A stretch of DNA of 64,000 nucleotides from Halalkalicoccus sp. CGA53 (GTDB lineage: Archaea > Halobacteriota > Halobacteria > Halobacteriales > Halalkalicoccaceae). Below the pieces are notes generated by a model. It was given only the letters and a program-made list of their open reading frames with translations, searched no databases and was not told the origin of the DNA. Within the stretch, counting starts at the first letter, position 1; each line of letters begins with the position of its first letter. Position numbers and translations under genes: made by a program. Shown in pieces: positions 1 through 64,000 of this stretch. The stretch covers positions 3,427,521 through 3,491,520 of the forward strand of contig NZ_CP144125.1 in NCBI RefSeq assembly GCF_036429475.1. The letters are read 5' to 3'.

Positions 1-104
1 GCTTGGGCACGGTACTCATCGACGCGCTCATCCCACTCCGCATACGGAGCCGTTTCGGTGGCCCCTCGAAGGAGGAGTGTTCCGTCGTCGAATTCGATTT
101 TCAT
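1..104 (-). CDS. N-terminal fragment of a probable DEAD/DEAH (XPB/Rad25-like) helicase
   Basis: The minus strand opens at an ATG at 104 and runs off the left edge, giving about 34 residues that begin MKIEFDDGTLLLRG and contain YAEWDERVDEYRAQA. That opening resembles my recollection of haloarchaeal XPB/Rad25-type helicase N termini, but no helicase motif lies inside the window, so the name is tentative. The frame stays open upstream to a GTG at about 161 preceded by GAGGAG, which could be an alternative start. The gene diverges from the antitoxin-like gene that follows. Confidence 0.4.
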   Translation of the reverse strand, partial: MKIEFDDGTLLLRGATETAPYAEWDERVDEYRAQ

Positions 105-234
105 CGCGTCTATGAACCCGTTATTGGGGAGAGGGCGAATAACTTGCTTGTTCAGCACACCTCCTCGTTACTTCTTCAATACACCTCTTCATTCGGAGGA
201 AATGGTTAACTGCGAGGCGGACCTACTCATGCGC

Positions 235-633
235 ATGAGCCGGGACCGAGGAGACGATGGCCGATACGTCGAGAAGGTAAGTCTCGACGATGTGATTGCG
301 CATCTCCTCGAACGTGACGAGCCGGTCACCGGCAAAGAAGTGGGAGAGATACTGGGGATTTCGAACCGATCTGCACTCGACAAACTCAACGAATTACACG
401 ACCGCGAGACGGTCGAACGGAAGAAGGTCGGTGGAGGAGCCGTTATCTGGTGGCTCACCGACGAACAGCGCGCGCGCGGTGGCCCTGTCGAGCCACTATT
501 CGGACTCGTCGGCCTGTTCGGCGACGATGAGGAGGCTGCTACCCGTGCTCGCGCGCGATCCAAGGAGTGGACCGAGGAGTTCGACCGACAGCTGATGAGC
601 GGTGTCGACGGCACCTCCGACGGAGAGGTGTAG
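235..633 (+). CDS. Winged-helix antitoxin-like DNA-binding protein paired with a PIN toxin
   Basis: A 132-residue protein with an N-terminal winged-helix fold (about residues 10-80): TGKEVGEILGISNRSALDKL reads as helix-turn-helix and RKKVGGGAVIWW as the wing. It lies 12 nt upstream of a PIN-domain ribonuclease gene, the usual order for a VapBC-like pair, so it probably neutralises the toxin and represses the operon. The start at 235 (MSRDRGDD) was chosen because it aligns with the start of the related gene at 3695-4051 (MSKPGPAP). An ATG at 202 has GGAGGA only one base before it, which is too close to serve as a ribosome site. The C terminus is charged and probably wraps the toxin (inference). 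Confidence 0.75.
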   Translation: MSRDRGDDGRYVEKVSLDDVIAHLLERDEPVTGKEVGEILGISNRSALDKLNELHDRETVERKKVGGGAVIWWLTDEQRARGGPVEPLFGLVGLFGDDEEAATRARARSKEWTEEFDRQLMSGVDGTSDGEV

Positions 634-645
634 GTCCCCGTCTAC

Positions 646-1035
646 ATGATTCTCGACTCGACGTTCGTTCACGATGTTGTCCACGGAAGCGACGCGGCGA
701 TCGCTCGACTCACCGAGCTTCGTGATACGGATACACCGGTTGCACTCTCATCGCTCACCGTGTTCGAGGTTGGAGTCGGGTTACGAGAAGAGAGCGCTCG
801 GTATCGCCAGCGCTTCGACAAACAGATCGAAGAGCTCGTAGTGCTCCCGATCAGTGAGGCCGCTGCCCGTCGCGCAGTGAAAATCCAACACGATCTGCTC
901 GACCGAGGTGATCGAATCGGTGCACGCGATCTACTCATTGCCGGGACTGCGATCGGGAGTCCAGATCCGCGGGTGCTCACTCGAAACATCGGTGAGTTCG
1001 AGCGTGTCGATGGCCTCAAAGTAGAGAGCTACTAA
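646..1035 (+). CDS. PIN-domain toxin (VapC-like ribonuclease)
   Basis: A 129-residue PIN protein. Visible acidic positions are Asp4 in MILDSTFVHDV, Glu near 41 in VFEVGVGL, and Asp near 94 in GARDLLIAG. The fourth acidic position, usually D or E in a LTRD-type motif, reads LTRNIGEF here, so one metal ligand is Asn. Family members are Mg2+-dependent RNases that cut tRNA or rRNA when the antitoxin is lost. It sits 12 nt behind the winged-helix partner. Length is normal for VapC. Activity is uncertain because of the D-to-N change. Confidence 0.8.
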   Translation: MILDSTFVHDVVHGSDAAIARLTELRDTDTPVALSSLTVFEVGVGLREESARYRQRFDKQIEELVVLPISEAAARRAVKIQHDLLDRGDRIGARDLLIAGTAIGSPDPRVLTRNIGEFERVDGLKVESY

Positions 1036-1077
1036 TTCGTTTCGATCAATCCGATGGGCGTCTGACTGAAAGCTACA

Positions 1078-1095
1078 GTGCTACAGCCGTAGCAC
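1078..1095 (+). terminator. Short perfect hairpin after the PIN gene
   Basis: GTGCTAC and GTAGCAC form a 7-bp perfect stem around the loop AGCC, 43 nt after the toxin stop, followed by CCTTTGT. The T tract is weak. It may end the toxin-antitoxin transcript or stabilise its 3' end. Confidence 0.35.
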
Positions 1096-1542
1096 CTTTG
1101 TATGTGACCGACTGCCATCGCTCGCTCATGCAAATTCCGAACACCTGATTATACGCCGGGGTAGTTGATCCTTCGAATCCAGTCGTTCAGCTATTTCGCC
1201 TGTCTTTATCACTTTCGTTCAGCAGTCTCCGTGTCTTCCGGACAGTCGTGAAGTCGAAGGCTGGACAGTGTCTCGAACGTCTTGCCACAGTCCTCGGACG
1301 TGGGGGCATCGTCTGTACTCTGTATCACACACCCGATCGGCGCACATATCACCGATGTCGTTCGATTCCTGTTCGAGGAACTCTGAGCTTCTCCGATGAT
1401 CCCTATGATAAGGATCGGGCAGATTGAAATGTGCGACGGTACGTTAGCCCCTCTATTGATAGATTCAGGACGATGGAAAACAGGACCTGTGACCAGTTGT
1501 ATGGTACCCTCCTAGGCCGGACGGTACCACCGATGGTCGCTT
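1096..1542. other. Intergenic, no gene seen
   Basis: No reading frame with haloarchaeal-looking protein sequence was found on either strand. The stretch separates two convergent genes. A plus-strand frame running from about 1431 lies partly opposite the next gene and gives Arg/Ser-rich nonsense. Confidence 0.5.
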
Positions 1543-2532
1543 CTACGCCATCTCTCGCCCGGAACGAAAACTCGTTAGATCATCTATTCGTTGTTCGAGT
1601 GCTTCGATCTCGCGCCGAAGCTCTTCGGCGCCTTCGCTCTCGGTTGCTGCGAGGCGATCCTTCAGCCCCTGGAGACGGGTCTCTTTCACGTCCTCGTCGA
1701 CCTCCGCCTTGCGAACGTACTCGCGCTGTTCGATCTCGTAGAGGTCTGACTCGGCGAGCTCGGTTACGTCAAGGACTTCATCGACTTTCTCGCGATCGAC
1801 AGCGAGAACGCGCTCGCGCTCGATCCCTGCATCTTCCAGAGTGGAGAGAACCTCCTCGTCATGTTTGAGCGTCCGTCGACGCCGAGCCGTCCGCTGCACC
1901 GAACCATACTGTCCGTGGACGGGTCGATCGTGATGGAGGCGGTCGAGAAGAACGTCGGTGACTTCCTGGCGGTACTCGTTGGCCCCTCTCTGCACGTCCG
2001 AGAGTAGCGTGTAGAGGTTGACGAGGGCGGACGTATCGAGCTGACCGAGGTCAGAGACGTCGTGGCGTTCGAGGACGTCGATGAGTAACAGCGCATCCGC
2101 ATAGACGGAGAGATCGGGCTCTTGTCGTTCGGGAGTGTGCGCGTCATCGCTAGCACTTTCCGGAGCGTCCTCGTCGTCGACGAGCTGGGTCGTCGTGTAC
2201 GTCTCGGGATCGGTTTCGGTGATCGTCCCCTCACGTTCATCGACCTCGAAGCGTGGATGGAGACTCAATACTGCGGGGTAGGCTTCCGCGTCGGGAGGGA
2301 GCCGATCGAGATCGAATCCATCGGGCATGCTAGTGATCATTCCGTAAAGCGTCTCGAATTGGTCGCGGTGAAGCGGACGCGACTCGCCGGAATGGAACTT
2401 AGTGATGATACAGTGCTCTTGGACGTCGGTGATCCGAAAGCGTTCGTGCGAGAGCGGGGTGATGAGCGTCGCTCCTTCGGAGAGTTCGTCACAGGCGTCG
2501 AGGAGCGTCCGCCAGCTGACGTCGAACGGCAT
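1543..2532 (-). CDS. Conserved haloarchaeal hypothetical protein, coiled-coil C terminus
   Basis: 329 residues when started at MPFDVSWRTLLDAC; an in-frame ATG 13 codons further upstream looks like spurious extension. The first 100 residues form a compact domain (ATLITPLSHERFRITDVQEH, then a stretch ending GMITSMPDGF). An acidic linker rich in D and E follows (about 110-150), then a helical region (DALLLIDVLERHDVSDLGQL) and a long charged helix ending in LEQRIDDLTSF that should form a coiled coil. I recall similar proteins from haloarchaeal plasmids but know no function. It has no membrane segment or signal peptide. Confidence 0.7.
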   Translation of the reverse strand: MPFDVSWRTLLDACDELSEGATLITPLSHERFRITDVQEHCIITKFHSGESRPLHRDQFETLYGMITSMPDGFDLDRLPPDAEAYPAVLSLHPRFEVDEREGTITETDPETYTTTQLVDDEDAPESASDDAHTPERQEPDLSVYADALLLIDVLERHDVSDLGQLDTSALVNLYTLLSDVQRGANEYRQEVTDVLLDRLHHDRPVHGQYGSVQRTARRRRTLKHDEEVLSTLEDAGIERERVLAVDREKVDEVLDVTELAESDLYEIEQREYVRKAEVDEDVKETRLQGLKDRLAATESEGAEELRREIEALEQRIDDLTSFRSGREMA

Positions 2533-2586
2533 AGTCGTCCATCGTGCGGCGACGACAAAAACGATAGTCACCGAGAAAAGAACACT

Positions 2587-2864
2587 TCACTCGTCGGGAT
2601 TCGGCTCGCCGAGGAGCCACCACTTCGCCCGTCGCCACGCGGGCACTCATCGTCATTGCGACCGCTCGCGTGCGAGTAATCGCTCCTCTTGGACGTACTC
2701 GACGAGCTCGGTGTGCTCCTTGCGGCTCTGGATAAGCGCCCGCTCCTCGTTCTCTAAGCGTTCCACCTGTCGTTCAAGATCGACTACACACTCATCGTAT
2801 TCGAACCCCTTCTCGAGTACTGCCGGACGAGCGCGCTCACACTCCGGCCTTGCTCGTCGCTCAC
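2587..2864 (-). pseudogene. Decayed small coiled-coil protein gene (frameshift plus two stops)
   Basis: From a GTG at 2864 the frame reads VSDEQGRSVSALVRQYS, then must shift to continue as KGFEYDECVVDLERQVERL and so on to LLARERSQ. That frame is broken by TGA-CGA-TGA and then resumes as VPAWRRAKWWLLGEPNPDE before its true stop at 2587-2589. The parts join into one plausible protein of about 90 residues, a charged coiled coil ending in a KWWL tail, so at least one frameshift and two nonsense codons separate it from a working gene. It follows the hypothetical gene's upstream side on the same strand. Confidence 0.55.
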
Positions 2865-3125
2865 CACCTCAATTATACCATACGTATCGTCCGGTATACG
2901 AGTCGTAACGGGCCGCATTCGTGGTGTTACATCTCGTAACGTCATGTAATTCAATCAGACGTCTGGCGAACGACGGTCACCGTCGAACCTTGTGCAACAT
3001 CCTTTATGAACGAGGCGACCTTGTACACGGCGACGGAAGAGTGATACGTTAGCTCGTCAACGGGTGAAGTGCTCGCGCGCTTGTGAAGGGGCGCGCGGCC
3101 CCGGACTGCAGTTCTTAGAAAGTCG

Positions 3126-3278
3126 CTATTCGTTCTCGCCGTCGGCTTGCAGCTCGCGGTAGCGCTCGGCACGGTAGTCGTCGGGATCGCCGCCGAGTTA
3201 CTCCGCGGAGATCTCGCGTGTCTCGACGCGGAACTCCTTGAGCACTTTGCGGGCGCTCTCTAACTCGGCGTCTGTCAT
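3126..3278 (-). pseudogene. 50-codon small protein gene with one in-frame TAA
   Basis: Starting at the ATG at 3278 the frame reads MTDAELESARKVLKEF and continues to REISAE, meets TAA at codon 27, then continues without shift as LGGDPDDYRAERYRELQ to a TAG at 3126-3128. Both halves have typical acidic, helical haloarchaeal composition, which argues that the stop is a recent single change (for example TAC, GAA or CAA to TAA). It lies 40 nt downstream of the PIN toxin on the same strand and may be a third member of that operon. Function unknown. Confidence 0.6.
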
Positions 3279-3318
3279 GGGTTCCGGTTGAGTCCGTGTC
3301 TGTCGGTCCATTGTTCGC

Positions 3319-3714
3319 TCAGTAGTTCGCGACGTCGAGATCGGTGACGTGGTCGAAATGCGCGTCGCGGGTGAGGACCGTCCCGCCAGCTTCGCGAACG
3401 GGACCGGCTATGAGAACGTCCCCCAGGTTGATCTCTTGGCCGGCGCGTGCGAGCTCGCCGGCGACGAGTGCCGCCTCTCTCGCGCCGGCGTCTGTGAGCG
3501 GGAGCCGGTCGGCCCACGACAGCTGCTCGATGAGATCGGTGACGCCACGCGCACCGCGAAGCCTGGCACCGCCACGGAGCACCTCGAAGAACGCGACCGT
3601 CGGGAGACGGTAGTCGGCGTCGGGGTGCGCTTCGAGAAACGCTTTCGTGCCGATCGATGCCGGGCGGTCCTCGTCCAAGTAGTCGAGTAAGAAGCTACTG
3701 TCCGGACAGTACAC
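3319..3714 (-). CDS. PIN-domain toxin (VapC-like ribonuclease)
   Basis: A 131-residue PIN protein with the acidic set visible: Asp5 in MYCPDSSFLLDYL, Glu44 in VAFFEVLRGG, Asp near 99 in INLGDVLIAG and Asp near 117 in VLTRDAHFDHV. This is a complete VapC-type site, unlike the copy at 646-1035. Its start overlaps the end of the upstream winged-helix gene by 20 nt, a translationally coupled toxin-antitoxin arrangement. Expected role is growth-inhibiting RNA cleavage held in check by the partner. Confidence 0.85.
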   Translation of the reverse strand: MYCPDSSFLLDYLDEDRPASIGTKAFLEAHPDADYRLPTVAFFEVLRGGARLRGARGVTDLIEQLSWADRLPLTDAGAREAALVAGELARAGQEINLGDVLIAGPVREAGGTVLTRDAHFDHVTDLDVANY

Positions 3715-4051
3715 GGTCGCGCTCCCTCAGGTCGTCGTCTAGCTGTTGATGCGTCTCTTCCACCGCTTCCGACAGGCCCGTGCCTGTCCACGACCCGTAC
3801 CCGCTCAGGACGTCGCGCTCCTTGGCTGCGTCGGCGGCCCACCACACGACAGCGCGCGCTCCGACCTTCTTGCTCGTGACCCGTCCGTCCTCCTCGAGTG
3901 CGGTGAGCCGCTTCCGAGCCGTCCGTCGCGAGCATCCGAGTCCGTCGGCGATCTCCGGGGCGGTGAGCGGCTCGAGCGGATCGTCGCGATCTACGAAGAC
4001 GCCGAGGACGTCCTCGGTAGTGACTTTCGGGGCGGGGCCTGGCTTACTCAT
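3695..4051 (-). CDS. Winged-helix antitoxin-like regulator paired with PIN toxin
   Basis: 118 residues starting MSKPGPAPKVTTEDVLGVF. The DNA-binding part is LTAPEIADGLGCSRRTARKR with a wing KKVGARAVVWW that matches the gene at 235-633 almost position for position. The C terminus (ETHQQLDDDLRERDRVLSGQ) is helical and probably binds the toxin. An ATG five codons upstream is possible, but the internal ATG agrees with the paralogue. It overlaps the toxin gene by 20 nt. Confidence 0.78.
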   Translation of the reverse strand: MSKPGPAPKVTTEDVLGVFVDRDDPLEPLTAPEIADGLGCSRRTARKRLTALEEDGRVTSKKVGARAVVWWAADAAKERDVLSGYGSWTGTGLSEAVEETHQQLDDDLRERDRVLSGQ

Positions 4052-4255
4052 ACCCTCTATACGCACGAGGGGACAAAAAGTGTACCCACGTACCTCTAGC
4101 GTCTGGAAACCGGAAGACTACACTGATTCATAGGCTTATTATTGCTCCTCACGTAGGGACAGATACAGATAGACCGGCCCCACGGAGTGTGTTCTCGCGA
4201 GAGAACACCCGAGTGTTGCACCACCCGGTCCGGGCTGTCAGGTCTACCAAAAGCC

Positions 4256-4500
4256 ATGTCTCGAAGCGCACTGTCGGAACATCAACCCGACGCAAAAGCG
4301 GTCCAGCGAGCACAGTACGAAGCCTTCGAGTTCAGCTTCGAGGCACCCGGCTGCGTCCGGGTCACGAACGGCTCCTACGACGACGAGAGCGGCGCTGCAA
4401 ACTCGCATGGGAATAGGCCCACTATCCAGAATGCAATGACACAGCCCTCCAGACGCGCGACCGGCGGGGCGAGGCGTTGACCGCCGGGCAGCCTCGCGTC
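4256..4500 (+). pseudogene. Truncated/frameshifted SWIM zinc-finger protein
   Basis: The frame beginning MSRSALSEHQPDAKAV goes on to RAQYEAFEFSFEAPG and VTNGSYDD, which matches the N terminus of short haloarchaeal SWIM zinc-finger proteins as I remember them. The expected CxCx(n)CxH core is missing. In another frame LQTRDRRGEALTAGQ, resembling the family's tail, is preserved near 4450-4500. Loss of the core plus a frame change makes this a remnant. Confidence 0.5.
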
Positions 4501-7102
4501 AGTTTCCGCCGGCGTGGTCCGGCGGCCCGCGCCGGTCGGGTCGCAGCTCGATCTGCTTCACCGTGTTGCGCTGGACCGCGTCGTCGGAGTACACCAGCGG
4601 GAAGAACTCACCGTTCACCCACATGTCGAAGAGGTTGTCGTAGAACTCGCTCTCGGGGTCCTCCGACTGCCCAGGCGTGATGATCGCCAGCGAGTTGTCC
4701 CACTCGCCGACGTCGACGACCATCCGCCACGAGGCGCCCCCGCTGACACCGCCCCATTGGGCGTTGGGCGCGGTGCTCACGCCGTCCATCGCGGCCGGGC
4801 CAACGTCCAGGACATCGTCTGCGTCGACGAACGCGGACAGCTGGTGCTGGAAGTGGGCCACATGGTCGTTGCCCCACGCCCAGTCGTCGATGTCCTCGCC
4901 TTGGTCTTCCACCGTCGTCTCGACGGCGTTTTCGAGCGTCGAGAGCAGGATTTCGTCGCGAGTGTCGACCGGATCCTCGTCGAACCACTCTTCGGGCTCT
5001 TCCAGTGCCTCCAGCATCACGATGTCGTCGCCGGTGCCGATGTCGTCGTAGGCGTCCTCCCCGACGAGTTCGATCGTGACCTGGGTGTGCAGCGGCCCAT
5101 CCCAGTTCTGATAGAGGGCCGCGGCGGCGGAGTCGCGGTCGTGGGCGCCGTCCCACTCCACCAAGAGGTCGATTGCCTCGTCCACCCGATCGTCCTCGTG
5201 TTCTAGTCCTTCGAGCAGCGCTGTAGTCCGGCGGGCGATCACGGAGACGTTGTCGAGTTGCAGCGCTGTGGAGTCCTCGAGGTCGTGCTCGCCGTCGTCC
5301 TCGAACCCCTCGAGGACCTCCTCGACGCGCAGCTGCCGCCACGGTGAGACCCACTCGAACCCGATCGGCGGGCGTTCGCCCTCGCGGATCAGCTCGACGT
5401 AGTCGTCAGGCATGACCATCGCGTTGGCGGTGGCGACCCAGCCGCGGTCGGGGTTGACCTCGCTCGGCAACTGAGACTGGTGTAGGAAGCCGTCCCACTC
5501 GTAGGTGCCATCGCCCGGGACGGGGAGTAGTCCGTCCCAGTTCTCCCGGACTGGCGTGCGGCCGCCAGGGAACCAGCCGATGTTGCCGTCCGTGTCGGCG
5601 GCGACCTGATTCTCCGGCGGTGTACCCCAGCCGAGCATGTCGTCGGTGAGCTCGCCGTTCATCGCCTCCTCGAACTCCTCGACGTCGTCGGCGCGCATGT
5701 AGCCGACGCTGCCGAAGTACGCGGTCGTCCCAGGCTCGGTCCAGACCGTCCGAACGGCGAACGCGACGTTCTCATCGGGGTCCTCGTAGATGACGGGGCC
5801 GTGACGGGTGAACTTCAGCTCGACCTCCTCGTCCTCCCCGTCGCGAACCTCGACGGTCTCGGTCTCGACTTCCATCGCCTCCCAACCGCCCTCGTAGCAG
5901 TACTCGTTCGGGTCGTCCGGATTGGTTTCGTAGACGTAGAGGTCCTCCTGATCGATGTAAAAGATCGTCAGCCCGAAGGCAGTCTTCCCGTTGTGGCCGA
6001 TCGAAATGCCCGGCAGGCCCGGCTCGCCCGCGCCGATGGAGTCGACCTCCGGTGATGAGATGTGCTCGATGTACCGCAGCGACGGCACGCCGTGGGCTCG
6101 GTGGGGATCGTTCGCGACGATCGGGCGGCCAGTGGCGGAGATTTCAGGCGCCACTGCCCAGTTGTTACTACCGGCTGCCTCGCCCCGGTCGGATCCGGCC
6201 TCGGCTGCGTCCGGCGTTTCGAACGCGGCTCCGAGCTCGTCCGCCGAGAGCCCTTCGAGCGCGTCGGGGTTCCGGACGTCGTCTTCGGTGAAAGAGACCC
6301 CGCCGGTCGCGTTCCAGTACACGTCGAGGACGCCCTCGGGAATGAGATCGAGGTCCAACCCTTCCGGAATCTCGATCTCCCAGTCCGGCTCGAGGCGCTC
6401 CCGGACGGCCTCGGCGTCGAATCCATGGTCGCGGATCGTCTCCGCCCGGGCAACCTCGTCACTCACGTTCAACGAAATCGCGTGCGTGCGCATCCGCACA
6501 ACGTCCTCCGGATCCCACTTCGCAGGCTCGTAGTCGAGCGCCTCGAACTCGGGTGGCATCAGCTCGGGATTCTCAAGCGCTTGGTCGATGTAGGCGTTGA
6601 TCCCGCACGCGAAGCCAGTCGCGATCGTTTCGGCATCCGGGCCGTAGGCATCCCACTCCGGCTCGATGTCGCCACGGTACATGAACAGCCGCGCTGCGCG
6701 GTCGTCCTCGACGGTCCGCTCGCCGAGGACGGCTGAGAGTTCGCCGATACCCCGTCGGCGCCAGATATCGATCTGCCAGAGCCGATCTCTGGCAGCGTTG
6801 AACCCTTGGACAAAGGCGACGTCCTCCAGGTCCTGGGCGTACATGTGGGGGACACCCCATTGGTCTACACGGATCGTCGCGGGCCGTTTCAGGCCGTCGA
6901 GGAAGAACTGCTCGGTCTCGCGGGCTTCGGGGTCGACGCCGGCTTTCGCCGATGCCGTGCCGAGGCCGGAGGCGAGCGCGAACGCTCCGGCCGCGAGGCC
7001 CCCAAACTCGCGCCTCGAGATGATGCTGCCGGTGGTCGCTCTGTCGCCAGCGCTCCGTTTCGGCGCGTCGGTCGTCGGTCGCTTGTCGGTGCGTCGTGTC
7101 AT
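4499..7102 (-). CDS. Penicillin acylase-family N-terminal nucleophile hydrolase, Tat-exported
   Basis: An 867-residue member of the penicillin/acyl-homoserine-lactone acylase family. Numbered from the ATG at 7102, a Tat signal lies near residues 29-50 (SRREFGGLAAG followed by an Ala-rich hydrophobic stretch). The autoproteolytic site G-SNNW sits near residue 312, so the new N-terminal Ser of the beta chain is the nucleophile, and WVATANAMV supplies the conserved Asn. WGVPHMYAQDLEDVAFVQGF is the standard alpha-chain opening. The enzyme would be made as one chain, exported folded, cleaved, and then hydrolyse amide bonds of acylated compounds outside the cell. Substrate cannot be told: beta-lactams, N-acyl homoserine lactones and acyl amino acids are all possible. 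It is monocistronic, with AT-rich sequence near 7138-7150 as a likely promoter. Confidence 0.9.
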   Translation of the reverse strand: MTRRTDKRPTTDAPKRSAGDRATTGSIISRREFGGLAAGAFALASGLGTASAKAGVDPEARETEQFFLDGLKRPATIRVDQWGVPHMYAQDLEDVAFVQGFNAARDRLWQIDIWRRRGIGELSAVLGERTVEDDRAARLFMYRGDIEPEWDAYGPDAETIATGFACGINAYIDQALENPELMPPEFEALDYEPAKWDPEDVVRMRTHAISLNVSDEVARAETIRDHGFDAEAVRERLEPDWEIEIPEGLDLDLIPEGVLDVYWNATGGVSFTEDDVRNPDALEGLSADELGAAFETPDAAEAGSDRGEAAGSNNWAVAPEISATGRPIVANDPHRAHGVPSLRYIEHISSPEVDSIGAGEPGLPGISIGHNGKTAFGLTIFYIDQEDLYVYETNPDDPNEYCYEGGWEAMEVETETVEVRDGEDEEVELKFTRHGPVIYEDPDENVAFAVRTVWTEPGTTAYFGSVGYMRADDVEEFEEAMNGELTDDMLGWGTPPENQVAADTDGNIGWFPGGRTPVRENWDGLLPVPGDGTYEWDGFLHQSQLPSEVNPDRGWVATANAMVMPDDYVELIREGERPPIGFEWVSPWRQLRVEEVLEGFEDDGEHDLEDSTALQLDNVSVIARRTTALLEGLEHEDDRVDEAIDLLVEWDGAHDRDSAAAALYQNWDGPLHTQVTIELVGEDAYDDIGTGDDIVMLEALEEPEEWFDEDPVDTRDEILLSTLENAVETTVEDQGEDIDDWAWGNDHVAHFQHQLSAFVDADDVLDVGPAAMDGVSTAPNAQWGGVSGGASWRMVVDVGEWDNSLAIITPGQSEDPESEFYDNLFDMWVNGEFFPLVYSDDAVQRNTVKQIELRPDRRGPPDHAGGN

Positions 7103-7117
7103 GACAGTACATGCCAC

Positions 7118-7453
7118 GCTCCACGACCGAGAGCGTAAATTTTTCTATTACCTTTGATAATATGCCGATATAGCAAAATTTGATGAAGCAGCCTGATTGT
7201 TACAGTATTCCGCCGTCAGCACGGGAATATGATCACTCAGGCGACTTTGGGCGGGATACTACAGCACGTTAGCGGTTGTCATCCAACGATTCTCATATCT
7301 AATATCCTGCGTAACCTAAATCAAGGTGACTGAAATGAGACCTTGAAAGATATCCTTCGGGTCAAGATATCATACTTGCCAAGTTAGTGTAATCCCACAC
7401 TAAGAGTTTAGTCCTTTTGCGCTTGAACTACAGGTTCGAGTGAGACCGAGGCC
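7118..7453. other. AT-rich intergenic region, no gene seen
   Basis: Sits between divergent genes. It contains AT-rich stretches (near 7138-7180 and 7370-7415) suited to promoters in both directions, but I see no coding frame, repeat or structured RNA. Confidence 0.45.
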
Positions 7454-7696
7454 GTGGGCGAAGGAAAGGTCTCGGGTAACCAGGCGTCGATACAGGCGCA
7501 TATCCGTCGTCAGCTAGAGATCGAAGACGGGGATGTACTCCGGTGGAAGGTCATCGACGACGAACTCCGGGTCGAGGTCGTCCGCCAACGACTCGGTGTG
7601 TTTGACGATTTCGAGCCAGGAGAATCCGACGAGGCGGTCGATGGCGTCGCTGAACATGACAGGTGCAGAATCGAGCAGGACGAGGTGCTCGACTAA
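7454..7696 (+). CDS. AbrB/SpoVT-type antitoxin
   Basis: An 80-residue protein with the swapped-hairpin DNA-binding pattern near its start: GKVSGNQASIQAHIRRQL, then IEDGDVLRWKV. The C-terminal half (VFDDFEPGESDEAVDGVAEHD) is the acidic toxin-binding tail. The start is a GTG; the frame upstream (GSSETEAV) looks coding but has no ATG, so an ancestral start may have been lost. A PIN gene begins 12 nt downstream, making this the third toxin-antitoxin locus in 8 kb. Confidence 0.75.
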   Translation: MGEGKVSGNQASIQAHIRRQLEIEDGDVLRWKVIDDELRVEVVRQRLGVFDDFEPGESDEAVDGVAEHDRCRIEQDEVLD

Positions 7697-7708
7697 GAGG
7701 ACGACTGG

Positions 7709-7987
7709 ATGGCCCCGCTTATACTGTGCGATACTACTGTCCTCTACGCAGTTGGGAACCAGAACGCTCACCGCTACGCGAAGGCGTTCGAGACCGTCAG
7801 TGCTGTCGACCGTGGTGAGCTTCCACTCCTCCGAATTCCCGACGTTGTCCTCTTCGAACATACCAACACTACAAGCGAGCTACTAACGTCGAACACAGAG
7901 GCTCTGAAATTAACACTGTGTTACATAAGAGCGATGCCTGAAGCAACCTCAGTTTCTCGCTTCGATTCCCTGGTTCTAACGGACTAA
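7709..7987 (+). pseudogene. C-terminally truncated PIN toxin
   Basis: The first 65 residues are a good PIN N terminus: Asp8 in LILCDTTVLYAVGN and the Glu in IPDVVLFEHTN. The sequence then changes character, and the family's central region and C-terminal acidic motif are absent. The frame ends at 92 codons in unrelated-looking sequence. None of the three frames downstream restores a PIN C terminus, so this is a deletion rather than a simple frameshift. The antitoxin upstream seems intact and may persist without a toxin. Confidence 0.6.
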
Positions 7988-8153
7988 TGCAACGATGACT
8001 GACAGATTGCAAGAGCCAAATTGTGCACCGCAATAGTCGGCCCCGGAACAGCTCCAGAATCCCCTCTACACTTATAATCAGCCGAGAAGATGATCACCCT
8101 ATAGTGGATTATAATCAAAACGGAGGCCGGATTGACTGGGTGCATAGATCTTC

Positions 8154-9440
8154 ATGATCGAAATCACGAACGTATCTGCTCGAGAGATTCTCGATAACCG
8201 TCTCGAACCGACCCTTCGAGTGACTGTGGAGACGACAGCAGGACAGGCGTCGGCGGACGTCCCTGCGGGTCGATCGAGAGGCACCAACGAAGCGATCGAA
8301 CTCCGGGATGGTGACGAACGATATCGTGGTCTGGGGGTCAAGCAGGCCTGCACCGCCATCAACGACGAAATCGCTCCACAGTTTCAGGGTGCGGATGTTA
8401 CCGAGCAGCGTCGTCTAGATGACCGCCTCCTCGAACTGGACGGTACAGAAAACAAATCAAATCTCGGGGGAAACACGGCTACTGGCGTCTCGCTGGCATG
8501 TCTCAAAGCCGGGGCAAACGCGACCGGTCTCCCACTCTATCGATACGTGGGTGGAGCGCTCTCGTATGTCCTTCCGATCCCATTTTTCGATATGATCGAG
8601 GGCGGCGAACTCGCCGGAGGCCATCTTCCCTTTCAGGAGCACCAGCTTGTACCGGTCGGAGCGGAGTCGTTTTCCGAGGGGGTTCGGTACGCCGCCGAAG
8701 TGTACTACGAACTTGGGACTATTCTCGAAGCGGAGTACGGGGAGTACTCGCTTAATGTGGGGGCCGAGGGCGGATACACACCAATCGGAATTGACGATCC
8801 GAGAGACGCTTTCGACATGTTGATCAGTGCCGTCGAAGAACTCGGATACGATCGCAAGTTCGCGCTGGCGACGGACGTCGCGGCAACCCACTTCTACGAC
8901 CCCAATTCGGAGACGTACGCACTGCTCGGTGAGCAATTCTCTCGAGACGACCTAATCGAATTATATAATGACCTTGTCGAGTCGTACCCGTTGATCTCTC
9001 TTGAGGATCCGCTGGTCGAAACTGACTTCGACGGTTACGCCGAATTGACCGATCGACTCGACGTTCAGATCATCGGCGACGATTTCTTCGTTACCGATCC
9101 AGACCGGGTTCGGCGTGGGATCGAACGCGGAGCGGCTAATTCGCTGTTGATGAAGGTCAATCAGGTTGGAACGGTCATGGAGGCCGTTGATGCGGCACGA
9201 GTGGCCCAAAGGAACGGCTACACTGTGCAGGTCTCTGAACGGTCCGGGCAGACTTCAGACACTTGGCTCGCCGATCTCACTGTCGGTCTCGACGCCGGCC
9301 AAATCAAAACCGGTGTAACCCGAAGCGAACGTACGGAGCAGTACAATCGTCTGCTCGAGATCGAGGATGAACTCGGTCAGATGGCCACCTATGGTGATCC
9401 GCAAACCCTGTCGCTCTTCGAAGGCTGCACCATCGGCTAA
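8154..9440 (+). CDS. eno: Enolase paralogue (2-phosphoglycerate dehydratase)
   Basis: A 428-residue enolase, full length for the family. Metal ligands appear at Asp241, Glu284 (SLEDP) and Asp309 (IIGDD); the catalytic Lys is at 334 in LLMKVNQVGT; Glu182 and Glu205 (VGAEGG) match the proton-shuttle positions. Changes at the active-site lid are notable. The usual S-H-R-S-G-E-T motif reads SERSGQTSD, so the substrate-loop His is Glu and the following Glu is Gln. The common G-D-E-G-G reads GAEGG. It should interconvert 2-phosphoglycerate and PEP, but the substitutions suggest altered kinetics or substrate. Glycerate kinase starts 9 nt after its stop, so the pair is probably an operon and this may be a second, pathway-specific enolase. 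Confidence 0.88.
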   Translation: MIEITNVSAREILDNRLEPTLRVTVETTAGQASADVPAGRSRGTNEAIELRDGDERYRGLGVKQACTAINDEIAPQFQGADVTEQRRLDDRLLELDGTENKSNLGGNTATGVSLACLKAGANATGLPLYRYVGGALSYVLPIPFFDMIEGGELAGGHLPFQEHQLVPVGAESFSEGVRYAAEVYYELGTILEAEYGEYSLNVGAEGGYTPIGIDDPRDAFDMLISAVEELGYDRKFALATDVAATHFYDPNSETYALLGEQFSRDDLIELYNDLVESYPLISLEDPLVETDFDGYAELTDRLDVQIIGDDFFVTDPDRVRRGIERGAANSLLMKVNQVGTVMEAVDAARVAQRNGYTVQVSERSGQTSDTWLADLTVGLDAGQIKTGVTRSERTEQYNRLLEIEDELGQMATYGDPQTLSLFEGCTIG

Positions 9441-9449
9441 CATTCATCC

Positions 9450-10811
9450 GTGATAGACAACACCGCTGCGCTCACCGATCACGGCAATCGGCAATCCCGA
9501 AAGACACTCATTGACATCGCGACGGCTGCGGTTGAGGCCGTCCACCCCAGTCGAACAGTTCCGGCCGCACTCAATCGTGCGGGCGACTCACTTTGGGTAG
9601 CCGGTCGAGTGTACAATCTCGACGACATCGAGAACGTCTATATCATCGGTGCAGGGAAGGGTTCGGTCGAAGTCGTTGACGAATTGCTCGGAATTATTGG
9701 CGACGCCGTCACCGATGGCATCGTCGCCGAAAAACGAGATCAGGTGCACAAAATAGAGGGCATAAACGTCTACGAGACCGGCCATCCGCTCCCCGACGCA
9801 GGGAGTCTCGCTGCTGGGGAGGCTACGATCGAACTAGCCGAGCGGGCCGATGAGGACGATCTCGTTTTCGTCTGTATTAACGGAGGTGCGTCCGCACAGT
9901 GTGTCGCGCCGGTCGATAGCGTCTCTCTCGACGATCTCCGCTCGACCACTGAGGTCCTCTTAAATGCAGGACTCCCGATTGAAGAAGTAAACGCCGTGAG
10001 AAAACATCTCTCTAAAATCAAGGGAGGACGACTCGCAACCCGCATCGCCCCCGCGAGTCTCGTGACCCTCGTTGTTATCGACGAGGTAGCCGGGAAGCCC
10101 TGGGGCCCAACGGTCGGTGACAAGACCACGTTCGCCGACGCCACCCGTGTTCTCGAACGCCATTCACTGGACGGAGACGTCCCGAAGACGGTTCAAGACC
10201 ATCTCGATCGCGGATGTCAATCACTCGAGTTGGAGACGCCGTCGCCAATCGATCTCAACTCTCTTGATGCGCTCACAGTGGTACTTGCTGATCCCGTTGA
10301 TGCATGTGAAGCGGCGACAGCAAGCGCGAGACAGCTCGGGTATGACTCGGAAATCCTTTCGACGTCAATCGAGGGCGAGAGTCGGGAGGTTGCGACGGTG
10401 TTTTCGGGCATCGTCGACGAAATCCAGACACACGGGCGTCCGTTCGAACCGCCGTTCGTACTCGTTTCCGGTGGCGAGACGACGGTAACCGTTCCGGACG
10501 ATGCCGGGAGAGGTGGGCCGAACCAGGAGTTCGCGCTAGCGTTTGCGCTCAAAATCGAAGCCAATCCGAATCTCACGGCGCTCGCGTTGGGAACGGATGG
10601 AACGGATGGTCCAACCGACATCGCCGGCGCGCTTGTCGACGGTTCGACCGCCTCCCGGATTCGCGAGGCCGACGTCGATCCTTGGACGCACCTCGAAGCC
10701 CACAATACGTCGGATCCGCTCACCCTCGTCGACGACGCAATCTACACCGGGTCTACAGGGACGAACGTAATGGACCTCAGACTGATACTGATCGACTCAT
10801 ACAGTCGGTGA
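9450..10811 (+). CDS. Glycerate 2-kinase (MOFRL family)
   Basis: A 453-residue protein of the GckA/TtuD glycerate kinase family. The N-terminal domain contains VYIIGAGKGSVEV and the metal/ATP region VFVCINGGASAQC. The C-terminal MOFRL domain has VLVSGGETTV, GGPNQEFALAFAL and ALGTDGTDGPTDIAGALVDG. It phosphorylates D-glycerate at carbon 2, giving 2-phosphoglycerate, which is the substrate of the enolase encoded just upstream. The start is GTG, 9 nt after the enolase stop. Together they form a short route from glycerate to PEP that bypasses phosphoglycerate mutase. Confidence 0.92.
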   Translation: MIDNTAALTDHGNRQSRKTLIDIATAAVEAVHPSRTVPAALNRAGDSLWVAGRVYNLDDIENVYIIGAGKGSVEVVDELLGIIGDAVTDGIVAEKRDQVHKIEGINVYETGHPLPDAGSLAAGEATIELAERADEDDLVFVCINGGASAQCVAPVDSVSLDDLRSTTEVLLNAGLPIEEVNAVRKHLSKIKGGRLATRIAPASLVTLVVIDEVAGKPWGPTVGDKTTFADATRVLERHSLDGDVPKTVQDHLDRGCQSLELETPSPIDLNSLDALTVVLADPVDACEAATASARQLGYDSEILSTSIEGESREVATVFSGIVDEIQTHGRPFEPPFVLVSGGETTVTVPDDAGRGGPNQEFALAFALKIEANPNLTALALGTDGTDGPTDIAGALVDGSTASRIREADVDPWTHLEAHNTSDPLTLVDDAIYTGSTGTNVMDLRLILIDSYSR

Positions 10812-10906
10812 CGAATACGTGAACCTCCGATCATAGGAAACAACGTCTGAGGCCCTCAACAAAGGGTGTCCAGTAGCAGTGGTCCACGTACTTTTGGCGG
10901 TCAGTA

Positions 10907-11040
10907 TCACAGACCGAGTAAATCCGAGGGTCGGTCACGAATGAGTTGTTCGGCCGCCTGTTCGGGAATCCCAGCACCGACGACGCGGTCGGCGAAATGA
11001 GCAAGTCCCTGAACGGGCAGATTCCCTTTTTCACCGTCGC
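10907..11040 (-). pseudogene. C-terminal remnant of a metal-dependent hydrolase-like gene
   Basis: The minus frame ending at TGA 10907-10909 reads EKGNLPVQGLAHFADRVVG, then GIPEQAAEQLIRDRP and SDLLGL. The closing xLLGL after a short helix is typical of amidohydrolase/TIM-barrel hydrolase C termini. Only about 42 codons survive, and the upstream side runs directly into the insertion-sequence end at 11038, which suggests the rest was lost with that element. Confidence 0.4.
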
Positions 11041-11063
11041 TCTTGGGTAGAGGATTGTTGGTG
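11038..11063 (+). repeat. Solo terminal repeat of IS1595/ISH4 type
   Basis: GCTCTTGGGTAGAGGATTG followed by TTGGTGA resembles the ends of the element at 24950-25726 and of the MITE at 49957-50113 (shared pattern GCTCTTnCGTAG...TTGTTG). No partner end was found close by. Confidence 0.4.
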
Positions 11064-11280
11064 ACGGTCGTTCAAACCATGGTTGGTTGAGGGGACTACG
11101 TTCTCACCTCTCGACAGCCGTTATCTATCCGTTCGGTCGTTACCCGTCAGCACAATCAAATCGACAGAGGACTTTCCACCTACAAACTACTTCGGAAGAG
11201 CGTTACGAGTATTTTGAATGTGGACGAGAATCTAGCCGGCTCAGAAGGGCTATATCCGAGGATCGCTCACTGACTGTAAA

Positions 11281-11655
11281 ATGATATCATTAGATAAACT
11301 CTTCGAGATTCTCAGCAAACGTCGGCGACGATACGTGCTCTATTATCTCGATCAACGTAACGGGCCAGTTCCAGTCGACGAGTTAGTTATCGCGATAAGC
11401 CAATGGGAAGATGAGACGCCAAGAGAGATTCCTGATGAGAAATTCGAGAACCTCGAGATTTCTCTTCATCACAATCATCTTCCAAAGACCGCTGAAATCG
11501 AATACGTGCGGTACGATCCTGAGCAACAAGTTATTCAGATGAGTGAATCGCCACCCGAACTCGACGCGTTTCTGACGATCGCTAAACTGGTCGAAGAGAC
11601 GGATACCATTGACCAGCCGATTGTGGATGAGCCTAGATATGAAGATAATCGATAG
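11281..11655 (+). CDS. DUF7344-like winged-helix protein
   Basis: 124 residues. The N terminus (LDKLFEILSKRRRRYVLYYL, then VDELVIAIS) is the winged-helix opening of a very common haloarchaeal regulator-like family that I know as DUF7344. A second part (EKFENLEISLHHNHLPKTAE, VRYDPEQQVI) completes the wing. The C terminus is acidic and probably disordered. It stands alone on the plus strand. It may bind DNA and control a neighbour, but nothing in the sequence shows which. Confidence 0.7.
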   Translation: MISLDKLFEILSKRRRRYVLYYLDQRNGPVPVDELVIAISQWEDETPREIPDEKFENLEISLHHNHLPKTAEIEYVRYDPEQQVIQMSESPPELDAFLTIAKLVEETDTIDQPIVDEPRYEDNR

Positions 11656-11692
11656 TCAATAGTCATAGCTGTGAACTAATACAACACTACGG

Positions 11693-11899
11693 GGGTACTG
11701 TCTAGTTGAGGCGGATCAGATAATGGCAAAGTTCTGATATGTAACCGTGAATCGTTTACAGATCACACTCACCGTTTTCGTCGAGATAACTCCTGAAGAG
11801 CCTTCAACAATTGAATCGAGAATTATCCGTTCGATTGGCCCATAATATCGTCTATATGACACTAAATCGGAAGAATTCGCTCATCTAGACGGTGCCCAG
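11693..11899. mobile_element. MITE-like element with IS6-type inverted ends
   Basis: The left end GGGTACTGTCTAGTTGAGG and the complement of the right end GGGCACCGTCTAGATGAG agree at most positions. The same TACTGTCTA core occurs at the edges of the IS6 remnants near 31622 and 49868. The 207-bp interior has no coding frame. The right end supplies the stop codon of the neighbouring 44-codon frame, so insertion may have shortened that gene. Confidence 0.5.
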
Positions 11900-12015
11900 G
11901 ATTCTTCGATGTCGGTTGGATCGGGAGATGCATTCGGGGGTGGATGAGAGTACTCCAGCCCGAGAACGTGGATGTAGTCGTCGTTGTAAAGGTGTTTTCC
12001 CCACTGGAAATTCAC
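11881..12015 (-). CDS. 44-residue tail gene of the glycosyltransferase operon, possibly truncated
   Basis: A GTG start overlaps the glycosyltransferase stop (GTGA), the classic sign of translational coupling. The product begins VNFQWGKHLYNDDYIHVLG, goes on LEYSHPPPNASPDP and ends ESWAPSR. Its last codons and stop are formed by the end of the MITE-like element, so the native protein was probably longer. No domain is recognised. Confidence 0.4.
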   Translation of the reverse strand: MNFQWGKHLYNDDYIHVLGLEYSHPPPNASPDPTDIEESWAPSR

Positions 12016-13430
12016 TCCGACTCGAACCCTTTCCGCTCCATCGCACCCCACGAATCGTCCCCTCGGAGGAACTCGACGAACCCGCGCCAGAGGACGACCG
12101 TCTTCCACTGCCGGTAGAGGACGTTCTCGAGGACACCGTAGCCGAGCAACAGGGCGACGTCCCGTGGCCGATCGTACCGTCGGTAGCTCGCTACCTCGCT
12201 CAGCACGGACAGCCACGAGAGGAACATACTGAGAACGATCGCGAGCAGCAGGAACGAAATGAAAAACCACGTGTCGACGATCCCGAGGACGAACGCCAAC
12301 GGGACGATAACGTACCCGAGTCCTTCGATCAGAGGACCAAACCCCTCGACACCCATGAAGAAGGGTAACGCGAACATTCCCGTTACACCGTAGTTCGGGT
12401 TGCCGATCATCTTCCGATGCATCATCAACGTCTGGAACAACCCACGGTGCCAGCGTCGTCGTTGTCGACTCAGTACCGCTCGATCCTCGGGGACCTCCGT
12501 CCAGATCACCGGCTCGGGAACGAACTCGAGGCGGTACTCCCGGTCGCGTTCGTTCAGGTAGCGATGCATGCGGACGACCAACTCCATGTCCTCGGTGATC
12601 GTATCCGAGCGGTACCCGCCGACCTCTCGAACCAGCCGCGTGTCGAAGAGGCCGAACGCCCCCGAGATGATCATGAGGCTCTTCAGGCTGCTCAAGCCGA
12701 TTCGACCGGAGAGAAACGCCCGCAGGTACTCCATCGTCTGGAGGCCAACCAGCGGGTTCCGCGAGAGTCGAACCTCTTCGACGATCCCCTCGGTGATCGA
12801 ACAGCTGTTCGCGACGCGAACGACGCCGCCGGTCGCGACGGTTCGTTCGGGGTGTTCGAGAAATGGTTTGGCGACCGAGAGCAGCGCGTCGCGTTCGATG
12901 ACCGAATCCGCGTCGACCGCACAGAACAGCTGCTTCTCGGTGAAGAACACCCCCGCGTTCAACGCGTCCGCCTTCCCGCCGTTTTCCTTGTCGATCACGG
13001 TCAGTTTTCTGTTCTCAGGGGAGCGATAGACGTCGCGTACGGTTTCACACGGGAGTTCCATCGGTGGCGACGCGGCCACCGCTTCCAGGTCGAACGCGTC
13101 GACGAGCCGATCCAGCGTGTCGTCGGTCGACCCGTCGTTGACGACGATCACCTCGTAGTCGGGGTACTGGAGATCAAGGAACGACCGGACGCTCTGGACG
13201 ATCACCGGTGCTTCGTCGTATGCGGGGACGACGATAGCGATCCCCGGGAGGAACGGCGAGCCGAACCGCTGGTACGTCGATTCGAACGTCCGTTCGTTCA
13301 TCAGCCGACGCAGTTCGACCAGCGCCGTGAGGTGGATGGCGAGATACGCGGTGTTCGCCACCACGAAGTAGGCAACGACGAAGACGCTGAACCCGAACAG
13401 AAACGCCGTGAGGAGGTCGATGGCGGTCAT
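12012..13430 (-). CDS. Processive family 2 glycosyltransferase, membrane-bound
   Basis: 472 residues. Started at MTAIDLLTAFLFGFS, where the ATG overlaps the upstream stop (ATGA). One N-terminal membrane helix is followed by a GT-A domain with VVNDGSTDDT, the DxD-type AVDADS, TEDMEL and the QxxRW motif in QRRRWHRGLF, and then three or four C-terminal membrane helices. This is the layout of cellulose/hyaluronan/poly-GlcNAc-type synthases, which polymerise a nucleotide sugar at the cytoplasmic face and pass the chain outward. The sugar cannot be read from sequence. Operon neighbours (receiver, kinases, HEAT-like membrane protein) suggest synthesis is switched by a phosphorelay. Confidence 0.88.
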   Translation of the reverse strand: MTAIDLLTAFLFGFSVFVVAYFVVANTAYLAIHLTALVELRRLMNERTFESTYQRFGSPFLPGIAIVVPAYDEAPVIVQSVRSFLDLQYPDYEVIVVNDGSTDDTLDRLVDAFDLEAVAASPPMELPCETVRDVYRSPENRKLTVIDKENGGKADALNAGVFFTEKQLFCAVDADSVIERDALLSVAKPFLEHPERTVATGGVVRVANSCSITEGIVEEVRLSRNPLVGLQTMEYLRAFLSGRIGLSSLKSLMIISGAFGLFDTRLVREVGGYRSDTITEDMELVVRMHRYLNERDREYRLEFVPEPVIWTEVPEDRAVLSRQRRRWHRGLFQTLMMHRKMIGNPNYGVTGMFALPFFMGVEGFGPLIEGLGYVIVPLAFVLGIVDTWFFISFLLLAIVLSMFLSWLSVLSEVASYRRYDRPRDVALLLGYGVLENVLYRQWKTVVLWRGFVEFLRGDDSWGAMERKGFESE

Positions 13431-14497
13431 GCGTGCTCCAGAACAGCCGTGCGTTCGGCCTCGACCCAGCGCCACGTTCGTTCGAGCGCTTCAGGGGAAT
13501 CGGCTGGTTTCTCCCGTGCACTGTGTGTATACAACACTCGTACGCCGACGAGTCGGGCGAGATCGTCGGGTTCATCCTGAACGACTGTCGCTAATTCCCC
13601 GAGGTCACTATTCCACCGACCGTACACGACGTACGCCACTCGTCGGACGTCCGGCGAGGAATCGATGAGGTGGTCCTCGATGTACACCGCCTCACGGAGC
13701 TGCTGGTTCCAGGCGTACTCCGCGAGCGTCGAGAGTGCAGCCGCCCGGACTTCGGGCGATTCGTGATCGAGACAGAGAGGAATCCACGCTAACGAGGACG
13801 GGCTAATTCCTGATTGACAGTACTGGAGGACGGTCAGGACCTGAATAAGCACCGCATCCTCCCACTCCCCATGTTCTTGATCAGCGATGGACAGCAGATA
13901 CTCCGGTTTCCGAATGACGATTCGATAAAGGGTATCGAGTCCAAAGATCGACAGTGGCTCACGGCCGTCCCATAGGAGCAGATCTACACCGGTTCGTTTG
14001 GCACGGGGATCGTGGTTCTCGTAGAGGACGCGAGCCGTCGCCGTCCGAACGTTCCGGTTCCACGTACAGGTGCGAAGTGCGGTGTTGACGGCCAACGGAT
14101 ACTCTAGGAGTGCAAGCCAACTCAGCGCGCGAAGCGTGCGGTAGAGGTCGCCGGATTCGAGGTCGTCTTGAAGCCGCTCGGGAGTGGATCCGAGCACGTA
14201 AACCAACCGCTGGAGTTTCACCCGCTCGTCGCCGTGGATCTGCGGTAATAACCGCTTTCCAACCTCACGTACGGCCGTCCGTTCCGGCGTCGACAGTCCT
14301 GTGACCCAATCCTCCCAGAATGGGTTGGCCTCGTTCAATCGGGATAATAACTCGGCCGTTGTTACAGGTTTTACCGCCTCGACACGGTGGGCTTTTCGCT
14401 GTTTTCGGACGGCGAGGACGAGCGTCATCGTTCCGACGAGCAGGACTACTGAGCCCAACCCGATCGTCGCCCAGACGACGAGTGTGGTGGCGTCCAT
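13427..14497 (-). CDS. Membrane-anchored HEAT-repeat-like protein
   Basis: 356 residues: one N-terminal membrane helix (about 8-29, WATIGLGSVVLLVGTMTLVL), a basic stretch, then a soluble helical part. Paired-helix units such as LRALSWLALLEYPLAVNTAL and PEVRAAALSTLAEYAWN look like HEAT repeats. Such solenoids are protein-binding scaffolds, so it probably links the receiver gene product to the glycosyltransferase at the membrane (inference from order and overlap). Its stop overlaps the glycosyltransferase start by 4 nt, and the receiver gene ends 3 nt upstream of its ATG. Confidence 0.75.
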   Translation of the reverse strand: MDATTLVVWATIGLGSVVLLVGTMTLVLAVRKQRKAHRVEAVKPVTTAELLSRLNEANPFWEDWVTGLSTPERTAVREVGKRLLPQIHGDERVKLQRLVYVLGSTPERLQDDLESGDLYRTLRALSWLALLEYPLAVNTALRTCTWNRNVRTATARVLYENHDPRAKRTGVDLLLWDGREPLSIFGLDTLYRIVIRKPEYLLSIADQEHGEWEDAVLIQVLTVLQYCQSGISPSSLAWIPLCLDHESPEVRAAALSTLAEYAWNQQLREAVYIEDHLIDSSPDVRRVAYVVYGRWNSDLGELATVVQDEPDDLARLVGVRVLYTHSAREKPADSPEALERTWRWVEAERTAVLEHA

Positions 14498-14500
14498 GCT

Positions 14501-14878
14501 TTACGTGCTCGGTAGCATGCGTTCGATCCGGGCGACGACCTCGTTCGGGCTGAACGGCTTGGTGACATAGTCGGTCGCACCGCGTTCGAACCCCTCGACG
14601 ACGTCGTCCTCTCGCGACCGTGCCGTGAGCAGCAACACCGGGAGATCGGCGAGCGCTTCCTCGTCTCGAATCCGTTCGAGAACCTGGAAGCCGTCCATCC
14701 GCGGCATCATCACATCGAGTACCACGAGGTCGGGCAATTCATCGGTCTCCCGGAGGTGATCGATACACGCTCGTCCGTCGTCGAACGTCGTCACGTCGAA
14801 CCCGCTCGCTTTGAGTTTGAACGTCAGTAGCTGTTGGATGTCCTCTTCGTCTTCAGCGATGACGATCGATCGAGTCAT
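14501..14878 (-). CDS. Single-domain response regulator
   Basis: 125 residues, one receiver domain and no output domain. Acidic pocket AEDEED near 9-13, phospho-acceptor Asp55 in LVVLDVMMPRMDG, Thr in LLLTARS and Lys near 107 in YVTKPFSP are all present. It should take phosphate from one of the two kinase-like proteins encoded upstream and act by protein contact, probably on the HEAT-like membrane protein or the synthase. It overlaps the upstream gene by 4 nt. Confidence 0.9.
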   Translation of the reverse strand: MTRSIVIAEDEEDIQQLLTFKLKASGFDVTTFDDGRACIDHLRETDELPDLVVLDVMMPRMDGFQVLERIRDEEALADLPVLLLTARSREDDVVEGFERGATDYVTKPFSPNEVVARIERMLPST

Positions 14879-16482
14879 TGGTCGGTCACTCCTTCGTTTG
14901 TGGCGTCGCCTGACGTATGTGAGGAATCTCCCGGAGTCGAGACGAGCGTCGAGACCAGATCCGCAGCGTTGAGCGGACGCTGGACGAACAGCCGTCCGCC
15001 GATCGTATATCGCAGCTCGCTTTCCTTCCGGGATCGATCGACGAGCAGGACTGGAAGCCGGCGTCCACCTCGACGCTCACGGAGGATCCGCACCGCCTCT
15101 CTCACGATCTCGGTCCCGTTGGTCCCCCGGGAGAGACCCTCGGTTCGAACGAGGGCGACGTCGTATTCCCCCTCTCGGCGTACCGTCCGCGCCTCGTCGA
15201 GGTCGGTGACCACCGTCATCTGCCACGATTCGGGGAGTGCGACCGCTTCCTCCTCCGTCGTCGTATCGAACACCAAGACGCCGACTTGCTCCTCGTCGTT
15301 TACATCGAGAAGTGTTTCGGTCGCCTCGAGAACGACGGCCGCCTCCTCCGAAAGATATGAGGACACACCCAGTTGGGGGGAGCCCGTCGATTCATCCCGG
15401 ACGATCGACAGTGCGACGATCGACGCCCCTTCGTAGTCCGCATTCCGACACACCTCCTCAGCGAGCGCGATTCCATCGTCATCCTTGGCAAGTAGGTCGA
15501 CGACGATCACTGACGGGGGATCGTCGCGGATCGCTTTCCGTGCGGTCGATCGGTCGTCGGCGATCGTGACCTCGTAGCCGATGTCGCGGAGCTGTTCTGC
15601 CAGTCGGCCGGAGACCTCATTGTCCACGTTTAGGAGGAGAAACGGTCCATCGAGCGAGCCGAGAACATCCGATCGGTCGAGTTTCGACCGCCTGTCCCAC
15701 TCCTCGCGAACGCGTTCGAGCCGCCCGTCGAACGCCGAGGTCAGCGTCTCGAGCGCGGCGTCCAGTTCGGTCGCCTTCCGGAGAACGAGCTGTGCCAGTG
15801 ACTTCTGTTCGTCGGTCAACGACCCGACATCCTCGTCAGCCAACATCTCCATGTAGCCGAGGATCGACGTCAGCGGCGTTCTGAGCTCGTGCGAGGCCTG
15901 TTCGAGGACGTCCCGCTGGAAGTCCGTGAACGCGTAGAGCTGTTCTTCCATCAAGTCCACCTCCTCGCGCAACGTCAGGCGGTCGAGCCGGGCGTCGACG
16001 ATCCAGCCCAGAAGCTCGGCGTAACGAACGTCGTCCTCGTCAAACTCGTCGTCTCCGACGAGCTGTAACACCCCGGCCTCACCGATCGGTGTACAGAGCG
16101 CCTGGCCACTCCTGAAGGGTACGTCCACGTCGGCCGCGTCCGTCCCGCTCTCGACGACGATCGTTTCGTTTCGATCGACGGCCGCGTCGATCCTGGAACC
16201 CGTGATTGGGAGCTGTCGTGTACGCTCGGCCGCGTCGGGTGGAGTGCTGGTGATCGTAACCCACCGATCCTCGCCTCGGACGACGACAACGGCGTAACGG
16301 AGGTCGAACAGCTCGTAACTGGCGTGCATCACTGCGTCGTAGACCGCGGTCTCGGTCGGACAGCCGGCTAGACGGGTCGCAACGCGGTGGAGAAGTTCGA
16401 GACGGTGCGGTGTATCGGCTCCGGTATCAGACGTCTCCACGTCGACCTCGTGATCTCTCGGATCCCCTTCTTTGGCGGTCAT
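14875..16482 (-). CDS. GAF-HisKA-receiver-like protein lacking the kinase ATPase domain
   Basis: 535 residues: a GAF-like sensor domain (about 25-165), a HisKA dimerisation helix with His198 in QASHELRTPLTSILGY, then, where an HATPase domain is expected, two receiver-like domains. The first (about 279-395) keeps Asp329 in VIVVDLLAKDDDG; the second (about 405-515) has lost the phospho-Asp (DVALVRTEGL). No N-box or G-box is visible. It therefore cannot phosphorylate itself and most likely works as a phosphotransfer hub between the upstream kinase and the downstream receiver, or is allosteric. Four-nt overlaps link it to both neighbours. Confidence 0.85.
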   Translation of the reverse strand: MTAKEGDPRDHEVDVETSDTGADTPHRLELLHRVATRLAGCPTETAVYDAVMHASYELFDLRYAVVVVRGEDRWVTITSTPPDAAERTRQLPITGSRIDAAVDRNETIVVESGTDAADVDVPFRSGQALCTPIGEAGVLQLVGDDEFDEDDVRYAELLGWIVDARLDRLTLREEVDLMEEQLYAFTDFQRDVLEQASHELRTPLTSILGYMEMLADEDVGSLTDEQKSLAQLVLRKATELDAALETLTSAFDGRLERVREEWDRRSKLDRSDVLGSLDGPFLLLNVDNEVSGRLAEQLRDIGYEVTIADDRSTARKAIRDDPPSVIVVDLLAKDDDGIALAEEVCRNADYEGASIVALSIVRDESTGSPQLGVSSYLSEEAAVVLEATETLLDVNDEEQVGVLVFDTTTEEEAVALPESWQMTVVTDLDEARTVRREGEYDVALVRTEGLSRGTNGTEIVREAVRILRERRGGRRLPVLLVDRSRKESELRYTIGGRLFVQRPLNAADLVSTLVSTPGDSSHTSGDATNEGVTDQ

Positions 16483-19130
16483 GACTGGTTCTCTCCTTCG
16501 CGAATCGGCTGGTATACGGGACTTCCCTCGGTGGTCACGATCTCGAATCGTGCGCCCCCCTCAGAACCCTCGGCGATCGAGATGCCCCAGCCGTGTGCGT
16601 CGACGATGTCGGTAACGATCGCCAGTCCGAACCGACGCTCCGCGTTATCGTCGCGAAGCCGTCGATCGGTGAGCAGCGTCTCGCGTTCCCCATCGGGGAT
16701 CCCGGACCCGTCGTCCTCGATGTAGAAGCCCCGGCCGCGATCGAGTTCCCCGACGCGGACGGTGACGTCGGTTGCACCGTGCTCGATCGCGTTCCGAAAG
16801 AGGTTCTCGAACAACTGTGTTAGCCGGAGGCGGTCTCCCTCGACTGTCATCTCGCCCTCGAGGAGGAGCTGTGCCTCGTCGGTTCGGACGGTCGACCATG
16901 CCGTTTTGGCGACGTGGTCGATGTCGACGGGTTCCAGTTCCCCGACCTCTTTGCCCGCTCGCGCGAGCGAGAGCAGATTATCGACGATCTCGGCCGTTCG
17001 ATCAACACCCTCTTCGATCTTCTCCAGATAACGACCGTCTCCACTCTCCCGTTCGAGTTCGAGGTAGCCCTTCGCGACGGTCAGCGGGCTCCTGATGTCG
17101 TGGGCCACGACGCTCGCGAACTCCTCAAGTCGGTCGTTTTTTCGTTCGAGTTCGCGTTCTCGCTGTTTGAGCGCCAGCTCCCGGTCGGCACGAGTAAGCG
17201 CACTCGTCGTCAGCGCCGCCAGGATGGTTCCGAACTCCTGATCGTACTCGTCAAAATGCCTGCACTGAAGCGATCCACAGATCAACACGCCGTGGTCGGC
17301 GAGCGGAAAGAGCATTTCGCTTCGGATCGGTGTCTCCGGGTCGTGCACGTTCGGTGCGGCGGCTACGTCGCGAAGCACCTGCGGCTCGTCGTTCTCGAAG
17401 ACCTCCCAGGCAACGCTGTTCCCTGGCTGAAAGACGGGTTGTTCGTCGAAGAGGTGGTCTGCTCGATCGGTCGTTGCGAACGGTACCAGGGCATTCTCCT
17501 CGGATTCGTGGAACCAGACGCCCGTTATCGGGAGATCGAGGACCTCGTTCGCGGTCTCGGTCGCGACCTGAGCGATCGACGCCGGTGTACTCGCACTCAT
17601 CAGCTGGGAGCCGACGGTGATCAACGAGTGGAGTACTCGCTCGCGTTCTTTCACCTCCGTGATCTCCGTTGCGATACCGTAGAGCGTGTAGAACTCGCCG
17701 CCCTCGTCGAAGAGCGGGATCACCGTGGTGAGGAACGTTCGGCGACGGTCATCTATCCACGCTTCCACCTCTCGTGCGATGGGTTCACCGGCTTCGATGG
17801 CCGCGTGCTCGAACGCCTTCGTGCTCTCGATCAGTGATTCGTCGTCGTAGATCCCGTCGGTCGTTTTCCCGATGAACTCGTCACGTGAGAGCCCGAGCAG
17901 TTCCTCGTACTGCTCGTTGACGTACTGGTATCGTCCCTCCGGATCCTTTTTATACACCACAGCGAGGGCATTGTCGAGGACGGACTGGAGTTCCCTCTTT
18001 GCCCGCTCCAGTTCCTCCGTCATGGCTTTACGCTCGGTGATGTCTCGGACGACGCAGATCAGCCCACCCGAGTCCAATCCCGTGAGCGTGAGTTCTTGTG
18101 GAAACTGAGTTCCGTCGACGCGTGTACCGACTGCCTCCCCTCGCCACTCGCCCTCGCGCCCGAGTTCCGGCATGACCTCCGTCTGAAACCGTTCGAGCTC
18201 GTCCTCGTCGTACAGCAACTCCCAGCTCTTCCCAATCATCTCTTCGGGTTCGTCGAAGCCGTACGTCTCCGCGTGTGCCTCATTCACGTAGACGTACTCC
18301 CCAGAGTCGTCGAGAAGTGCGATACCGTCCATGGTGGAGTCGATGGCGGTATACAGCTGCTGTGCCTGGCGTTCGGCCGCTACTTGATCAGTAACGTCGA
18401 TCGAGAGCCCGGCCACGTCCGTCACCGCTTCGCCGTCATGCAATGGCGCGAAGGTCGTTTCGATGATTCGACCGCCGAGTTCGATTGATATGGTAGATTG
18501 TTCGCCGGTGAGTGCGCTCTCGTATGCATCGATCGTTTCCGTGAGGTCGCCGTACGTCTCGTAAAGCGACTGTCCGACGAGTTCGCCCGGTTCGAGACCG
18601 ATATTTCTTAGCCCTTCACCTCTCGAATGAGTGATTATTCCATCACAGTCTATCGAAAATAATATGATTGGGAGTGAATCTACGGGGACGTCGGTCAGCA
18701 TGGCGTTCGCGTTAGCCTCGCGTCGGTTCTCGACGACCGTGTCGGAAACCGCGTCTGCGAGTTCCCGATACACCTCCGATCCGTCGCCCCGAGGGACGTA
18801 ATCGTCGACACCCGACGAGAACGCTTCGCTCGCGATCGGCTCGCTCCCATCCTCGACGAACAGCACGACTGACACGTCGACATCGGCGGCCTGGTGGGCT
18901 ATCTCAGTCCCAGATCTTTCTTCGAGATGGTACTCACTTACGACGCAGTCGATACTCCGTTCACGTACTAGTTGGAGCGCCGAGTCGACCGTTCCGGCTT
19001 CGAGCGTCGTCACGTCGTATGGGGTCCACTTCTGTACAGCGGCACTGATCTGATCACGCGTATCGGAATCGAACCCGACATACAGGAGCGTGAGTCCCGT
19101 TGGGGACGTCCCGGCTTCGTGACCTGTCAT
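16479..19130 (-). CDS. Multi-sensor histidine kinase (REC-PAS-PAS-PAS-GAF-HisKA-HATPase)
   Basis: 883 residues from the ATG at 19130 (MTGHEAGTSPTG); longer frames cross an AT-rich promoter. Order: a receiver-like domain (about 15-120) whose usual Asp is Glu (VVSEYHLEE), three PAS domains (about 145-500), a GAF domain (about 510-660), HisKA with His near 677 in VVAHDIRSP, and HATPase with FENLFRNAIEHG, EDDGSGIP and FGLAIV. There is no membrane segment, so it senses a cytoplasmic signal. The Glu in the receiver may mimic permanent phosphorylation. It heads the operon and is the only protein in it able to make phospho-His, so it is probably the phosphate source for the relay. Confidence 0.9.
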   Translation of the reverse strand: MTGHEAGTSPTGLTLLYVGFDSDTRDQISAAVQKWTPYDVTTLEAGTVDSALQLVRERSIDCVVSEYHLEERSGTEIAHQAADVDVSVVLFVEDGSEPIASEAFSSGVDDYVPRGDGSEVYRELADAVSDTVVENRREANANAMLTDVPVDSLPIILFSIDCDGIITHSRGEGLRNIGLEPGELVGQSLYETYGDLTETIDAYESALTGEQSTISIELGGRIIETTFAPLHDGEAVTDVAGLSIDVTDQVAAERQAQQLYTAIDSTMDGIALLDDSGEYVYVNEAHAETYGFDEPEEMIGKSWELLYDEDELERFQTEVMPELGREGEWRGEAVGTRVDGTQFPQELTLTGLDSGGLICVVRDITERKAMTEELERAKRELQSVLDNALAVVYKKDPEGRYQYVNEQYEELLGLSRDEFIGKTTDGIYDDESLIESTKAFEHAAIEAGEPIAREVEAWIDDRRRTFLTTVIPLFDEGGEFYTLYGIATEITEVKERERVLHSLITVGSQLMSASTPASIAQVATETANEVLDLPITGVWFHESEENALVPFATTDRADHLFDEQPVFQPGNSVAWEVFENDEPQVLRDVAAAPNVHDPETPIRSEMLFPLADHGVLICGSLQCRHFDEYDQEFGTILAALTTSALTRADRELALKQRERELERKNDRLEEFASVVAHDIRSPLTVAKGYLELERESGDGRYLEKIEEGVDRTAEIVDNLLSLARAGKEVGELEPVDIDHVAKTAWSTVRTDEAQLLLEGEMTVEGDRLRLTQLFENLFRNAIEHGATDVTVRVGELDRGRGFYIEDDGSGIPDGERETLLTDRRLRDDNAERRFGLAIVTDIVDAHGWGISIAEGSEGGARFEIVTTEGSPVYQPIREGENQS

Positions 19131-19149
19131 TCTAATTGTAGAGTTGCGA

Positions 19150-19192
19150 TCCTGTGTCTTTAATATATTTCTTAATATATTAACATATAGTA
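19150..19192 (-). promoter_or_regulatory. AT-rich promoter of the kinase-glycosyltransferase operon
   Basis: Two AATATATT-type blocks lie 20-60 nt upstream of the kinase ATG on the minus strand, the only strongly AT-rich stretch nearby. This fits an archaeal TATA box and possibly a second factor-binding site. Confidence 0.5.
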
Positions 19193-19515
19193 TCATAGCG
19201 CACTTCGGAGAGAGATTGTCTTTATTACACGTCTTTGAACGCCTCTCGGGGCGTTGAACGACACCACTAGACATCGGTCCATGAGCTCCCGATGGTCGAG
19301 ACTACTGCTCCCCAACTATATGATATATCAATCATGCATCCAGCTCGCCGTCGCCCGTGAATCGATCAATACGGGAGACTCCCATATCGGTCAGCCCAGC
19401 AAACTGCTCGGTACGTGTCAAGAACGGGGTGCAAAACTTAGAGGATGTGTCTATCAAACAGAATCTCACAACCAAAATATTCGGGAGAGGTCAGAAACGG
19501 ACAGTCGCGAGACGC

Positions 19516-20412
19516 TCACTCTGATCCTACCGCATCATCCGCGGCGGGGCCTTTGGTTCCGATCACTGGGAGAGTGGTTAGCCCGATCACGCGCTCGGTC
19601 ACGCTGCCGACCAAGAGGCGATCCACGCCAGTTCGTCCGTGAGTTCCCATCACGATGCAGTCGATATCGCGATCGGTGGCGTAGTCGACGATCACACGAT
19701 GGGTGGGCCCACTAAGCACTGACGCCTCGACCGACCGTATGTCCGCTTCCCGGGCTCGATCGACGATTTCATCGACGGCCTGCTGGCCTGCATCCTCACT
19801 TGGCGCCAGAATATCGCCGCTGTCGCCCTCGTGGACAATCGATCCAATGTCGACGACGTGAACGATATGCAACGCTGCGTTCGTCTCCGCCGTGAGGTCG
19901 ATCGCCAGATTGGCGGCCGCGCGGGCGGCGTCGCTCCCGTCGATCGGCACCAGAATCCGCTCGAACTCCGGATCGAGCCCGCCATCCTCGTGGACAGTGA
20001 TTACTGGTACGGACGAGGCGCGTAACGTCCGTTCGGCAGTGCTCCCGAGTGCGAGCTGCGTGAGACCGGTTCGTCCGTGAGTTCCCATCACGATGCAGTC
20101 GACGTCGTGATCGCGAGCGTAGTCGACGAGGACTTTGTGAACTGGCTCGTGGGCTTCGACGACTTCTGCACGTGCGTTGAGACCAGCGTTAGTTGCCAGG
20201 TCCACAACCGTGGCCACAAGCTTCTCGGCGTGGTGGACGAGGTCATCTGACACCTGCGCTACCTCGTTAACCCCATCCGGGAGATCACTGAGATTAAGAA
20301 CGTGGACAACGTGGAGCTTCGCATTGAACCGCCGAGCGAGAGCGATCGCTCCCTCGGCCGCGGCAGATGCAGCGTCGCTCCCGTCGGTTGGGACGAGAAT
20401 TGTGTCGTACAT
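19516..20412 (-). CDS. Tandem universal stress protein (two UspA domains)
   Basis: 298 residues with two UspA domains, each opening with ILVP(T/I)DGSDAA and each carrying the nucleotide-binding signature G-x2-G-x9-G-S: GTHGRTGLTQLALGSTAER in the first and GTHGRTGVDRLLVGSVTER in the second. Cytoplasmic, single gene. Proteins of this kind bind ATP and help cells through stress; the exact partner is unknown. The tandem is common in haloarchaea. Confidence 0.92.
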   Translation of the reverse strand: MYDTILVPTDGSDAASAAAEGAIALARRFNAKLHVVHVLNLSDLPDGVNEVAQVSDDLVHHAEKLVATVVDLATNAGLNARAEVVEAHEPVHKVLVDYARDHDVDCIVMGTHGRTGLTQLALGSTAERTLRASSVPVITVHEDGGLDPEFERILVPIDGSDAARAAANLAIDLTAETNAALHIVHVVDIGSIVHEGDSGDILAPSEDAGQQAVDEIVDRAREADIRSVEASVLSGPTHRVIVDYATDRDIDCIVMGTHGRTGVDRLLVGSVTERVIGLTTLPVIGTKGPAADDAVGSE

Positions 20413-20885
20413 GTGGTTCTCACCTCCTCATTTGGCCCGCCACAGTGTCAAACCCGCTGGTGACTCTCGCCCCCTGGGCGTCGTGTTTCGAACGTCGATT
20501 CACGACTCGTCGGCAGTTCTCACTGTGGCCGATCTGGAGGGTTCCAGTGATCAGTTCGCGCACAGTATGCAGTAGGCCGCTGAAACCTATCACTGACTGA
20601 GGGTTTCATTAAGGACCTCTGAACAACTACCGAGTGTGAAACTCACTCCCTCGGTCTCTAATATATCCCGAACAGAACAGAATCTGATTATCTATACGGG
20701 ATGGCTATCCGGGGGTATGTCGGTGAGTCGTCGCTGGTCGTCTGCAAATCCACTGGAAGTCCTCGAGTATAGCGTCATAACACTGTGACGCTCGAACCCA
20801 GTGCTCTTGAACTGACGACTTAGATCGACAATCCGATACGGATCGATCAATCGAGGATACTGGTTCAGTGAGGAACGTCAACGAG
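20413..20885. other. Intergenic, no gene seen
   Basis: Lies between divergent genes. Short AT-rich spots (TCTAATATATCC near 20660, promoter at about 20890) are the only visible signals. No frame on either strand has convincing protein character. Confidence 0.45.
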
Positions 20886-20890
20886 GGGGA

Positions 20891-20904
20891 AGTTAAATAT
20901 ATCC
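20891..20904 (+). promoter_or_regulatory. TATA-like box ahead of the terminase genes
   Basis: GTTAAATATATCC fits a haloarchaeal TATA box and would start RNA near 20920, shortly before the small viral frames begin. Confidence 0.4.
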
Positions 20905-21020
20905 TGGGGTTCGAACTAGTACTAAGATCTGGTATATCCAAATGGCCTTTCGATTCTCGTACCGAGCGGCAATCAATCTGACGATCAGTGAGATGGTATT
21001 CTTCTCTACGAAGAAGATCT

Positions 21021-21575
21021 ATGCACATCTATCTACCTCTCGTAAAAGGCGAAAAATCCGAACGAACGGTATTCGATTCCTCGAAGACGGCGGAGCGGGT
21101 GATCAAGAGATGGGTCGTAACAGGTATCCGTCAATACCTGTATCTGAGGCCTGAGACTACCGAACGATCGGTTCGGTACTCATCGGTAGCAGATGCAGAC
21201 CCGTTTGCCCGTGACGGCGTAGAGAACGAAGACCGACTACGAAGAACGGGGATTGACTTCTCTGAAGATGTTTCTCCCGACAGTATATCCATGAATCAAA
21301 TTACGTTATCGAGAGCGTTCTATCTCTCAGGACGGATCGAACAGCAAGTAAAGTACGCGAGATTACCTTCGGCATTTGATGTCCTCCTCAATCACGTGTT
21401 CTGCACCCCTACCGTCGGTTATTTGATCGGCTCGAACCGGGAACAAGTCTCACACGAGGTGGTCAACTACCTTGGTCGGGCTGTGAGGACACCCGGTCAT
21501 GCCTTCCACCCGGAGCAGACCAACGGGCTCATCAACACACTCGAATGCCGCAAAACGACCCGGAGGCTCAACTGA
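21021..21575 (+). CDS. Uncharacterised protein coupled to the terminase gene
   Basis: 184 residues starting MHIYLPLVKGEKSERTVF; an ATG at 20988 is also possible. Its stop overlaps the start codon of the terminase gene (TGATG), which argues that it is translated. The second half (ITLSRAFYLSGRIEQQVKYA, FDVLLNHVFCTPTVGYLIG) looks like a folded helical protein, while the first half is less convincing. Position before a large terminase subunit would suit a small terminase subunit or other packaging protein, but I see no diagnostic motif. A competing 70-codon frame from 20942 overlaps it and seems less likely. Confidence 0.4.
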   Translation: MHIYLPLVKGEKSERTVFDSSKTAERVIKRWVVTGIRQYLYLRPETTERSVRYSSVADADPFARDGVENEDRLRRTGIDFSEDVSPDSISMNQITLSRAFYLSGRIEQQVKYARLPSAFDVLLNHVFCTPTVGYLIGSNREQVSHEVVNYLGRAVRTPGHAFHPEQTNGLINTLECRKTTRRLN

Positions 21576-23173
21576 TGCCAGGTCCGACGATTCGCAGCAT
21601 CGAGAGACGGATAGAGCTCCTTGAGAAAAGCAGAAAGAATGCAGGTGGCATCGACGGTTCGGAAATATACGTGGAGTGGCGCGAGGCAGACTCGGAAAAC
21701 CGGCCCGAAGGGATCGCATGGCGACCACCGTCGGGGGACGAACCGGCTCTCCTCTCGTACGATGTCTGGGACACCCAACAGCGAGCGCTCACGGCTCTCC
21801 TCCCTTCGGATTCGGAAAGCGCGCGGGAGAGTACCAAGAAGTCGCTGGCCCGGACTACTTTCCCTGCTGCATGGATTGACGGAGAGGGAACGAGTGAGGC
21901 CGACCTCGTGGGGTTTCTCGCTGGGTACGGATCCGGTAAGTCCGTGACGGGCGCCCGGTGGCTCATCGCTCAGGCACTCGTATATCCCGAGTCTCGGTTC
22001 TTAGTGCTCGGAACCGACTTTCAGAAGGCAAGAGACACCACATTCCGAGTTCTGTTCGAGAACCTTCCGGGGGAACGGACCGGACTCTTCACATCGTCGT
22101 ACAACGGACCGGAGAACTCACCGATCGTCGCGGATTACAATCGATCAGAACACCGTCTTACGCTCGTCAACGACTCCGTGATCGTACTCGGGAGCGCCGA
22201 TCGGTGGAACCGGTATGCAGGAGACGAGTACGGCGCGATCTGGAAGGACGAGCCGAGTCACTACGGAGAGGACCTTCACGACCTGCTTGAGATGATGGGA
22301 TCGCGTCTGAGGGGTGTCGAAGGCCCGAAGAAGATGTTCTGGACGCTGACCGGAAACGGCTACAACGCTGCATGGGAGATTCTCGAAAAGAACGAGGACG
22401 CCAATGGTGATCCGATCGGGCTGAATATCGAGTTGATTCGGGCCTCGACATTCGAGAACCCGTATCTAACTGACGGCGAACGAGACCTCTTCCGTAGGCA
22501 ATACGCAGGGACCAGCCGTGAAGAACAGGCTCTGCGTGGGGAGTTCGCCGCTGCACAGGGACTCGTGTACGATCGGTTCCGACGAGAGACCCACGTAGTC
22601 CCCCACTCAAAGGCTCTGGAGAAAGTCGACGAGTCCAATCGATGGCGGATCTACGGATACGACGCAGGGTGGAACGATCCGCGAGTACTCTTAGAGATCG
22701 CTCGAACGCCGTACGAACAGTTCATCGTCATCGACGAATATCACGAGTCGGAATCACACGTTGATGATGCGATACGATGGCTCGAAGCGAACGACAAACC
22801 GAAGGAAACGATCTACTGCGAACACGAGCCATCCGACATCCAACAGTTCTGCCGACATGGCTTTGAAGCCGAGCGGGCCAACAAATCCCAAGATCCGGGA
22901 ATCGACGAGATCCGCCGATACCTCCGCTCCGAAAACGACGTCCAGATCGATGAGGTGTCGCAGACTACCGTCGATCGATCCGAACCGGAACAACGGCCAG
23001 GCTTACTCGTCTCGGATAAGTGCGAGCACTTGATTCGAGAATTCCAAGGGTATAAAAAAGAGCAGGTCGGCAAATCAAGCGCAACCGACCATTGTCTCGA
23101 TAGTTTACGGTATGCTCTATTTACGCATAGCTCCCGGCCGGAGAAAAAGAAGTCAGGGCCAATCATCTTCTAG
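21575..23173 (+). CDS. Terminase large subunit of a tailed virus (orphan)
   Basis: 532 residues. An ATPase with Walker A GYGSGKS (Lys near 122) and a Walker B-like AIWKDEPSHYGED, followed by an RNase H-like nuclease with Asp in YGYDAGWNDP, Asp/Glu in IVIDEYHE and a C-terminal Asp in ATDHCLDSLRYAL. These are the two engines of a DNA-packaging motor, which translocates and cuts viral DNA. The ATG at 21575 is used because it overlaps the upstream stop; an ATG ten codons earlier is possible. No portal, capsid or tail gene lies nearby, so this is a provirus relic or a captured packaging gene. Catalytic residues look intact. Confidence 0.88.
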   Translation: MPGPTIRSIERRIELLEKSRKNAGGIDGSEIYVEWREADSENRPEGIAWRPPSGDEPALLSYDVWDTQQRALTALLPSDSESARESTKKSLARTTFPAAWIDGEGTSEADLVGFLAGYGSGKSVTGARWLIAQALVYPESRFLVLGTDFQKARDTTFRVLFENLPGERTGLFTSSYNGPENSPIVADYNRSEHRLTLVNDSVIVLGSADRWNRYAGDEYGAIWKDEPSHYGEDLHDLLEMMGSRLRGVEGPKKMFWTLTGNGYNAAWEILEKNEDANGDPIGLNIELIRASTFENPYLTDGERDLFRRQYAGTSREEQALRGEFAAAQGLVYDRFRRETHVVPHSKALEKVDESNRWRIYGYDAGWNDPRVLLEIARTPYEQFIVIDEYHESESHVDDAIRWLEANDKPKETIYCEHEPSDIQQFCRHGFEAERANKSQDPGIDEIRRYLRSENDVQIDEVSQTTVDRSEPEQRPGLLVSDKCEHLIREFQGYKKEQVGKSSATDHCLDSLRYALFTHSSRPEKKKSGPIIF

Positions 23174-23295
23174 GTGAGCGGGGATAATCTGACCCCAAAC
23201 ACCCTGTAGTGCTCGATAGGTTTCCGCGAAACAGAGTCAAGCGAGACGGTATACGAAAACTCACCACGGGGGGTGTATGCGTTCGTCGGGACTGT

Positions 23296-23565
23296 TCAGT
23301 AGTCCTCGTCGTCAGGCTCGGTTTCGAGCAGTGCTAACCGCTCCTCCATTTTAAAGAGATCAGTTTCACGCTTCAACTTCCGGTATTGGTTCGCGAGGTA
23401 TCCGAGTTCGTGATAGCGGCGCAGTTGAAGCCGCTCTTCTTCCGGTGTCGTCGGATCGGCCGTTTCAATCACCCGAGAGATGTCGTCCATCGCCCGATCG
23501 AGTTTCTCGAGAACAGCCTTTCGAGCATCGCCTCCGTTCTGCTGTCGTGATCGATTGCTTCCCAT
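23296..23565 (-). CDS. Small coiled-coil protein convergent to the terminase
   Basis: 89 residues: MGSNRSRQQNGGDARKAVLE, then KLDRAMDDISRVIETADPTT, then a helical end ELGYLANQYRKLKRETDLF with an acidic tail. Helical throughout, no membrane segment. It lies between the terminase and orc1, on the opposite strand from the terminase. It may belong to the viral remnant or serve as a small DNA-associated protein; function is unknown. Confidence 0.6.
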   Translation of the reverse strand: MGSNRSRQQNGGDARKAVLEKLDRAMDDISRVIETADPTTPEEERLQLRRYHELGYLANQYRKLKRETDLFKMEERLALLETEPDDEDY

Positions 23566-23654
23566 CTGTCGTTCCTATCAGGGAACCTACTGGCCCCACA
23601 GTGAAAAGTGGTCTGCGAGTTCAGCGAAAGTGAACGGAGTGCGGCCGAAACCAG

Positions 23655-24878
23655 TCAGGTATCCTGTTTCTCTACCAGTTCTTCTGCAACCACCACCTGC
23701 GCCTCGTACACCCACTCGGGATCGAACGTCGTCTCGACGTACATCGCCCGTCCCCCGCGACCTTCCGACTCTTTCCACGTGCTCACCAATCCCATCGTCT
23801 CGAGTTCGCCGACGAGTTTCTGGATCGATCGTTCGCCGAGTTTGAACCGCTCGCTCACCTCCGGTCGGTGCAATCTATCGTGGATCCTGCTAGTACGAAC
23901 CGGCTGGAGTATCTCTCCGTCCGCACCGCGCGTACCGACACTCGCCGTTAACACGGCCAGGTGCCGTACCGGAAGGCTCTGTAACTTCCTCACCGTCGCC
24001 TCGCGCTCTGTTCCCTCCAGGCTCTCTAGGACACACTCGACGGTCACCCGATCGAGCCCGAGTTCGTTCGCCCGCTCGCCGGCGTGTCGAAACAGCCGAA
24101 GCGCCTTCCGAGCATCACCCCATCGCTCGGCGGCCTCGCGTACACCCCGATCGAACGCATCGGGAGAAAGCGCCTCGTCGACGAACGCCCGTTCGACGCG
24201 GGATTCGAGGATCGCCCGGAGTTCGTCCTCACTGTACGGCGGAAAGAACACCTCCTCGCCGCCCATCACGCTCTCGACGCGGCTCTCGAGGCGCAGATCC
24301 ACCGAGAGCAGTTCGTTGCTGATGAAGATCACCGAGAGGTTAATCCCGCGGTCGAGTTTCCCCTCCCCCCGCAGGAGTCGGTAGAAGAAGTCGTTCGGGT
24401 CGTAGTTGCCGTCGTGTCGGACGTGGTCGACCTCGTCGAGGAGCAGAGCGGTCCACTCGGGATACGTCTCGAGTCGCTCCCAGATCGCCGTGAACACCCC
24501 GTCGAGGCCCTCGTGTGCCCCTCGCTTCTCGCCACCGAGCGCGAAGAGGATCTCGTTGGCGGCGCTGAACACCGTTCGACACTCCTTGAGGTTGACGTAC
24601 TCGACGTCGAACTCGTCGGTGCGGTCGGCAAAGGCCCGACAGAGACCACGCGTGCTGATCGTCTTTCCAGTTCCCGGTGGCCCGTACACCGACACGGTCG
24701 TGGGGAGATAGCCCTCCTCGCCGTCGGTCACACCGGTGAGGATCTCGGCGAGCGCTCGCTCCTGCTCCGCCCGCGGAACGATCTCCGTCGGTATCAGGAG
24801 TGGATCGAGCTCTCCTTTCGCCGCGAACACCGACTCCCTGTTGGCCGTCTCGTCGAAGAGGTCATCGTAACGTGACAT
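23655..24878 (-). CDS. orc1: Orc1/Cdc6 replication initiator
   Basis: 407 residues. AAA+ ATPase with Walker A GPPGTGKT, Walker B LLLDEVDHV, sensor 1 VIFISNEL and sensor 2 region WGDARKALRLFRHAG, followed by a C-terminal winged helix (IHDRLHRPEVSERFKLGERS). It binds origin repeats and loads the MCM helicase. Haloarchaea carry many orc1 copies, each usually next to its own origin, so an origin may lie just upstream in 24879-24949. That upstream region is now followed at once by an insertion-sequence end. Two other partial copies of this gene's 5' end and upstream sequence occur at 42463-42690 and 50475-50563. Confidence 0.93.
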   Translation of the reverse strand: MSRYDDLFDETANRESVFAAKGELDPLLIPTEIVPRAEQERALAEILTGVTDGEEGYLPTTVSVYGPPGTGKTISTRGLCRAFADRTDEFDVEYVNLKECRTVFSAANEILFALGGEKRGAHEGLDGVFTAIWERLETYPEWTALLLDEVDHVRHDGNYDPNDFFYRLLRGEGKLDRGINLSVIFISNELLSVDLRLESRVESVMGGEEVFFPPYSEDELRAILESRVERAFVDEALSPDAFDRGVREAAERWGDARKALRLFRHAGERANELGLDRVTVECVLESLEGTEREATVRKLQSLPVRHLAVLTASVGTRGADGEILQPVRTSRIHDRLHRPEVSERFKLGERSIQKLVGELETMGLVSTWKESEGRGGRAMYVETTFDPEWVYEAQVVVAEELVEKQDT

Positions 24879-24949
24879 AGCGTAGGTTCCTCGATTCCAC
24901 CCGAATTACGACTGTGTATGTTGGTTTGCCTAAACCCACTTTCGGTGGC
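24879..24949. promoter_or_regulatory. orc1 upstream region, possible origin fragment
   Basis: Contains TTCCACCCGAATTACGA and CCACTTTCGGTGG (a short inverted repeat). The first recalls the TTCCACTCGAAAC-type core of haloarchaeal origin repeats, but the match is loose. The whole block recurs at 42621-42690 and partly at 50520-50563, always with the orc1 5' end. Confidence 0.4.
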
Positions 24950-25726
24950 GCTCTCGCGTAGCACATTGTTGATGGAGCGCGGTCTTGCGATCTTCCGCTA
25001 AGTGCCAAGGGTAGAGCTCTGGATCATGAACCGCTTTGCTTTACACCCGATCTCAGCTCAGCTAGCGACGAGCCGAACTCAGACAGTTAGACGTGGAAAT
25101 TGGCGTTTCGTACAAGACGATCTATAGGCGCGTCCAGCGCTTATTGCGCGCGCTGGACGTGCCTCGGCCACACCTTGAAGGTCCGGTTGAGATCGATGAA
25201 CTGTACGTGAAAACCGGCCTCAAAGGCCGCGAGCGCGACAGCGAGTCGCGCTCGCGTAGCCTGGCCATGCGTGGTCGTGGAACGTATGTCGAGGACAAGC
25301 TACCCGTGTTTATTCTCACAGATTGCGGCAGTAGTGAACGGTACGTGATCCCGGCGAAAGTCGAGGATGAATCGACGATTCGACTTCTGCTGGCTGACCG
25401 CCAGCAGAAGTCGCTGACCGTTTATACCAATGGCTTTCAGGCGTACAGTCAGCTAGACGAAGACAAGGCATTCACTCGTAAATACGTCGTCCACAGAGAG
25501 GGAGAGTACTTAATGGAGACGTTCACGTGAACACCTGCGAGAGCCACCGTCGCGTCAGCGACGCGTGGATCTCACCGCATCGAGGCGTCTCCAAAGACAG
25601 ACTCACACCGTATTTACGAGCGTTCCAACTCTGCCGTGGAGTGTTCCGAGAACCGGGAGAAGAAGCGCTCAAAACCATCCTCAAAGCTGCACTCTAACTC
25701 ACCAACAATCTACGCCACAAGAACGT
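24950..25726 (+). mobile_element. Decayed IS1595/ISH4-type insertion sequence
   Basis: The left end GCTCTCGCGTAGCACATTG, continuing TTGAT, and the complement of the right end (GTTCTTGTGGCGTAGATTG, then TTGGTGA) form imperfect inverted repeats around a broken transposase. The left end also matches the MITE at 49957-50113 and sequences near 11038 and 33000. It sits between the orc1 upstream block and hyuA. Confidence 0.6.
25072..25697 (+). pseudogene. IS1595/ISH4-type transposase, frameshifted
   Basis: One frame reads ELRQLDVEIGVSYKTIYRRV (helix-turn-helix), then VEIDELYVKTGLKG with the first acidic residues of the DDE/N-type domain, and on to GEYLMETFT. The protein then continues in another frame as VNTCESH and ISPHRGVSKDRLTPYLRAFQ, ending ALKTILKAAL at TAA 25695-25697. 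One frameshift near 25515 separates the halves. The N terminus before 25072 is also degraded. Confidence 0.7.
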
Positions 25727-25762
25727 TCCACCAATCATTCACGCACCACCGTGTATTCTGGA

Positions 25763-25774
25763 GTATAATTATAC
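25763..25774 (+). promoter_or_regulatory. TATA box of hyuA
   Basis: GTATAATTATAC is a perfect palindrome centred about 29 nt before the hyuA ATG. RNA would start almost at the ATG, so the message is nearly leaderless. Confidence 0.55.
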
Positions 25775-25797
25775 AGGTGGCTATCGTTTGCGACACC

Positions 25798-27849
25798 ATG
25801 TCAAACGACAGGGGCGGAACCCGCCTCGGGGTCGACGTCGGCGGCACGTTTACCGACGTCGTGTCGGTACGTGACGGGGAACTTCACGTCGTGAAAACCG
25901 CCTCGACGAAGGGGTCGCCGGATGAAGGGGTCCTCGACGGTCTCGAGGAGAACCGCGAGATCGCCGACTACGACTATCCGGAGGTGGAGTTCTTCGCGCA
26001 CGGGACCACCGTCACCACGAACGCGGTCCTCGAACGTAACTGGGCGGAAACCGCGCTCGTTACCACCGACGGATTCCGTGATGTCCTGGAGATCGGCCGC
26101 CAGGCGAGACCGGATATCTACGACTTCGAGGCGACCAAGCCGGAACCAGTCGTCCCCCGCGACCGACGATTCGAGGTTCGCGAACGGCTCGACGGACGTG
26201 GCAACGTGAGAACGCCGTTGTCGACTGACGACGTCCAGGAGGTCGCGGCCGACCTCGCGGCGGCAAACGTCGACAGCGTCGCCGTCTCGCTCCTGTTCGC
26301 GTTCGAGAACGCCGACCACGAGCGGCAGATCCGAGACGTGCTCGAATCCGAGATTGACGCGTCCGTCTCGCTGTCGAGCGAGGTGCTTCCGGAGATGCGC
26401 GAGTACGAGCGCACGCTCGCGACCTCTCTCAACGCGGCACTCAAACCGGTGATGGACTCGTACATCGGCCGACTTGAGGACGCGATCCGGGAGCGGGGGA
26501 TCCCCGCGCCGCTCCGCATCATGCAGTCGAACGGCGGAACCATCGATGCCGATTGGGCGCGAACGCGTCCGGTCAACACCCTCTTGTCGGGCCCGGCAGC
26601 CGGCGTTCAAGGCGCGGCGCACGTCGCATCCCTCCGCGGGGACAGCGACGTGATCACCATGGACATGGGCGGAACGTCCTGTGACATCTCGCTGGTACAG
26701 AACGGCGAGCCGATCATCTCGACGGAACTCGAGGTCGGGGACTATCCGGTTCGAGTCCCCATGATCTCGATCCACACAATCGGGGCGGGCGGCGGCTCGA
26801 TCGCGTGGGTCGACGCGGGCAACGCGTTACGCGTTGGACCGCGGTCAGCGGGCGCGGACCCCGGACCCGTCTGCTACGGGCGCGGGGGCGAGGAGCCCAC
26901 GGTGACGGACGCCCACCTGCTCCTTGGCCGTCTAGAACCGGACCGGTTCCTGTCCGACGAGCTCGACGCCGACATCGATCGAGTCGAGGCCGCCGTCGAG
27001 GAGCACGTCGCGAACCCGCTCGGCCTGTCAACGACGGCGGCTGCCCAGGGCATCCTGGACGTGGCCAACTCCAACATGGAACGCGCGCTCCGCGTCGTGT
27101 CGGTCGAGCGCGGCCATGACCCGCGGGACTTCGGGCTCGTCGCCTTCGGCGGGGCTGGACCACTACACGCTACCGCACTCGCCCGGGAGCTCGACATTCC
27201 CCGTGTGTTCGTTCCGCGAACCGCCGGCGTACTCTCAGCTCTCGGGCTACTCGTTACGGATATCCTCCACGACTTCAGCACCTCCATGGTTCGACGGTTC
27301 GATGACGTCGACCCCGCCGACATCGAAGCTGCGTTCGAATCCTTTGAGGGCGAGGGCCGCGACCGTCTCACTGGAGCCGTGTCGGAGGATCAGATGGTCC
27401 TGGAACGGTCGCTGGACCTGCGATACGTCGGCCAGTCATTCGAACTGACCGTTCCGACTCCCGACGGGCGGATGGACGCGGAAGCCCTCGCGACGATCCG
27501 CGAGCGATTCCACGACGCACACGAGCAACGATACGGCCACTCCTCCAAGGACGAACCGGTCGAGCTGGTCACCGTTCGCCTGCGTGCTCGCGGCGTCGTG
27601 GACGCGCCAACGCTCTCACCAGCAACGACCGAGGGCGCCCCCACGGATGCCATTAGAGAGGAACGCACTGTCGTGTTCGGTGGCGACCCCCACAACACGC
27701 GGATATACGAGCGATCGAACCTCCCTGCCGGCGGCTCTTTTGAGGGGCCAGCCATCGTTGAGGGGTCGGAGAGCACCGTCGTTATCCGGCCGGACCAGCA
27801 CGTGTCCGTGGATGAGTTTGGAACCATCGTCGTGGAGGTATCGTCATGA
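25798..27849 (+). CDS. hyuA: Hydantoinase/oxoprolinase A subunit
   Basis: 683 residues from the ATG at 25798. The N-terminal hydantoinase/oxoprolinase domain opens with RLGVDVGGTFTDVV; the ATP-dependent core includes ITMDMGGTSCDISLV and the Gly-rich TIGAGGGSIAWVDAG; VAFGGAGPLHATALA is conserved in the family. With the B subunit it forms an ATP-using amidase that opens hydantoin or 5-oxoproline rings; acetone carboxylase and acetophenone carboxylase subunits are relatives. The substrate is not decided by sequence. It overlaps hyuB by 4 nt (ATGA). Confidence 0.93.
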   Translation: MSNDRGGTRLGVDVGGTFTDVVSVRDGELHVVKTASTKGSPDEGVLDGLEENREIADYDYPEVEFFAHGTTVTTNAVLERNWAETALVTTDGFRDVLEIGRQARPDIYDFEATKPEPVVPRDRRFEVRERLDGRGNVRTPLSTDDVQEVAADLAAANVDSVAVSLLFAFENADHERQIRDVLESEIDASVSLSSEVLPEMREYERTLATSLNAALKPVMDSYIGRLEDAIRERGIPAPLRIMQSNGGTIDADWARTRPVNTLLSGPAAGVQGAAHVASLRGDSDVITMDMGGTSCDISLVQNGEPIISTELEVGDYPVRVPMISIHTIGAGGGSIAWVDAGNALRVGPRSAGADPGPVCYGRGGEEPTVTDAHLLLGRLEPDRFLSDELDADIDRVEAAVEEHVANPLGLSTTAAAQGILDVANSNMERALRVVSVERGHDPRDFGLVAFGGAGPLHATALARELDIPRVFVPRTAGVLSALGLLVTDILHDFSTSMVRRFDDVDPADIEAAFESFEGEGRDRLTGAVSEDQMVLERSLDLRYVGQSFELTVPTPDGRMDAEALATIRERFHDAHEQRYGHSSKDEPVELVTVRLRARGVVDAPTLSPATTEGAPTDAIREERTVVFGGDPHNTRIYERSNLPAGGSFEGPAIVEGSESTVVIRPDQHVSVDEFGTIVVEVSS

Positions 27850-29543
27850 GCCACGATACTGACATGTCGCTCGATCCGGTAACCCTAGAGGTGACCCGCA
27901 ACGCGTGTACCGCCATCAGTGAGGAGATGAACGCCAACCTGATCCGAACGGGGTACTCGCCGAACATCAAGGAGCGCCGGGACTGCTCGTGTGCCGTATT
28001 CGACGCGGACGGCGACATGATCAGCCAGGCGGAGAACATGCCGGTTCATCTGGGCGCGATGCCGTTTTCTGTCGCCGCAGCACTGGAACGATACCCGCCG
28101 GAGCGGTTATCGCCCGGCGACGCCGTTCTGCTCAACGACCCCTTCCGCGGCGGGGCACATCTGCCGGACCTGACGCTCGTAAGTCCGGTGTATGCCGAGG
28201 GGGAGCTCGTCGCCTTCGCGGCGAATCGGGCCCACCACGCCGACGTCGGTGGCGCACGCGCAGGCAGTGTCGCCGCCGACTCGACGGAGATCTATCAGGA
28301 GGGCATCCGTATCCCGCCGGTGAAGCTGTACGAGAGGGGGACACCCGTCGACGACGTCATGGAGATGATCCTCTCCAACGTGCGGACGGCCGACGAGCGA
28401 CGTGGGGACCTGCGAGCCCAACAGGCGGCCAACGAGACGGCTCGCGAACGACTCCATCAACTCGCCGAGAAGTACGGCGTCGAGACGCTCACGAACGCCG
28501 TCGACGAGATACAAAACTACTCGGAACGCCGAATGCGGTCGGAGCTGCAGGAACTCCCGGACGGCACGTACGAGTTCGACGACATGCTCGACGACGATGG
28601 ACGCGGAACCGAAGACGTGCGCATCGAGGTCGCCGCAACGATTGACGGCGACTCGATAACCGTCGATTACGCGGGGACGGCGGCACAGACGGAGGGGCCG
28701 ATCAACGCAGTGTTCGCGGTCACCGCCTCCGCGACGTACTACGCCGTACGGTGTGTTACCGACCCGAACATTCCGCCGAACGCCGGGGCGTATCGGCCGA
28801 TCGACATCGACGCGCCGGAGGGAACCGTCGTCAACGCTAAACCGCCGGCGGCCGTCGTCGGGGGGAACCTGGAGACGTCCCAGCGTGTAACGGACGTCAT
28901 GCTCGGCGCGCTGGCGACGGCCGCACCCGAGCGCGCCATTGGGGCGTGTCAGGGAACGATGAACAACATCACGTTCGGCGGAACCGATCCCCGGACGGAC
29001 GAACCGTACGCCTTCTACGAGACGTGCGGCGGTGGCTTCGGGGGACGGGACGGTGGCGACGGGATGGACGGCGTGCACGTCCACATGTCTAACACGATGA
29101 ACACCCCGGTGGAAGTACTGGAGACCGCCTACCCACTGGCCGTCGAACGGTACGAATACCGGCCGGACTCCGGCGGTGCTGGCGAGTACCGTGGTGGCTT
29201 GGGCCTGCGCCGCGACATCTGCGTGTGTGATCATCAGGCCGAGTTCAGCCTCCTGGCCGACCGACGCGTGCACGCGCCGTACGGAATCGCAGGGGGACAG
29301 GATGGCGGAAACGGCGACGACAAGCTCCGCTCCGGTGGTACGACGGAGGACCTGCCGTCGAAGTGCACGAAGACCCTCCAACCGGGCGATATCGTCAGTG
29401 TGCGAACGCCAGGTGCGGGTGGCTTCGGGGATCCGGCCGACCGGGATCCGGATGCAGTCGTGCGGGACGTCGAGCTCGGAAAGGTCTCAATGGACGCGGC
29501 ACGTCGGATATACGGCCTCAAGGGTGTCTCGGACGACGAGTAG
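27846..29543 (+). CDS. hyuB: Hydantoinase/oxoprolinase B subunit
   Basis: 565 residues, full length for the family. Typical motifs are RDCSCAVFDADGDMI, LLNDPFRGGAHLPDLTLV, the HADVGG-type NRAHHADVGGARAG, GTMNNITFGG and ETCGGGFGGRDGGDG. It forms the second half of the ATP-dependent ring-opening enzyme with HyuA. Its start overlaps the hyuA stop. A sodium-solute symporter lies convergent immediately downstream and may import the substrate. Confidence 0.93.
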   Translation: MSHDTDMSLDPVTLEVTRNACTAISEEMNANLIRTGYSPNIKERRDCSCAVFDADGDMISQAENMPVHLGAMPFSVAAALERYPPERLSPGDAVLLNDPFRGGAHLPDLTLVSPVYAEGELVAFAANRAHHADVGGARAGSVAADSTEIYQEGIRIPPVKLYERGTPVDDVMEMILSNVRTADERRGDLRAQQAANETARERLHQLAEKYGVETLTNAVDEIQNYSERRMRSELQELPDGTYEFDDMLDDDGRGTEDVRIEVAATIDGDSITVDYAGTAAQTEGPINAVFAVTASATYYAVRCVTDPNIPPNAGAYRPIDIDAPEGTVVNAKPPAAVVGGNLETSQRVTDVMLGALATAAPERAIGACQGTMNNITFGGTDPRTDEPYAFYETCGGGFGGRDGGDGMDGVHVHMSNTMNTPVEVLETAYPLAVERYEYRPDSGGAGEYRGGLGLRRDICVCDHQAEFSLLADRRVHAPYGIAGGQDGGNGDDKLRSGGTTEDLPSKCTKTLQPGDIVSVRTPGAGGFGDPADRDPDAVVRDVELGKVSMDAARRIYGLKGVSDDE

Positions 29544-29629
29544 CTCACCAACCGGGGAGCGCGGTTACTCACCCCAGATTGTATAGTACGACCGATCGGT
29601 TCGGCGAGAAAAGGTGCGGGCGGGGCTAT

Positions 29630-31162
29630 TTAGTCGTCGGCCGGTGCCGGGGGCGACTCGCCGTCCTCCCACTTGCGGCCGGTCGCGTACTGGATGTACC
29701 CCTGAATCTTGCGGCGGTTCTCCTCAGGGACCGGGTCGAGGACGAAGCTAAGTCCGACGAACAGGACCGTGTTCACGATGAGCCCGTAGAAGCCCGCCGT
29801 GAACCCTGGCAACGCACCCGGGAGCGATACGACTTCGAACACGAGCAGCGCCGCTACCAGGACGCCGGAGGTGAACCCGACCAGCGCACCACCCGTCGAG
29901 GCACGCTTCCAGTAGAATGCGCCGACAAGGATCGGCAGCACTTGCGCGAGCCCGTCGAAGGCCACCAGCGTCACCATCACGATGATGTCGACGTCCTGGA
30001 TAGCCACCCAATACGAGATGATCGCGAGCAGGAGGACGAACACCTGTAGCAGCCGGGTCCTGCGCGTCTCGTCCGGTTCCGCCTCCACAAATGGCTCGTA
30101 CCAGTCACGGACAATGAGCGTCGACACCGCGTGGAGCTGGGCGTCCTTTGTCGCCATCGCCGCCGCGATCGCCCCCGCGACGATGATCGAAGCGAACCAC
30201 ACCGGGGTGAACTCAAACAGCACCTCCGGGATTGCGTGGTCCGGGTTCGCGAGTTCCGGGAAAGCGAGCACGGCACCCAGTGCTAAGAACACCAGCGGCA
30301 CGTAGAACAGGGTCAAGTACGCAGTACCTCCGGTCGCGACCCACTTGAGCGTCTTCGGCGATCTCGCGCTGTAGTACCGCAGAATGATGTGCGGCGAGAG
30401 CGCGACGCCGATACCAATGACGATCGCGAACGAGATGTAGAAGGCCGGATCGAGTAGCCCCGCCGGCCCGGGAAGGCTCAGATGTTCGGGTGTCTGTGCT
30501 GCCAACTCGGCCCAGAATTCAGTCGGACCGCGGTAGGCAGTGAACACGAACAGCCAGCCGGCGAGCCACATCGCCGCAAACATGAACACCCCCTGCACGG
30601 TGTCGGTCCACGCGATGGATCGCATCCCGCCGAGCCAGACGTAGATCACGCCGACGACCAAGAGGAACAGCGCGCCCTGTTCGAAGCTCACGGCCCCGTC
30701 GGTGGCGATTTCGAAAATGATCCCGCTTCCCATCAGCTGAACGGCGATGTACGGGAACGTGAACAGGATCATCGTCAGGCTCACGATCAGCCCGAGCGCC
30801 TGTGAATCGTAAAAGTCCTCAAGGATCTCCGACGGCGTGACGTAGTCGTATTTTTTCCCGACCAACCAAACCTTCGATCCAATTACCCATACGATAACCC
30901 CGGAGACGAATAGCCACAGAAAACCAGCCAGATAGAAGCCGATCCCGTGGGCGTACGTGAACCCCGCCGCCCCGAGGAATGCGAACGCGGAGTGATAGGT
31001 CGCTGCGTACGTGAAGAGCAGGACGACGAGACCGAGGTTACGATCCGCGGTCACCCAGTCGGTGACCTCGAGTTTGCCGACGCGCCACCCCTGTACCCCG
31101 AGGGCCAACACAATGATCGTGTACACGGCGATCGTCGCGAGTGCGACTGTGGTTTGGACCAT
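29630..31162 (-). CDS. Sodium:solute symporter family permease
   Basis: 510 residues with about 13 membrane helices and the SSS-family pattern, including WVTADRNLGLVVLLFTYAA near the N terminus and VWLGGMRSIAWTDTVQGV, a family signature region. It couples Na+ entry to uptake of a small organic solute. Its start overlaps the stop of the small membrane gene upstream (TGATG). Convergent placement next to hyuAB suggests import of a hydantoin, oxoproline or related compound (inference). Confidence 0.9.
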   Translation of the reverse strand: MVQTTVALATIAVYTIIVLALGVQGWRVGKLEVTDWVTADRNLGLVVLLFTYAATYHSAFAFLGAAGFTYAHGIGFYLAGFLWLFVSGVIVWVIGSKVWLVGKKYDYVTPSEILEDFYDSQALGLIVSLTMILFTFPYIAVQLMGSGIIFEIATDGAVSFEQGALFLLVVGVIYVWLGGMRSIAWTDTVQGVFMFAAMWLAGWLFVFTAYRGPTEFWAELAAQTPEHLSLPGPAGLLDPAFYISFAIVIGIGVALSPHIILRYYSARSPKTLKWVATGGTAYLTLFYVPLVFLALGAVLAFPELANPDHAIPEVLFEFTPVWFASIIVAGAIAAAMATKDAQLHAVSTLIVRDWYEPFVEAEPDETRRTRLLQVFVLLLAIISYWVAIQDVDIIVMVTLVAFDGLAQVLPILVGAFYWKRASTGGALVGFTSGVLVAALLVFEVVSLPGALPGFTAGFYGLIVNTVLFVGLSFVLDPVPEENRRKIQGYIQYATGRKWEDGESPPAPADD

Positions 31163-31476
31163 CAGGCTTCACCCCCTTCCGGCCCGGCACCGGGCTCGCC
31201 GGTGGTGGTGTCACTTGCGACGACGTCCTCCCGGTCTCGAAGCTCGGGAGGGATCTGGTCGTCGTTCAGTGTGAACGCGCCAGTCGTAGCTGCCCACGCC
31301 AGCACCCCTATCCCGAATAAGGCCCAGCCGACCGCCCACAGGAACATTATCGGCCAGCCGCCCAGGAACGCGTCGGTGTTCACCCAGAACACGATTGGCG
31401 GCGCGAGCATCAGGCCGAACAGTATCAACAGGGCCGTTCCTACCCTTCCATTCCGCGTCATGCTACCCCAAACCAT
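31162..31476 (-). CDS. DUF3311-like small membrane partner of the symporter
   Basis: 104 residues with two membrane helices (TALLILFGLMLAPPIVFWVN and GWPIMFLWAVGWALFGIGVL) and an acidic C terminus. Such small proteins are commonly encoded just before SSS-family permeases and are thought to be accessory subunits. The stop overlaps the symporter ATG by one base. An ATG five codons inside could be the true start. Confidence 0.75.
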   Translation of the reverse strand: MVWGSMTRNGRVGTALLILFGLMLAPPIVFWVNTDAFLGGWPIMFLWAVGWALFGIGVLAWAATTGAFTLNDDQIPPELRDREDVVASDTTTGEPGAGPEGGEA

Positions 31477-31499
31477 GATCTGACGCCACTTCCTATTGG

Positions 31500-31621
31500 G
31501 ATTGTATAAACATTTGGATGGGTATCACGCTCTCTCTGTAATCTTTACTATAATAAATACTAAGTTATTTAATAATCGTATGGATTATTATTTAAGTATA
31601 TATTATTTATGCCTATAGATT
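31500..31621. promoter_or_regulatory. Strongly AT-rich promoter region
   Basis: From about 31540 the sequence is mostly A and T (for example AATAAATACTAAGTTATTTA), in sharp contrast with its surroundings. It holds several TATA-like boxes facing the symporter operon and borders the IS6-type end at about 31622. Confidence 0.45.
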
Positions 31622-32290
31622 TGGTAGTGTCTAGCCATCGGTTCATCACTCCCTCGACGGGAGTGCGGTCATCGAGTGCCTGATTTGGTCGTTGCCAGTT
31701 GTAATAGTGGACGAAGGCGGTGAGCCAGCGCCCAGCGCTGGCTCACCGCCCTATCCACGTCTGGTGGAATCGATCAATCCGCATTGGGAGCGTCTGGAAC
31801 CATTTCTCGATCAGATTCCGCTCGACATAATCCAGGTGACCGCGGAGATCGCACCATTCGAGGGCGGTCAGGTTGCCCATTCCGTCGACGAGAAACGTCG
31901 CCTCCGAGAGGTCGTGTTTCTGGCCAGTCGGCCAAGAAACGCAGCCGCTGGATTCGTTCCTCGCCGAGGAGAGATCCAGTATCCAGCACAAGTTTCGTTT
32001 CGACGTCAATCGCGGCGTACAGCCAGTGTCGCTCGGTGCCGATCTTCACCGCTGTTTCGTCGACGGCGACCCGCGACGGCTTGAGTGGTCTGCACAACGT
32101 TTGAACAGGTTGTCGCTGAGACTGTGGTCGACGGTATGAGAGGACACAGCTTGCAGATCTGGACGTTCAAAGGTTACGCCAATCACTCTCGCCGTCGGCG
32201 GGTCTGGAGCCTCTTCTCCAACCCGGTGAACCCATTGAAATACTGCCTGGTGTGATCGATGCAGGGGTTCTTGATTTCTCAGTGCGTATC
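31622..32290 (-). pseudogene. IS6-family transposase, multiply frameshifted
   Basis: The minus strand encodes, in changing frames, SRVAVDETAVKIGTERHWLY (first DDE Asp), ATFLVDGMGNLTALEWCDL, ERNLIEKWFQTLPMRIDRFH (DDE Glu region) and WLTAFVHYYNWQRPNQALDD. This is an IS6/ISH-type transposase without an intact frame. The left edge has GGTAGTGTCTAGCC, matching IS6-like ends elsewhere in the window. The N terminus is unrecognisable. Confidence 0.75.
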
Positions 32291-32304
32291 TTCAAACTCC
32301 CACA

Positions 32305-32754
32305 ATGGGTGCCGGCCGATTAGCGGGTTACGTCGAACAAGTTCGGGCGACACTCCGAGTAGCGTTCTCTGAGGACCATCCGCCGCATCTTATCGCGGTG
32401 AGCTTTGCGCTCGGGATGTTCGTTACCACGCTCCCCAGCTTTGGGGTTGGTATCCCCGTACTCATGTGGATCGGACATCGGTTTGCATGGGCGAATAAAC
32501 TCGCGTTCTTCGCCGCAGTTGCAACCCTGAATCCGCTGATGAAAGGTGGCGTCTACGTAGTGAGTTTTCTTATCGGCGTACAACTGCTTGGCCCAGTTCC
32601 GGGCACCACCAGCGTCGACATCGGGATAGATGCCGGAGCAAAAGTACTTATTCGGCTGCTTGTCGGGAATGTTATCCTTGCGATTGGCTTCGCCATCGTC
32701 AGCTATATCGTCGCCTACCGGATTGCTCACGCAGTTCGCCAGCACAGAGCATAA
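32305..32754 (+). CDS. DUF2062 membrane protein
   Basis: 149 residues with three to four membrane helices and the DUF2062 pattern: HPPHLIAVSFALGMFVTTLP, FGVGIPVLMWIGHRFAWANK, NPLMKGGVYVVSFLIG. The family is widespread and uncharacterised; in bacteria it is often near glycosyltransferases. Stands alone between IS debris and a MITE-like element. Confidence 0.75.
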   Translation: MGAGRLAGYVEQVRATLRVAFSEDHPPHLIAVSFALGMFVTTLPSFGVGIPVLMWIGHRFAWANKLAFFAAVATLNPLMKGGVYVVSFLIGVQLLGPVPGTTSVDIGIDAGAKVLIRLLVGNVILAIGFAIVSYIVAYRIAHAVRQHRA

Positions 32755-32870
32755 CCCACTTCACTGCGGAATATGCGCTCTGTATGTTGCATAACTGCAG
32801 AAAGATGGGTTGAATTTGGCAGTTTGATTGCGGGATGATGTACTCGCAAGTCTACGGTTGAAGCTACACT

Positions 32871-32979
32871 TAGTACCGTCCCAAGCGTCGAGTGACTAGT
32901 GAATATCGGTCCCAAATGGACGTCGGAGGCAGTTCTTGCAGAGCACTCGACTAGTCCGTTCACGCTTGGGACGGTACTT
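32871..32979. mobile_element. 109-bp MITE-like inverted-repeat element
   Basis: Left arm TAGTACCGTCCCAAGCGT and the complement of the right arm AAGTACCGTCCCAAGCGT are identical over 17 bases, and after an unmatched 5-base step both continue GACTAGT. The centre has no coding frame. It lies between the DUF2062 gene and the ABC cluster. Confidence 0.55.
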
Positions 32980-32982
32980 AGC

Positions 32983-33008
32983 AACAATCTCCTACGGAAG
33001 AGCGTAGT
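32983..33008 (-). repeat. IS1595/ISH4-type terminal repeat
   Basis: On the minus strand GCTCTTCCGTAGGAGATTG then TTGC matches the ends of the elements at 24950 and 49957. It abuts the 109-bp inverted-repeat element. A faint partner, GCTCTGTATGTTG, occurs near 32775, so a nested element of about 235 bp is possible. Confidence 0.4.
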
Positions 33009-33125
33009 ACCGTACTACCTACGTGCAGAGTAGTCCCCTGTCCGACATATTCCCTCCTGCCGCCATCTCTTTCTAATCAAACATATCACAATTCTTATTG
33101 TCGTCTTCGACTAATAGGTGTCATA

Positions 33126-33812
33126 ATGGATAAGTCCGCTTTAGAAGCAAGCGGTTTGGTCATACGGCGAGGAAACCGGACGATACTGGATGGGGTGTCA
33201 CTCACCATCTCTAAGGACAGTAGCATCCTCATTCAGGGGCCAAGTGGTGCGGGCAAAACCACACTCTTCGACGTTCTCGGCCTTCTCGATCCACCTTCGA
33301 CCGGAACGCTCCTTGTAAACGGACAGGACGTCAGCCAGGTTTCCGAACGTACGCGCGCACGGATCAGACGTGACACCGTGGGCTTCGTCTTTCAGGATTT
33401 CCGGCTCATTGACGACTTGACTGCTCGTGAAAACGCGGCCGTTCCACAGGAACATCGGGGGGATCGCGACGAGGACTGGCTTGATACGCTCTTCGATATC
33501 CTTGATATTGACGACCGGGTCGATCAGTATCCGGCCACACTTAGCGGCGGCGAAAAACAGCGCGTCGCCATCGCACGAGCACTGGCGAACCGCCCTGAAA
33601 TCGTCCTCGCTGACGAACCGACCGGCCAGCTCGATCCGGAGACGGCGACTCGGGTCCTCGATCTTCTCTCTGATCTTCGCGACCGGACCGAGACGGCACT
33701 GATCGTGATCAGTCATGATCGTCGTCTCGCGGATCGATTCGACCGTATTCTCTTACTCGAGGATGGCGCACTGACCGAGCGAGCACACACGGAGATCGAA
33801 CAGCCTGCGTGA
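33126..33812 (+). CDS. ABC transporter ATP-binding protein (MacB/LolD type)
   Basis: 228 residues with Walker [11 protein letters not shown]-loop VFQDFRLI, signature LSGGEKQR, Walker [13 protein letters not shown] and the switch His in VISHD. This is the class that powers FtsX-fold permeases (lipoprotein release, peptide or lipid efflux). Two giant FtsX-like permeases follow on the same strand and have no other ATPase nearby, so it probably serves both. The gap to the first permease is 119 nt. Confidence 0.92.
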
Positions 33813-33931
33813 TGTTCCTCCCACTTCATACGCAATCACCGCAATCCATCGACCTTCCCCAGGGGTCTCCCTGGGACCAACAGCTTCGGCGATCGACCAA
33901 CAGGCACTACCAGTGTATGAACCGTATCTAA

Positions 33932-36900
33932 ATGGGATATCGCCGGGCAATCCTTCAGCGATGGTCACGCCGCGATTGGCTGACGGTCGTTATTATCGCG
34001 GTCGCGACGGCGTTTCTCGTCGGAACGACAGTGCTCCTTCTAGCAGCGGGCGCCCATGCAGCGACGGTGAGCGGTGGTTTAGAGACGTCGACGACCGCGA
34101 CCCACTACGACTCAGTCAGCGAAGCCGAGGAGATCGGTGGGAATGAAGCTGTGGTGTTCCCCCTCGCCGTAGTCATCGACGATAGCGGTACGGAACACAC
34201 TCTGATCGGAATACCACCGGACGCTCCGGCCGAGTTTGAGGATGCTACGACCTCCTGGGAGGCAGCCACCGTTCCATCGCCTGGCGATCCGGAGACGGTA
34301 CGAGGCCCCGTTTCCGAGCCAACGGAATTGCGATTCGCAGGTCAGAATGAGACGATAGCCGTCACTGTCACGCCACACGAGGCCGAGACGATCTTCCCAG
34401 CGTGGTGGCATTCAGCTCCCAGTTCGACAGTTGAGACGCTCGGATCGACGGGTGCGATCGTTATCGAAGCTGATGAGGAGATCACGAGACAGAGTGCGAG
34501 TCTCCTCCATTTCGACCAGTCCGATAGCGGCGTTCCGCTCGTTTCTGCACTCGCGTTCCTTCTCGCCGGTATGGGTGAAGTGCTCCGGCTGCTAGGAGCT
34601 GCTACTGTCGGTGGAGCAGTGATCGTGACCGTCGTTCTCTACAGCGTCACCCGTATCAGCGTTCAGGAGCGTCTCGATACGATCGAAGTGATCCGCTCTA
34701 CCGGTGGCACACCAGCGCATGTGCTTACGCTCTACGGAGCTCGATCAACACTCATCGCCGCCGTAGGTGTGGTAAGTGGCTTCGCCGTTGGGGTTCTGCT
34801 AACGAATCTCTCCGTCAGGGTTGCAATCTGGGCCGGCATTCCTGTCACGTTGGAGCCACAAGTGACCCTCGCAAGCCTTCGGGTACTCGTGCCAATGCTT
34901 GTGACACTGGTGGTCGTCGGATGTCTTGCCGGTCTGATCGCATCCTGGCCAGCAGCGACCGGCCCACCAACGGCGATACGATCCCGGGTTCAGAGGAAAA
35001 CGACATCGACCCCCTTTCACCGAACCGAGTCACGTCTTCCAGCTACCCTCTTTCCAACGCTGTTGGACTGGCGAACGGTCATTCCTACCACGGCGACGCT
35101 CACCGTGTTCGTTCTCTTGGTCCTCCTGATCAGCGGAATCGGTGTCGCAGTCGAACCCGTGGGTGACACCGAGGGAGGGACTGTGACCGCTGCAGATGCG
35201 GCTCATCCGATAGATAGCCGCCTCGACGCGGGGACTGCGGATGCGCTCCGATCTGAAGGGATCGCTGCCAGCCCGGAGCTCGTGCTTGCACAGGTACATG
35301 ACGGGCAGCCCTACATGGCCCGTGGGGCGAACTACCCTGATTTCGCCGCCGTGACCGATGCGGAGTTGATCGACGGCCGAGAACCAACGTCACCCGATGA
35401 AGCCGTCATCGGACGCTCCCTCACTGAAACCCTCGATGTAGAGTCCGGTGATACGATCACACTCGGTGGAAGCGGCCACCCGGGAGTCGCGCGCGTGACG
35501 ATCGTTGGTGTCTATGAGGCGGACGGTCCGGCCGATAATCAGCTCATCGTCCCCCTCGAAACCGGCCACCACCTCTCGCTCGAACCGGGAACGGTCCACG
35601 TTATTCGAACGACCGAAGAGGCAGGCGCCCTCCTCGGCGAGGCGGACGCAACGGTAGAGCATGGCTCCGATACGGATAGTTCGGCGGAAGAACGCGTGGT
35701 ATACGGACTGAACGTCCCGGAGACAGCCGTTGTCGGTGAGACAACGACGATCGGGGTCCACGTCTACAACGACGAATCGACAGCGGTTACGCGGACACTT
35801 GATATCGCAGTTGAAGAGGAGACGTATGAGCAAGAGGTTGAGCTCGCGCCTGGTGAGGAGGACCGAATCGAGATCGAACATACGTTTGGAGAGGCCGAGG
35901 AGCGGACAGTAACGGTCGAGGAACACTCACAGCAGATCACGGTCCTCGAATCAGATGCCCTTGTACTCCCCGATACGCTGCCCACTGACGCTCCACCCGG
36001 TGCCACTCTCCTTGTCGACGTGTCGACCCCAACCGGAGAGGCTGTCAGTGATACCACCGTCGCGATCGATGGCGATGAAACGACGACGGACGCGAATGGA
36101 GTAGCCCAACTGGAGCTTCCGGAGAACGAGGGTGAGTACGACATCACTGCAACGGAAGGCGATCGCGATGGCGCGACGCACACCGTGCAGGTCACCGAGG
36201 GACGAGAACAGCGAATCGGCGTGGATCTCCAAACGGAGCCTCGAACCGGCACACCGGAGACGGCTCCCGAGATGACGATGACCGTAACGAACCACTGGAC
36301 CGAGACACGAACCCAAGACGTTGGTCTCGTCACCCCAACGGGCGAACAGACCCAACCCGTACTCCTCGAACCCGGCGAGTCTACAACGATAGAAACGACC
36401 GTTGGTGAAGGGGAGTCGGACACCCAACTCCCCCCCGGTGAGTACGAGATCGTAGCAACTGTCGATGGTGATGCTGTCGCGACCACGGAGTATGAAGTCG
36501 TAGATACCGATTTTGATCTTGATGCAGCTTTCGAGCGAGGACAGTACAGTTCCGGAGCGGCGATGAGTCACGTCGTCGAAAACACCGTAGGGAACATTCA
36601 GCTGCTGCTCGCGACAATGGTCGGACTTGCGGGGTTGATGACGATCGGGAGCACGACGGCGGCGTTCGCACAGTCGGTCCACGCACGTCATGAAACGATC
36701 GCCGTTTACCGAGCCACGGGGGCTGGTCCAAAACGCCTTCTGAAGATCGTCGGTCTGGATGCCTGCAGATTAGCGATTCCAGCCGCCCTCTTCGCCGGAA
36801 TAGCTGCCCTCCTCGCGATTACCGTGCTGGATACGATAGGTGTACTGAGCGTCTTCGGGGTTCGATTTGGGACTGACGTACGACCTCTTTTAGTGTTACT

Positions 36901-37039
36901 GACGCTTCTTGGCGCAGTGTGTCTCGCCGTCTGTAGCGCTGTGCTCGCGCTGCTCCCGGCGTTGATCTCCACGCCGGCTAGTGTGTGGATTGGAGCATCA
37001 CGAAGCGGATCCGCAGATGGTGATCGACCGGATGAGTAG
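33932..37039 (+). CDS. Giant FtsX/MacB-like ABC permease with Ig-like extracellular domains
   Basis: 1035 residues. One N-terminal membrane helix (about 17-39) is followed by an external domain, a first FtsX core of three helices (about 200-350, with SVTRISVQERLDTIEVIRST), another helix near 385-405, a MacB-like external domain (about 410-560), and a long beta-rich part (about 560-860). That part contains a carboxypeptidase-regulatory/Ig-like unit (VSDTTVAIDGDETTTDANG, then VAQLEL) and a second such domain (VTNHWTETRTQDVG). A final FtsX core follows (about 875-1020). The Ig-like insert is unusual for the family and may bind a cell-surface substrate. It is a paralogue of the protein at 37705-40620, and the two probably form a heterodimer. 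Confidence 0.85.
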   Translation: MGYRRAILQRWSRRDWLTVVIIAVATAFLVGTTVLLLAAGAHAATVSGGLETSTTATHYDSVSEAEEIGGNEAVVFPLAVVIDDSGTEHTLIGIPPDAPAEFEDATTSWEAATVPSPGDPETVRGPVSEPTELRFAGQNETIAVTVTPHEAETIFPAWWHSAPSSTVETLGSTGAIVIEADEEITRQSASLLHFDQSDSGVPLVSALAFLLAGMGEVLRLLGAATVGGAVIVTVVLYSVTRISVQERLDTIEVIRSTGGTPAHVLTLYGARSTLIAAVGVVSGFAVGVLLTNLSVRVAIWAGIPVTLEPQVTLASLRVLVPMLVTLVVVGCLAGLIASWPAATGPPTAIRSRVQRKTTSTPFHRTESRLPATLFPTLLDWRTVIPTTATLTVFVLLVLLISGIGVAVEPVGDTEGGTVTAADAAHPIDSRLDAGTADALRSEGIAASPELVLAQVHDGQPYMARGANYPDFAAVTDAELIDGREPTSPDEAVIGRSLTETLDVESGDTITLGGSGHPGVARVTIVGVYEADGPADNQLIVPLETGHHLSLEPGTVHVIRTTEEAGALLGEADATVEHGSDTDSSAEERVVYGLNVPETAVVGETTTIGVHVYNDESTAVTRTLDIAVEEETYEQEVELAPGEEDRIEIEHTFGEAEERTVTVEEHSQQITVLESDALVLPDTLPTDAPPGATLLVDVSTPTGEAVSDTTVAIDGDETTTDANGVAQLELPENEGEYDITATEGDRDGATHTVQVTEGREQRIGVDLQTEPRTGTPETAPEMTMTVTNHWTETRTQDVGLVTPTGEQTQPVLLEPGESTTIETTVGEGESDTQLPPGEYEIVATVDGDAVATTEYEVVDTDFDLDAAFERGQYSSGAAMSHVVENTVGNIQLLLATMVGLAGLMTIGSTTAAFAQSVHARHETIAVYRATGAGPKRLLKIVGLDACRLAIPAALFAGIAALLAITVLDTIGVLSVFGVRFGTDVRPLLVLLTLLGAVCLAVCSAVLALLPALISTPASVWIGASRSGSADGDRPDE

Positions 37040-37318
37040 TGCTCCGCGATGCCCAACCACACCTCCTTTTGCAATCATTCTAGGAGAAAGTCAGGAAGGA
37101 CTGCTATGCCAGAGCAGATATATCTTATATATAATCTATTTCATTCAAGGCTGATAGATCGGGCTCTCCAGTGTAAGTGCGTTGAACGGCGTCCGAGTTT
37201 TAGCGCTTAGTGGCTGCGGCATTCGTGTTCGGTTAACACTGCCAGTAATATTTGCAGATCTGGCATTGGCCCGAATTCGCCAGTTGAAAGGCAGAATTCG
37301 GCTATTTACCCACTTGAG

Positions 37319-37615
37319 TCAGAGCCCGAGACCCAGCAATTTGTCACTCGGAGCCTCAACCGGACACGAATGGTGACTGCGGTGGTGGTTGTAGTAAGCG
37401 GTATAGGCAGTCAGCCAGCGCTCGGCGCTTGATTGACTGCCGCTCCAGGTTCCGTGAAATCTTCGGATTCGCGTGGTGTATGTCAAAAAGCGGTACGTCT
37501 GAAGAACCTGTCACTCCGGTCCGGAGTTCTTCGAACAGTATTCTACTTCCCTCGAAGGACTCCGCTCAGTTCAGCCTCAATCTAGCAGTGCAATGTGTAA
37601 AACCATTTCTGTAGA
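37319..37615 (-). pseudogene. IS6-family transposase remnant
   Basis: The minus frame ending at 37319 reads TRIRRFHGTWSGSQSSAERW and then LTAYTAYYNHHRSHH, aligning with the RIDRFHQTW...WLTAFVHYYNWQRP region of the copy at 31622-32290. Upstream, LQKWFYTLHC matches EKWFQTLPM, but about 130 bases of unrelated sequence separate the two, so this fragment carries an insertion. It splits the two permease genes. Confidence 0.55.
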
Positions 37616-37704
37616 CATACAAAAAGCTATATGTTTCCAACGGAATTTTTATTCATGTCGTCGATAGCATCGAGTAGCTTCTCGCCAGCGCCAACCGACT
37701 GGCG

Positions 37705-40620
37705 ATGAGCTACCGAGAGACAATTATTCGGCGGTGGTCACACCGTGATCGACTCGCAATCGTGATGGTCGCGTTGACAGTCGCATTTCTTACAGGAAGT
37801 ACGTTGTTCATCGTGGCCGCCAGTGCTCAACCGCTTGCTCTTGCGGATCCGCTTACCTCGTCTGGGACGGCAGACGCCCTTGAACCGGGTGATGCGCCGG
37901 AGGACGCGCTGGTTCTACCCGTAGCAGAGGTTACTAAGGACGATGGAACGAACGCTACGGTCATCGGTGTCCCGGCTAACGCAGCCGAATCGTGGGACGT
38001 ACCGCCACCGCCGGATGATGGCTTTGGGCATGGAGAGGAGACCGCTGGCAGCGTGGAGTTCGAGGGTGATTCCGGTGCCGTTGAGGCGGCTGTGTATCAC
38101 CATGGCGAAGATTCGCTCCTCGACCCTAACTGGTACATCACGGATCCGGAGACGGTCGCTGACCTCGGCACGACCGAAACGCTCGTCATCACCGATGACG
38201 AGACGCATGTGCCGGCAAGCGGTGTGCCTCTTCAATCGGTGCTGGGCTTCTTCGTCGCCGGTCAGTCACAGCTACTTACGACGCTGGGGGCGGTCGTTGC
38301 CGGCGGCGCGATTCTCGTCGCGGTGACGGTTTATAGCGTCACCCGGATGAGCGTCCGCGATCGGCTTGCAACGATCCGTACTGTCCGTTCGACGGGAGCG
38401 GCCCCCCGGACCATTCTTGGGACGTTCGCGCTACGTGCCAGCCTTCTAACCGCTATCGGGGTAACCCTCGGGTATGCTCTCGGCGTAATTCTTCCGAATG
38501 CGGCGCTCTCAGCAGCAGTATTCCTTGGCCTACCGACCGCTCTTGATCTCAGATTGACATCGCAGGCGCTGTACGTTTTGGGCCCCACCTACGTCGGCTT
38601 GGTTCTTCTCAGCGCGGTAGCAGGGATGCTAGCCAGCTGGTCGGCAGTTCGCAGCCCCCCTGCGCAGCTTTCGACCACTGTTGAGGGCCCACGCTCGCCG
38701 GGGCTACTGTTGCTCGATTGGAGAACCCTCGTCCCGACGACCGCAACGCTATCGGTGTTTCTGTCGATTCTGTTCGTAACCTCGACGCTTGCGATGACGG
38801 CTGCCCCCGTCGTTATGGCTGACAGTACGACGATTTCCGAACCCGGTGTTGCTCATCCAGTCAATAGCGAACTGCCCGCGGAGTACGCAAATACACTCCA
38901 CGCCGATGATATTGACGCCAGTGCTGAGATCATCGGCTTTGCAGTTGTTGACAATCAGCCGTTCCTTACGCGGGGGGTTGAGTATGACGACTTTGAAGCG
39001 GTCACCGATGCTGATCTCGAGGACGGCCGTGCTCATGAAGCACCAGATGAAGCAGTCATCGGTGTCTCGCTAGCCCAGACGCTCGACATCGATGTCGGTG
39101 AATCACTCACCGTGGGTGGAAGCACCGCTGACGGAGTCAGTCGAGTCACCGTTGTCGGGACCTATACCGCCCCCGGTGCTCATGAGGATCAGCTCCTCCT
39201 GTCGCTACGAACTGCGCAGCATCTCTCGGGTCTGGACACCGATAAAGTATACGTAATCCGTACTGCAGAGCTGCCTGATACGGGCGAATCCGATTCTGGA
39301 GTGACCGTTCTTGACGTTTCAGCGTCCGAGGGCGCCATCGCACATGACTCCTTCGAGGTCGAGGTCACGCTCCGAAATCATGACTCCGATGAGCAGTCCT
39401 ATCCACTGACTGCCGGACTTGGCGATGAGGAGACCGAACAGGAGGTAAGACTCGAGGGCGAGGAGCAGCGAACCGTACAACTTTCACTGCCGACTGGTGA
39501 ACCTGGAGAGGAGCTGCTACAGGTAGATGAAACGGCTATCCATTCTGTCGGCGTCGTTCATCCGGAGACACCAGAACTGCATGGCGTCCCGGATAAGATG
39601 CCACCAGGGAGCCAACCACTTATCGAAGTCCGTACTGAGACGGGGGAGCCGCTTGCGGACACACCTGTCACTGTCGCGAATGAGACCGCGGAGACGGATT
39701 CGGAGGGCCATGCCAGGCTGCCGGCCGCTTCGGAAGGCAGTCATGAGATTCGGGTCGAGACTGAACACGGCATAGCAACTGAGACGATTGAGATCTCGGA
39801 TGACGCTGAGCGTGAGCCTGTCACTTCGATTAGCGTATCGCCCGACTCTTTGACAGTACTCACAACGCCTGAAGCTGAAGTCTCGGTCTATAATCCGTGG
39901 AACGAGCCTCTCGACACTACCGTTCGGATTATCGGTCCGGATACTACCTCCGAAGAGCAGGTGACGCTCGATGCTGGCGAATATACGGAGTTCGGAACCA
40001 TCCTCACCCGCCAGCCGCCGGGATCGTATGACGTACACGTCGAAACCGATGATACGGTCGGTGCAGAAACGAGTTATGAGGTATCTGGTGACGAGCGTAT
40101 TGGTGCTGCCGCTGCGAGTGTCGGCCAGACGGAAGGTAGTAGCGACCTCGGTCAGGCTATCGAAGCTGCAGTCGGCAACCTCACGCTTCTCTTGGGTGGA
40201 TTAGGAAGTCTAGTGGCAGTAATGACTATCGGCGGACTTTCAGCAGCAATAGCTCGAGCGGTCCATGCCCGTCGACGAACGATTGGCATTCATCGAGCTA
40301 CCGGAGCGAGTCCCCGCCGTATCTTGCAGTTGGTACTACGAGATACGGTCATTATCGGCACTGTAGGGGCCAGCCTTGCCTTCGTTGCGTCACTACTCGT
40401 CATGCAGCTACTGGATGTCACAGGCTTGTTGACAGTGTATGGTATCCGTATACCGGCGATTCCACCACCTGGCGTACTGCTTGTGGGATTCGTCGTTAGC
40501 ATTGCTCTGACACTCTGTAGTGCAACGGTTGCTCTCATCTCATTGCTCTATGAACCACCCGCTTCCGTAATGACTAGAGAACAACGAGCCATGCCTGGGG
40601 GTGAATCCCGTGAGAGATGA
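37705..40620 (+). CDS. Second giant FtsX/MacB-like ABC permease
   Basis: 971 residues with the same architecture as the permease at 33932-37039 and recognisable sequence identity: opening YRETIIRRWSHRDRLAIVMV versus YRRAILQRWSRRDWLTVVII, and SVTRMSVRDRLATIRTVRST versus SVTRISVQERLDTIEVIRST. It also carries an external Ig-like/carboxypeptidase-regulatory unit (LADTPVTVANETAETDSEGH) before the last membrane core. It probably pairs with the first permease and the ATPase at 33126. Its 3' end overlaps the next gene by 20 nt. Confidence 0.85.
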   Translation: MSYRETIIRRWSHRDRLAIVMVALTVAFLTGSTLFIVAASAQPLALADPLTSSGTADALEPGDAPEDALVLPVAEVTKDDGTNATVIGVPANAAESWDVPPPPDDGFGHGEETAGSVEFEGDSGAVEAAVYHHGEDSLLDPNWYITDPETVADLGTTETLVITDDETHVPASGVPLQSVLGFFVAGQSQLLTTLGAVVAGGAILVAVTVYSVTRMSVRDRLATIRTVRSTGAAPRTILGTFALRASLLTAIGVTLGYALGVILPNAALSAAVFLGLPTALDLRLTSQALYVLGPTYVGLVLLSAVAGMLASWSAVRSPPAQLSTTVEGPRSPGLLLLDWRTLVPTTATLSVFLSILFVTSTLAMTAAPVVMADSTTISEPGVAHPVNSELPAEYANTLHADDIDASAEIIGFAVVDNQPFLTRGVEYDDFEAVTDADLEDGRAHEAPDEAVIGVSLAQTLDIDVGESLTVGGSTADGVSRVTVVGTYTAPGAHEDQLLLSLRTAQHLSGLDTDKVYVIRTAELPDTGESDSGVTVLDVSASEGAIAHDSFEVEVTLRNHDSDEQSYPLTAGLGDEETEQEVRLEGEEQRTVQLSLPTGEPGEELLQVDETAIHSVGVVHPETPELHGVPDKMPPGSQPLIEVRTETGEPLADTPVTVANETAETDSEGHARLPAASEGSHEIRVETEHGIATETIEISDDAEREPVTSISVSPDSLTVLTTPEAEVSVYNPWNEPLDTTVRIIGPDTTSEEQVTLDAGEYTEFGTILTRQPPGSYDVHVETDDTVGAETSYEVSGDERIGAAAASVGQTEGSSDLGQAIEAAVGNLTLLLGGLGSLVAVMTIGGLSAAIARAVHARRRTIGIHRATGASPRRILQLVLRDTVIIGTVGASLAFVASLLVMQLLDVTGLLTVYGIRIPAIPPPGVLLVGFVVSIALTLCSATVALISLLYEPPASVMTREQRAMPGGESRER

Positions 40621-42271
40621 GCGGCTGTGGTCACAGTATACCCTCGCTGTTTTCTGTGTGTTTGCGCTCGGCGTCGCTATCAGACTCGTCCCGTTGTACT
40701 GGACGCCGTATCCGTTCAATCCAGATGGGTTCGTCTTCGCAGGGATCGCACGGGATACCTTGGCATCGGGATCGGTCCCTCAGCCGAGCGACCACCGGAG
40801 GATGGAGGTAAATCGATACGTCTTCGTGGTGCTTCTGGTGGTCCTCAGTAGGATAACCGGCCTCGCGCCGCTGTGGCTTGCTCAACCGGTTATCGCAGTC
40901 GTTGGAGCCGTTCCGCCAATCATCGCGTTACTGCTGGTTCGTAACCTCGGACTTGAGTTCGGATGGCCTCCTCGACGGACGCTCGTCGCCGCCACGCTCG
41001 CTGGATTCGTCCTCGCGATTGAAGGGCTCTATCTCCGCCGGACCGTAACGGTCAGCTATGAGGTGCTCGGACTGTTGCTCGTTCCAGTTGTCCTCCTCTG
41101 CGTTCACCGGTTCTTTGAGACATCGCGGCGGGCTTGGGTCGGGGTCGCGGGGATATTGCTACTCGTGTTGCCGGCGACGCACCACTTCAGCACGGTGATC
41201 GCTGCGGTATCGCTGACGGTCTTGGTCGCCGTTTGGATCAATCGACGACCATCGTGGTTAACACTCGGAGGCTTGGGTATTACTGTGGGGTTCTGGCTGT
41301 ATCTGCTCGTATACTACGCACAATCACCTCCGGGACACTCCGACGTCATTACGACGAATCCCGCACTGGTCATCGCGTGGCTCATCGCGATCATCGCTTT
41401 AGCACACTGGTTTCGGACAGCGACTCCCTGGCTGACTCGTGGAGCGATCGGATGTATTGGTTTCTTCGGATTTGGTGTGCTTAGTCTCAACGCGATCCGA
41501 CCGATTTTCCCTGGAACATCTCCCACGCCGTCGTCATTGCTCATATTAGTCGCACCCCTGATGGTACTCGCCGTCCTCGCGACCTGGGGCCTGCCCATTA
41601 TGATTAGATCGAAAGAAGGACCTCTCGTCCTCACACTGTTGATCGCGCCGCTCACCTTTATCGGCCTTGGCTTGACTGCTGGATTATCCCTCCAGTATGA
41701 TTTTCTGGTAATGCGCACCCAGACGTTCGTTCACCTTGGAACCGTCGTGATAGCAGCAATGGCGGTCTTCGTCCTCTATGACCGCGTGCCTGATCGACCA
41801 CTGCCACTAACCATGACGGTCAAAGTGGGTCTTCCAATACTGTTGATACTGGTTGCTGTTGTCACCGTTCCGATCGCCTTTGCAGGGCTCGAAATGCTCT
41901 CCTACCAAGGAACGACTACCGAAGCGGAGTTCTCGGCGGTGACGTTCGCTTCAACGACGATGGAGACTTCCTGGAGTGGGGACGATCATATCACTCGGAT
42001 CGAATCCAATTACTACGGTTCCGATTATAATATGGGCCCACATCCAGTCTATGAGTGGCTACAGGGAGGCGATCCTCCTCCCTGTCCAGTAGTCGCACAA
42101 GATTCCTGGACCACTCTAGGTGCACAACTGTATCCTGCTCCGCCAGAGGACCTCGATGAGCAAACATACGCTGACTGGCAGGAGACTAACAACGCAATCT
42201 ACGTCTCTGGTGAGAGTGATGATCAAACCGTGATCGTTGTACCGACTGGTAAAGTAGAGGGGGACTGCTGA
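40601..42271 (+). CDS. Polytopic membrane protein, GT-C-like
   Basis: 556 residues with about 12 membrane helices and a short soluble C terminus. The first loop contains WTPYPFNPDGFVFAGIARDT, an acidic-aromatic loop of the sort seen in GT-C glycosyltransferases (AglB/STT3, ArnT, PMT relatives), and later GLYLRRTVTVSYEVLGLLL. I would not assign a sugar or acceptor. The 20-nt overlap with the second permease gene places it in the same operon, suggesting that it modifies or supplies the transported surface molecule (inference). Confidence 0.65.
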   Translation: MNPVRDERLWSQYTLAVFCVFALGVAIRLVPLYWTPYPFNPDGFVFAGIARDTLASGSVPQPSDHRRMEVNRYVFVVLLVVLSRITGLAPLWLAQPVIAVVGAVPPIIALLLVRNLGLEFGWPPRRTLVAATLAGFVLAIEGLYLRRTVTVSYEVLGLLLVPVVLLCVHRFFETSRRAWVGVAGILLLVLPATHHFSTVIAAVSLTVLVAVWINRRPSWLTLGGLGITVGFWLYLLVYYAQSPPGHSDVITTNPALVIAWLIAIIALAHWFRTATPWLTRGAIGCIGFFGFGVLSLNAIRPIFPGTSPTPSSLLILVAPLMVLAVLATWGLPIMIRSKEGPLVLTLLIAPLTFIGLGLTAGLSLQYDFLVMRTQTFVHLGTVVIAAMAVFVLYDRVPDRPLPLTMTVKVGLPILLILVAVVTVPIAFAGLEMLSYQGTTTEAEFSAVTFASTTMETSWSGDDHITRIESNYYGSDYNMGPHPVYEWLQGGDPPPCPVVAQDSWTTLGAQLYPAPPEDLDEQTYADWQETNNAIYVSGESDDQTVIVVPTGKVEGDC

Positions 42272-42462
42272 CAGCCAGTTCAAGATTCGCACCCGCTCCG
42301 TAATCCTCGAGTTCTCAAGAGGGAAGCCGAGCGTGAAGAGACATATGGCGAACTGTTCAACATCAACTCCCCGGACGTCGTTCCGATCGCAGTAAAGACG
42401 GCCAGAACCGATCACCCGATAGATGATGTCTGGACGGGCGTTTCAGCGTGGAATACGACCTG

Positions 42463-42690
42463 CCGTCGGTCACACCCGTGAGGATCTCCGCGAGCGCTCG
42501 TTCCTGCTCCGTCCGCGGAACGATCTCCGTCGGTATCCTGAGTGGATCGAGCTCTCCTTTCGCCGCGAACACCGACTCCCTGTTGGCCGTCTCGTCGAAG
42601 AGATCGTCGTACCGTGACATAGCGTAGGTTCCTCGGTTCCACCCGAATTACGACTGTGTATGTTGGTTGGCCTAAACCCGCTTTCGGTGG
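42463..42690 (-). pseudogene. Duplicated orc1 5' end and upstream region (copy 1)
   Basis: Codons 1-52 of orc1 (MSRYDDLFDETANRESVF to ILTGVTDG) plus about 70 bases of upstream sequence are repeated here with few differences from 24720-24948; the frame then runs into unrelated sequence. It shares the variants GAAGAGATCGTCGTACC and CTCGGTTCC with copy 2 at 50475 rather than with the intact gene, so both fragments come from another, closely related orc1 copy. Confidence 0.8.
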
Positions 42691-42864
42691 AGTCTCTCGT
42701 AACCGAGCGCTTGGTGTGAGCATCCGCTCACGAGAGACAAGAGTTGGCTGTCACAGTTCACCTCGGCAGCGGGTCGCCAGGTCGCCCGCTCGAGGACCAG
42801 TCCCCACCACTCGAGTGCTTGGACGTCCCGACCGGCGACTCTGAGTGAATTCGCCATCGGCCAG

Positions 42865-43026
42865 TCATCGACCCCCTTCGAAGCGAGCAGCGAGGAAGGA
42901 CACTGCGGCGGCGTACGTCTCAGCTAACAGCCCATCGACATCGCCACTGTATCCGCTCCGGAACTCTTCCCTCACCTGGCGAGCCAGCTGTATACGGTTC
43001 GGTCGGCTAGAGGTGTACAGAAACAT
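42865..43026 (-). CDS. Small hypothetical protein, 53 residues
   Basis: MFLYTSSRPNRIQLARQVRE, then EFRSGYSGDVDGLLAETYAA and a helix ending ARFEGGR. The composition looks genuine: two amphipathic helices, no membrane segment. A further frame starting 8 nt downstream (MANSLRVAGRDVQALEWWGL) is cut by the orc1 duplication junction and may be the start of a lost gene. No family recognised. Confidence 0.4.
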   Translation of the reverse strand: MFLYTSSRPNRIQLARQVREEFRSGYSGDVDGLLAETYAAAVSFLAARFEGGR

Positions 43027-43326
43027 CCTACAGGACTCACCTAACGGATCGAGATGTCGAGAGACTCCCTGTCTCGATCACGAAACCTCTGGGTGATCTA
43101 GCGACTGATGGAATCGTCCACTTCAAGCCCCGTCCGTATCATTTCGTACACTTCGTCGTGGTCTCTGTAGCCGTACTCGTAGGCCGAAATGTTCCAAATT
43201 AAACTTCGCAAGGGTGTTCCGGGTTCCGAGGAGAACGCCTCGACTTTCAGGAGGGAGGGCGGCACGCTCATCCGCCGGAACACAACCTACCCACCGTTCC
43301 ATACTGGTGACCCACGAGCGCCCGAA

Positions 43327-44391
43327 TCAGAACGTCGAGGTGTACGGACTCCAGATCTCGTAGGAGTCCGGGAAGAGCGTGGGATCGGTCTGGCCCATCG
43401 ATCCCGGCCCGAAGTAGTCCGGGTAGGTGTTCGAGTAATCGTGTTCGATCGGGGCCCCACCGTACCATCCGTCACCGTAGTAATCGAAGATGTCCCAGCT
43501 GGCTGCCGCCGGACCGCTCGTCCCTCCGCCGGGGTATATCGGCGTCACCGGTCCGTACATACCTTCGTACATCCCGATCGGGGAATCCGACAGTATCCCC
43601 GGGACGTTCTCGAACCCGTGTTCGTAGATCAACGCCTCGTACGCCTGGGTATCCGCGGGCGTTTCGCCCGTCATCTCCGAGATCGAGGCGTAATCCCCGT
43701 AGTACGGCGTATCGTACCCATACCAGACCGACTCCGGGCCGACGAAGGCGTCTCCGGAGGCCCAGTCGACGGTGTAATCGTAGCTGTAGGGGTCGGTGTA
43801 GTACTCTGCCCCGGTGGTAGCACCCGACCAGTCGTACGAATCCGGAGCCCCAGGATACGTCGGGTCTGTCCAGTAGTACTCAGTTCCACCATCGTAGATA
43901 TCCCACCCACCGTACCATCCGACGGAGGGATCGTAAAGCATGCCGGTCGCTGGATCGAAGCCCTCCCCGGTCTCCGTGTTGAAGAAGATGCCCGTGGTGG
44001 AATCATACGAGTGACTCGACACCGGATCCGAATACACACCGGTGCTCGCGTCGTACTCCCAGCCCGAAAACGCATCCGAAGCCCCCTCAGAGAGCTCCTC
44101 GTCCGATTCACTCGAGATGTCGGATGCATCTTCGGACCCTGAACCCTCATTCGCGTAAGGTGTCTCTGATCCCACGTCGCTATCGGGATCCAGGGCTGAT
44201 TCGTCGTATCCATACTCGTCCTCGGGAGTGAAATCGTAGCCATACTCGTCGTAACCGTACTCCGAGCCACCCTCGACGATGCCCGTCGCGACCTGCTCAG
44301 TATCCGAAGCGGCCCTCGTGGCCGAGATTTCCGACTCGCCGTTGAGTTCGGATAGTAATTCGTCTAATAGGTCGAGTACCTCCTCGCTCAT
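43327..44391 (-). CDS. Tyrosine-rich OCRE-like repeat protein A
   Basis: 354 acidic residues starting MSEEVLDLLDELLSEL. The start at 44391 is supported by a TATA-like TTGTATAACG about 25 nt upstream, making the message leaderless. After the N-terminal amphipathic helix come a low-complexity segment with YGYD units (GYDEYGYD, DEYGYDES), a Ser/Glu-rich spacer, then repeats of the form Y-D-x-x-T-G-(I/M)-(F/Y): WEYDASTGVYSDP, YDSTTGIFFNTETGEGFDP, ATGMLYDPSVGWYGGW. The rest is Tyr/Gly/Asp/Pro-rich. No signal peptide or membrane helix. It shares plan and repeat with the protein at 48533-49819. The pattern resembles eukaryotic OCRE repeats. Function unknown; assembly or condensate formation is inference. 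Confidence 0.75.
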   Translation of the reverse strand: MSEEVLDLLDELLSELNGESEISATRAASDTEQVATGIVEGGSEYGYDEYGYDFTPEDEYGYDESALDPDSDVGSETPYANEGSGSEDASDISSESDEELSEGASDAFSGWEYDASTGVYSDPVSSHSYDSTTGIFFNTETGEGFDPATGMLYDPSVGWYGGWDIYDGGTEYYWTDPTYPGAPDSYDWSGATTGAEYYTDPYSYDYTVDWASGDAFVGPESVWYGYDTPYYGDYASISEMTGETPADTQAYEALIYEHGFENVPGILSDSPIGMYEGMYGPVTPIYPGGGTSGPAAASWDIFDYYGDGWYGGAPIEHDYSNTYPDYFGPGSMGQTDPTLFPDSYEIWSPYTSTF

Positions 44392-44616
44392 GATCCCCAC
44401 GCACTACGCATTGTATAACGTTAACTCTTCACATTGGTTCGAGTCGACACGAGCCGAGGGAGTACGGCGATACCGAGGGCGACCCCCGAGGACGTCGGAT
44501 CGAGAACCGAATACCCGACCGGCTCTCCGTTCGGCTTCGATTAATTCGAGAAAACCAACGTTCTCGGTCGTAGGAGTGTCCACTTCGGGGTACGGGAGCG
44601 TCGATCTCTCCGATCG

Positions 44617-45996
44617 TCACGGGCGATCCGATTTCGCCCCGCTGCCAAGCGATCGAATGAACAGCGCGAGCCGTGAAGGCGATCGGTGTTCCGAGGCACG
44701 CTCTGCTGAGATCGCTTTCCACATCGTCCCCAAAAAGACGCTCGTGCCGACGAGGACGAGAAAGAGGAGAAACGGGCTCAACAGTACGACGACGAGCCCG
44801 ACCAGTGGTACGATCATGACGAAGGCAAACGCGATCGCCAACGCTACGTAGGCCCCGAGGAGGCGTAGATGACCGACGAGGTATGATCTCCGCCAGAGCG
44901 TCCTCTGGAGCGACTTCCGGTCGAGAACCGACCGGAGTTGTTCCGTTTCCACGTACTGAAAGTAGGCAGCTGGGAATACGTAGTATGCGATCGACGAGGC
45001 GACGACGGTTAGCAACGGCATGACCCACTCGTACTGGAGCGCTAATGGGAGAATGAGGACGCTCAAGGGTCCTAAGAGGGTGAAAATGGCGTACAGAGGT
45101 AGTGTGAGGTAGACCAAAAGGATCATGCTCAGCATGACACCATCGATTAATAAGGGTGACAGGTTCTTGAATCGGGGAAGAGGCGGATAGCCGTAGTGGA
45201 CATTCCGGCTCGTCCGAACGAGATAACCGAACACCGGACTGAGGGATAGAAGCGTCAGTGCCCAGATGGCGATCCCTTCTATCGTGGTAATCTCGCTGTC
45301 GAGGTAGAAGTAACTCACGAGCATCACGAAGATCACGCCGCTCAAGAGACAGAGAAACCCACCGACGAGAAGCGAACTCCAGTGGATGTCCCTCCAAACC
45401 GCGCGTGCTGCCTGCACGACCGATGGCTTCGGAATTGCCGGTTTGTGGACCTCGTCGACAGTGTCTTCTGATAGCTTCTGAAGAGGAGGTTCGGCTTCTC
45501 GATGGTCGTCATCGGAGGAGCCTACAACGGAATCAGCGTTCGACTCTGCAGCGGAGTCGGGAATCGATTCGACTCGTCTCCGTGCGATATCGTAGCCGTG
45601 GATGATGAACTGATAGGTGTCGAGGGGTGGAGAAATCTCGACAGCCACGCGGGTTGCGGATGCTTCGAGACCGTTTCGGAACCGACGGGTGGCCCCTCCA
45701 GTGATCTCGATTCGTTCGCCAGCACTGAACCGATTTGGAGTCGTCGCCGAGCGTTGCCCTTCGGGATCGTCCTCCCGTGATAGTTCCGCTAATTCGCCTT
45801 CGAGAACGGTGATCGAGAGGGTTTGCTCGGGACGTCGTCGCTCGAGTTCGAACAATCGACCGGCGAAGCCGGGTGCAATCGCTACTTCGAACGCTAAAGA
45901 TCCCGACCCGCTTTCTGTAGGGACTTTCGTGAACCGTACTCGGTTTCCAGTGATCTCGTTTTCGATCTCCATTCCCGGTGTATTTTTCTCAGTCAT
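44617..45996 (-). CDS. Cupin-like/DUF4013-like membrane fusion protein
   Basis: 459 residues. The N-terminal part (about 5-135: ENEITGNRVRFTKVPTESGS, SITVLEGELAELSRED, ERIEITGGATRRFRN) has the beta-rich, Gly-spaced look of a small cupin. An acidic, probably disordered linker follows (about 145-195). Then come about six membrane helices with the DUF4013-type opening YPPLPRFKNLSPLLIDGVML. A cytoplasmic cupin joined to a membrane domain would couple ligand sensing to membrane behaviour (inference). It starts 9 nt after the Hsp20 stop, so it is in that operon. Confidence 0.7.
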   Translation of the reverse strand: MTEKNTPGMEIENEITGNRVRFTKVPTESGSGSLAFEVAIAPGFAGRLFELERRRPEQTLSITVLEGELAELSREDDPEGQRSATTPNRFSAGERIEITGGATRRFRNGLEASATRVAVEISPPLDTYQFIIHGYDIARRRVESIPDSAAESNADSVVGSSDDDHREAEPPLQKLSEDTVDEVHKPAIPKPSVVQAARAVWRDIHWSSLLVGGFLCLLSGVIFVMLVSYFYLDSEITTIEGIAIWALTLLSLSPVFGYLVRTSRNVHYGYPPLPRFKNLSPLLIDGVMLSMILLVYLTLPLYAIFTLLGPLSVLILPLALQYEWVMPLLTVVASSIAYYVFPAAYFQYVETEQLRSVLDRKSLQRTLWRRSYLVGHLRLLGAYVALAIAFAFVMIVPLVGLVVVLLSPFLLFLVLVGTSVFLGTMWKAISAERASEHRSPSRLALFIRSLGSGAKSDRP

Positions 45997-46005
45997 CTCA
46001 TCCCC

Positions 46006-46701
46006 TTAGTCGATCTCGATCCGATGAGTGGAAGCCCCATCAGTGTCTTTGGGGAGATGAACGGTGAGAACGCCCTCTGCCATCGTAGCGCTGACACTCT
46101 CGTCGTCAATGGCTTCAGCTATCGGAATCGAACGAAGCACGATCGGTTGCCGCTCTCTCCGGACGTAGGGGGTTCTCCCCTCGGTTTTTGCCATGTCTTC
46201 GTCCTCTCCCGAACGTGCTGCTCGAATGTGGAGCACGCCCTCTGTGAACCCAAGCGTGATGTCCTCGCGTTCGAACCCCGCGAGATCGGCGACGACCGAA
46301 ACCTCCTGGTCGTGATTCAGAATATCGACGGGGATTCGATGACCGCCTCGTGGTCCTTCCCTCGGAAGGCCAGGGAGCGGGGGCCGGCCCATCGCCATCC
46401 CGGTCCCGACCGGTCTAGATCCCTGCATTCCGGGTCCTCCCGGAATCGGAGGACGTCCGTTTGGCGCCTGCTTGAATGCTCCGGGCACTGGTCGTCGATA
46501 CTGTGCGCTCGTAGGCGACTCGGCCGTTTGCTCGATCGTCTGTTGCCTCGCGGAAAGGATCCGCAGTTGCTGTTGGATTCGATCGACCTCCTCCCGTATG
46601 CTTGCCAGCTCCTCGAATCTGTGGTGGAGTTCATCGACGATCTCTTCTAGTTTGGCCTCGTTGCCGTTCGATCCTTCCGATTCGGTTGTTTGTTCGTTCA
46701 T
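46006..46701 (-). CDS. Hsp20/alpha-crystallin small heat-shock protein with Pro/Gly-rich linker
   Basis: 231 residues. N-terminal coiled coil (about 15-60: KLEEIVDELHHRFEELASIR), a linker of about 50 residues rich in Pro, Gly and Arg (about 68-120: RPVPGAFKQ, PPIPGGPGMQGSRPVGTGM), then an alpha-crystallin domain (about 123-231) with VVADLAGFEREDITL and the closing MAEGVLTVHLPK. Small Hsps hold unfolding proteins in soluble form without ATP. The coiled coil and low-complexity linker are unusual and suggest recruitment to a specific client or phase. It lies 78 nt downstream of the HtrA gene. Confidence 0.88.
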   Translation of the reverse strand: MNEQTTESEGSNGNEAKLEEIVDELHHRFEELASIREEVDRIQQQLRILSARQQTIEQTAESPTSAQYRRPVPGAFKQAPNGRPPIPGGPGMQGSRPVGTGMAMGRPPLPGLPREGPRGGHRIPVDILNHDQEVSVVADLAGFEREDITLGFTEGVLHIRAARSGEDEDMAKTEGRTPYVRRERQPIVLRSIPIAEAIDDESVSATMAEGVLTVHLPKDTDGASTHRIEID

Positions 46702-46779
46702 GTTGATTGTTATCCTCGACGTTCGTTCCCCGATCCGTACCGCCTCGACGGCCTATGACCACGTGATGTACCGATGGTC

Positions 46780-48303
46780 TCACACCTCGACCACCTGAAA
46801 CGTGTCCGCTATGTGGTTCAGCGCATCCAAGTCACGGGCTTCGACGAGTTGCACCTCGACGACTATCACGTATGACCCGTCGGCCGGTCTGGCGGCGATG
46901 TGGACCATAGTCGACTGGGCCTCGCCACACGTGGTGAGTTCTCGAGCCACCCCCGTGTACAACGGATCGGCGTATTCGACCGGTTCGTTGATTGTACAGG
47001 CCGTGTGCGTGAGGGAATCGAGTACTGCGCCGGGATCGGCGCTGGCGTCCTCGAGCCAGATCGCGAGACCCGGACCCCCGTACGTATCAGTGAACTGATC
47101 GAGGTCGGGTGCGGCAAGGAGGCGGGGGCCGAACTCCGTCGAGCGGCCATCGACCTCTGACCATTCGGATGGGACCGCGACCTGAATGGCACCGGTGTCA
47201 TCGGTGATAACGACGTACTCCTCGTAGGCGTCATCGACTTCGGGTTCACCGATCGTAACCTCGGCCGGCTCGAGCTCTCGTCCGTTGATCTCACCTTCTA
47301 GCACCACGCCCTCCCGATACACACTAACGGCGAGTACATCGTTGGACGAACGGGTACGGAGGACGTTACAGTACTCCTCCATCGTCCCCTGGCCGGCCAT
47401 CGGGAGCCGTTCGATCGCAGTGATAATGTCTCCGGGTCGGATTCCGGCATCGCTCGCGGGGCTACCGGACGTCGTTGCTGAAACCCAGATTCCTGCGGGA
47501 TCGCTCCCGTCGGCTGGAACGGCGAAACCGTTGATCCCAAGCGTCTGGACGTCTTCTCCCTCACGCAGGCGGTCGACGATATCCCTCGCGACGAGGACGT
47601 CGATCGCGAAGTTCTGGGTGTGACTGAAGGCGTCGATCGGATCGATCGCCGAGTAGTTGATCCCGACGACGCGACCATCCTTATCGACTAACGGTCCACC
47701 CGAGTTTCCCCCTTCGAGCTGGGCGGTGTGTTCGATTACCGAATCAACCGAGGCCCAGCTCGTTGGAGCGGACTCGAATCCCGTAATCGTACCGTGGGTC
47801 GTCGTATACGACGGATCCCCGCCCGGAAACCCGAGCGCCCAGACTTCATCTCCGGTTTCGAGGTCGCCGTCGTACCACCTCAGGTGCTGAAATCCGTCTC
47901 CCTGGATATCGATCACCGCTAAGTCCGCACACTCGGACACACCGAGTACAGTCGCGTCGTACTGTGTTTGCTCGCTGCCGACGAAAACCCGAAGCGTAAC
48001 GGCACCGGCGACGTTGTGATTGTTCGTGATCGCGATCCCCGACGGGTCAACGATGAATCCGGAGCCGGCACCGAGCATCACGTCGTCACCGTGCTCTGCG
48101 TAGGTGCCTTCGGTGGTGATCCGAATGACAGCCGCTCGCGCGTCGTCGACGTTTCTCGCACCACCTGCATCGATGATCCCGGTGACAGCATCGACACATC
48201 CCGTTCCCGCGAGGACGCCAGCCGCTGCTACTAACTGAAGGATTTCTCTGCGGCGTACGCTCTTTGTGTACCCACTCCCATGTGTATCGTGTTGGTCGTT
48301 CAT
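46780..48303 (-). CDS. HtrA/DegP-like serine protease with PDZ domain, Tat lipoprotein
   Basis: 507 residues. A Tat-type lipoprotein signal (SVRRREILQLVAAAGVLAG, TGC) places the lipidated Cys at 36. The trypsin-like domain has His96 in AITNNHNVAG, Asp127 in ECADLAVIDI and Ser201 in EGGNSGGPLVD. One PDZ domain follows (about 255-345, with SGSPASDAGIRPGDIITAIE). An extra C-terminal domain (about 370-507, AIQVAVPSEWSEVDGRS onward) is not part of ordinary DegP. It would be exported folded and tethered outside the membrane, cutting or holding misfolded surface proteins. It opens a minus-strand set with hsp20 and the cupin-membrane gene. Confidence 0.92.
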   Translation of the reverse strand: MNDQHDTHGSGYTKSVRRREILQLVAAAGVLAGTGCVDAVTGIIDAGGARNVDDARAAVIRITTEGTYAEHGDDVMLGAGSGFIVDPSGIAITNNHNVAGAVTLRVFVGSEQTQYDATVLGVSECADLAVIDIQGDGFQHLRWYDGDLETGDEVWALGFPGGDPSYTTTHGTITGFESAPTSWASVDSVIEHTAQLEGGNSGGPLVDKDGRVVGINYSAIDPIDAFSHTQNFAIDVLVARDIVDRLREGEDVQTLGINGFAVPADGSDPAGIWVSATTSGSPASDAGIRPGDIITAIERLPMAGQGTMEEYCNVLRTRSSNDVLAVSVYREGVVLEGEINGRELEPAEVTIGEPEVDDAYEEYVVITDDTGAIQVAVPSEWSEVDGRSTEFGPRLLAAPDLDQFTDTYGGPGLAIWLEDASADPGAVLDSLTHTACTINEPVEYADPLYTGVARELTTCGEAQSTMVHIAARPADGSYVIVVEVQLVEARDLDALNHIADTFQVVEV

Positions 48304-48532
48304 TTATCTTCTGCGCTCTGTACTCTACTCACCACCCTCTCCCGAGTCGTACGAGACTTTTAAGTATCAATACAGGATTGCCAATGGCATAAGCATTATC
48401 ACTATTTGTTATGTAGGTTTTCGAGCAATCTAATCTATCAGTTCGGGAGAACGGCCGGCTGAAATAGCTGAGTACTCGGTTAGTGAATGATAAATAGTGG
48501 ACTTTATCCGTTTCGATGACCTCTCGATATCA
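48304..48532. promoter_or_regulatory. Divergent promoter region between htrA and repeat protein B
   Basis: AT-rich in two places: GATACTTAAAAGTC (minus-strand reading) near 48355-48370 for htrA, and TGATAAATAG at 48487-48496 for the plus-strand gene. Shared control of the two divergent genes from this 229-bp gap is possible. Confidence 0.45.
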
Positions 48533-49819
48533 GTGAGTGACGAAGTGTTGGAACTGCTTAGCGAATTGATTGAATGCGTGGATGAGGCGTCCGAGGTGTA
48601 CGTTGACGACGGCACCGGATTCGACGATGTAGAGACAGGTGAGAACCTCCACCGGTATGAGCCGACCGACTACGGCTACGATGACGTCGGTCCCGTCGAG
48701 CAGCTCTCTGAGGGGTACGATCCGATCGAGTACGGGTACGAGACCGGAGAGTCGGCGACCAGTACCGATGCGAGTGTCGGATACGGTACCGACGACGCAG
48801 TAATCGGACAGGGCGAGGGTTCCGATCTATCGGTGACCGACGCAACTACACCTGCTGAAGCGACCGAATACGCCGCACTCTCGCAATCCGCAACTTCGTA
48901 CGCCGACGGGTACGGCGTATCTGAATGGTCATACGACGATACATACGGTACCTACATCAATTCGACGACAGGCGAGGGCTACGATCCAGCGACCGGAATG
49001 GTCTACGATCCAGCGACCGGCTGGACCGACGGCTATTCCGGGAACTGGTCGACCGATGAACTAGCCAACTACGGGTATGCGGACGGCTGGACGTACGATT
49101 CCGCCACCGGGATGTACATCGACGCCTCGTCGGGGGCCGTCTACGACCCGATGACTGGTGAGAGCTACGATCCGATGAGCGGGATGGTCTACGACCCGAC
49201 TACCGGCCTCGCGCGAGGATACTACGATAGTTTGTCGGGGTGGTTCACGGACGCGTCCGGTCTGATGTATAACCCCCACACGAACGTCCTCTTCGATCCA
49301 TCGACCGGTGGGATGTACGATGCGACTACGGGGTTACCGATTGACAGCGTAACTGGACAGCCAATCGATGATTCTACGATCACGATTGGTGGAATCGACA
49401 TGGGGCCTGCGATCGGAAACGTCTCTTACGATTCTACGACGGGGGTCTTCATGGACCTGTCAACCGGCGCCACGTACGCGTTCGACCCAGCTACCGGAGC
49501 GTTGATCGACCTCGCAACCGGCCTACCGGTTCAAGCTCCTACGATTACCGTTGGCGGCTTCACTGGGATGGGTGAAGGAGGGTCGCTCGCGGGTTCGATC
49601 GTCGGTATCGCAGGCATGCCAGGAGCACTCGAATCGGGAGTGTATCCCGCACCGCTCGCCGACTCGTCCCCCGATTACTACACGACTCCTATCACCGTCG
49701 GACCCGGGTCGCCTGTGCCGGGGTTGTCTCAGTACGAACTCGATCAGCGATGGATCATGGATCAGCAGGCGATGGGAGATCCCTATTACCAGACCGTGCC
49801 GGTGGACACCGGCGTCTGA
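48533..49819 (+). CDS. Tyrosine-rich OCRE-like repeat protein B
   Basis: 428 residues from a GTG at 48533 (VSDEVLELLSELIECVDEAS), chosen because it aligns with MSEEVLDLLDELLSEL of protein A and lies about 40 nt after a TATA-like box. A GTG 12 codons earlier is possible. YGYD-type segment (TDYGYDDVG, EYGYETGES), spacer, then a long run of eight-residue-like units: YDPATGMVYDPATGW, YDSATGMYIDASSGAVYDPM, TGESYDPMSGMVYDPTTGL, FDPSTGGMYDATTGLPID, YDSTTGVFMDLSTG. This is close to the OCRE consensus of aromatic-Asp-Pro-x-T-G steps known from RBM5/RBM10. Strongly acidic, no signal peptide or membrane helix. Function unknown. Confidence 0.78.
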   Translation: MSDEVLELLSELIECVDEASEVYVDDGTGFDDVETGENLHRYEPTDYGYDDVGPVEQLSEGYDPIEYGYETGESATSTDASVGYGTDDAVIGQGEGSDLSVTDATTPAEATEYAALSQSATSYADGYGVSEWSYDDTYGTYINSTTGEGYDPATGMVYDPATGWTDGYSGNWSTDELANYGYADGWTYDSATGMYIDASSGAVYDPMTGESYDPMSGMVYDPTTGLARGYYDSLSGWFTDASGLMYNPHTNVLFDPSTGGMYDATTGLPIDSVTGQPIDDSTITIGGIDMGPAIGNVSYDSTTGVFMDLSTGATYAFDPATGALIDLATGLPVQAPTITVGGFTGMGEGGSLAGSIVGIAGMPGALESGVYPAPLADSSPDYYTTPITVGPGSPVPGLSQYELDQRWIMDQQAMGDPYYQTVPVDTGV

Positions 49820-49867
49820 CCGTACTCGTAGCCGGGCGCCGATCGTATACATGTCGAATCCAATGTG

Positions 49868-50225
49868 GAGACACTGTCTACTCTGCACCCTCCGTTTGAG
49901 TCTTTTCATCGGGCGTGTGATGCGGTCTGGCGGTTGTAGTAATGCCAAATTGTTCACTCGCTCTTCCGTAGAGGATTGTTGATACAGTTCGGTTCGTCAC
50001 TGGCTGAGCCGGACTCGGGATGTTGAGCGGTTCGTAACCCATCGCTCAATTCTTGGTATTCGGCGGAAAACCGCAAGACTGCGCTCCATCAACAAGGTGT
50101 TACGCAAGAGCATTGTCAACATTCACCTGCGCTCGACTGACAGCCAATCCACGAGTTATGGAAACGCTCGAAGCGGATTTTGAGGGTGTGAAACCACTGC
50201 TCGATGAGATTTCGGTCAGTATAGT
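49868..50225 (-). pseudogene. IS6-family transposase remnant interrupted by a MITE
   Basis: Minus-strand pieces NYTDRNLIEQWFHTLKIRFE and RFHNSWIGCQSSAG align with the copy at 31622-32290. After a 157-bp interruption the sequence resumes as WHYYNRQTASHA, matching VHYYNWQRP, and ends near an IS6-like ACACTGTCTA end. The missing middle is replaced by the element at 49957-50113. Confidence 0.65.
49957..50113. mobile_element. 157-bp MITE of IS1595/ISH4 type
   Basis: The left end GCTCTTCCGTAGAGGATTG then TTGAT, and the complement of the right end GCTCTTGCGTAACACCTTG then TTGAT, are inverted repeats. The right-end neighbourhood (GATGGAGCGCAGTCTTGCGG) closely matches the left interior of the IS at 24950, so it is an internally deleted derivative of that element. 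It sits inside an IS6 remnant. Confidence 0.65.
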
Positions 50226-50474
50226 TCACTCCCGTTCGATCTTTCGTTTCACTGTCTCACTCACTCGATCTGTTCGTCGGCAATTCCCTTGCTACGTTGA
50301 CGTTAGCGTTGACGCTACTTTGACTCTTGGCTCAGGGACGGCGTATGATCCGATCTGCCGCGTTGAATAACGATCGAATCGACTGATACCCTCGATGACG
50401 GTGTGCGGTGTCGGCCTCCAGCCTCACAAGCGGCGGGAAAGCACGCGAGCAAGTCCCCTCGGTCCAGATCGTTC

Positions 50475-50563
50475 TACTCCCTGTTGGCCGTCTCGTCGAA
50501 GAGATCGTCGTACCGTGACATAGCGTAGGTTCCTCGGTTCCACCCGAATTACGAGTGTGTATG
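50475..50563 (-). pseudogene. Duplicated orc1 5' end and upstream region (copy 2)
   Basis: Contains the first 15 or so codons of orc1 (MSRYDDLFDETANRE) and about 44 bases upstream, up to TTACGAGTGTGTATG. It has the same orientation and the same sequence variants as copy 1 at 42463-42690, so the pair forms direct repeats around the intervening 7.8 kb. Confidence 0.78.
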
Positions 50564-50951
50564 TCTCGGATCGTGAATCGAGTTTCGGTGCGGAGGGAGG
50601 ATCAGATCGATCGACCGGTATTCGGTATCGAAGCGAGGTGGGGTAGGGCCGTTGCGAGTGTTCGCTCTCCGAGGGAAATCAGTGCTCGTTGTGCACACCC
50701 GATTCCCGACCCCCACACGTCATTAGGTGATCAGGGGATTCGGTATCATAAGTTCGATGTATTATTTCACGGACACCTGGAAGCACTATGTCCGAATTGA
50801 TTTCCGCTCGGATCCTATCACGACGGCCGTGATGGCTTAAGATGTAGATCTATAGGCGAGGTGAAGTTCCTCACCCGTACCGCGTTGTATCGTCTCCGTT
50901 CGAGGTGGGCCGGGTAGCCGCTCACCATCGTGTACTCGTCTCTCGTGTCGA
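50564..50951. other. Intergenic, no gene seen
   Basis: An 81-codon plus frame here (from 50555) has no protein-like character. AT-rich spots near 50745-50770 (GTATTATTTCACGG) are the only promoter-like sequence. Confidence 0.4.
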
Positions 50952-51605
50952 TCACTCGAACTCGCCGACGAGAACGGTGTTGACGTTGAGTGTCTTCTGT
51001 CCCCGTCGGAGACGCTCGGAGAGCGACTGGTGTGAGATCCCGATCTCGTCCGCGAGCTCTTCGAGTGAGATCCCCCGAGGGACGTCGTAGAAGCCACGCT
51101 CGGTGGCGAGCCTGATCGCCTCGTGCTGACCTTCACTGAGACCGAAGCGGCCCTCCCGCTCGTCCTCCATGCTGTAGATCGCGGTGATCTGGAGGTGAAT
51201 ACCGTGCTCTTCGGCGTAGTCGTACGCCCGAGAAAGCGCCTCTCGTTCGGGAAAGAGCGCTCGGAAGTTCCAGATTCCCTCGGAGGCGACCGCCGATAGC
51301 ACGACTCCTTCCTGTTCGGTGAGGATATTGATGAGTACCTCTGCTCGCTCTATCCAGTCCATCTGGTAGAGTCGGGCGTCCTCGGTTTCGCTGACCAGAC
51401 TGAACCTATCGACCGTCGGGTCCTCCTCGAAGAGCCGCTCGACGCGATCGAAGTCGTCGGCCGTAATCCACGCGTAGGGCATGACGTGATCCGGGCCGTG
51501 CGCGGCGAGACGTTCGATCTCCATCTCCGCGATCGGTGCGTCCCGTATCGACTCACCCAACGCGAACCCTTCGACAGGGATGGTGAACTCCGCGATCGTA
51601 GCCAT
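50952..51605 (-). CDS. Bat-type transcription regulator with HTH_10 domain
   Basis: 217 residues from MATIAEFTIPVEGFALGESI; upstream in-frame sequence is low quality. The N-terminal beta-rich sensor part resembles the bacterio-opsin-activator domain (VLINILTEQEGVVLSAVASE, GIWNFRALFPERE). The C-terminal HTH_10 domain has LSEGQHEAIRLATERGFYDV, PRGISLEELADEIGISHQ and SLSERLRRGQ. This is a haloarchaea-specific regulator family; target genes unknown. Confidence 0.9.
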   Translation of the reverse strand: MATIAEFTIPVEGFALGESIRDAPIAEMEIERLAAHGPDHVMPYAWITADDFDRVERLFEEDPTVDRFSLVSETEDARLYQMDWIERAEVLINILTEQEGVVLSAVASEGIWNFRALFPEREALSRAYDYAEEHGIHLQITAIYSMEDEREGRFGLSEGQHEAIRLATERGFYDVPRGISLEELADEIGISHQSLSERLRRGQKTLNVNTVLVGEFE

Positions 51606-51800
51606 CCACACTCTACTGGGTCTAACACGATAAGGTGGGTGGATCGCGATTCGCCTTCTCGGTGGTTCAAACGCTCCTACGCAGGGGAGCGATGGAACAA
51701 CCAGGAGACGATTACCCACGCAGTGAATCCCCCGTCTACTTATCCACACTGTGAGCGGTGTGACCCCGTTCGAGTCGAGGTGGCTGGAGAATTCTATGGC

Positions 51801-52016
51801 TTATCTATGCCCACCCGAGGGAGGGAACGTGACCTCGATCGATCGTGATGGAACGAACCGAACGAGATCTCCCCGAGTAGTTACGTCGAGGAGGTATCCC
51901 ACGGTGTTCGATTCGGCGTCGGGGTGCGAGGTGAATCGCTGCGTATCCGAATAGAGAGTGTCGCCGGATAGAACGGTGTAAACAGCGCGAAGGCGATGGA
52001 TGTTCGTCGCGATCAC
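51801..52016 (-). CDS. Small beta-rich hypothetical protein, 71 residues
   Basis: MIATNIHRLRAVYTVLSGDT, then LYSDTQRFTSHPDAESNTVG and YLLDVTTRGDLVRFVPSRSI, ending EVTFPPSGGHR. It reads like a small beta-barrel or Sm-like fold and is oriented with the flanking regulator genes. I do not recognise the family. Confidence 0.5.
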   Translation of the reverse strand: MIATNIHRLRAVYTVLSGDTLYSDTQRFTSHPDAESNTVGYLLDVTTRGDLVRFVPSRSIEVTFPPSGGHR

Positions 52017-52076
52017 GCGAGAATACCGTACCTCGTGTAGTATCGTTCTACGCTCACCGGTCCTCGGACGTACCGA

Positions 52077-52361
52077 TCACACGGTCATCGATTCGACGTA
52101 CTGCCCTTCCCACTCCTGACGAGCGGAGAGCTCTCGCTCTCCCCGTTCGGTGAGCGTGTACTCGTTCGTCCGCTTATCACGTGACCCCTTCGCAACGAGT
52201 CCTTTCTCGACCAGCGCGTCGAGGTTCGGGTAGAGGCGTCCGTGATGGATTTCGTCGTCGTAGTACTCTTCGAGTTCATCTTTGATCGCAAGGCCGTGAG
52301 GGTCGCCGAGGCCCGCAATGACCATGAGGAGATCTCGCTGGAACGCCGTCAGATCGTTCAT
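52077..52361 (-). CDS. PadR-family winged-helix regulator
   Basis: 94 residues from MNDLTAFQRDLLMVIAGLG. The PadR pattern is complete: GLAIKDELEEYYDDEIHHGR, LYPNLDALVEKGLV, then TNEYTLTERGERELSARQEW. A longer frame upstream to 52514 gives Arg/Ser-rich sequence and lies over the promoter (GGAAATATAAAG near 52380). Likely a repressor of a nearby transporter or stress gene, target unknown. Confidence 0.9.
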   Translation of the reverse strand: MNDLTAFQRDLLMVIAGLGDPHGLAIKDELEEYYDDEIHHGRLYPNLDALVEKGLVAKGSRDKRTNEYTLTERGERELSARQEWEGQYVESMTV

Positions 52362-52791
52362 ACCGAGTAGTACGGCACGCGGAAATATAAAGTGGTGGAG
52401 GATCCGACCGATACTCACGCGGAAACTGCGGCCAGAGACGCACCCTGGTGCGTAAAGAGATACGCCTGTGGGGACGTCGCCACCCGAACGGTGAACCGAC
52501 GCGTTCTGCGGCATGGATCACCAGTGTAGAATTCTTTCTAGGATCGATCGGGCGATTCGTAGACGAACTGAACACGGTCACGCGAGCGCTTCGAGCCAAG
52601 CAACGACCTCCTCGGGTCTCGAAACGGATCGAGTTCGCTCGTATCGACGAAGACACTCGGGCGCGGCCTCCTCGAACAGGTCAATAATCCAGGTAGAGAA
52701 CGTCGAGAACAGCGTGTTCGTCCTCGGACCTTACCCGCAGGTCGTGGTCCGATCAAATAGGTGCGAGGAATCGATGAAGCAGGGGACGAGC
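52362..52791. other. Intergenic, no gene seen
   Basis: Several long frames overlap here but all are Arg/Ser-rich antisense products. No recognisable protein, repeat or RNA. Confidence 0.4.
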
Positions 52792-53057
52792 TCACTGATC
52801 CGGATTCGTTGCGGTATCCAGTCGAGTGATCCGATCGACGACGTCGAAATCCCCGTCGAAGCTGTAGAGATACTCGATCCCTTCCCGTTGCATATACGCG
52901 AGAATAGTCGCATCTCCGAACGCGAGCGTCTCGTACGTCTCGAAGAGTTCGGTCGCCGCCCTGAAGTCTTTCTGTGCGGCGTGGTGGATCTCGAAGCCGG
53001 CGGATTCGGTGAGACGTCGATAGGTATCGACTGCGAGGTCGTGTCGGTTGCGCGTGC
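52792..53057 (-). pseudogene. C-terminal fragment of a PIN toxin
   Basis: The minus frame RHDLAVDTYRRLTESAGFEI continues as ATELFETYETLAFGDATILA, YMQREGIEYLYSFDGDFDVV and ends DTATNPDQ. The FGDATI and SFDGDFD motifs carry the last two acidic positions of a PIN domain. No start or N-terminal half is in frame. Upstream (53058-53280) other frames show scraps such as VPFVDTSG and EGVLIAVACLFGG, suggesting several broken genes merged here. Confidence 0.55.
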
Positions 53058-53430
53058 ATCATTGTCGTGGCGATCTTTCGATGCACATCTGGGAACAGCA
53101 ACACGACTGCGCCGAACAAACCGGTCAGGTTCATCCTTTACGCGTGCACCCTCCCGCCGAACAAACAGGCGACAGCGATGAGCACACCTTCCGCTCGTAT
53201 CGACGAACGGAACCACGACCGAGTCGATGAATCCCCGGAATTCGTTATCGCCACCCCTTCGAAGACGTCTCTGACACATTCGGGAACAGTGTCGTGACCA
53301 CTCCCAGAACCCCGATTATGAGGCGCATCACTCGGCTGTGATGCGCCTAGAGGCTCAATGACTCCTCCTTCTGGTCTGACAGCCAGCTGATACCCAGAAC
53401 GATTATTTTATCAGACAGCCGAAATGCGTC

Positions 53431-54341
53431 ATGGCGCCGATCGAGGTCGAGGATCTCACGAAGTATTATGGCGACGTCCGGGGGATCGATGGTCTTTCTT
53501 TCACCGTTGATTCCGGGGAGGTGTTCGGGTTTCTCGGACCAAATGGTGCGGGTAAAACGACGGCAATACGGACGTTACTCGGGCTCCTATCCCCGACATC
53601 CGGTTCGGCAACCGTCCTCGGTGCAGATATCCGCAACGAGTCCGAATTGATCGAGGCGAAACGGAAGATCGGATATTTACCTGACCATCTCGGCTTCAAC
53701 GAAGAACTGACCGGGATGCAGATACTCGACTATCACGCGTCTGTCAAAGGAGATACTCGCCGAGCGGAACTGTTGGATCTCTTCACACCCCCTTCAAGCG
53801 TGCCGTCCGAGGGTACTCCAGTGGAAACAAACGAATGCTGGGAATCATCCAGGCGTTTATGCACGATCCGGATCTGGTAATCCTCGACGAACCCACTTCG
53901 GGGTTAGATCCGCTGAAACAGGAGCGATTCAACGAATTCCTCCGCGAAGAGCGAGATCGGGGAACGACGATCTTCTTCTCCTCGCACATCCTGAGCGAGG
54001 TGCGCCAGATCTGCGACCGAGTCGGTATCCTCCGAGACGGGCGACTTGTGGAACTGGAAGAGATCGAAACACTCCTCAACCGGAGCGGGAAACGCGTCAG
54101 AGTACAGACCACAGAGGAAGGCCAGAAAGCGCTGGCTGCGCTCGACGGAGTCATCGACGTTCATCAGTTCGACAACCGAATGCAGTTCATCTACACTGGC
54201 GAATACAACACGTTATTCCGAGAGCTATCGAAGCACGACATCCTCGAAGCCGACATCGGCGAACCGCCGCTCGAAGACATCTTCTTGCACTACTATGGGG
54301 ACGAATCGGCCCCGAATTCGGAGGTGTCGGTTGATGCTTGA
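53431..54341 (+). pseudogene. ABC transporter ATPase with a one-base frameshift at a C run
   Basis: The first frame carries Walker A LGPNGAGKTT and IGYLPDHLGFNEELTGMQ, then leaves the family after LLDLFTP. The other frame picks up as PFKRAVRGYSSGNKRMLGII (signature SSGNK) and continues with Walker B LVILDEPTSGLDP and the switch HIL region, ending at 54341. The break is exactly at ACACCCCCTTC (five Cs, about 53786-53790); six Cs would restore a single protein of about 303 residues. It is either a pseudogene, a slippage-regulated gene or a base-call error. TATA-like GATTATTTTATC lies 20-30 nt before the ATG. Confidence 0.75.
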
Positions 54342-55119
54342 GACCGCACGATTCGAGGGAAAGCGGCGGGTACGTGGGACTGCGATACTGGCTGTGGGGC
54401 TGAGCCTGTATTCTGCGTTCATCGTCTGGTACTTTACCGTCTGGGAGGGAGCCGAAATCGAGGATCTCTTTCAGGAGATGCCGCCCGCGATGATCGAAGC
54501 GTTCGGCATTGCTGAATTAGGTACCATCGAAGGATTCCTGGGTGGACAGATCTACACGTTCCTCTGGTTGCTCGGGCTGGGAACCTACTTCGCGTATACC
54601 GGGGCAGGACTCGTCGCAACCGACATCGAACGGGGACGAATGGATCTCCTCGCTGTATTTCCGATCTCCCGTGCCAAACTCCTCACCGAGAAATTCATCG
54701 CATTGCTCGTCCCATTGCTGGTACTGAACGTCGTCGTAGGGATCGTCATTTACGTATTGGTGATCGCTATCGGTGAGTCGATCGATCCGGCCCGCTTGTT
54801 CATGGTGCACGCCCTCTCGATCCCGTATTTCCTCGTGTGCGCTGCAATCGGAATGATCCTGTCAGTGGTAGTTGATCGGGCATCAATCGCGGAACGCGGG
54901 GCGATCGGACTGATATTCCTTCTCTGGTTGGGTGAGTCCGTGGTAAGCGGGACGGGCGATTACGACTGGCTCGCGTATCTCAGTCCCACCCACTACTACG
55001 AACCGACACCTATCCTTATTGACGGGTCATACGATCCGATTCACTCTCTCGTCTTAGTTGGTGTATTTGTCGTGTTATTTGTTGCTGGAATAATATTATT
55101 CAAACGTCGGGATCTATAG
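54334..55119 (+). CDS. ABC-2 type transporter permease
   Basis: 261 residues with six membrane helices, starting MLETARFEGKRRVRGTAILA; the ATG overlaps the ATPase stop by 8 nt. The loop GAGLVATDIERGRMDLLAVF with PISRAKLLTEKFIALLVPLL is the standard ABC-2 pattern. It needs the ATPase encoded upstream, which is frameshifted, so export may be lost or depend on another ATPase. Substrate unknown; a self-protection or stress exporter is plausible given the CPBP gene next door. Confidence 0.87.
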   Translation: MLETARFEGKRRVRGTAILAVGLSLYSAFIVWYFTVWEGAEIEDLFQEMPPAMIEAFGIAELGTIEGFLGGQIYTFLWLLGLGTYFAYTGAGLVATDIERGRMDLLAVFPISRAKLLTEKFIALLVPLLVLNVVVGIVIYVLVIAIGESIDPARLFMVHALSIPYFLVCAAIGMILSVVVDRASIAERGAIGLIFLLWLGESVVSGTGDYDWLAYLSPTHYYEPTPILIDGSYDPIHSLVLVGVFVVLFVAGIILFKRRDL

Positions 55120-55291
55120 CTGTAAGAGCGTTCCAATAGCAAAATCGTTTAGATTCTAAATTCTGCAACCTTCAACATGGTCTGTACGCCCACGTGCCTT
55201 CCGAATTCAGTATTTCGGTTTCATGCCTCGTTTTGAATAAAGAAGCCGCGTCACCAACCACTGTTAAGATATCCGACGTAAAAGTAAGGAT

Positions 55292-56242
55292 ATGGATTCT
55301 CATGTGACTTCTGGGCGGGGAACGAGTGAGTCTCGAATACACACTCGAAAAGTAGGGCTCTTTCTCGCGCTCGCGTTCGGTATTTCCTAGACCGGCGCGC
55401 TCGTCCTCTATCTCGTCGGAATCGAACTCGGAACGCTCGCCGGACTCGTACTCGTGGTCGTCGTTTTCATGTGGGCACCGGCGTTCGCTGCGATCGGAAC
55501 CCAGCTCTGGCACGGAGAGTCTATCCGAGAGGGCTGTGGACTGGCTCTGGGTCGGCTTCGCTGGGTTGGACTAGCGTGGATAACGCCGATCGCTCTCGTC
55601 GCCGCCACGATCGGTACCGGAATCGTCCTTCCGGGCGTGTCGTTTACGACAGACTACGCGCCGTATCTGCTCGAGTTGGGATTGACAGAGGAACAAGCCG
55701 CTGAGGCGGTCACGCAACTGGAGGGGGTGCCAGTTCCGCTTGCTGTTCTCTTCGTCGTTCAGGGCCTCATTGCGGGTCTGACGATCAACGCCCTTGCGGC
55801 ACTTGGCGAAGAACTCGGGTGGCGGGGGCTACTGCTCACGGAGCTCGCACCGCTTGGATTCTGGAAGGTCTCGATACTGACGGGAACGATCTGGGGGATC
55901 TGGCACGCTCCGATTATCCTTCAGGGCCACAACTTCCCCGATGCACCGCTTGTGGGCGTGTTCGTGATGACCGTTGCAACAATCGCGATGGCTCCGATCT
56001 ACACGTATCTGACAGTCCGAGCTCGATCTGTGCTCGCCGCAACGTTCCTCCACGGGTCGTTCAACGGACTGGGAGCGCTCTCGCTGATCTACCTCACGGG
56101 TGCCGGAAACCTCCTGACCGCTCCCGTTGGCGTCGCCGGCATCGGTGCTGCACTGCTCGTCACTGCTCTCTGCATCGTCCACGACAAAATTATTGCAGAG
56201 GAACCGATCACGAACGGACGCCCGCTGTCGCCGTGGACGTGA
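55292..56242 (+). pseudogene. CPBP-family intramembrane protease with an in-frame TAG
   Basis: From the ATG at 55292 the frame reads MDSHVTSGRGTSESRIHTR, enters the first membrane helix (LFLALAFGIS), meets TAG at codon 33 (55388-55390) and continues in frame as TGALVLYLVGIELG. The rest has the CPBP/Abi motifs EELGWRGLL (EExxxR), WGIWHAP and FLHGSFNG (second His and Asn). TGG to TAG is the simplest lesion. Translation could restart at the ATG at 55454, but that would lose the first helices. The family includes CAAX-type proteases and bacteriocin self-immunity proteins. Confidence 0.8.
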
Positions 56243-56712
56243 GTTACTCAGGATGTCCAGGACGGTGAAGTTCAGCCCTTTGTAGGCAACTCGTTGCTCT
56301 TCGAACTCGATTATCCGGTCGTAGTGAGCTATCGCGACCGTTAGAAGTCAGTGCGCACCTGCTCGTGACACAGCGGTCAGCATCAACGATGCTGGCCCCA
56401 GTGCTGCGAGCAGTGTGTACACAGTGGAGATCGCACCTACAGTAGGTGATTACGATTGGCCGCAGTATCGCCGGTAAAGACTCCTTCGAAACCGGAATGA
56501 AACCGTCATCGCGACCGCCCGAATGCGAGCGAGCTTCTCGACGGCGTCCATACGACGGCTCCTTCGCCAGACTATTTTACTATTTCAACGTAGAATTCAA
56601 TATCGTGAATTGGAAGTCACGATTGACCGCGAGTGCGACCGCGTCCCTGACCTCGAAGGTATCGACGCAGAGCGAACCGAATCGTTATCCCTCACAGCCA
56701 CCGAATCGGGCC
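56243..56712. other. Intergenic, no gene seen
   Basis: The reading frame of the next gene is open back to 56446 but has no protein-like character there. No repeat or RNA recognised; TATTTCAACG-type AT-rich sequence near 56575-56600 may hold a promoter. Confidence 0.4.
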
Positions 56713-57735
56713 ATGGATCTCTCTGTAGTCGACCTCTCTCCCGTTCCCGAGGGTGGCACCGCCAGTGATGCGTACGCGAACACCGTCGAGGCCGCCCGAC
56801 AGGCAGAACGGCTCGGATACGAACGGTTCTGGGTGGCCGAACACCACGGCATGGCGGACTCCATCGCCGGCACGACCCCCGAAGTGTTGCTCGCCCATCT
56901 CGCCGCGAAGACAGACTCGATTCGGCTTGGATCGGGAGCGGTGTTGCTCAACCACTACAGCCCGTTCAAAGTCGCCGAGCAGTTCGGCGTACTGGACGCG
57001 CTCGCTCCCGGGCGTATCGACGCGGGTCTCGGGCGGGCGAACGGGTCGCCGGCCGCCGACCACGCACTCGGGACCGATCGCCACGTCCAGAACCCCGACG
57101 AGGATCACACGGAGAAGGTAGAGGCCGTCGTCACCCACCTCTACGACGACTTTCCAGACGAGCATCCCTACAGCGACCTGACGATCCCACGCTCGGGTCG
57201 GGGTACTCCCGTCCCCTGGCTGCTCGGATCGAGCCCGTCGAGTGCGGCGATCGCCGGCGAACTCGGACTCCCGTACTGCTTCGCCGCGTTCATCCGGCCA
57301 CAGTTCGCCACCCACTCGTTCGAGACGTATCGCGAGGAGTTCCGGCCCTCGCGGCTGGCCGGCGGTGTCGACGAGCCAGACGGGATGCTCGCGGTGAACG
57401 CGGTCTGTGCCGAGACCGACGAGGAGGCGACACGGCTTCGTGCGGTGGCCGAAGCGTCGTACGAGCGGATGCAACGAGGGGTCGTCGGAACGAGGCCGTC
57501 CGTCGAGGAGGCCGTCGACGAACTGGGTGGGGTGCCCGAACCGACGCCTACAAAGCTCGGTTCCGAGGAGTGGCCACGGGCGATCTCCGGAAGCAAGGAG
57601 ACGCTTGCCGGTCTCCTGGAACAGCTCACAGACCGTGTCGGCGTCGACGAGGTGATGGTCCAGCACATCGTCGCGGATCACGACGACGCGCTCCGGTCTC
57701 ACGAACTCCTGGCTGACGGCGTCGGACTCACGTGA
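56713..57735 (+). CDS. Luciferase-like monooxygenase (LLM class flavin-dependent)
   Basis: 340 residues from MDLSVVDLSPVPEGGTASDA. Bacterial-luciferase fold with GYERFWVAEHHG near 45-55, RLGSGAVLLNHYSPFKVAEQ, and a C-terminal VDEVMVQHIVADHDDALRSH. Members oxidise small molecules using reduced flavin or F420; this branch (HTH/MsnO8-like group) usually uses FMNH2. Substrate unknown. Monocistronic. Confidence 0.88.
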   Translation: MDLSVVDLSPVPEGGTASDAYANTVEAARQAERLGYERFWVAEHHGMADSIAGTTPEVLLAHLAAKTDSIRLGSGAVLLNHYSPFKVAEQFGVLDALAPGRIDAGLGRANGSPAADHALGTDRHVQNPDEDHTEKVEAVVTHLYDDFPDEHPYSDLTIPRSGRGTPVPWLLGSSPSSAAIAGELGLPYCFAAFIRPQFATHSFETYREEFRPSRLAGGVDEPDGMLAVNAVCAETDEEATRLRAVAEASYERMQRGVVGTRPSVEEAVDELGGVPEPTPTKLGSEEWPRAISGSKETLAGLLEQLTDRVGVDEVMVQHIVADHDDALRSHELLADGVGLT

Positions 57736-57756
57736 GAGCGGTGTGCTGACGAGCAG

Positions 57757-57996
57757 TCAGGAGTCTACCGGAGAGCAGGCATCGAACGGCACTTCGATCC
57801 GTCCTGGGGAGAACTGCTCCTCGCCACAGGCCTCGAGGACGAGCGGCCACTCTCGGGGTGCCACTCGGATGGACCGGGTAGGTGAGTCGGAGACGTCTCC
57901 CCCGTTGAACCGTCTTCGTACGCGAACGTGAGCACAGCCGCGTTCTAACGGGAGTGAAAGAGCACCTGAGCGGGTAGGACCGGATGCCAGAGGCAC
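57757..57996 (-). CDS. Small hypothetical protein, 79 residues
   Basis: Starts MPLASGPTRSGALSLPLERG; the second half, FNGGDVSDSPTRSIRVAPRE then WPLVLEACGEEQFSPGRIEV, has normal acidic haloarchaeal composition and a plausible fold. No family recognised. A different overlapping frame on the same strand is Arg-rich and unlikely. Confidence 0.45.
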   Translation of the reverse strand: MPLASGPTRSGALSLPLERGCAHVRVRRRFNGGDVSDSPTRSIRVAPREWPLVLEACGEEQFSPGRIEVPFDACSPVDS

Positions 57997-58300
57997 AGAT
58001 CACGGGGCTTTAGCGGTGATCCACGGGAGCTGGTCTACCCGAGCAGGCTACATGACTCGAACAGTCTCGTTCAAATGAGCTTTTTGGCCGACCTCATCGA
58101 GAGACGTCACTTTGTTGTTGATTCGAGTGAGCCAGCTTCACTTCATTCCAGTCGGCTGGTACACCTCGAGGCGACGGTTCCACTACGATTCTCGGCTCCG
58201 GGGGTAGCTCTTCGAAAGCCCGTAGCATTCCACTGTGGTGGAGTGAAAATATCGCGGCGCGGGCACCTGTATTCAGGTAATTTGATGTCGCTGGCCCCGA
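57997..58300. other. Intergenic, no gene seen
   Basis: No convincing frame. A TTCCACTGTGGTGGAGTGAAA inverted block near 58230-58250 could form a short hairpin downstream of azlD on the opposite strand. Confidence 0.35.
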
Positions 58301-58645
58301 TCACCCGAGAAGAAGTCGGAATCCCCAGAGGACTCCCATCCCGACCCCGATCGTCGCCAGCATACTCCCCGTTCGCCACGCAACGATCGCGGCCACCCCA
58401 CCGGCGATGGCCCGTTCGTTGACCACCGCCGTGACGACCGATCCGTCGAGAACGAACAGCTGGGGAAAGACCAGCGCAGCGAGGATCGCCGGGGGGACGT
58501 ACACCAGCGCTCGTTCGACCCCCGGCGGGAACTCGATCACCCACCCGTGAAGCTGGATGAACGAGAGACGAAGGGCGAAACAGCCGACCGCGAGCGCAAC
58601 GATGAGCAGCCACACGAAACCCGCTCCGAACTCGAGCGGTGCCAT
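58301..58645 (-). CDS. azlD: AzlD-type branched-chain amino acid exporter subunit
   Basis: 114 residues with four membrane helices and the AzlD pattern: CFALRLSFIQLHG near the N terminus and YVPPAILAALVFPQLF, then ERAIAGGVAAIVAWRTGSML. It starts immediately after the AzlC stop. With AzlC it exports branched-chain amino acids or analogues. Confidence 0.9.
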   Translation of the reverse strand: MAPLEFGAGFVWLLIVALAVGCFALRLSFIQLHGWVIEFPPGVERALVYVPPAILAALVFPQLFVLDGSVVTAVVNERAIAGGVAAIVAWRTGSMLATIGVGMGVLWGFRLLLG

Positions 58646-59332
58646 CTACCTCCTCCCCCATCTGCTGACGACCACACCGATGGTCGTCCCTCCGATCGCC
58701 GCGACGAGAATGCCCAGGTTCATCGGGACGCCCGCCGCCGCCACGGCGAGCACGCCACCAGCCACCCCCGCTGCCTTCGTCGGTCGATCTTCGATAAATC
58801 GCATCAGGAGAGCGATGAACGCCAGGGGGATCACGAACTCCAACTCCCATTCGGGCGGCACGCCCCGTCCGAAGAACACCCCGGCGATCACCGACAGCTG
58901 TACGATGATCCAGAGCGGGACAGCCGTCCCGAGATAGTAGCCTCGTCTGCTGGTCGTTGGTTCGGACGTGTATCGTTCGATCGAAAACGCGTAGACCGGG
59001 GTCCACAAGAAGTACGCGAGAAACCACTTCCACACCGTCGAAAACCGCGAAAAATACGGCGCCAGCGAGAGACTGTAAAGTACACCCCGTCCGCCGTCGA
59101 CGAGGAGCGAAAGGACCACGACGAGAACGCCGGGCGTTCCCGTTTCGAGGAGCAAGAATGCCGTCAACATCACGGTCGGGTAGTAGACGAGAACGGCCAT
59201 CGCGATCGTCTGGATCGGTGACAATCCGATCGCCGTCGCCGCCATCCCGGTGACGAGTCCGACGATCGCCCCAGCCGGTAACAACGGCGCCATGTCCCCG
59301 GCCCCCGATAGAAAATCTTCCCGGAATTTCAT
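58646..59332 (-). CDS. azlC: AzlC-type branched-chain amino acid permease
   Basis: 228 residues from MKFREDFLSGAGDMAPLLPA; an ATG six codons upstream is possible. Seven or eight membrane helices with AzlC features (LPAGAIVGLVTGMAATAIGL, LVDGGRGVLYSLSLAPYF). It is the large subunit of the AzlCD exporter; the azlD gene abuts it. Confidence 0.9.
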   Translation of the reverse strand: MKFREDFLSGAGDMAPLLPAGAIVGLVTGMAATAIGLSPIQTIAMAVLVYYPTVMLTAFLLLETGTPGVLVVVLSLLVDGGRGVLYSLSLAPYFSRFSTVWKWFLAYFLWTPVYAFSIERYTSEPTTSRRGYYLGTAVPLWIIVQLSVIAGVFFGRGVPPEWELEFVIPLAFIALLMRFIEDRPTKAAGVAGGVLAVAAAGVPMNLGILVAAIGGTTIGVVVSRWGRR

Positions 59333-59669
59333 GATGCCACCTTGTAGCATGGCTGAGACGATAAACGAAGAGGAGAGATGGCAGGTCGAGGATCGGAAGG
59401 TCTGACGGCTCCGGAAAAGGACTCGAAGGAGCTAGTGTGGAGACGCTTTGGGAGCGATCACCAGGGCACGGTGAGCGATCTCTAACTCGTACTGCGTCCG
59501 CCCCGTCCAACCTACACGACCTGTTCGGTCTCTCTACCAGCTGCCAGAGAACGCGTACGAGATACAGAGAAAGGAATCGACACGGTCGTACTAAGCGAAG
59601 TGTTCACCGCCCATTAATCCCCTCCCGAAAACCACCTATGAGGGGACACGGTCGTACGAAGCGAAGCGT
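59333..59669. other. Intergenic, direct repeat only
   Basis: No gene. Holds the first copy of the 28-bp direct repeat described separately. Confidence 0.4.
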
Positions 59670-59674
59670 TCACC
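59581..59674. repeat. Two 28-bp direct repeats
   Basis: Copies at 59581-59608 and 59647-59674 (CACGGTCGTACnAAGCGAAG then nGTTCACC) differ at two positions. The second overlaps the 3' end of the acetyltransferase gene, so the first is probably a duplicated gene tail. Confidence 0.6.
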
Positions 59675-60269
59675 CCTGTGGATCGCGCCGCATCGGGAAG
59701 AACGGTGGCATCGTCTGGAGGTGAACCGTATCGACGATCTCGAACCCGTGGCGGAATTAGAACGGGAGGTTCCGGACGTTACTCGAGATGAGAAACGCGG
59801 GTGTTCCCTCGCGGTCACACTCGTCGAGTACCGGCTTCATGAGGAGACTCCCGTGTCCCCGTCGCTGCTGGACGGGTTCGACCCCTAAGACCGTCAACTC
59901 CCAGAACGGCTCGCTCGGGTGGCTGGCCTCGATCCGCTCGATGAATTCGTCCAGCAGTACCAGCTTCTCCTCCGAGAGGGCCTTCTGCATGACGGCACCG
60001 ATCTCGTCGTACTCAGGTTGCACGCCGGGCGGTAACCAGAGGGCCGCACCGACGTACTCGCCGACGTAATACGCCGTGTCGTGGTCGAACGCTTTTCCAC
60101 CGTACGCCATGGAAAACTCCGGAAAGTAGCGGTGGTACGTGGGAGGTGAAGTGAAATACCAACGTATCCCGGGATCCGTGGTAAAGGCCAGCGTGAGGGC
60201 GGTGAGGAGATGTTTCTCTTCAGTCTGAGTGGCTGTGCTCGTATCGACGGATTCTCCGGTAGTCGCCAT
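59670..60269 (-). pseudogene. GNAT acetyltransferase with an in-frame TAA near the C terminus
   Basis: From MATTGESVDTSTATQT the frame holds a GNAT fold with the acetyl-CoA loop VQQRRGHGSLLMKPVLDEC, and reaches NVRNLPF, then TAA at codon 171 (59757-59759). In the same frame it goes on as FRHGFEIVDTVHLQTMPPFF and PMRRDPQG to TGA at 59670. The Tyr expected after LPF (as in NIPFYERHGF of relatives) is the codon changed to TAA. The lost part is the last two strands, which usually finish the fold, so activity is doubtful. Confidence 0.75.
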
Positions 60270-60421
60270 TAGCCGGTCCACCTTCGTTCAAAGAGGTGAC
60301 GTCCTCACATAGCATCATCTCCTGAACGAATTGCACCGACTGAGCAGAATGCACGATCTAATAGGGATCATCGTAGAAGGTCATACTTCTCCGATTTCGA
60401 ACCGAGCGACATCGGTGACAC

Positions 60422-60676
60422 GTGTACCCGAGAGATTCAGTTGACTACGATGATCCCTGTGAGTATGGTCCCGGCGTTTCGAAAACAGTCGACGACTGGT
60501 AGGCACTGTCCAACGAGGAGAAAGTCGACGAGCTGACGATCTCCTGTCGTAATGCCGTGCGAGATACGGAGGGTGGGTTCACCACGACGGGAGAATTCAC
60601 ACCACTCGTGTGGTGGGTGAATCGACTCGGCGGTGAGCCTACGACGAGGGCGATCGCGTATCATCGGACTCACTGA
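60422..60676 (+). pseudogene. 84-codon unknown gene with an in-frame TAG
   Basis: From a GTG at 60422 the frame reads VYPRDSVDYDDPCEYGPGVS, then KTVDDW, TAG at codon 27 (60500-60502), then ALSNEEKVDELTISCRNAVR, DTEGGFTTTGEFTPLVWWVN and RLGGEPTTRAIAYHRTH. Both halves are acidic and protein-like, so a GAG-to-TAG or similar change is likely. No family recognised. A start downstream of the stop (GTG in NAVR) would give only a short piece. Confidence 0.55.
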
Positions 60677-60751
60677 CGGTCACGACTCAGTAGTGGTTAC
60701 GTCACGAATCTGTATCGTCGTCCCTTCATAGTTGTGGACGTTCGACATGAC

Positions 60752-60759
60752 TATATAAT
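60752..60759 (+). promoter_or_regulatory. TATA box of the membrane-anchored protein gene
   Basis: TATATAAT lies 20-27 nt before the ATG at 60779, placing the RNA start at or next to the ATG. It decides the start codon against an upstream GTG at 60734, which the box itself follows. Confidence 0.6.
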
Positions 60760-60778
60760 CCGTCCACCGATTCGTGGG

Positions 60779-61531
60779 ATGGCAGTCTCCCCGTGGATAG
60801 ATACAATTAGAGACCGACGTCTCGGGGTCAAGATCGCTCTTGCCCTCGGTGCGGTGGTCGTCTTGGTGCTGTTGATGTTTGGAGCGTTGTACGCGTTCGG
60901 AGCCTTCCTCTTTTACGACTCGTACGAATCATCGTACGATTACGAGATGACGCTTTACGTAGACGGATCGACGGAAGATCTCGTCCTCTTCGCGCCCGTA
61001 CCAGTACACAACGACGACGTCGACATCGGGGAGGTGAGCCTCTACACGTACGAAGATCGAGTGGGTGACTGGGAGTACGACGTCGTCGATACCGAGCACG
61101 GACCCATGCTCAGGATCACCATCTCCGAGATTACCGGTGCCGACGAGCTCGTCTTCGAATCGACGATCCACTCGGAGCGAACGATAGAGACGAAAGCGCC
61201 TCGCGGGGCCGAGCCGGTTCTCTCACCGATGTACGATATGGAGGATATCGACTCTTCGTTCGAGCCCCGGCCAGATACCCGGCTGTACAGTGTCACCAGC
61301 ATGGCGTACGCAGAACACGGTGGTCCCGCTGACGTCGAACTGAGCCTGGTCGTCCGGCACGGGGGAGCGAACACGTGGTGGACGTTCGGGTGGAGTGGGA
61401 ACTATTACGAGACGTACGTTACGACGTTCGGCGTCACACCCGATCCCGCCGGAGAGTGGTGGCAGCTCGAGGGGGACCACCGGGAGGGAGCGGGGAGTTA
61501 CGCCCGCTTCGGCCCCCCACTTCCACACTGA
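60779..61531 (+). CDS. Membrane-anchored extracellular beta-rich protein
   Basis: 250 residues from MAVSPWIDTIRDRRLGVKIA. One N-terminal membrane helix (about 18-42), then an external domain rich in beta strands (YDYEMTLYVDGSTEDLVLFA, LYTYEDRVGDWEYDVVDTEH) ending in an aromatic strand region (WWTFGWSGNYYETYVTTFGV). No family recognised. Leaderless transcript by the TATA position. Confidence 0.75.
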   Translation: MAVSPWIDTIRDRRLGVKIALALGAVVVLVLLMFGALYAFGAFLFYDSYESSYDYEMTLYVDGSTEDLVLFAPVPVHNDDVDIGEVSLYTYEDRVGDWEYDVVDTEHGPMLRITISEITGADELVFESTIHSERTIETKAPRGAEPVLSPMYDMEDIDSSFEPRPDTRLYSVTSMAYAEHGGPADVELSLVVRHGGANTWWTFGWSGNYYETYVTTFGVTPDPAGEWWQLEGDHREGAGSYARFGPPLPH

Positions 61532-61730
61532 AATTCGAATCGGGACCGACCCACGACACCGAAATCAGATCGCCCAGTTGATGAGGGCCGTGTTCAAACG
61601 TCTCTCACATCCCTATATCGAAGATCGAACAGGCGCTTACACCTCGCTATTCCGGATTACGTCCCTCCCATTCCTGGTGATTTTATATCGATAGATCGTT
61701 CACTTTCGCCCCGCTTGGCGCGTCTATATT

Positions 61731-61760
61731 CCCTCCGATCGCCTCCACTCTATCGGAGGG
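61731..61760. promoter_or_regulatory. Perfect 9-bp hairpin upstream of the VOC gene
   Basis: CCCTCCGAT and ATCGGAGGG pair perfectly around a 12-base loop and end 28 nt before the VOC start codon. It may be an operator, or a 3'-end hairpin for the preceding gene. Confidence 0.4.
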
Positions 61761-61788
61761 TTTCCTCCGAAAAGTGAGGCTACAGGCC

Positions 61789-62214
61789 ATGACACACGCA
61801 TTCAGCTGGGTCGAACTCCCGAGCGTCGACTTCGACAGAGCGATCGAGTTCTATTCGACCGTCCTCGATCGCGGTATCGACGTACACGAACCCGAACTCG
61901 ACGAAGCGAACAACGGGAGAGCGGGCATGTTCCACTCCCGCGAGGAGGCCGACGAGATGACGGTCAGTGGAATGATCGTCGAAACGAACGAGTATACGGC
62001 CGAGAGTGGAGCGACGATCGCATACACCCCGTCGGACGACGGAGTGGTGGTCTATCTGACCGTCGACGGTGATCTAGACGACGCGCTCTCGCGAGTCGAA
62101 TCGACCGGCGGTGAAGTCGTTCTCCCGAAAGAGTCGATCCCGGACCACGGCGGCCACTACGCGATAATCAAAGATACCGAAGGAAACCGAGTCGGACTGG
62201 TCTCCGGAGGATAG
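61789..62214 (+). CDS. VOC (glyoxalase/dioxygenase-fold) protein
   Basis: 141 residues from MTHAFSWVELPSVDFDRAIE. Two beta-alpha-beta-beta-beta modules, with FYSTVLDRGIDV closing the first and ALSRVESTGGEVVLPKESIP, DTEGNRVGLVSGG closing the second. VOC proteins bind a metal and act on diverse small molecules or serve as drug-binding proteins; no specific substrate can be given. Confidence 0.88.
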   Translation: MTHAFSWVELPSVDFDRAIEFYSTVLDRGIDVHEPELDEANNGRAGMFHSREEADEMTVSGMIVETNEYTAESGATIAYTPSDDGVVVYLTVDGDLDDALSRVESTGGEVVLPKESIPDHGGHYAIIKDTEGNRVGLVSGG

Positions 62215-62483
62215 ACCCGCTGTCACCAACCCCGTCGTGACTCCCGCGGTACTCGTAGTTGTACGCAATCGTAGCCATATTGACCCGAATGTGTTTATCC
62301 TCGTCGTGTCGTACCTGGTGTGATCGAAGGTGACACCACCGATCGATGCTCGACGATACCCCCGTCGAGAAGGGGAACGTCGTCGGAACCTCAGGCGCTG
62401 GGGCGGCGTACTTCTGCCCGCGGGTAGACAGAGGGGACGGGCTGGACAACAGCAAGAATAGCTTCCGGTGACGTGCGAAAGCC

Positions 62484-62678
62484 ATGAAACTCGACTACAC
62501 GCTCGGAACCAGACAGTTCGATAGTTACGGTGTCGGCCTCGCGGGCGTCATCCTCGCGTTCGCGTTCGTCCTCTGGTACTTCGGTGGGGCGCTCTGGTTC
62601 GTTCTGCTGTGGGCTTGCCTCGGACTCGCAGTGTTAGCCGCTGCCGGTACGCTCGCCGGAGAGGTGGTTCGTGTGTAG
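62484..62678 (+). CDS. Small two-helix membrane protein
   Basis: 64 residues: MKLDYTLGTRQFDSYGVGLA, then two hydrophobic helices (VILAFAFVLWYFGGALWFVL and WACLGLAVLAAAGTLAG). Likely an integral membrane protein of unknown role. Confidence 0.6.
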   Translation: MKLDYTLGTRQFDSYGVGLAGVILAFAFVLWYFGGALWFVLLWACLGLAVLAAAGTLAGEVVRV

Positions 62679-63012
62679 TTCAGTCGTTTCCACTTCAACC
62701 CGAAACTGTCGAGCCTTCCTAGTCGGCCCACAGATTCGATTGGATCACACGGCATGGAGTGACTCGGTCCGCAGTCCGTTCTTACCCAGGCGCTCCGCAA
62801 TGAGAACAGTTGACATAGGATCGTGTGTGACTCCAACTGCGGTGTGATCGAGGCCATCGCATACACCCCTTGCCATCGAGACACCCGGCCCGATCGCGCC
62901 TCTCAGGAGGCACGTCCCTCATCTGGCTTCGACCTCCTGATCGGGTTCGCCAGTTTCTCGCTCGAAGACAGTACACCACGTCCGTAGTACGCTAAAAATC
63001 CGAACGTTTCGA
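62679..63012. other. Intergenic, no gene seen
   Basis: Between convergent genes. No frame or repeat stands out. Confidence 0.4.
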
Positions 63013-64000
63013 TCAGTCGTTTTCCAGGGACTGGAGTTTTTCTGCGAGGTCTTCAGTTGCTCTCGCTGTCGATCCTCCAGATAGCATGAACAGTACCACG
63101 CCAAGCACACACCAGCCTATGACGATCACCCATTCATACGGCCACAGCAAGGCTGACTCGCCCCACGGTAGATAGAGAAAGACGAAAATAGCAGTCATAG
63201 TCAATCCGATTGCGCCAACGATATACCCTCCTGGAACTCTGTACGGCCGGTCCATCCCTGGCTCGCGGTACCGGAGGACGAGAAACGACACAGCGACTAG
63301 AAACCACGCAACGACGATTCCAAACCCGCCAGCGTTCACGACCCATGTGAGCATCTGCTCTCCGAAGAGAGGCGCGAGCACGGAGAGCCCTCCGACGAGA
63401 ACAATCGCGTTACTCGGTGTGTTGTATTTCGGATGAACTTTGGAAAGTGAGGCAGGAAGCATACCGGACTCGGAAAGGGCGAAGAGAGCCCGGCTTCCAC
63501 CGATAACGAACGCGTTCCAGCTCGTCAGAATCCCTGCGATCCCAGCGAACGCCATGAGTTGGCCAATCATTTGACTGTCATAGAGGGCTGCCATCGCCTC
63601 AGCAGCGGGCAACGGACTCTCGACGAGTTCGCTTCCGGGAAGTGCACGGCTAGCTCCCCAGATAACAGCCATGTAGAACAGTGCAGCGAGAACGACTGAG
63701 AAGACGATCAACATCCCCAGTCTTCGAGGCGGGACGTCGGCTTCTTCCGCCGATTGTGGTATGACGTCAAACCCGACGAACATGAACGGTACCATGAGGA
63801 TGACAGCGAAGATACCTGCAGTACCGATCCCGAATGAGGGGTCCGGAGAGGGTTGTCCACCGGCTACTGCGCCGGCGATCAGAACGACTCCCGCAAAGGC
63901 GATCACGATCGTCATGATTATCTGAAACTGTGCCGCAGGTCGAATCCCGATGTAGTTCAGATATGTAACACCAACAGTTCCGAGTACGCCGACGAATATC
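63013..64000 (-). CDS. Amino acid/polyamine permease (APC superfamily), start outside window
   Basis: The last 329 codons of a permease; the frame is open to the right edge (FVGVLGTVGVTYLNYIGIRP), so an ATG at 63915 is internal. About nine membrane helices remain. GIFAVILMVPFMFVGFDVIP followed by QSAEEADVPPRRLGMLIVFS is the APC-family loop after helix 6, and WNAFVIGGSRALFALSESGM is also typical. It imports amino acids or amines by proton or sodium symport, or by exchange. Confidence 0.88.
   Translation of the reverse strand, partial: IFVGVLGTVGVTYLNYIGIRPAAQFQIIMTIVIAFAGVVLIAGAVAGGQPSPDPSFGIGTAGIFAVILMVPFMFVGFDVIPQSAEEADVPPRRLGMLIVFSVVLAALFYMAVIWGASRALPGSELVESPLPAAEAMAALYDSQMIGQLMAFAGIAGILTSWNAFVIGGSRALFALSESGMLPASLSKVHPKYNTPSNAIVLVGGLSVLAPLFGEQMLTWVVNAGGFGIVVAWFLVAVSFLVLRYREPGMDRPYRVPGGYIVGAIGLTMTAIFVFLYLPWGESALLWPYEWVIVIGWCVLGVVLFMLSGGSTARATEDLAEKLQSLEND

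Follow-up and report, generated by a model that had tools for sequence, protein, structure and literature searches.

OCRE-like repeat proteins encoded beside a proline-arginine-armed Hsp20 in a haloarchaeal genome: a candidate polyproline link

In a haloarchaeal-type genome (4.04 Mb, two contigs), an island of five genes places archaeal OCRE-like repeat arrays beside a small heat-shock protein with a polyproline arm, an arrangement so far known from one genome. Our best reading, which we hold tentatively, is that the two repeat proteins, A and B, may be multivalent scaffolds recruiting the adjacent Hsp20 via OCRE–polyproline contacts. The island lies at 43327–49819 of the window, by which we mean the whole 64,000-nucleotide stretch analysed (3427521–3491520 of contig C2 of the genome), and coordinates below are those of the window unless another locus is named. 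The five genes within 6.5 kb reported in the initial annotation were all found in the ORF list, and its domain calls for A and B, DUF4013, Hsp20 and HtrA were borne out by Pfam:

43327–44391, minus strand: repeat protein A, OCRE-like, 11% Tyr, net charge −72 (ORF as listed 43327–44400)
44617–45996, minus strand: cupin-like/DUF4013 protein, with a cupin-like N-terminus (approximately residues 12–147) and a DUF4013 membrane domain (244–395)
46006–46701, minus strand: Hsp20, with an N-terminal coiled-coil-like arm, a Pro/Gly/Arg linker and a C-terminal alpha-crystallin domain
46780–48303, minus strand: HtrA-type protease, with a Tat/lipobox signal, PDZ and an extra C-terminal domain (approximately residues 340–507)
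48304–48532: divergent intergenic region between htrA and gene B, with putative TATA-like stretches in both directions by reading
48533–49819, plus strand: repeat protein B, OCRE-like, net charge −69 (ORF as listed 48497–49819)

On the minus strand, htrA is followed after 78 bp by hsp20, and hsp20 after a further 9 bp by the cupin-like/DUF4013 gene; gene A lies 216 bp beyond the last of them, and gene B is divergent from htrA.

The ORFs of A and B as listed begin with VGIMSEEVLDLLDELLSEL and VDFIRFDDLSISVSDEVLELLSELIE, respectively. A probably starts at ATG 44391 rather than at GTG 44400, and B likely at GTG 48533 (residue 13 of the listed ORF, which has a GTG codon) rather than at 48497. With these starts both proteins begin with MS(E/D)EVL(D/E)LL, and by reading a TATA-like stretch is situated approximately 25–28 nt upstream of each. 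The N-terminal helix motif common to both, MS(E/D)EVLxLLxEL, is located as follows:

44347–44391, minus strand: helix motif of A, MSEEVLDLLDELLSE, aligned with MSDEVLELLSELIE of B
48533–48580, plus strand: helix motif of B, MSDEVLELLSELIECV

Of the 15 residues in this alignment 8 are identical, 7 of them via different codons. A and B matched each other in blastp at 1e-24 (low-complexity filter off), and their aligned blocks gave a dN of 0.35 and a saturated dS, with 20 of 33 identical residues encoded by different codons. By these measures A and B are true paralogues, and because of the dN, the saturated dS and the synonymous codon differences we consider them old duplicates that have diverged and been retained at the protein level. 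Both are rich in Tyr (8–11%) and Gly (13%), and [YF][DN]xx[TS]G motifs occur 4 times in A and 11 times in B, compared with 0.17 and 0.16 expected from same-composition shuffles. No signal peptide, transmembrane or hydrophobic segment was found in either protein by sequence reading.

The assignment of the repeats to OCRE comes from profiles, alignment and structural modelling. The Pfam OCRE profile (PF17780) matched A in two stretches (3e-6, 27.6 bits) and B in four (1.1e-26, 93 bits), both scores exceeding the curated cut-off of 24.7:

43963–44067, minus strand: best OCRE stretch of A (residues 112–146), PF17780
48926–49519, plus strand: OCRE-like octapeptide array of B (approximately residues 144–341, YDPxTGxx)

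Residues 126–167 of A align with the OCRE domain of RBM10 as far as its terminal W-D. When a profile of five blocks from A and B was compared with all PDB chains, RBM10 OCRE (3.5e-5) and RBM5 OCRE (1.3e-3) were matched, after which only RBM5 itself scored below 0.04. A template-free model of B residues 192–246, built from five aligned rows of repeats taken from within the proteins, had a mean pLDDT of 69 (core 74–85), and its top two PDB matches in Foldseek were RBM5 OCRE (5mf9, probability 0.99) and RBM10 OCRE (2mxw, 0.96), the third being at 0.41. The TM-score to RBM5 OCRE was 0.57 with a Foldseek E of only 0.09, which may be expected for 55 residues; this medium-confidence model predicts the OCRE beta-sheet fold for the B block. 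The AlphaFold model of full-length B (pLDDT 37) was set aside as too low in confidence for use; it shows an N-terminal helix at 15–31 and the same strand periodicity. The initial annotation had described low-complexity, Tyr-rich, OCRE-like repeats; the likeness to OCRE held up, and the proteins are more than low-complexity sequence.

The ligand-contacting residues are only partly conserved. With RBM5 numbering inferred from the alignment to RBM10/RBM5 and from the contacts in PMC5127646, A is aromatic at 3 of 7 ligand-contacting positions (472, 488 and 495 kept; 470, 479, 486 and 497 lost), keeps the acid D481 and has Thr in place of S484. The blocks of B are poorer in these aromatics, mostly with one Tyr per octamer, so that the several aromatics per octamer on the ligand face of OCRE are absent or only partly present. 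Since this defining aromatic chemistry is incomplete, we call the domain OCRE-like; it may work like OCRE.

The candidate ligand is in the neighbouring Hsp20. Pfam HSP20 (PF00011, 7e-12) covers its residues 126–230, corresponding to an alpha-crystallin domain, and the protein is acidic outside a basic linker that follows its N-terminal arm. The OCRE domain of RBM5 recognizes polyproline with the ligand consensus RPPP(P)G-phi-R, where arginines on either side of the prolines are needed, multiple motifs add avidity and four Pro-to-Ala changes have little effect (PMC5127646). The linker contains three R-P-x(x)-P-G motifs, none of them with three consecutive prolines:

46333–46503, minus strand: Hsp20 linker (residues 67–123), 57 residues with 13 Pro, 13 Gly and 8 Arg, net charge +8
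46480–46494, minus strand: proline motif 1, RPVPG (followed by AFK)
46438–46455, minus strand: proline motif 2, RPPIPG (followed by GPGM)
46369–46386, minus strand: proline motif 3, RPPLPG (followed by LPR), the closest of the three to the ligand consensus of RBM5 OCRE

In shuffles of the linker's own composition, the P value was 0.0006 for at least three such motifs and 0.0001 for two RPPxPG; both values are optimistic, as the motif was chosen after the linker had been seen. RPPxPG was absent from the other genes picked in the fetched haloarchaeal loci, and among 28 DNA matches in a genome-wide pattern search Hsp20 was the only frame with two of them. We inspected approximately 30 haloarchaeal Hsp20s besides this one, among them a further copy in the same genome, and saw no comparable arm; a search with the arm plus linker in 243 genomes of the order gave marginal matches only (best 9.7e-4) and no convincing relative. 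We infer that the linker is a candidate OCRE ligand. A scan of genome contigs with Hsp20 gave only an ordinary bacterial alpha-crystallin match, and no OCRE match was present in that bacterial genome. A relation to gas vesicles through the Hsp20-like GvpH was rejected, as no island gene matches gas-vesicle families in Pfam or NCBIfam.

From these features the following mechanism can be proposed. As judged from sequence and modelling, A and B are paralogous, very acidic cytoplasmic proteins, each combining tandem OCRE-like beta-hairpin octapeptides with an acidic DYGYD linker and, at the N-terminus, a short amphipathic helix. Hsp20, too, has no export signal or hydrophobic segment by sequence reading, and since all three proteins have no export signals they should share a compartment. 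The arrays of A and B might then dock the Pro-Arg motifs of the Hsp20 arm multivalently, by analogy with the binding of Sm tails by RBM5 OCRE. Small heat-shock proteins are oligomeric, so several arms could meet several OCRE blocks; the result would be an avid and reversible network in which Hsp20, together with whatever clients it has bound, is kept clustered or held where the N-terminal helices place it. OCRE is counted among the PPII-binding domains that may drive condensates (PMC8409303), and a condensate is possible. Speculatively, the DUF4013 protein could anchor or sense at the membrane. HtrA, which would work outside the cell, is probably tied to the island only by co-transcription or shared stress regulation.

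This division of compartments bears on the initial annotation, which had pictured a dedicated assembly system, such as a condensate, filament or surface layer, with its own proteostasis. The protease matched Pfam Trypsin_2 (1.7e-26) and PDZ (9e-8), and also degP_htrA (5e-39, below the NCBIfam equivalog cut-offs); its trypsin-like domain with the triad is followed by PDZ. By reading, its Tat motif, lipobox (Cys36) and catalytic triad (His96/Asp127/Ser201) are intact, the N-terminus carrying a twin-arginine signal and lipobox, RRREILQLVAAAGVLAGTGC, as had been described for a Tat-lipoprotein HtrA, and from this signal it is expected to be located outside the membrane. Since HtrA is exported while A and B are cytoplasmic, the protease could not act on them directly; joint proteostasis is plausible for Hsp20 only, and the role given to HtrA is weak. 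A surface layer is unlikely because A and B have no export signal. The C-terminal domain of HtrA, which has no Pfam name, recurs alone in other haloarchaeal Tat-type proteins (L073, 9073–10242; L074, 9293–10282), so the island protease is a fusion. In the cupin-like/DUF4013 protein, the DUF4013 part of the proposed fusion was confirmed (Pfam 6e-14; five hydrophobic segments), while the cupin part has no Pfam match of its own and comes from a haloarchaeal protein that matches it at 4.7e-7 and itself shows clear cupin-type motifs. A defence system was also considered and rejected, as there was only a generic protease match to RT-Protease_XI along with marginal matches.

PF17780 scored above cut-off in this genome only (1 of 392 genomes of the order, 1 of 10 of the family and 1 of 247 of the phylum), the two other genomes of the same genus in the comparison being incomplete (61% and 70%). 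The sole other OCRE match, a weak one in genome G249, was a terminase and thus a false positive. Relatives of A and B were not found in plasmids or phages by tblastn, where the low-complexity filter lowers sensitivity, or in viral contigs; a phage or plasmid origin of A and B was rejected, the one DNA-pattern match (L080) being a phage protein unrelated to them in which YDPATG occurs twice by chance. Relatives of Hsp20 occurred in 234 of 243 genomes, those of the DUF4013 type in 65 of 146 and those of HtrA in 83 of 146, and all three have unrelated neighbours there. The initial annotation had named scattered homologues of the repeat proteins, or hsp20 and htrA copies among unrelated neighbours, as grounds against its proposal; the latter was what we found, whereas repeat-protein homologues were confined to this genome. 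The five-gene set was present in none of the fetched neighbourhoods, including those of the best relatives of the cupin/DUF4013 protein and of the HtrA C-terminal domain. Ordinary hsp20 and htrA genes adjoin convergently beside metabolic genes in two genomes (G031 and G090) of one haloarchaeal genus in another family, with no repeat protein at either locus:

8921–10449 of L129: convergent hsp20/htrA pair
9397–10592 of L130: convergent hsp20/htrA pair

The flanks of the island carry relics of an orc1/cdc6 gene, an intact copy of which is present at 23655–24878:

42462–42701, plus strand: orc1/cdc6 5'-end relic on the left flank, 94% identical to 24720–24960
50476–50564, plus strand: 89-bp direct repeat of the same relic on the right flank, 99% identical to 42575–42663

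These direct repeats, 7.9 kb apart, mark a plastic region and may record an insertion or duplication that placed the island; a simple attL/attR pair does not fit because the right copy consists of the 89-bp core only. Just right of the island, 49986–50111 is an inverted copy (75% identical) of 24950–25079 upstream of orc1, possibly an origin-related sequence. Beside orc1, a gene like those for terminase large subunits (Terminase_6N, 21545–23173) suggests provirus or plasmid remnants. Elsewhere in the window, 33126–42271 encodes an ABC ATPase, a polytopic membrane protein without known family and a pair of FtsX/MacB-type permeases of very large size (1035 and 971 aa), and an ABC-transporter ATPase ORF at 53835–54341 matches only the C-terminal half of family profiles, the Walker A half being missing, and is possibly truncated or frameshifted.

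The OCRE assignment stands without any partner, and A and B could have the OCRE fold but bind one another, or a proline-rich or cationic protein other than Hsp20, in which case Hsp20 would be an ordinary stress-operon holdase using its disordered arm to control its own oligomers. The missing ligand-contact aromatics and the generally variable N-terminal regions of small heat-shock proteins (PMC9133787) are in line with this possibility, but the RPPxPG arm is a private feature of this Hsp20, whose gene lies between the two OCRE genes, and we consider such an arrangement somewhat unlikely. The view taken in the initial annotation, in which A and B are acidic low-complexity proteins of Tyr/Gly type that self-assemble or phase-separate via their Tyr/Gly/Asp repeats while Hsp20 holds clients in general, accords with their Tyr and Gly contents, their net charge of about −70 and the low confidence at which most of B was modelled, as is the case for disordered proteins. 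However, a purely disordered scaffold would need neither a regular 8-residue beta periodicity nor a recognisable fold, and electrostatic coacervation would be weakened in a high-salt cytoplasm; in our estimate this account is improbable.

That the genes of the set might be unrelated and have been brought together by chance or by mobile DNA, in a plastic part of the chromosome, seems to us improbable. The 89-bp direct repeats bounding the island point in this direction, as do the commonness of the Hsp20, HtrA and DUF4013 families and the occurrence of the set in one genome, whereas the tight packing of htrA, hsp20 and the cupin gene on one strand and the position of A and B, paralogues under protein-level constraint, on either side of these three genes argue against it.

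In the open papers mentioning the OCRE domain we found no account of it in archaea, and those discussing its function concern eukaryotic, mostly splicing, proteins. If scaffolding of Hsp20 by A and B is true, OCRE polyproline recognition works outside splicing, and it would offer a simple way of directing small heat-shock proteins to a particular place in a cytoplasm where salt weakens charge-driven assembly. A further step, which we judge unlikely as it stands, would make this a prokaryotic adaptor in which OCRE-type arrays dock a small heat-shock protein via a dedicated Pro-Arg arm, so that archaea would have a holdase placed on a scaffold or recruited to a condensate, independently of the use of OCRE in splicing.

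Compared with known systems, A and B resemble the OCRE domains of RBM5 and RBM10 (PF17780; 5mf9, 2mxw) in octapeptide periodicity, YDPxTG-type turns, modelled beta-sheet fold and a significant profile match, but they are archaeal and very acidic, consist of tandem arrays of many octapeptides, usually carry a single aromatic per octamer where OCRE has two or three, and are without RNA-binding or G-patch domains. Tyr-Asp repeats are also in common with YD/Rhs proteins, in one of which a weak OCRE match has been reported by CDD (PMC7400221); however, A and B have an 8-residue period and no Rhs family match in Pfam or NCBIfam, and an Rhs structure is only a weak fold match to the model of B 192–246. 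The Hsp20 linker shares PPII-type proline motifs, flanking Arg and Gly/Met with the proline-rich tail of SmN/B/B', an OCRE ligand, and both are on the disordered arm of an oligomeric protein (PMC5127646), whereas the linker has RPPxPG instead of RPPPPG and its carrier is a small heat-shock protein. The island HtrA has the Trypsin_2 and PDZ domains and the intact triad of HtrA/DegP, and differs in being a Tat-lipoprotein with an extra C-terminal domain. Lastly, the alpha-crystallin domain of the island Hsp20 is approximately 40–48% identical to haloarchaeal copies, whereas its N-terminal extension of approximately 120 residues, comprising the coiled-coil-like arm and the basic Pro/Gly/Arg linker, is a feature that sets it apart from these relatives.
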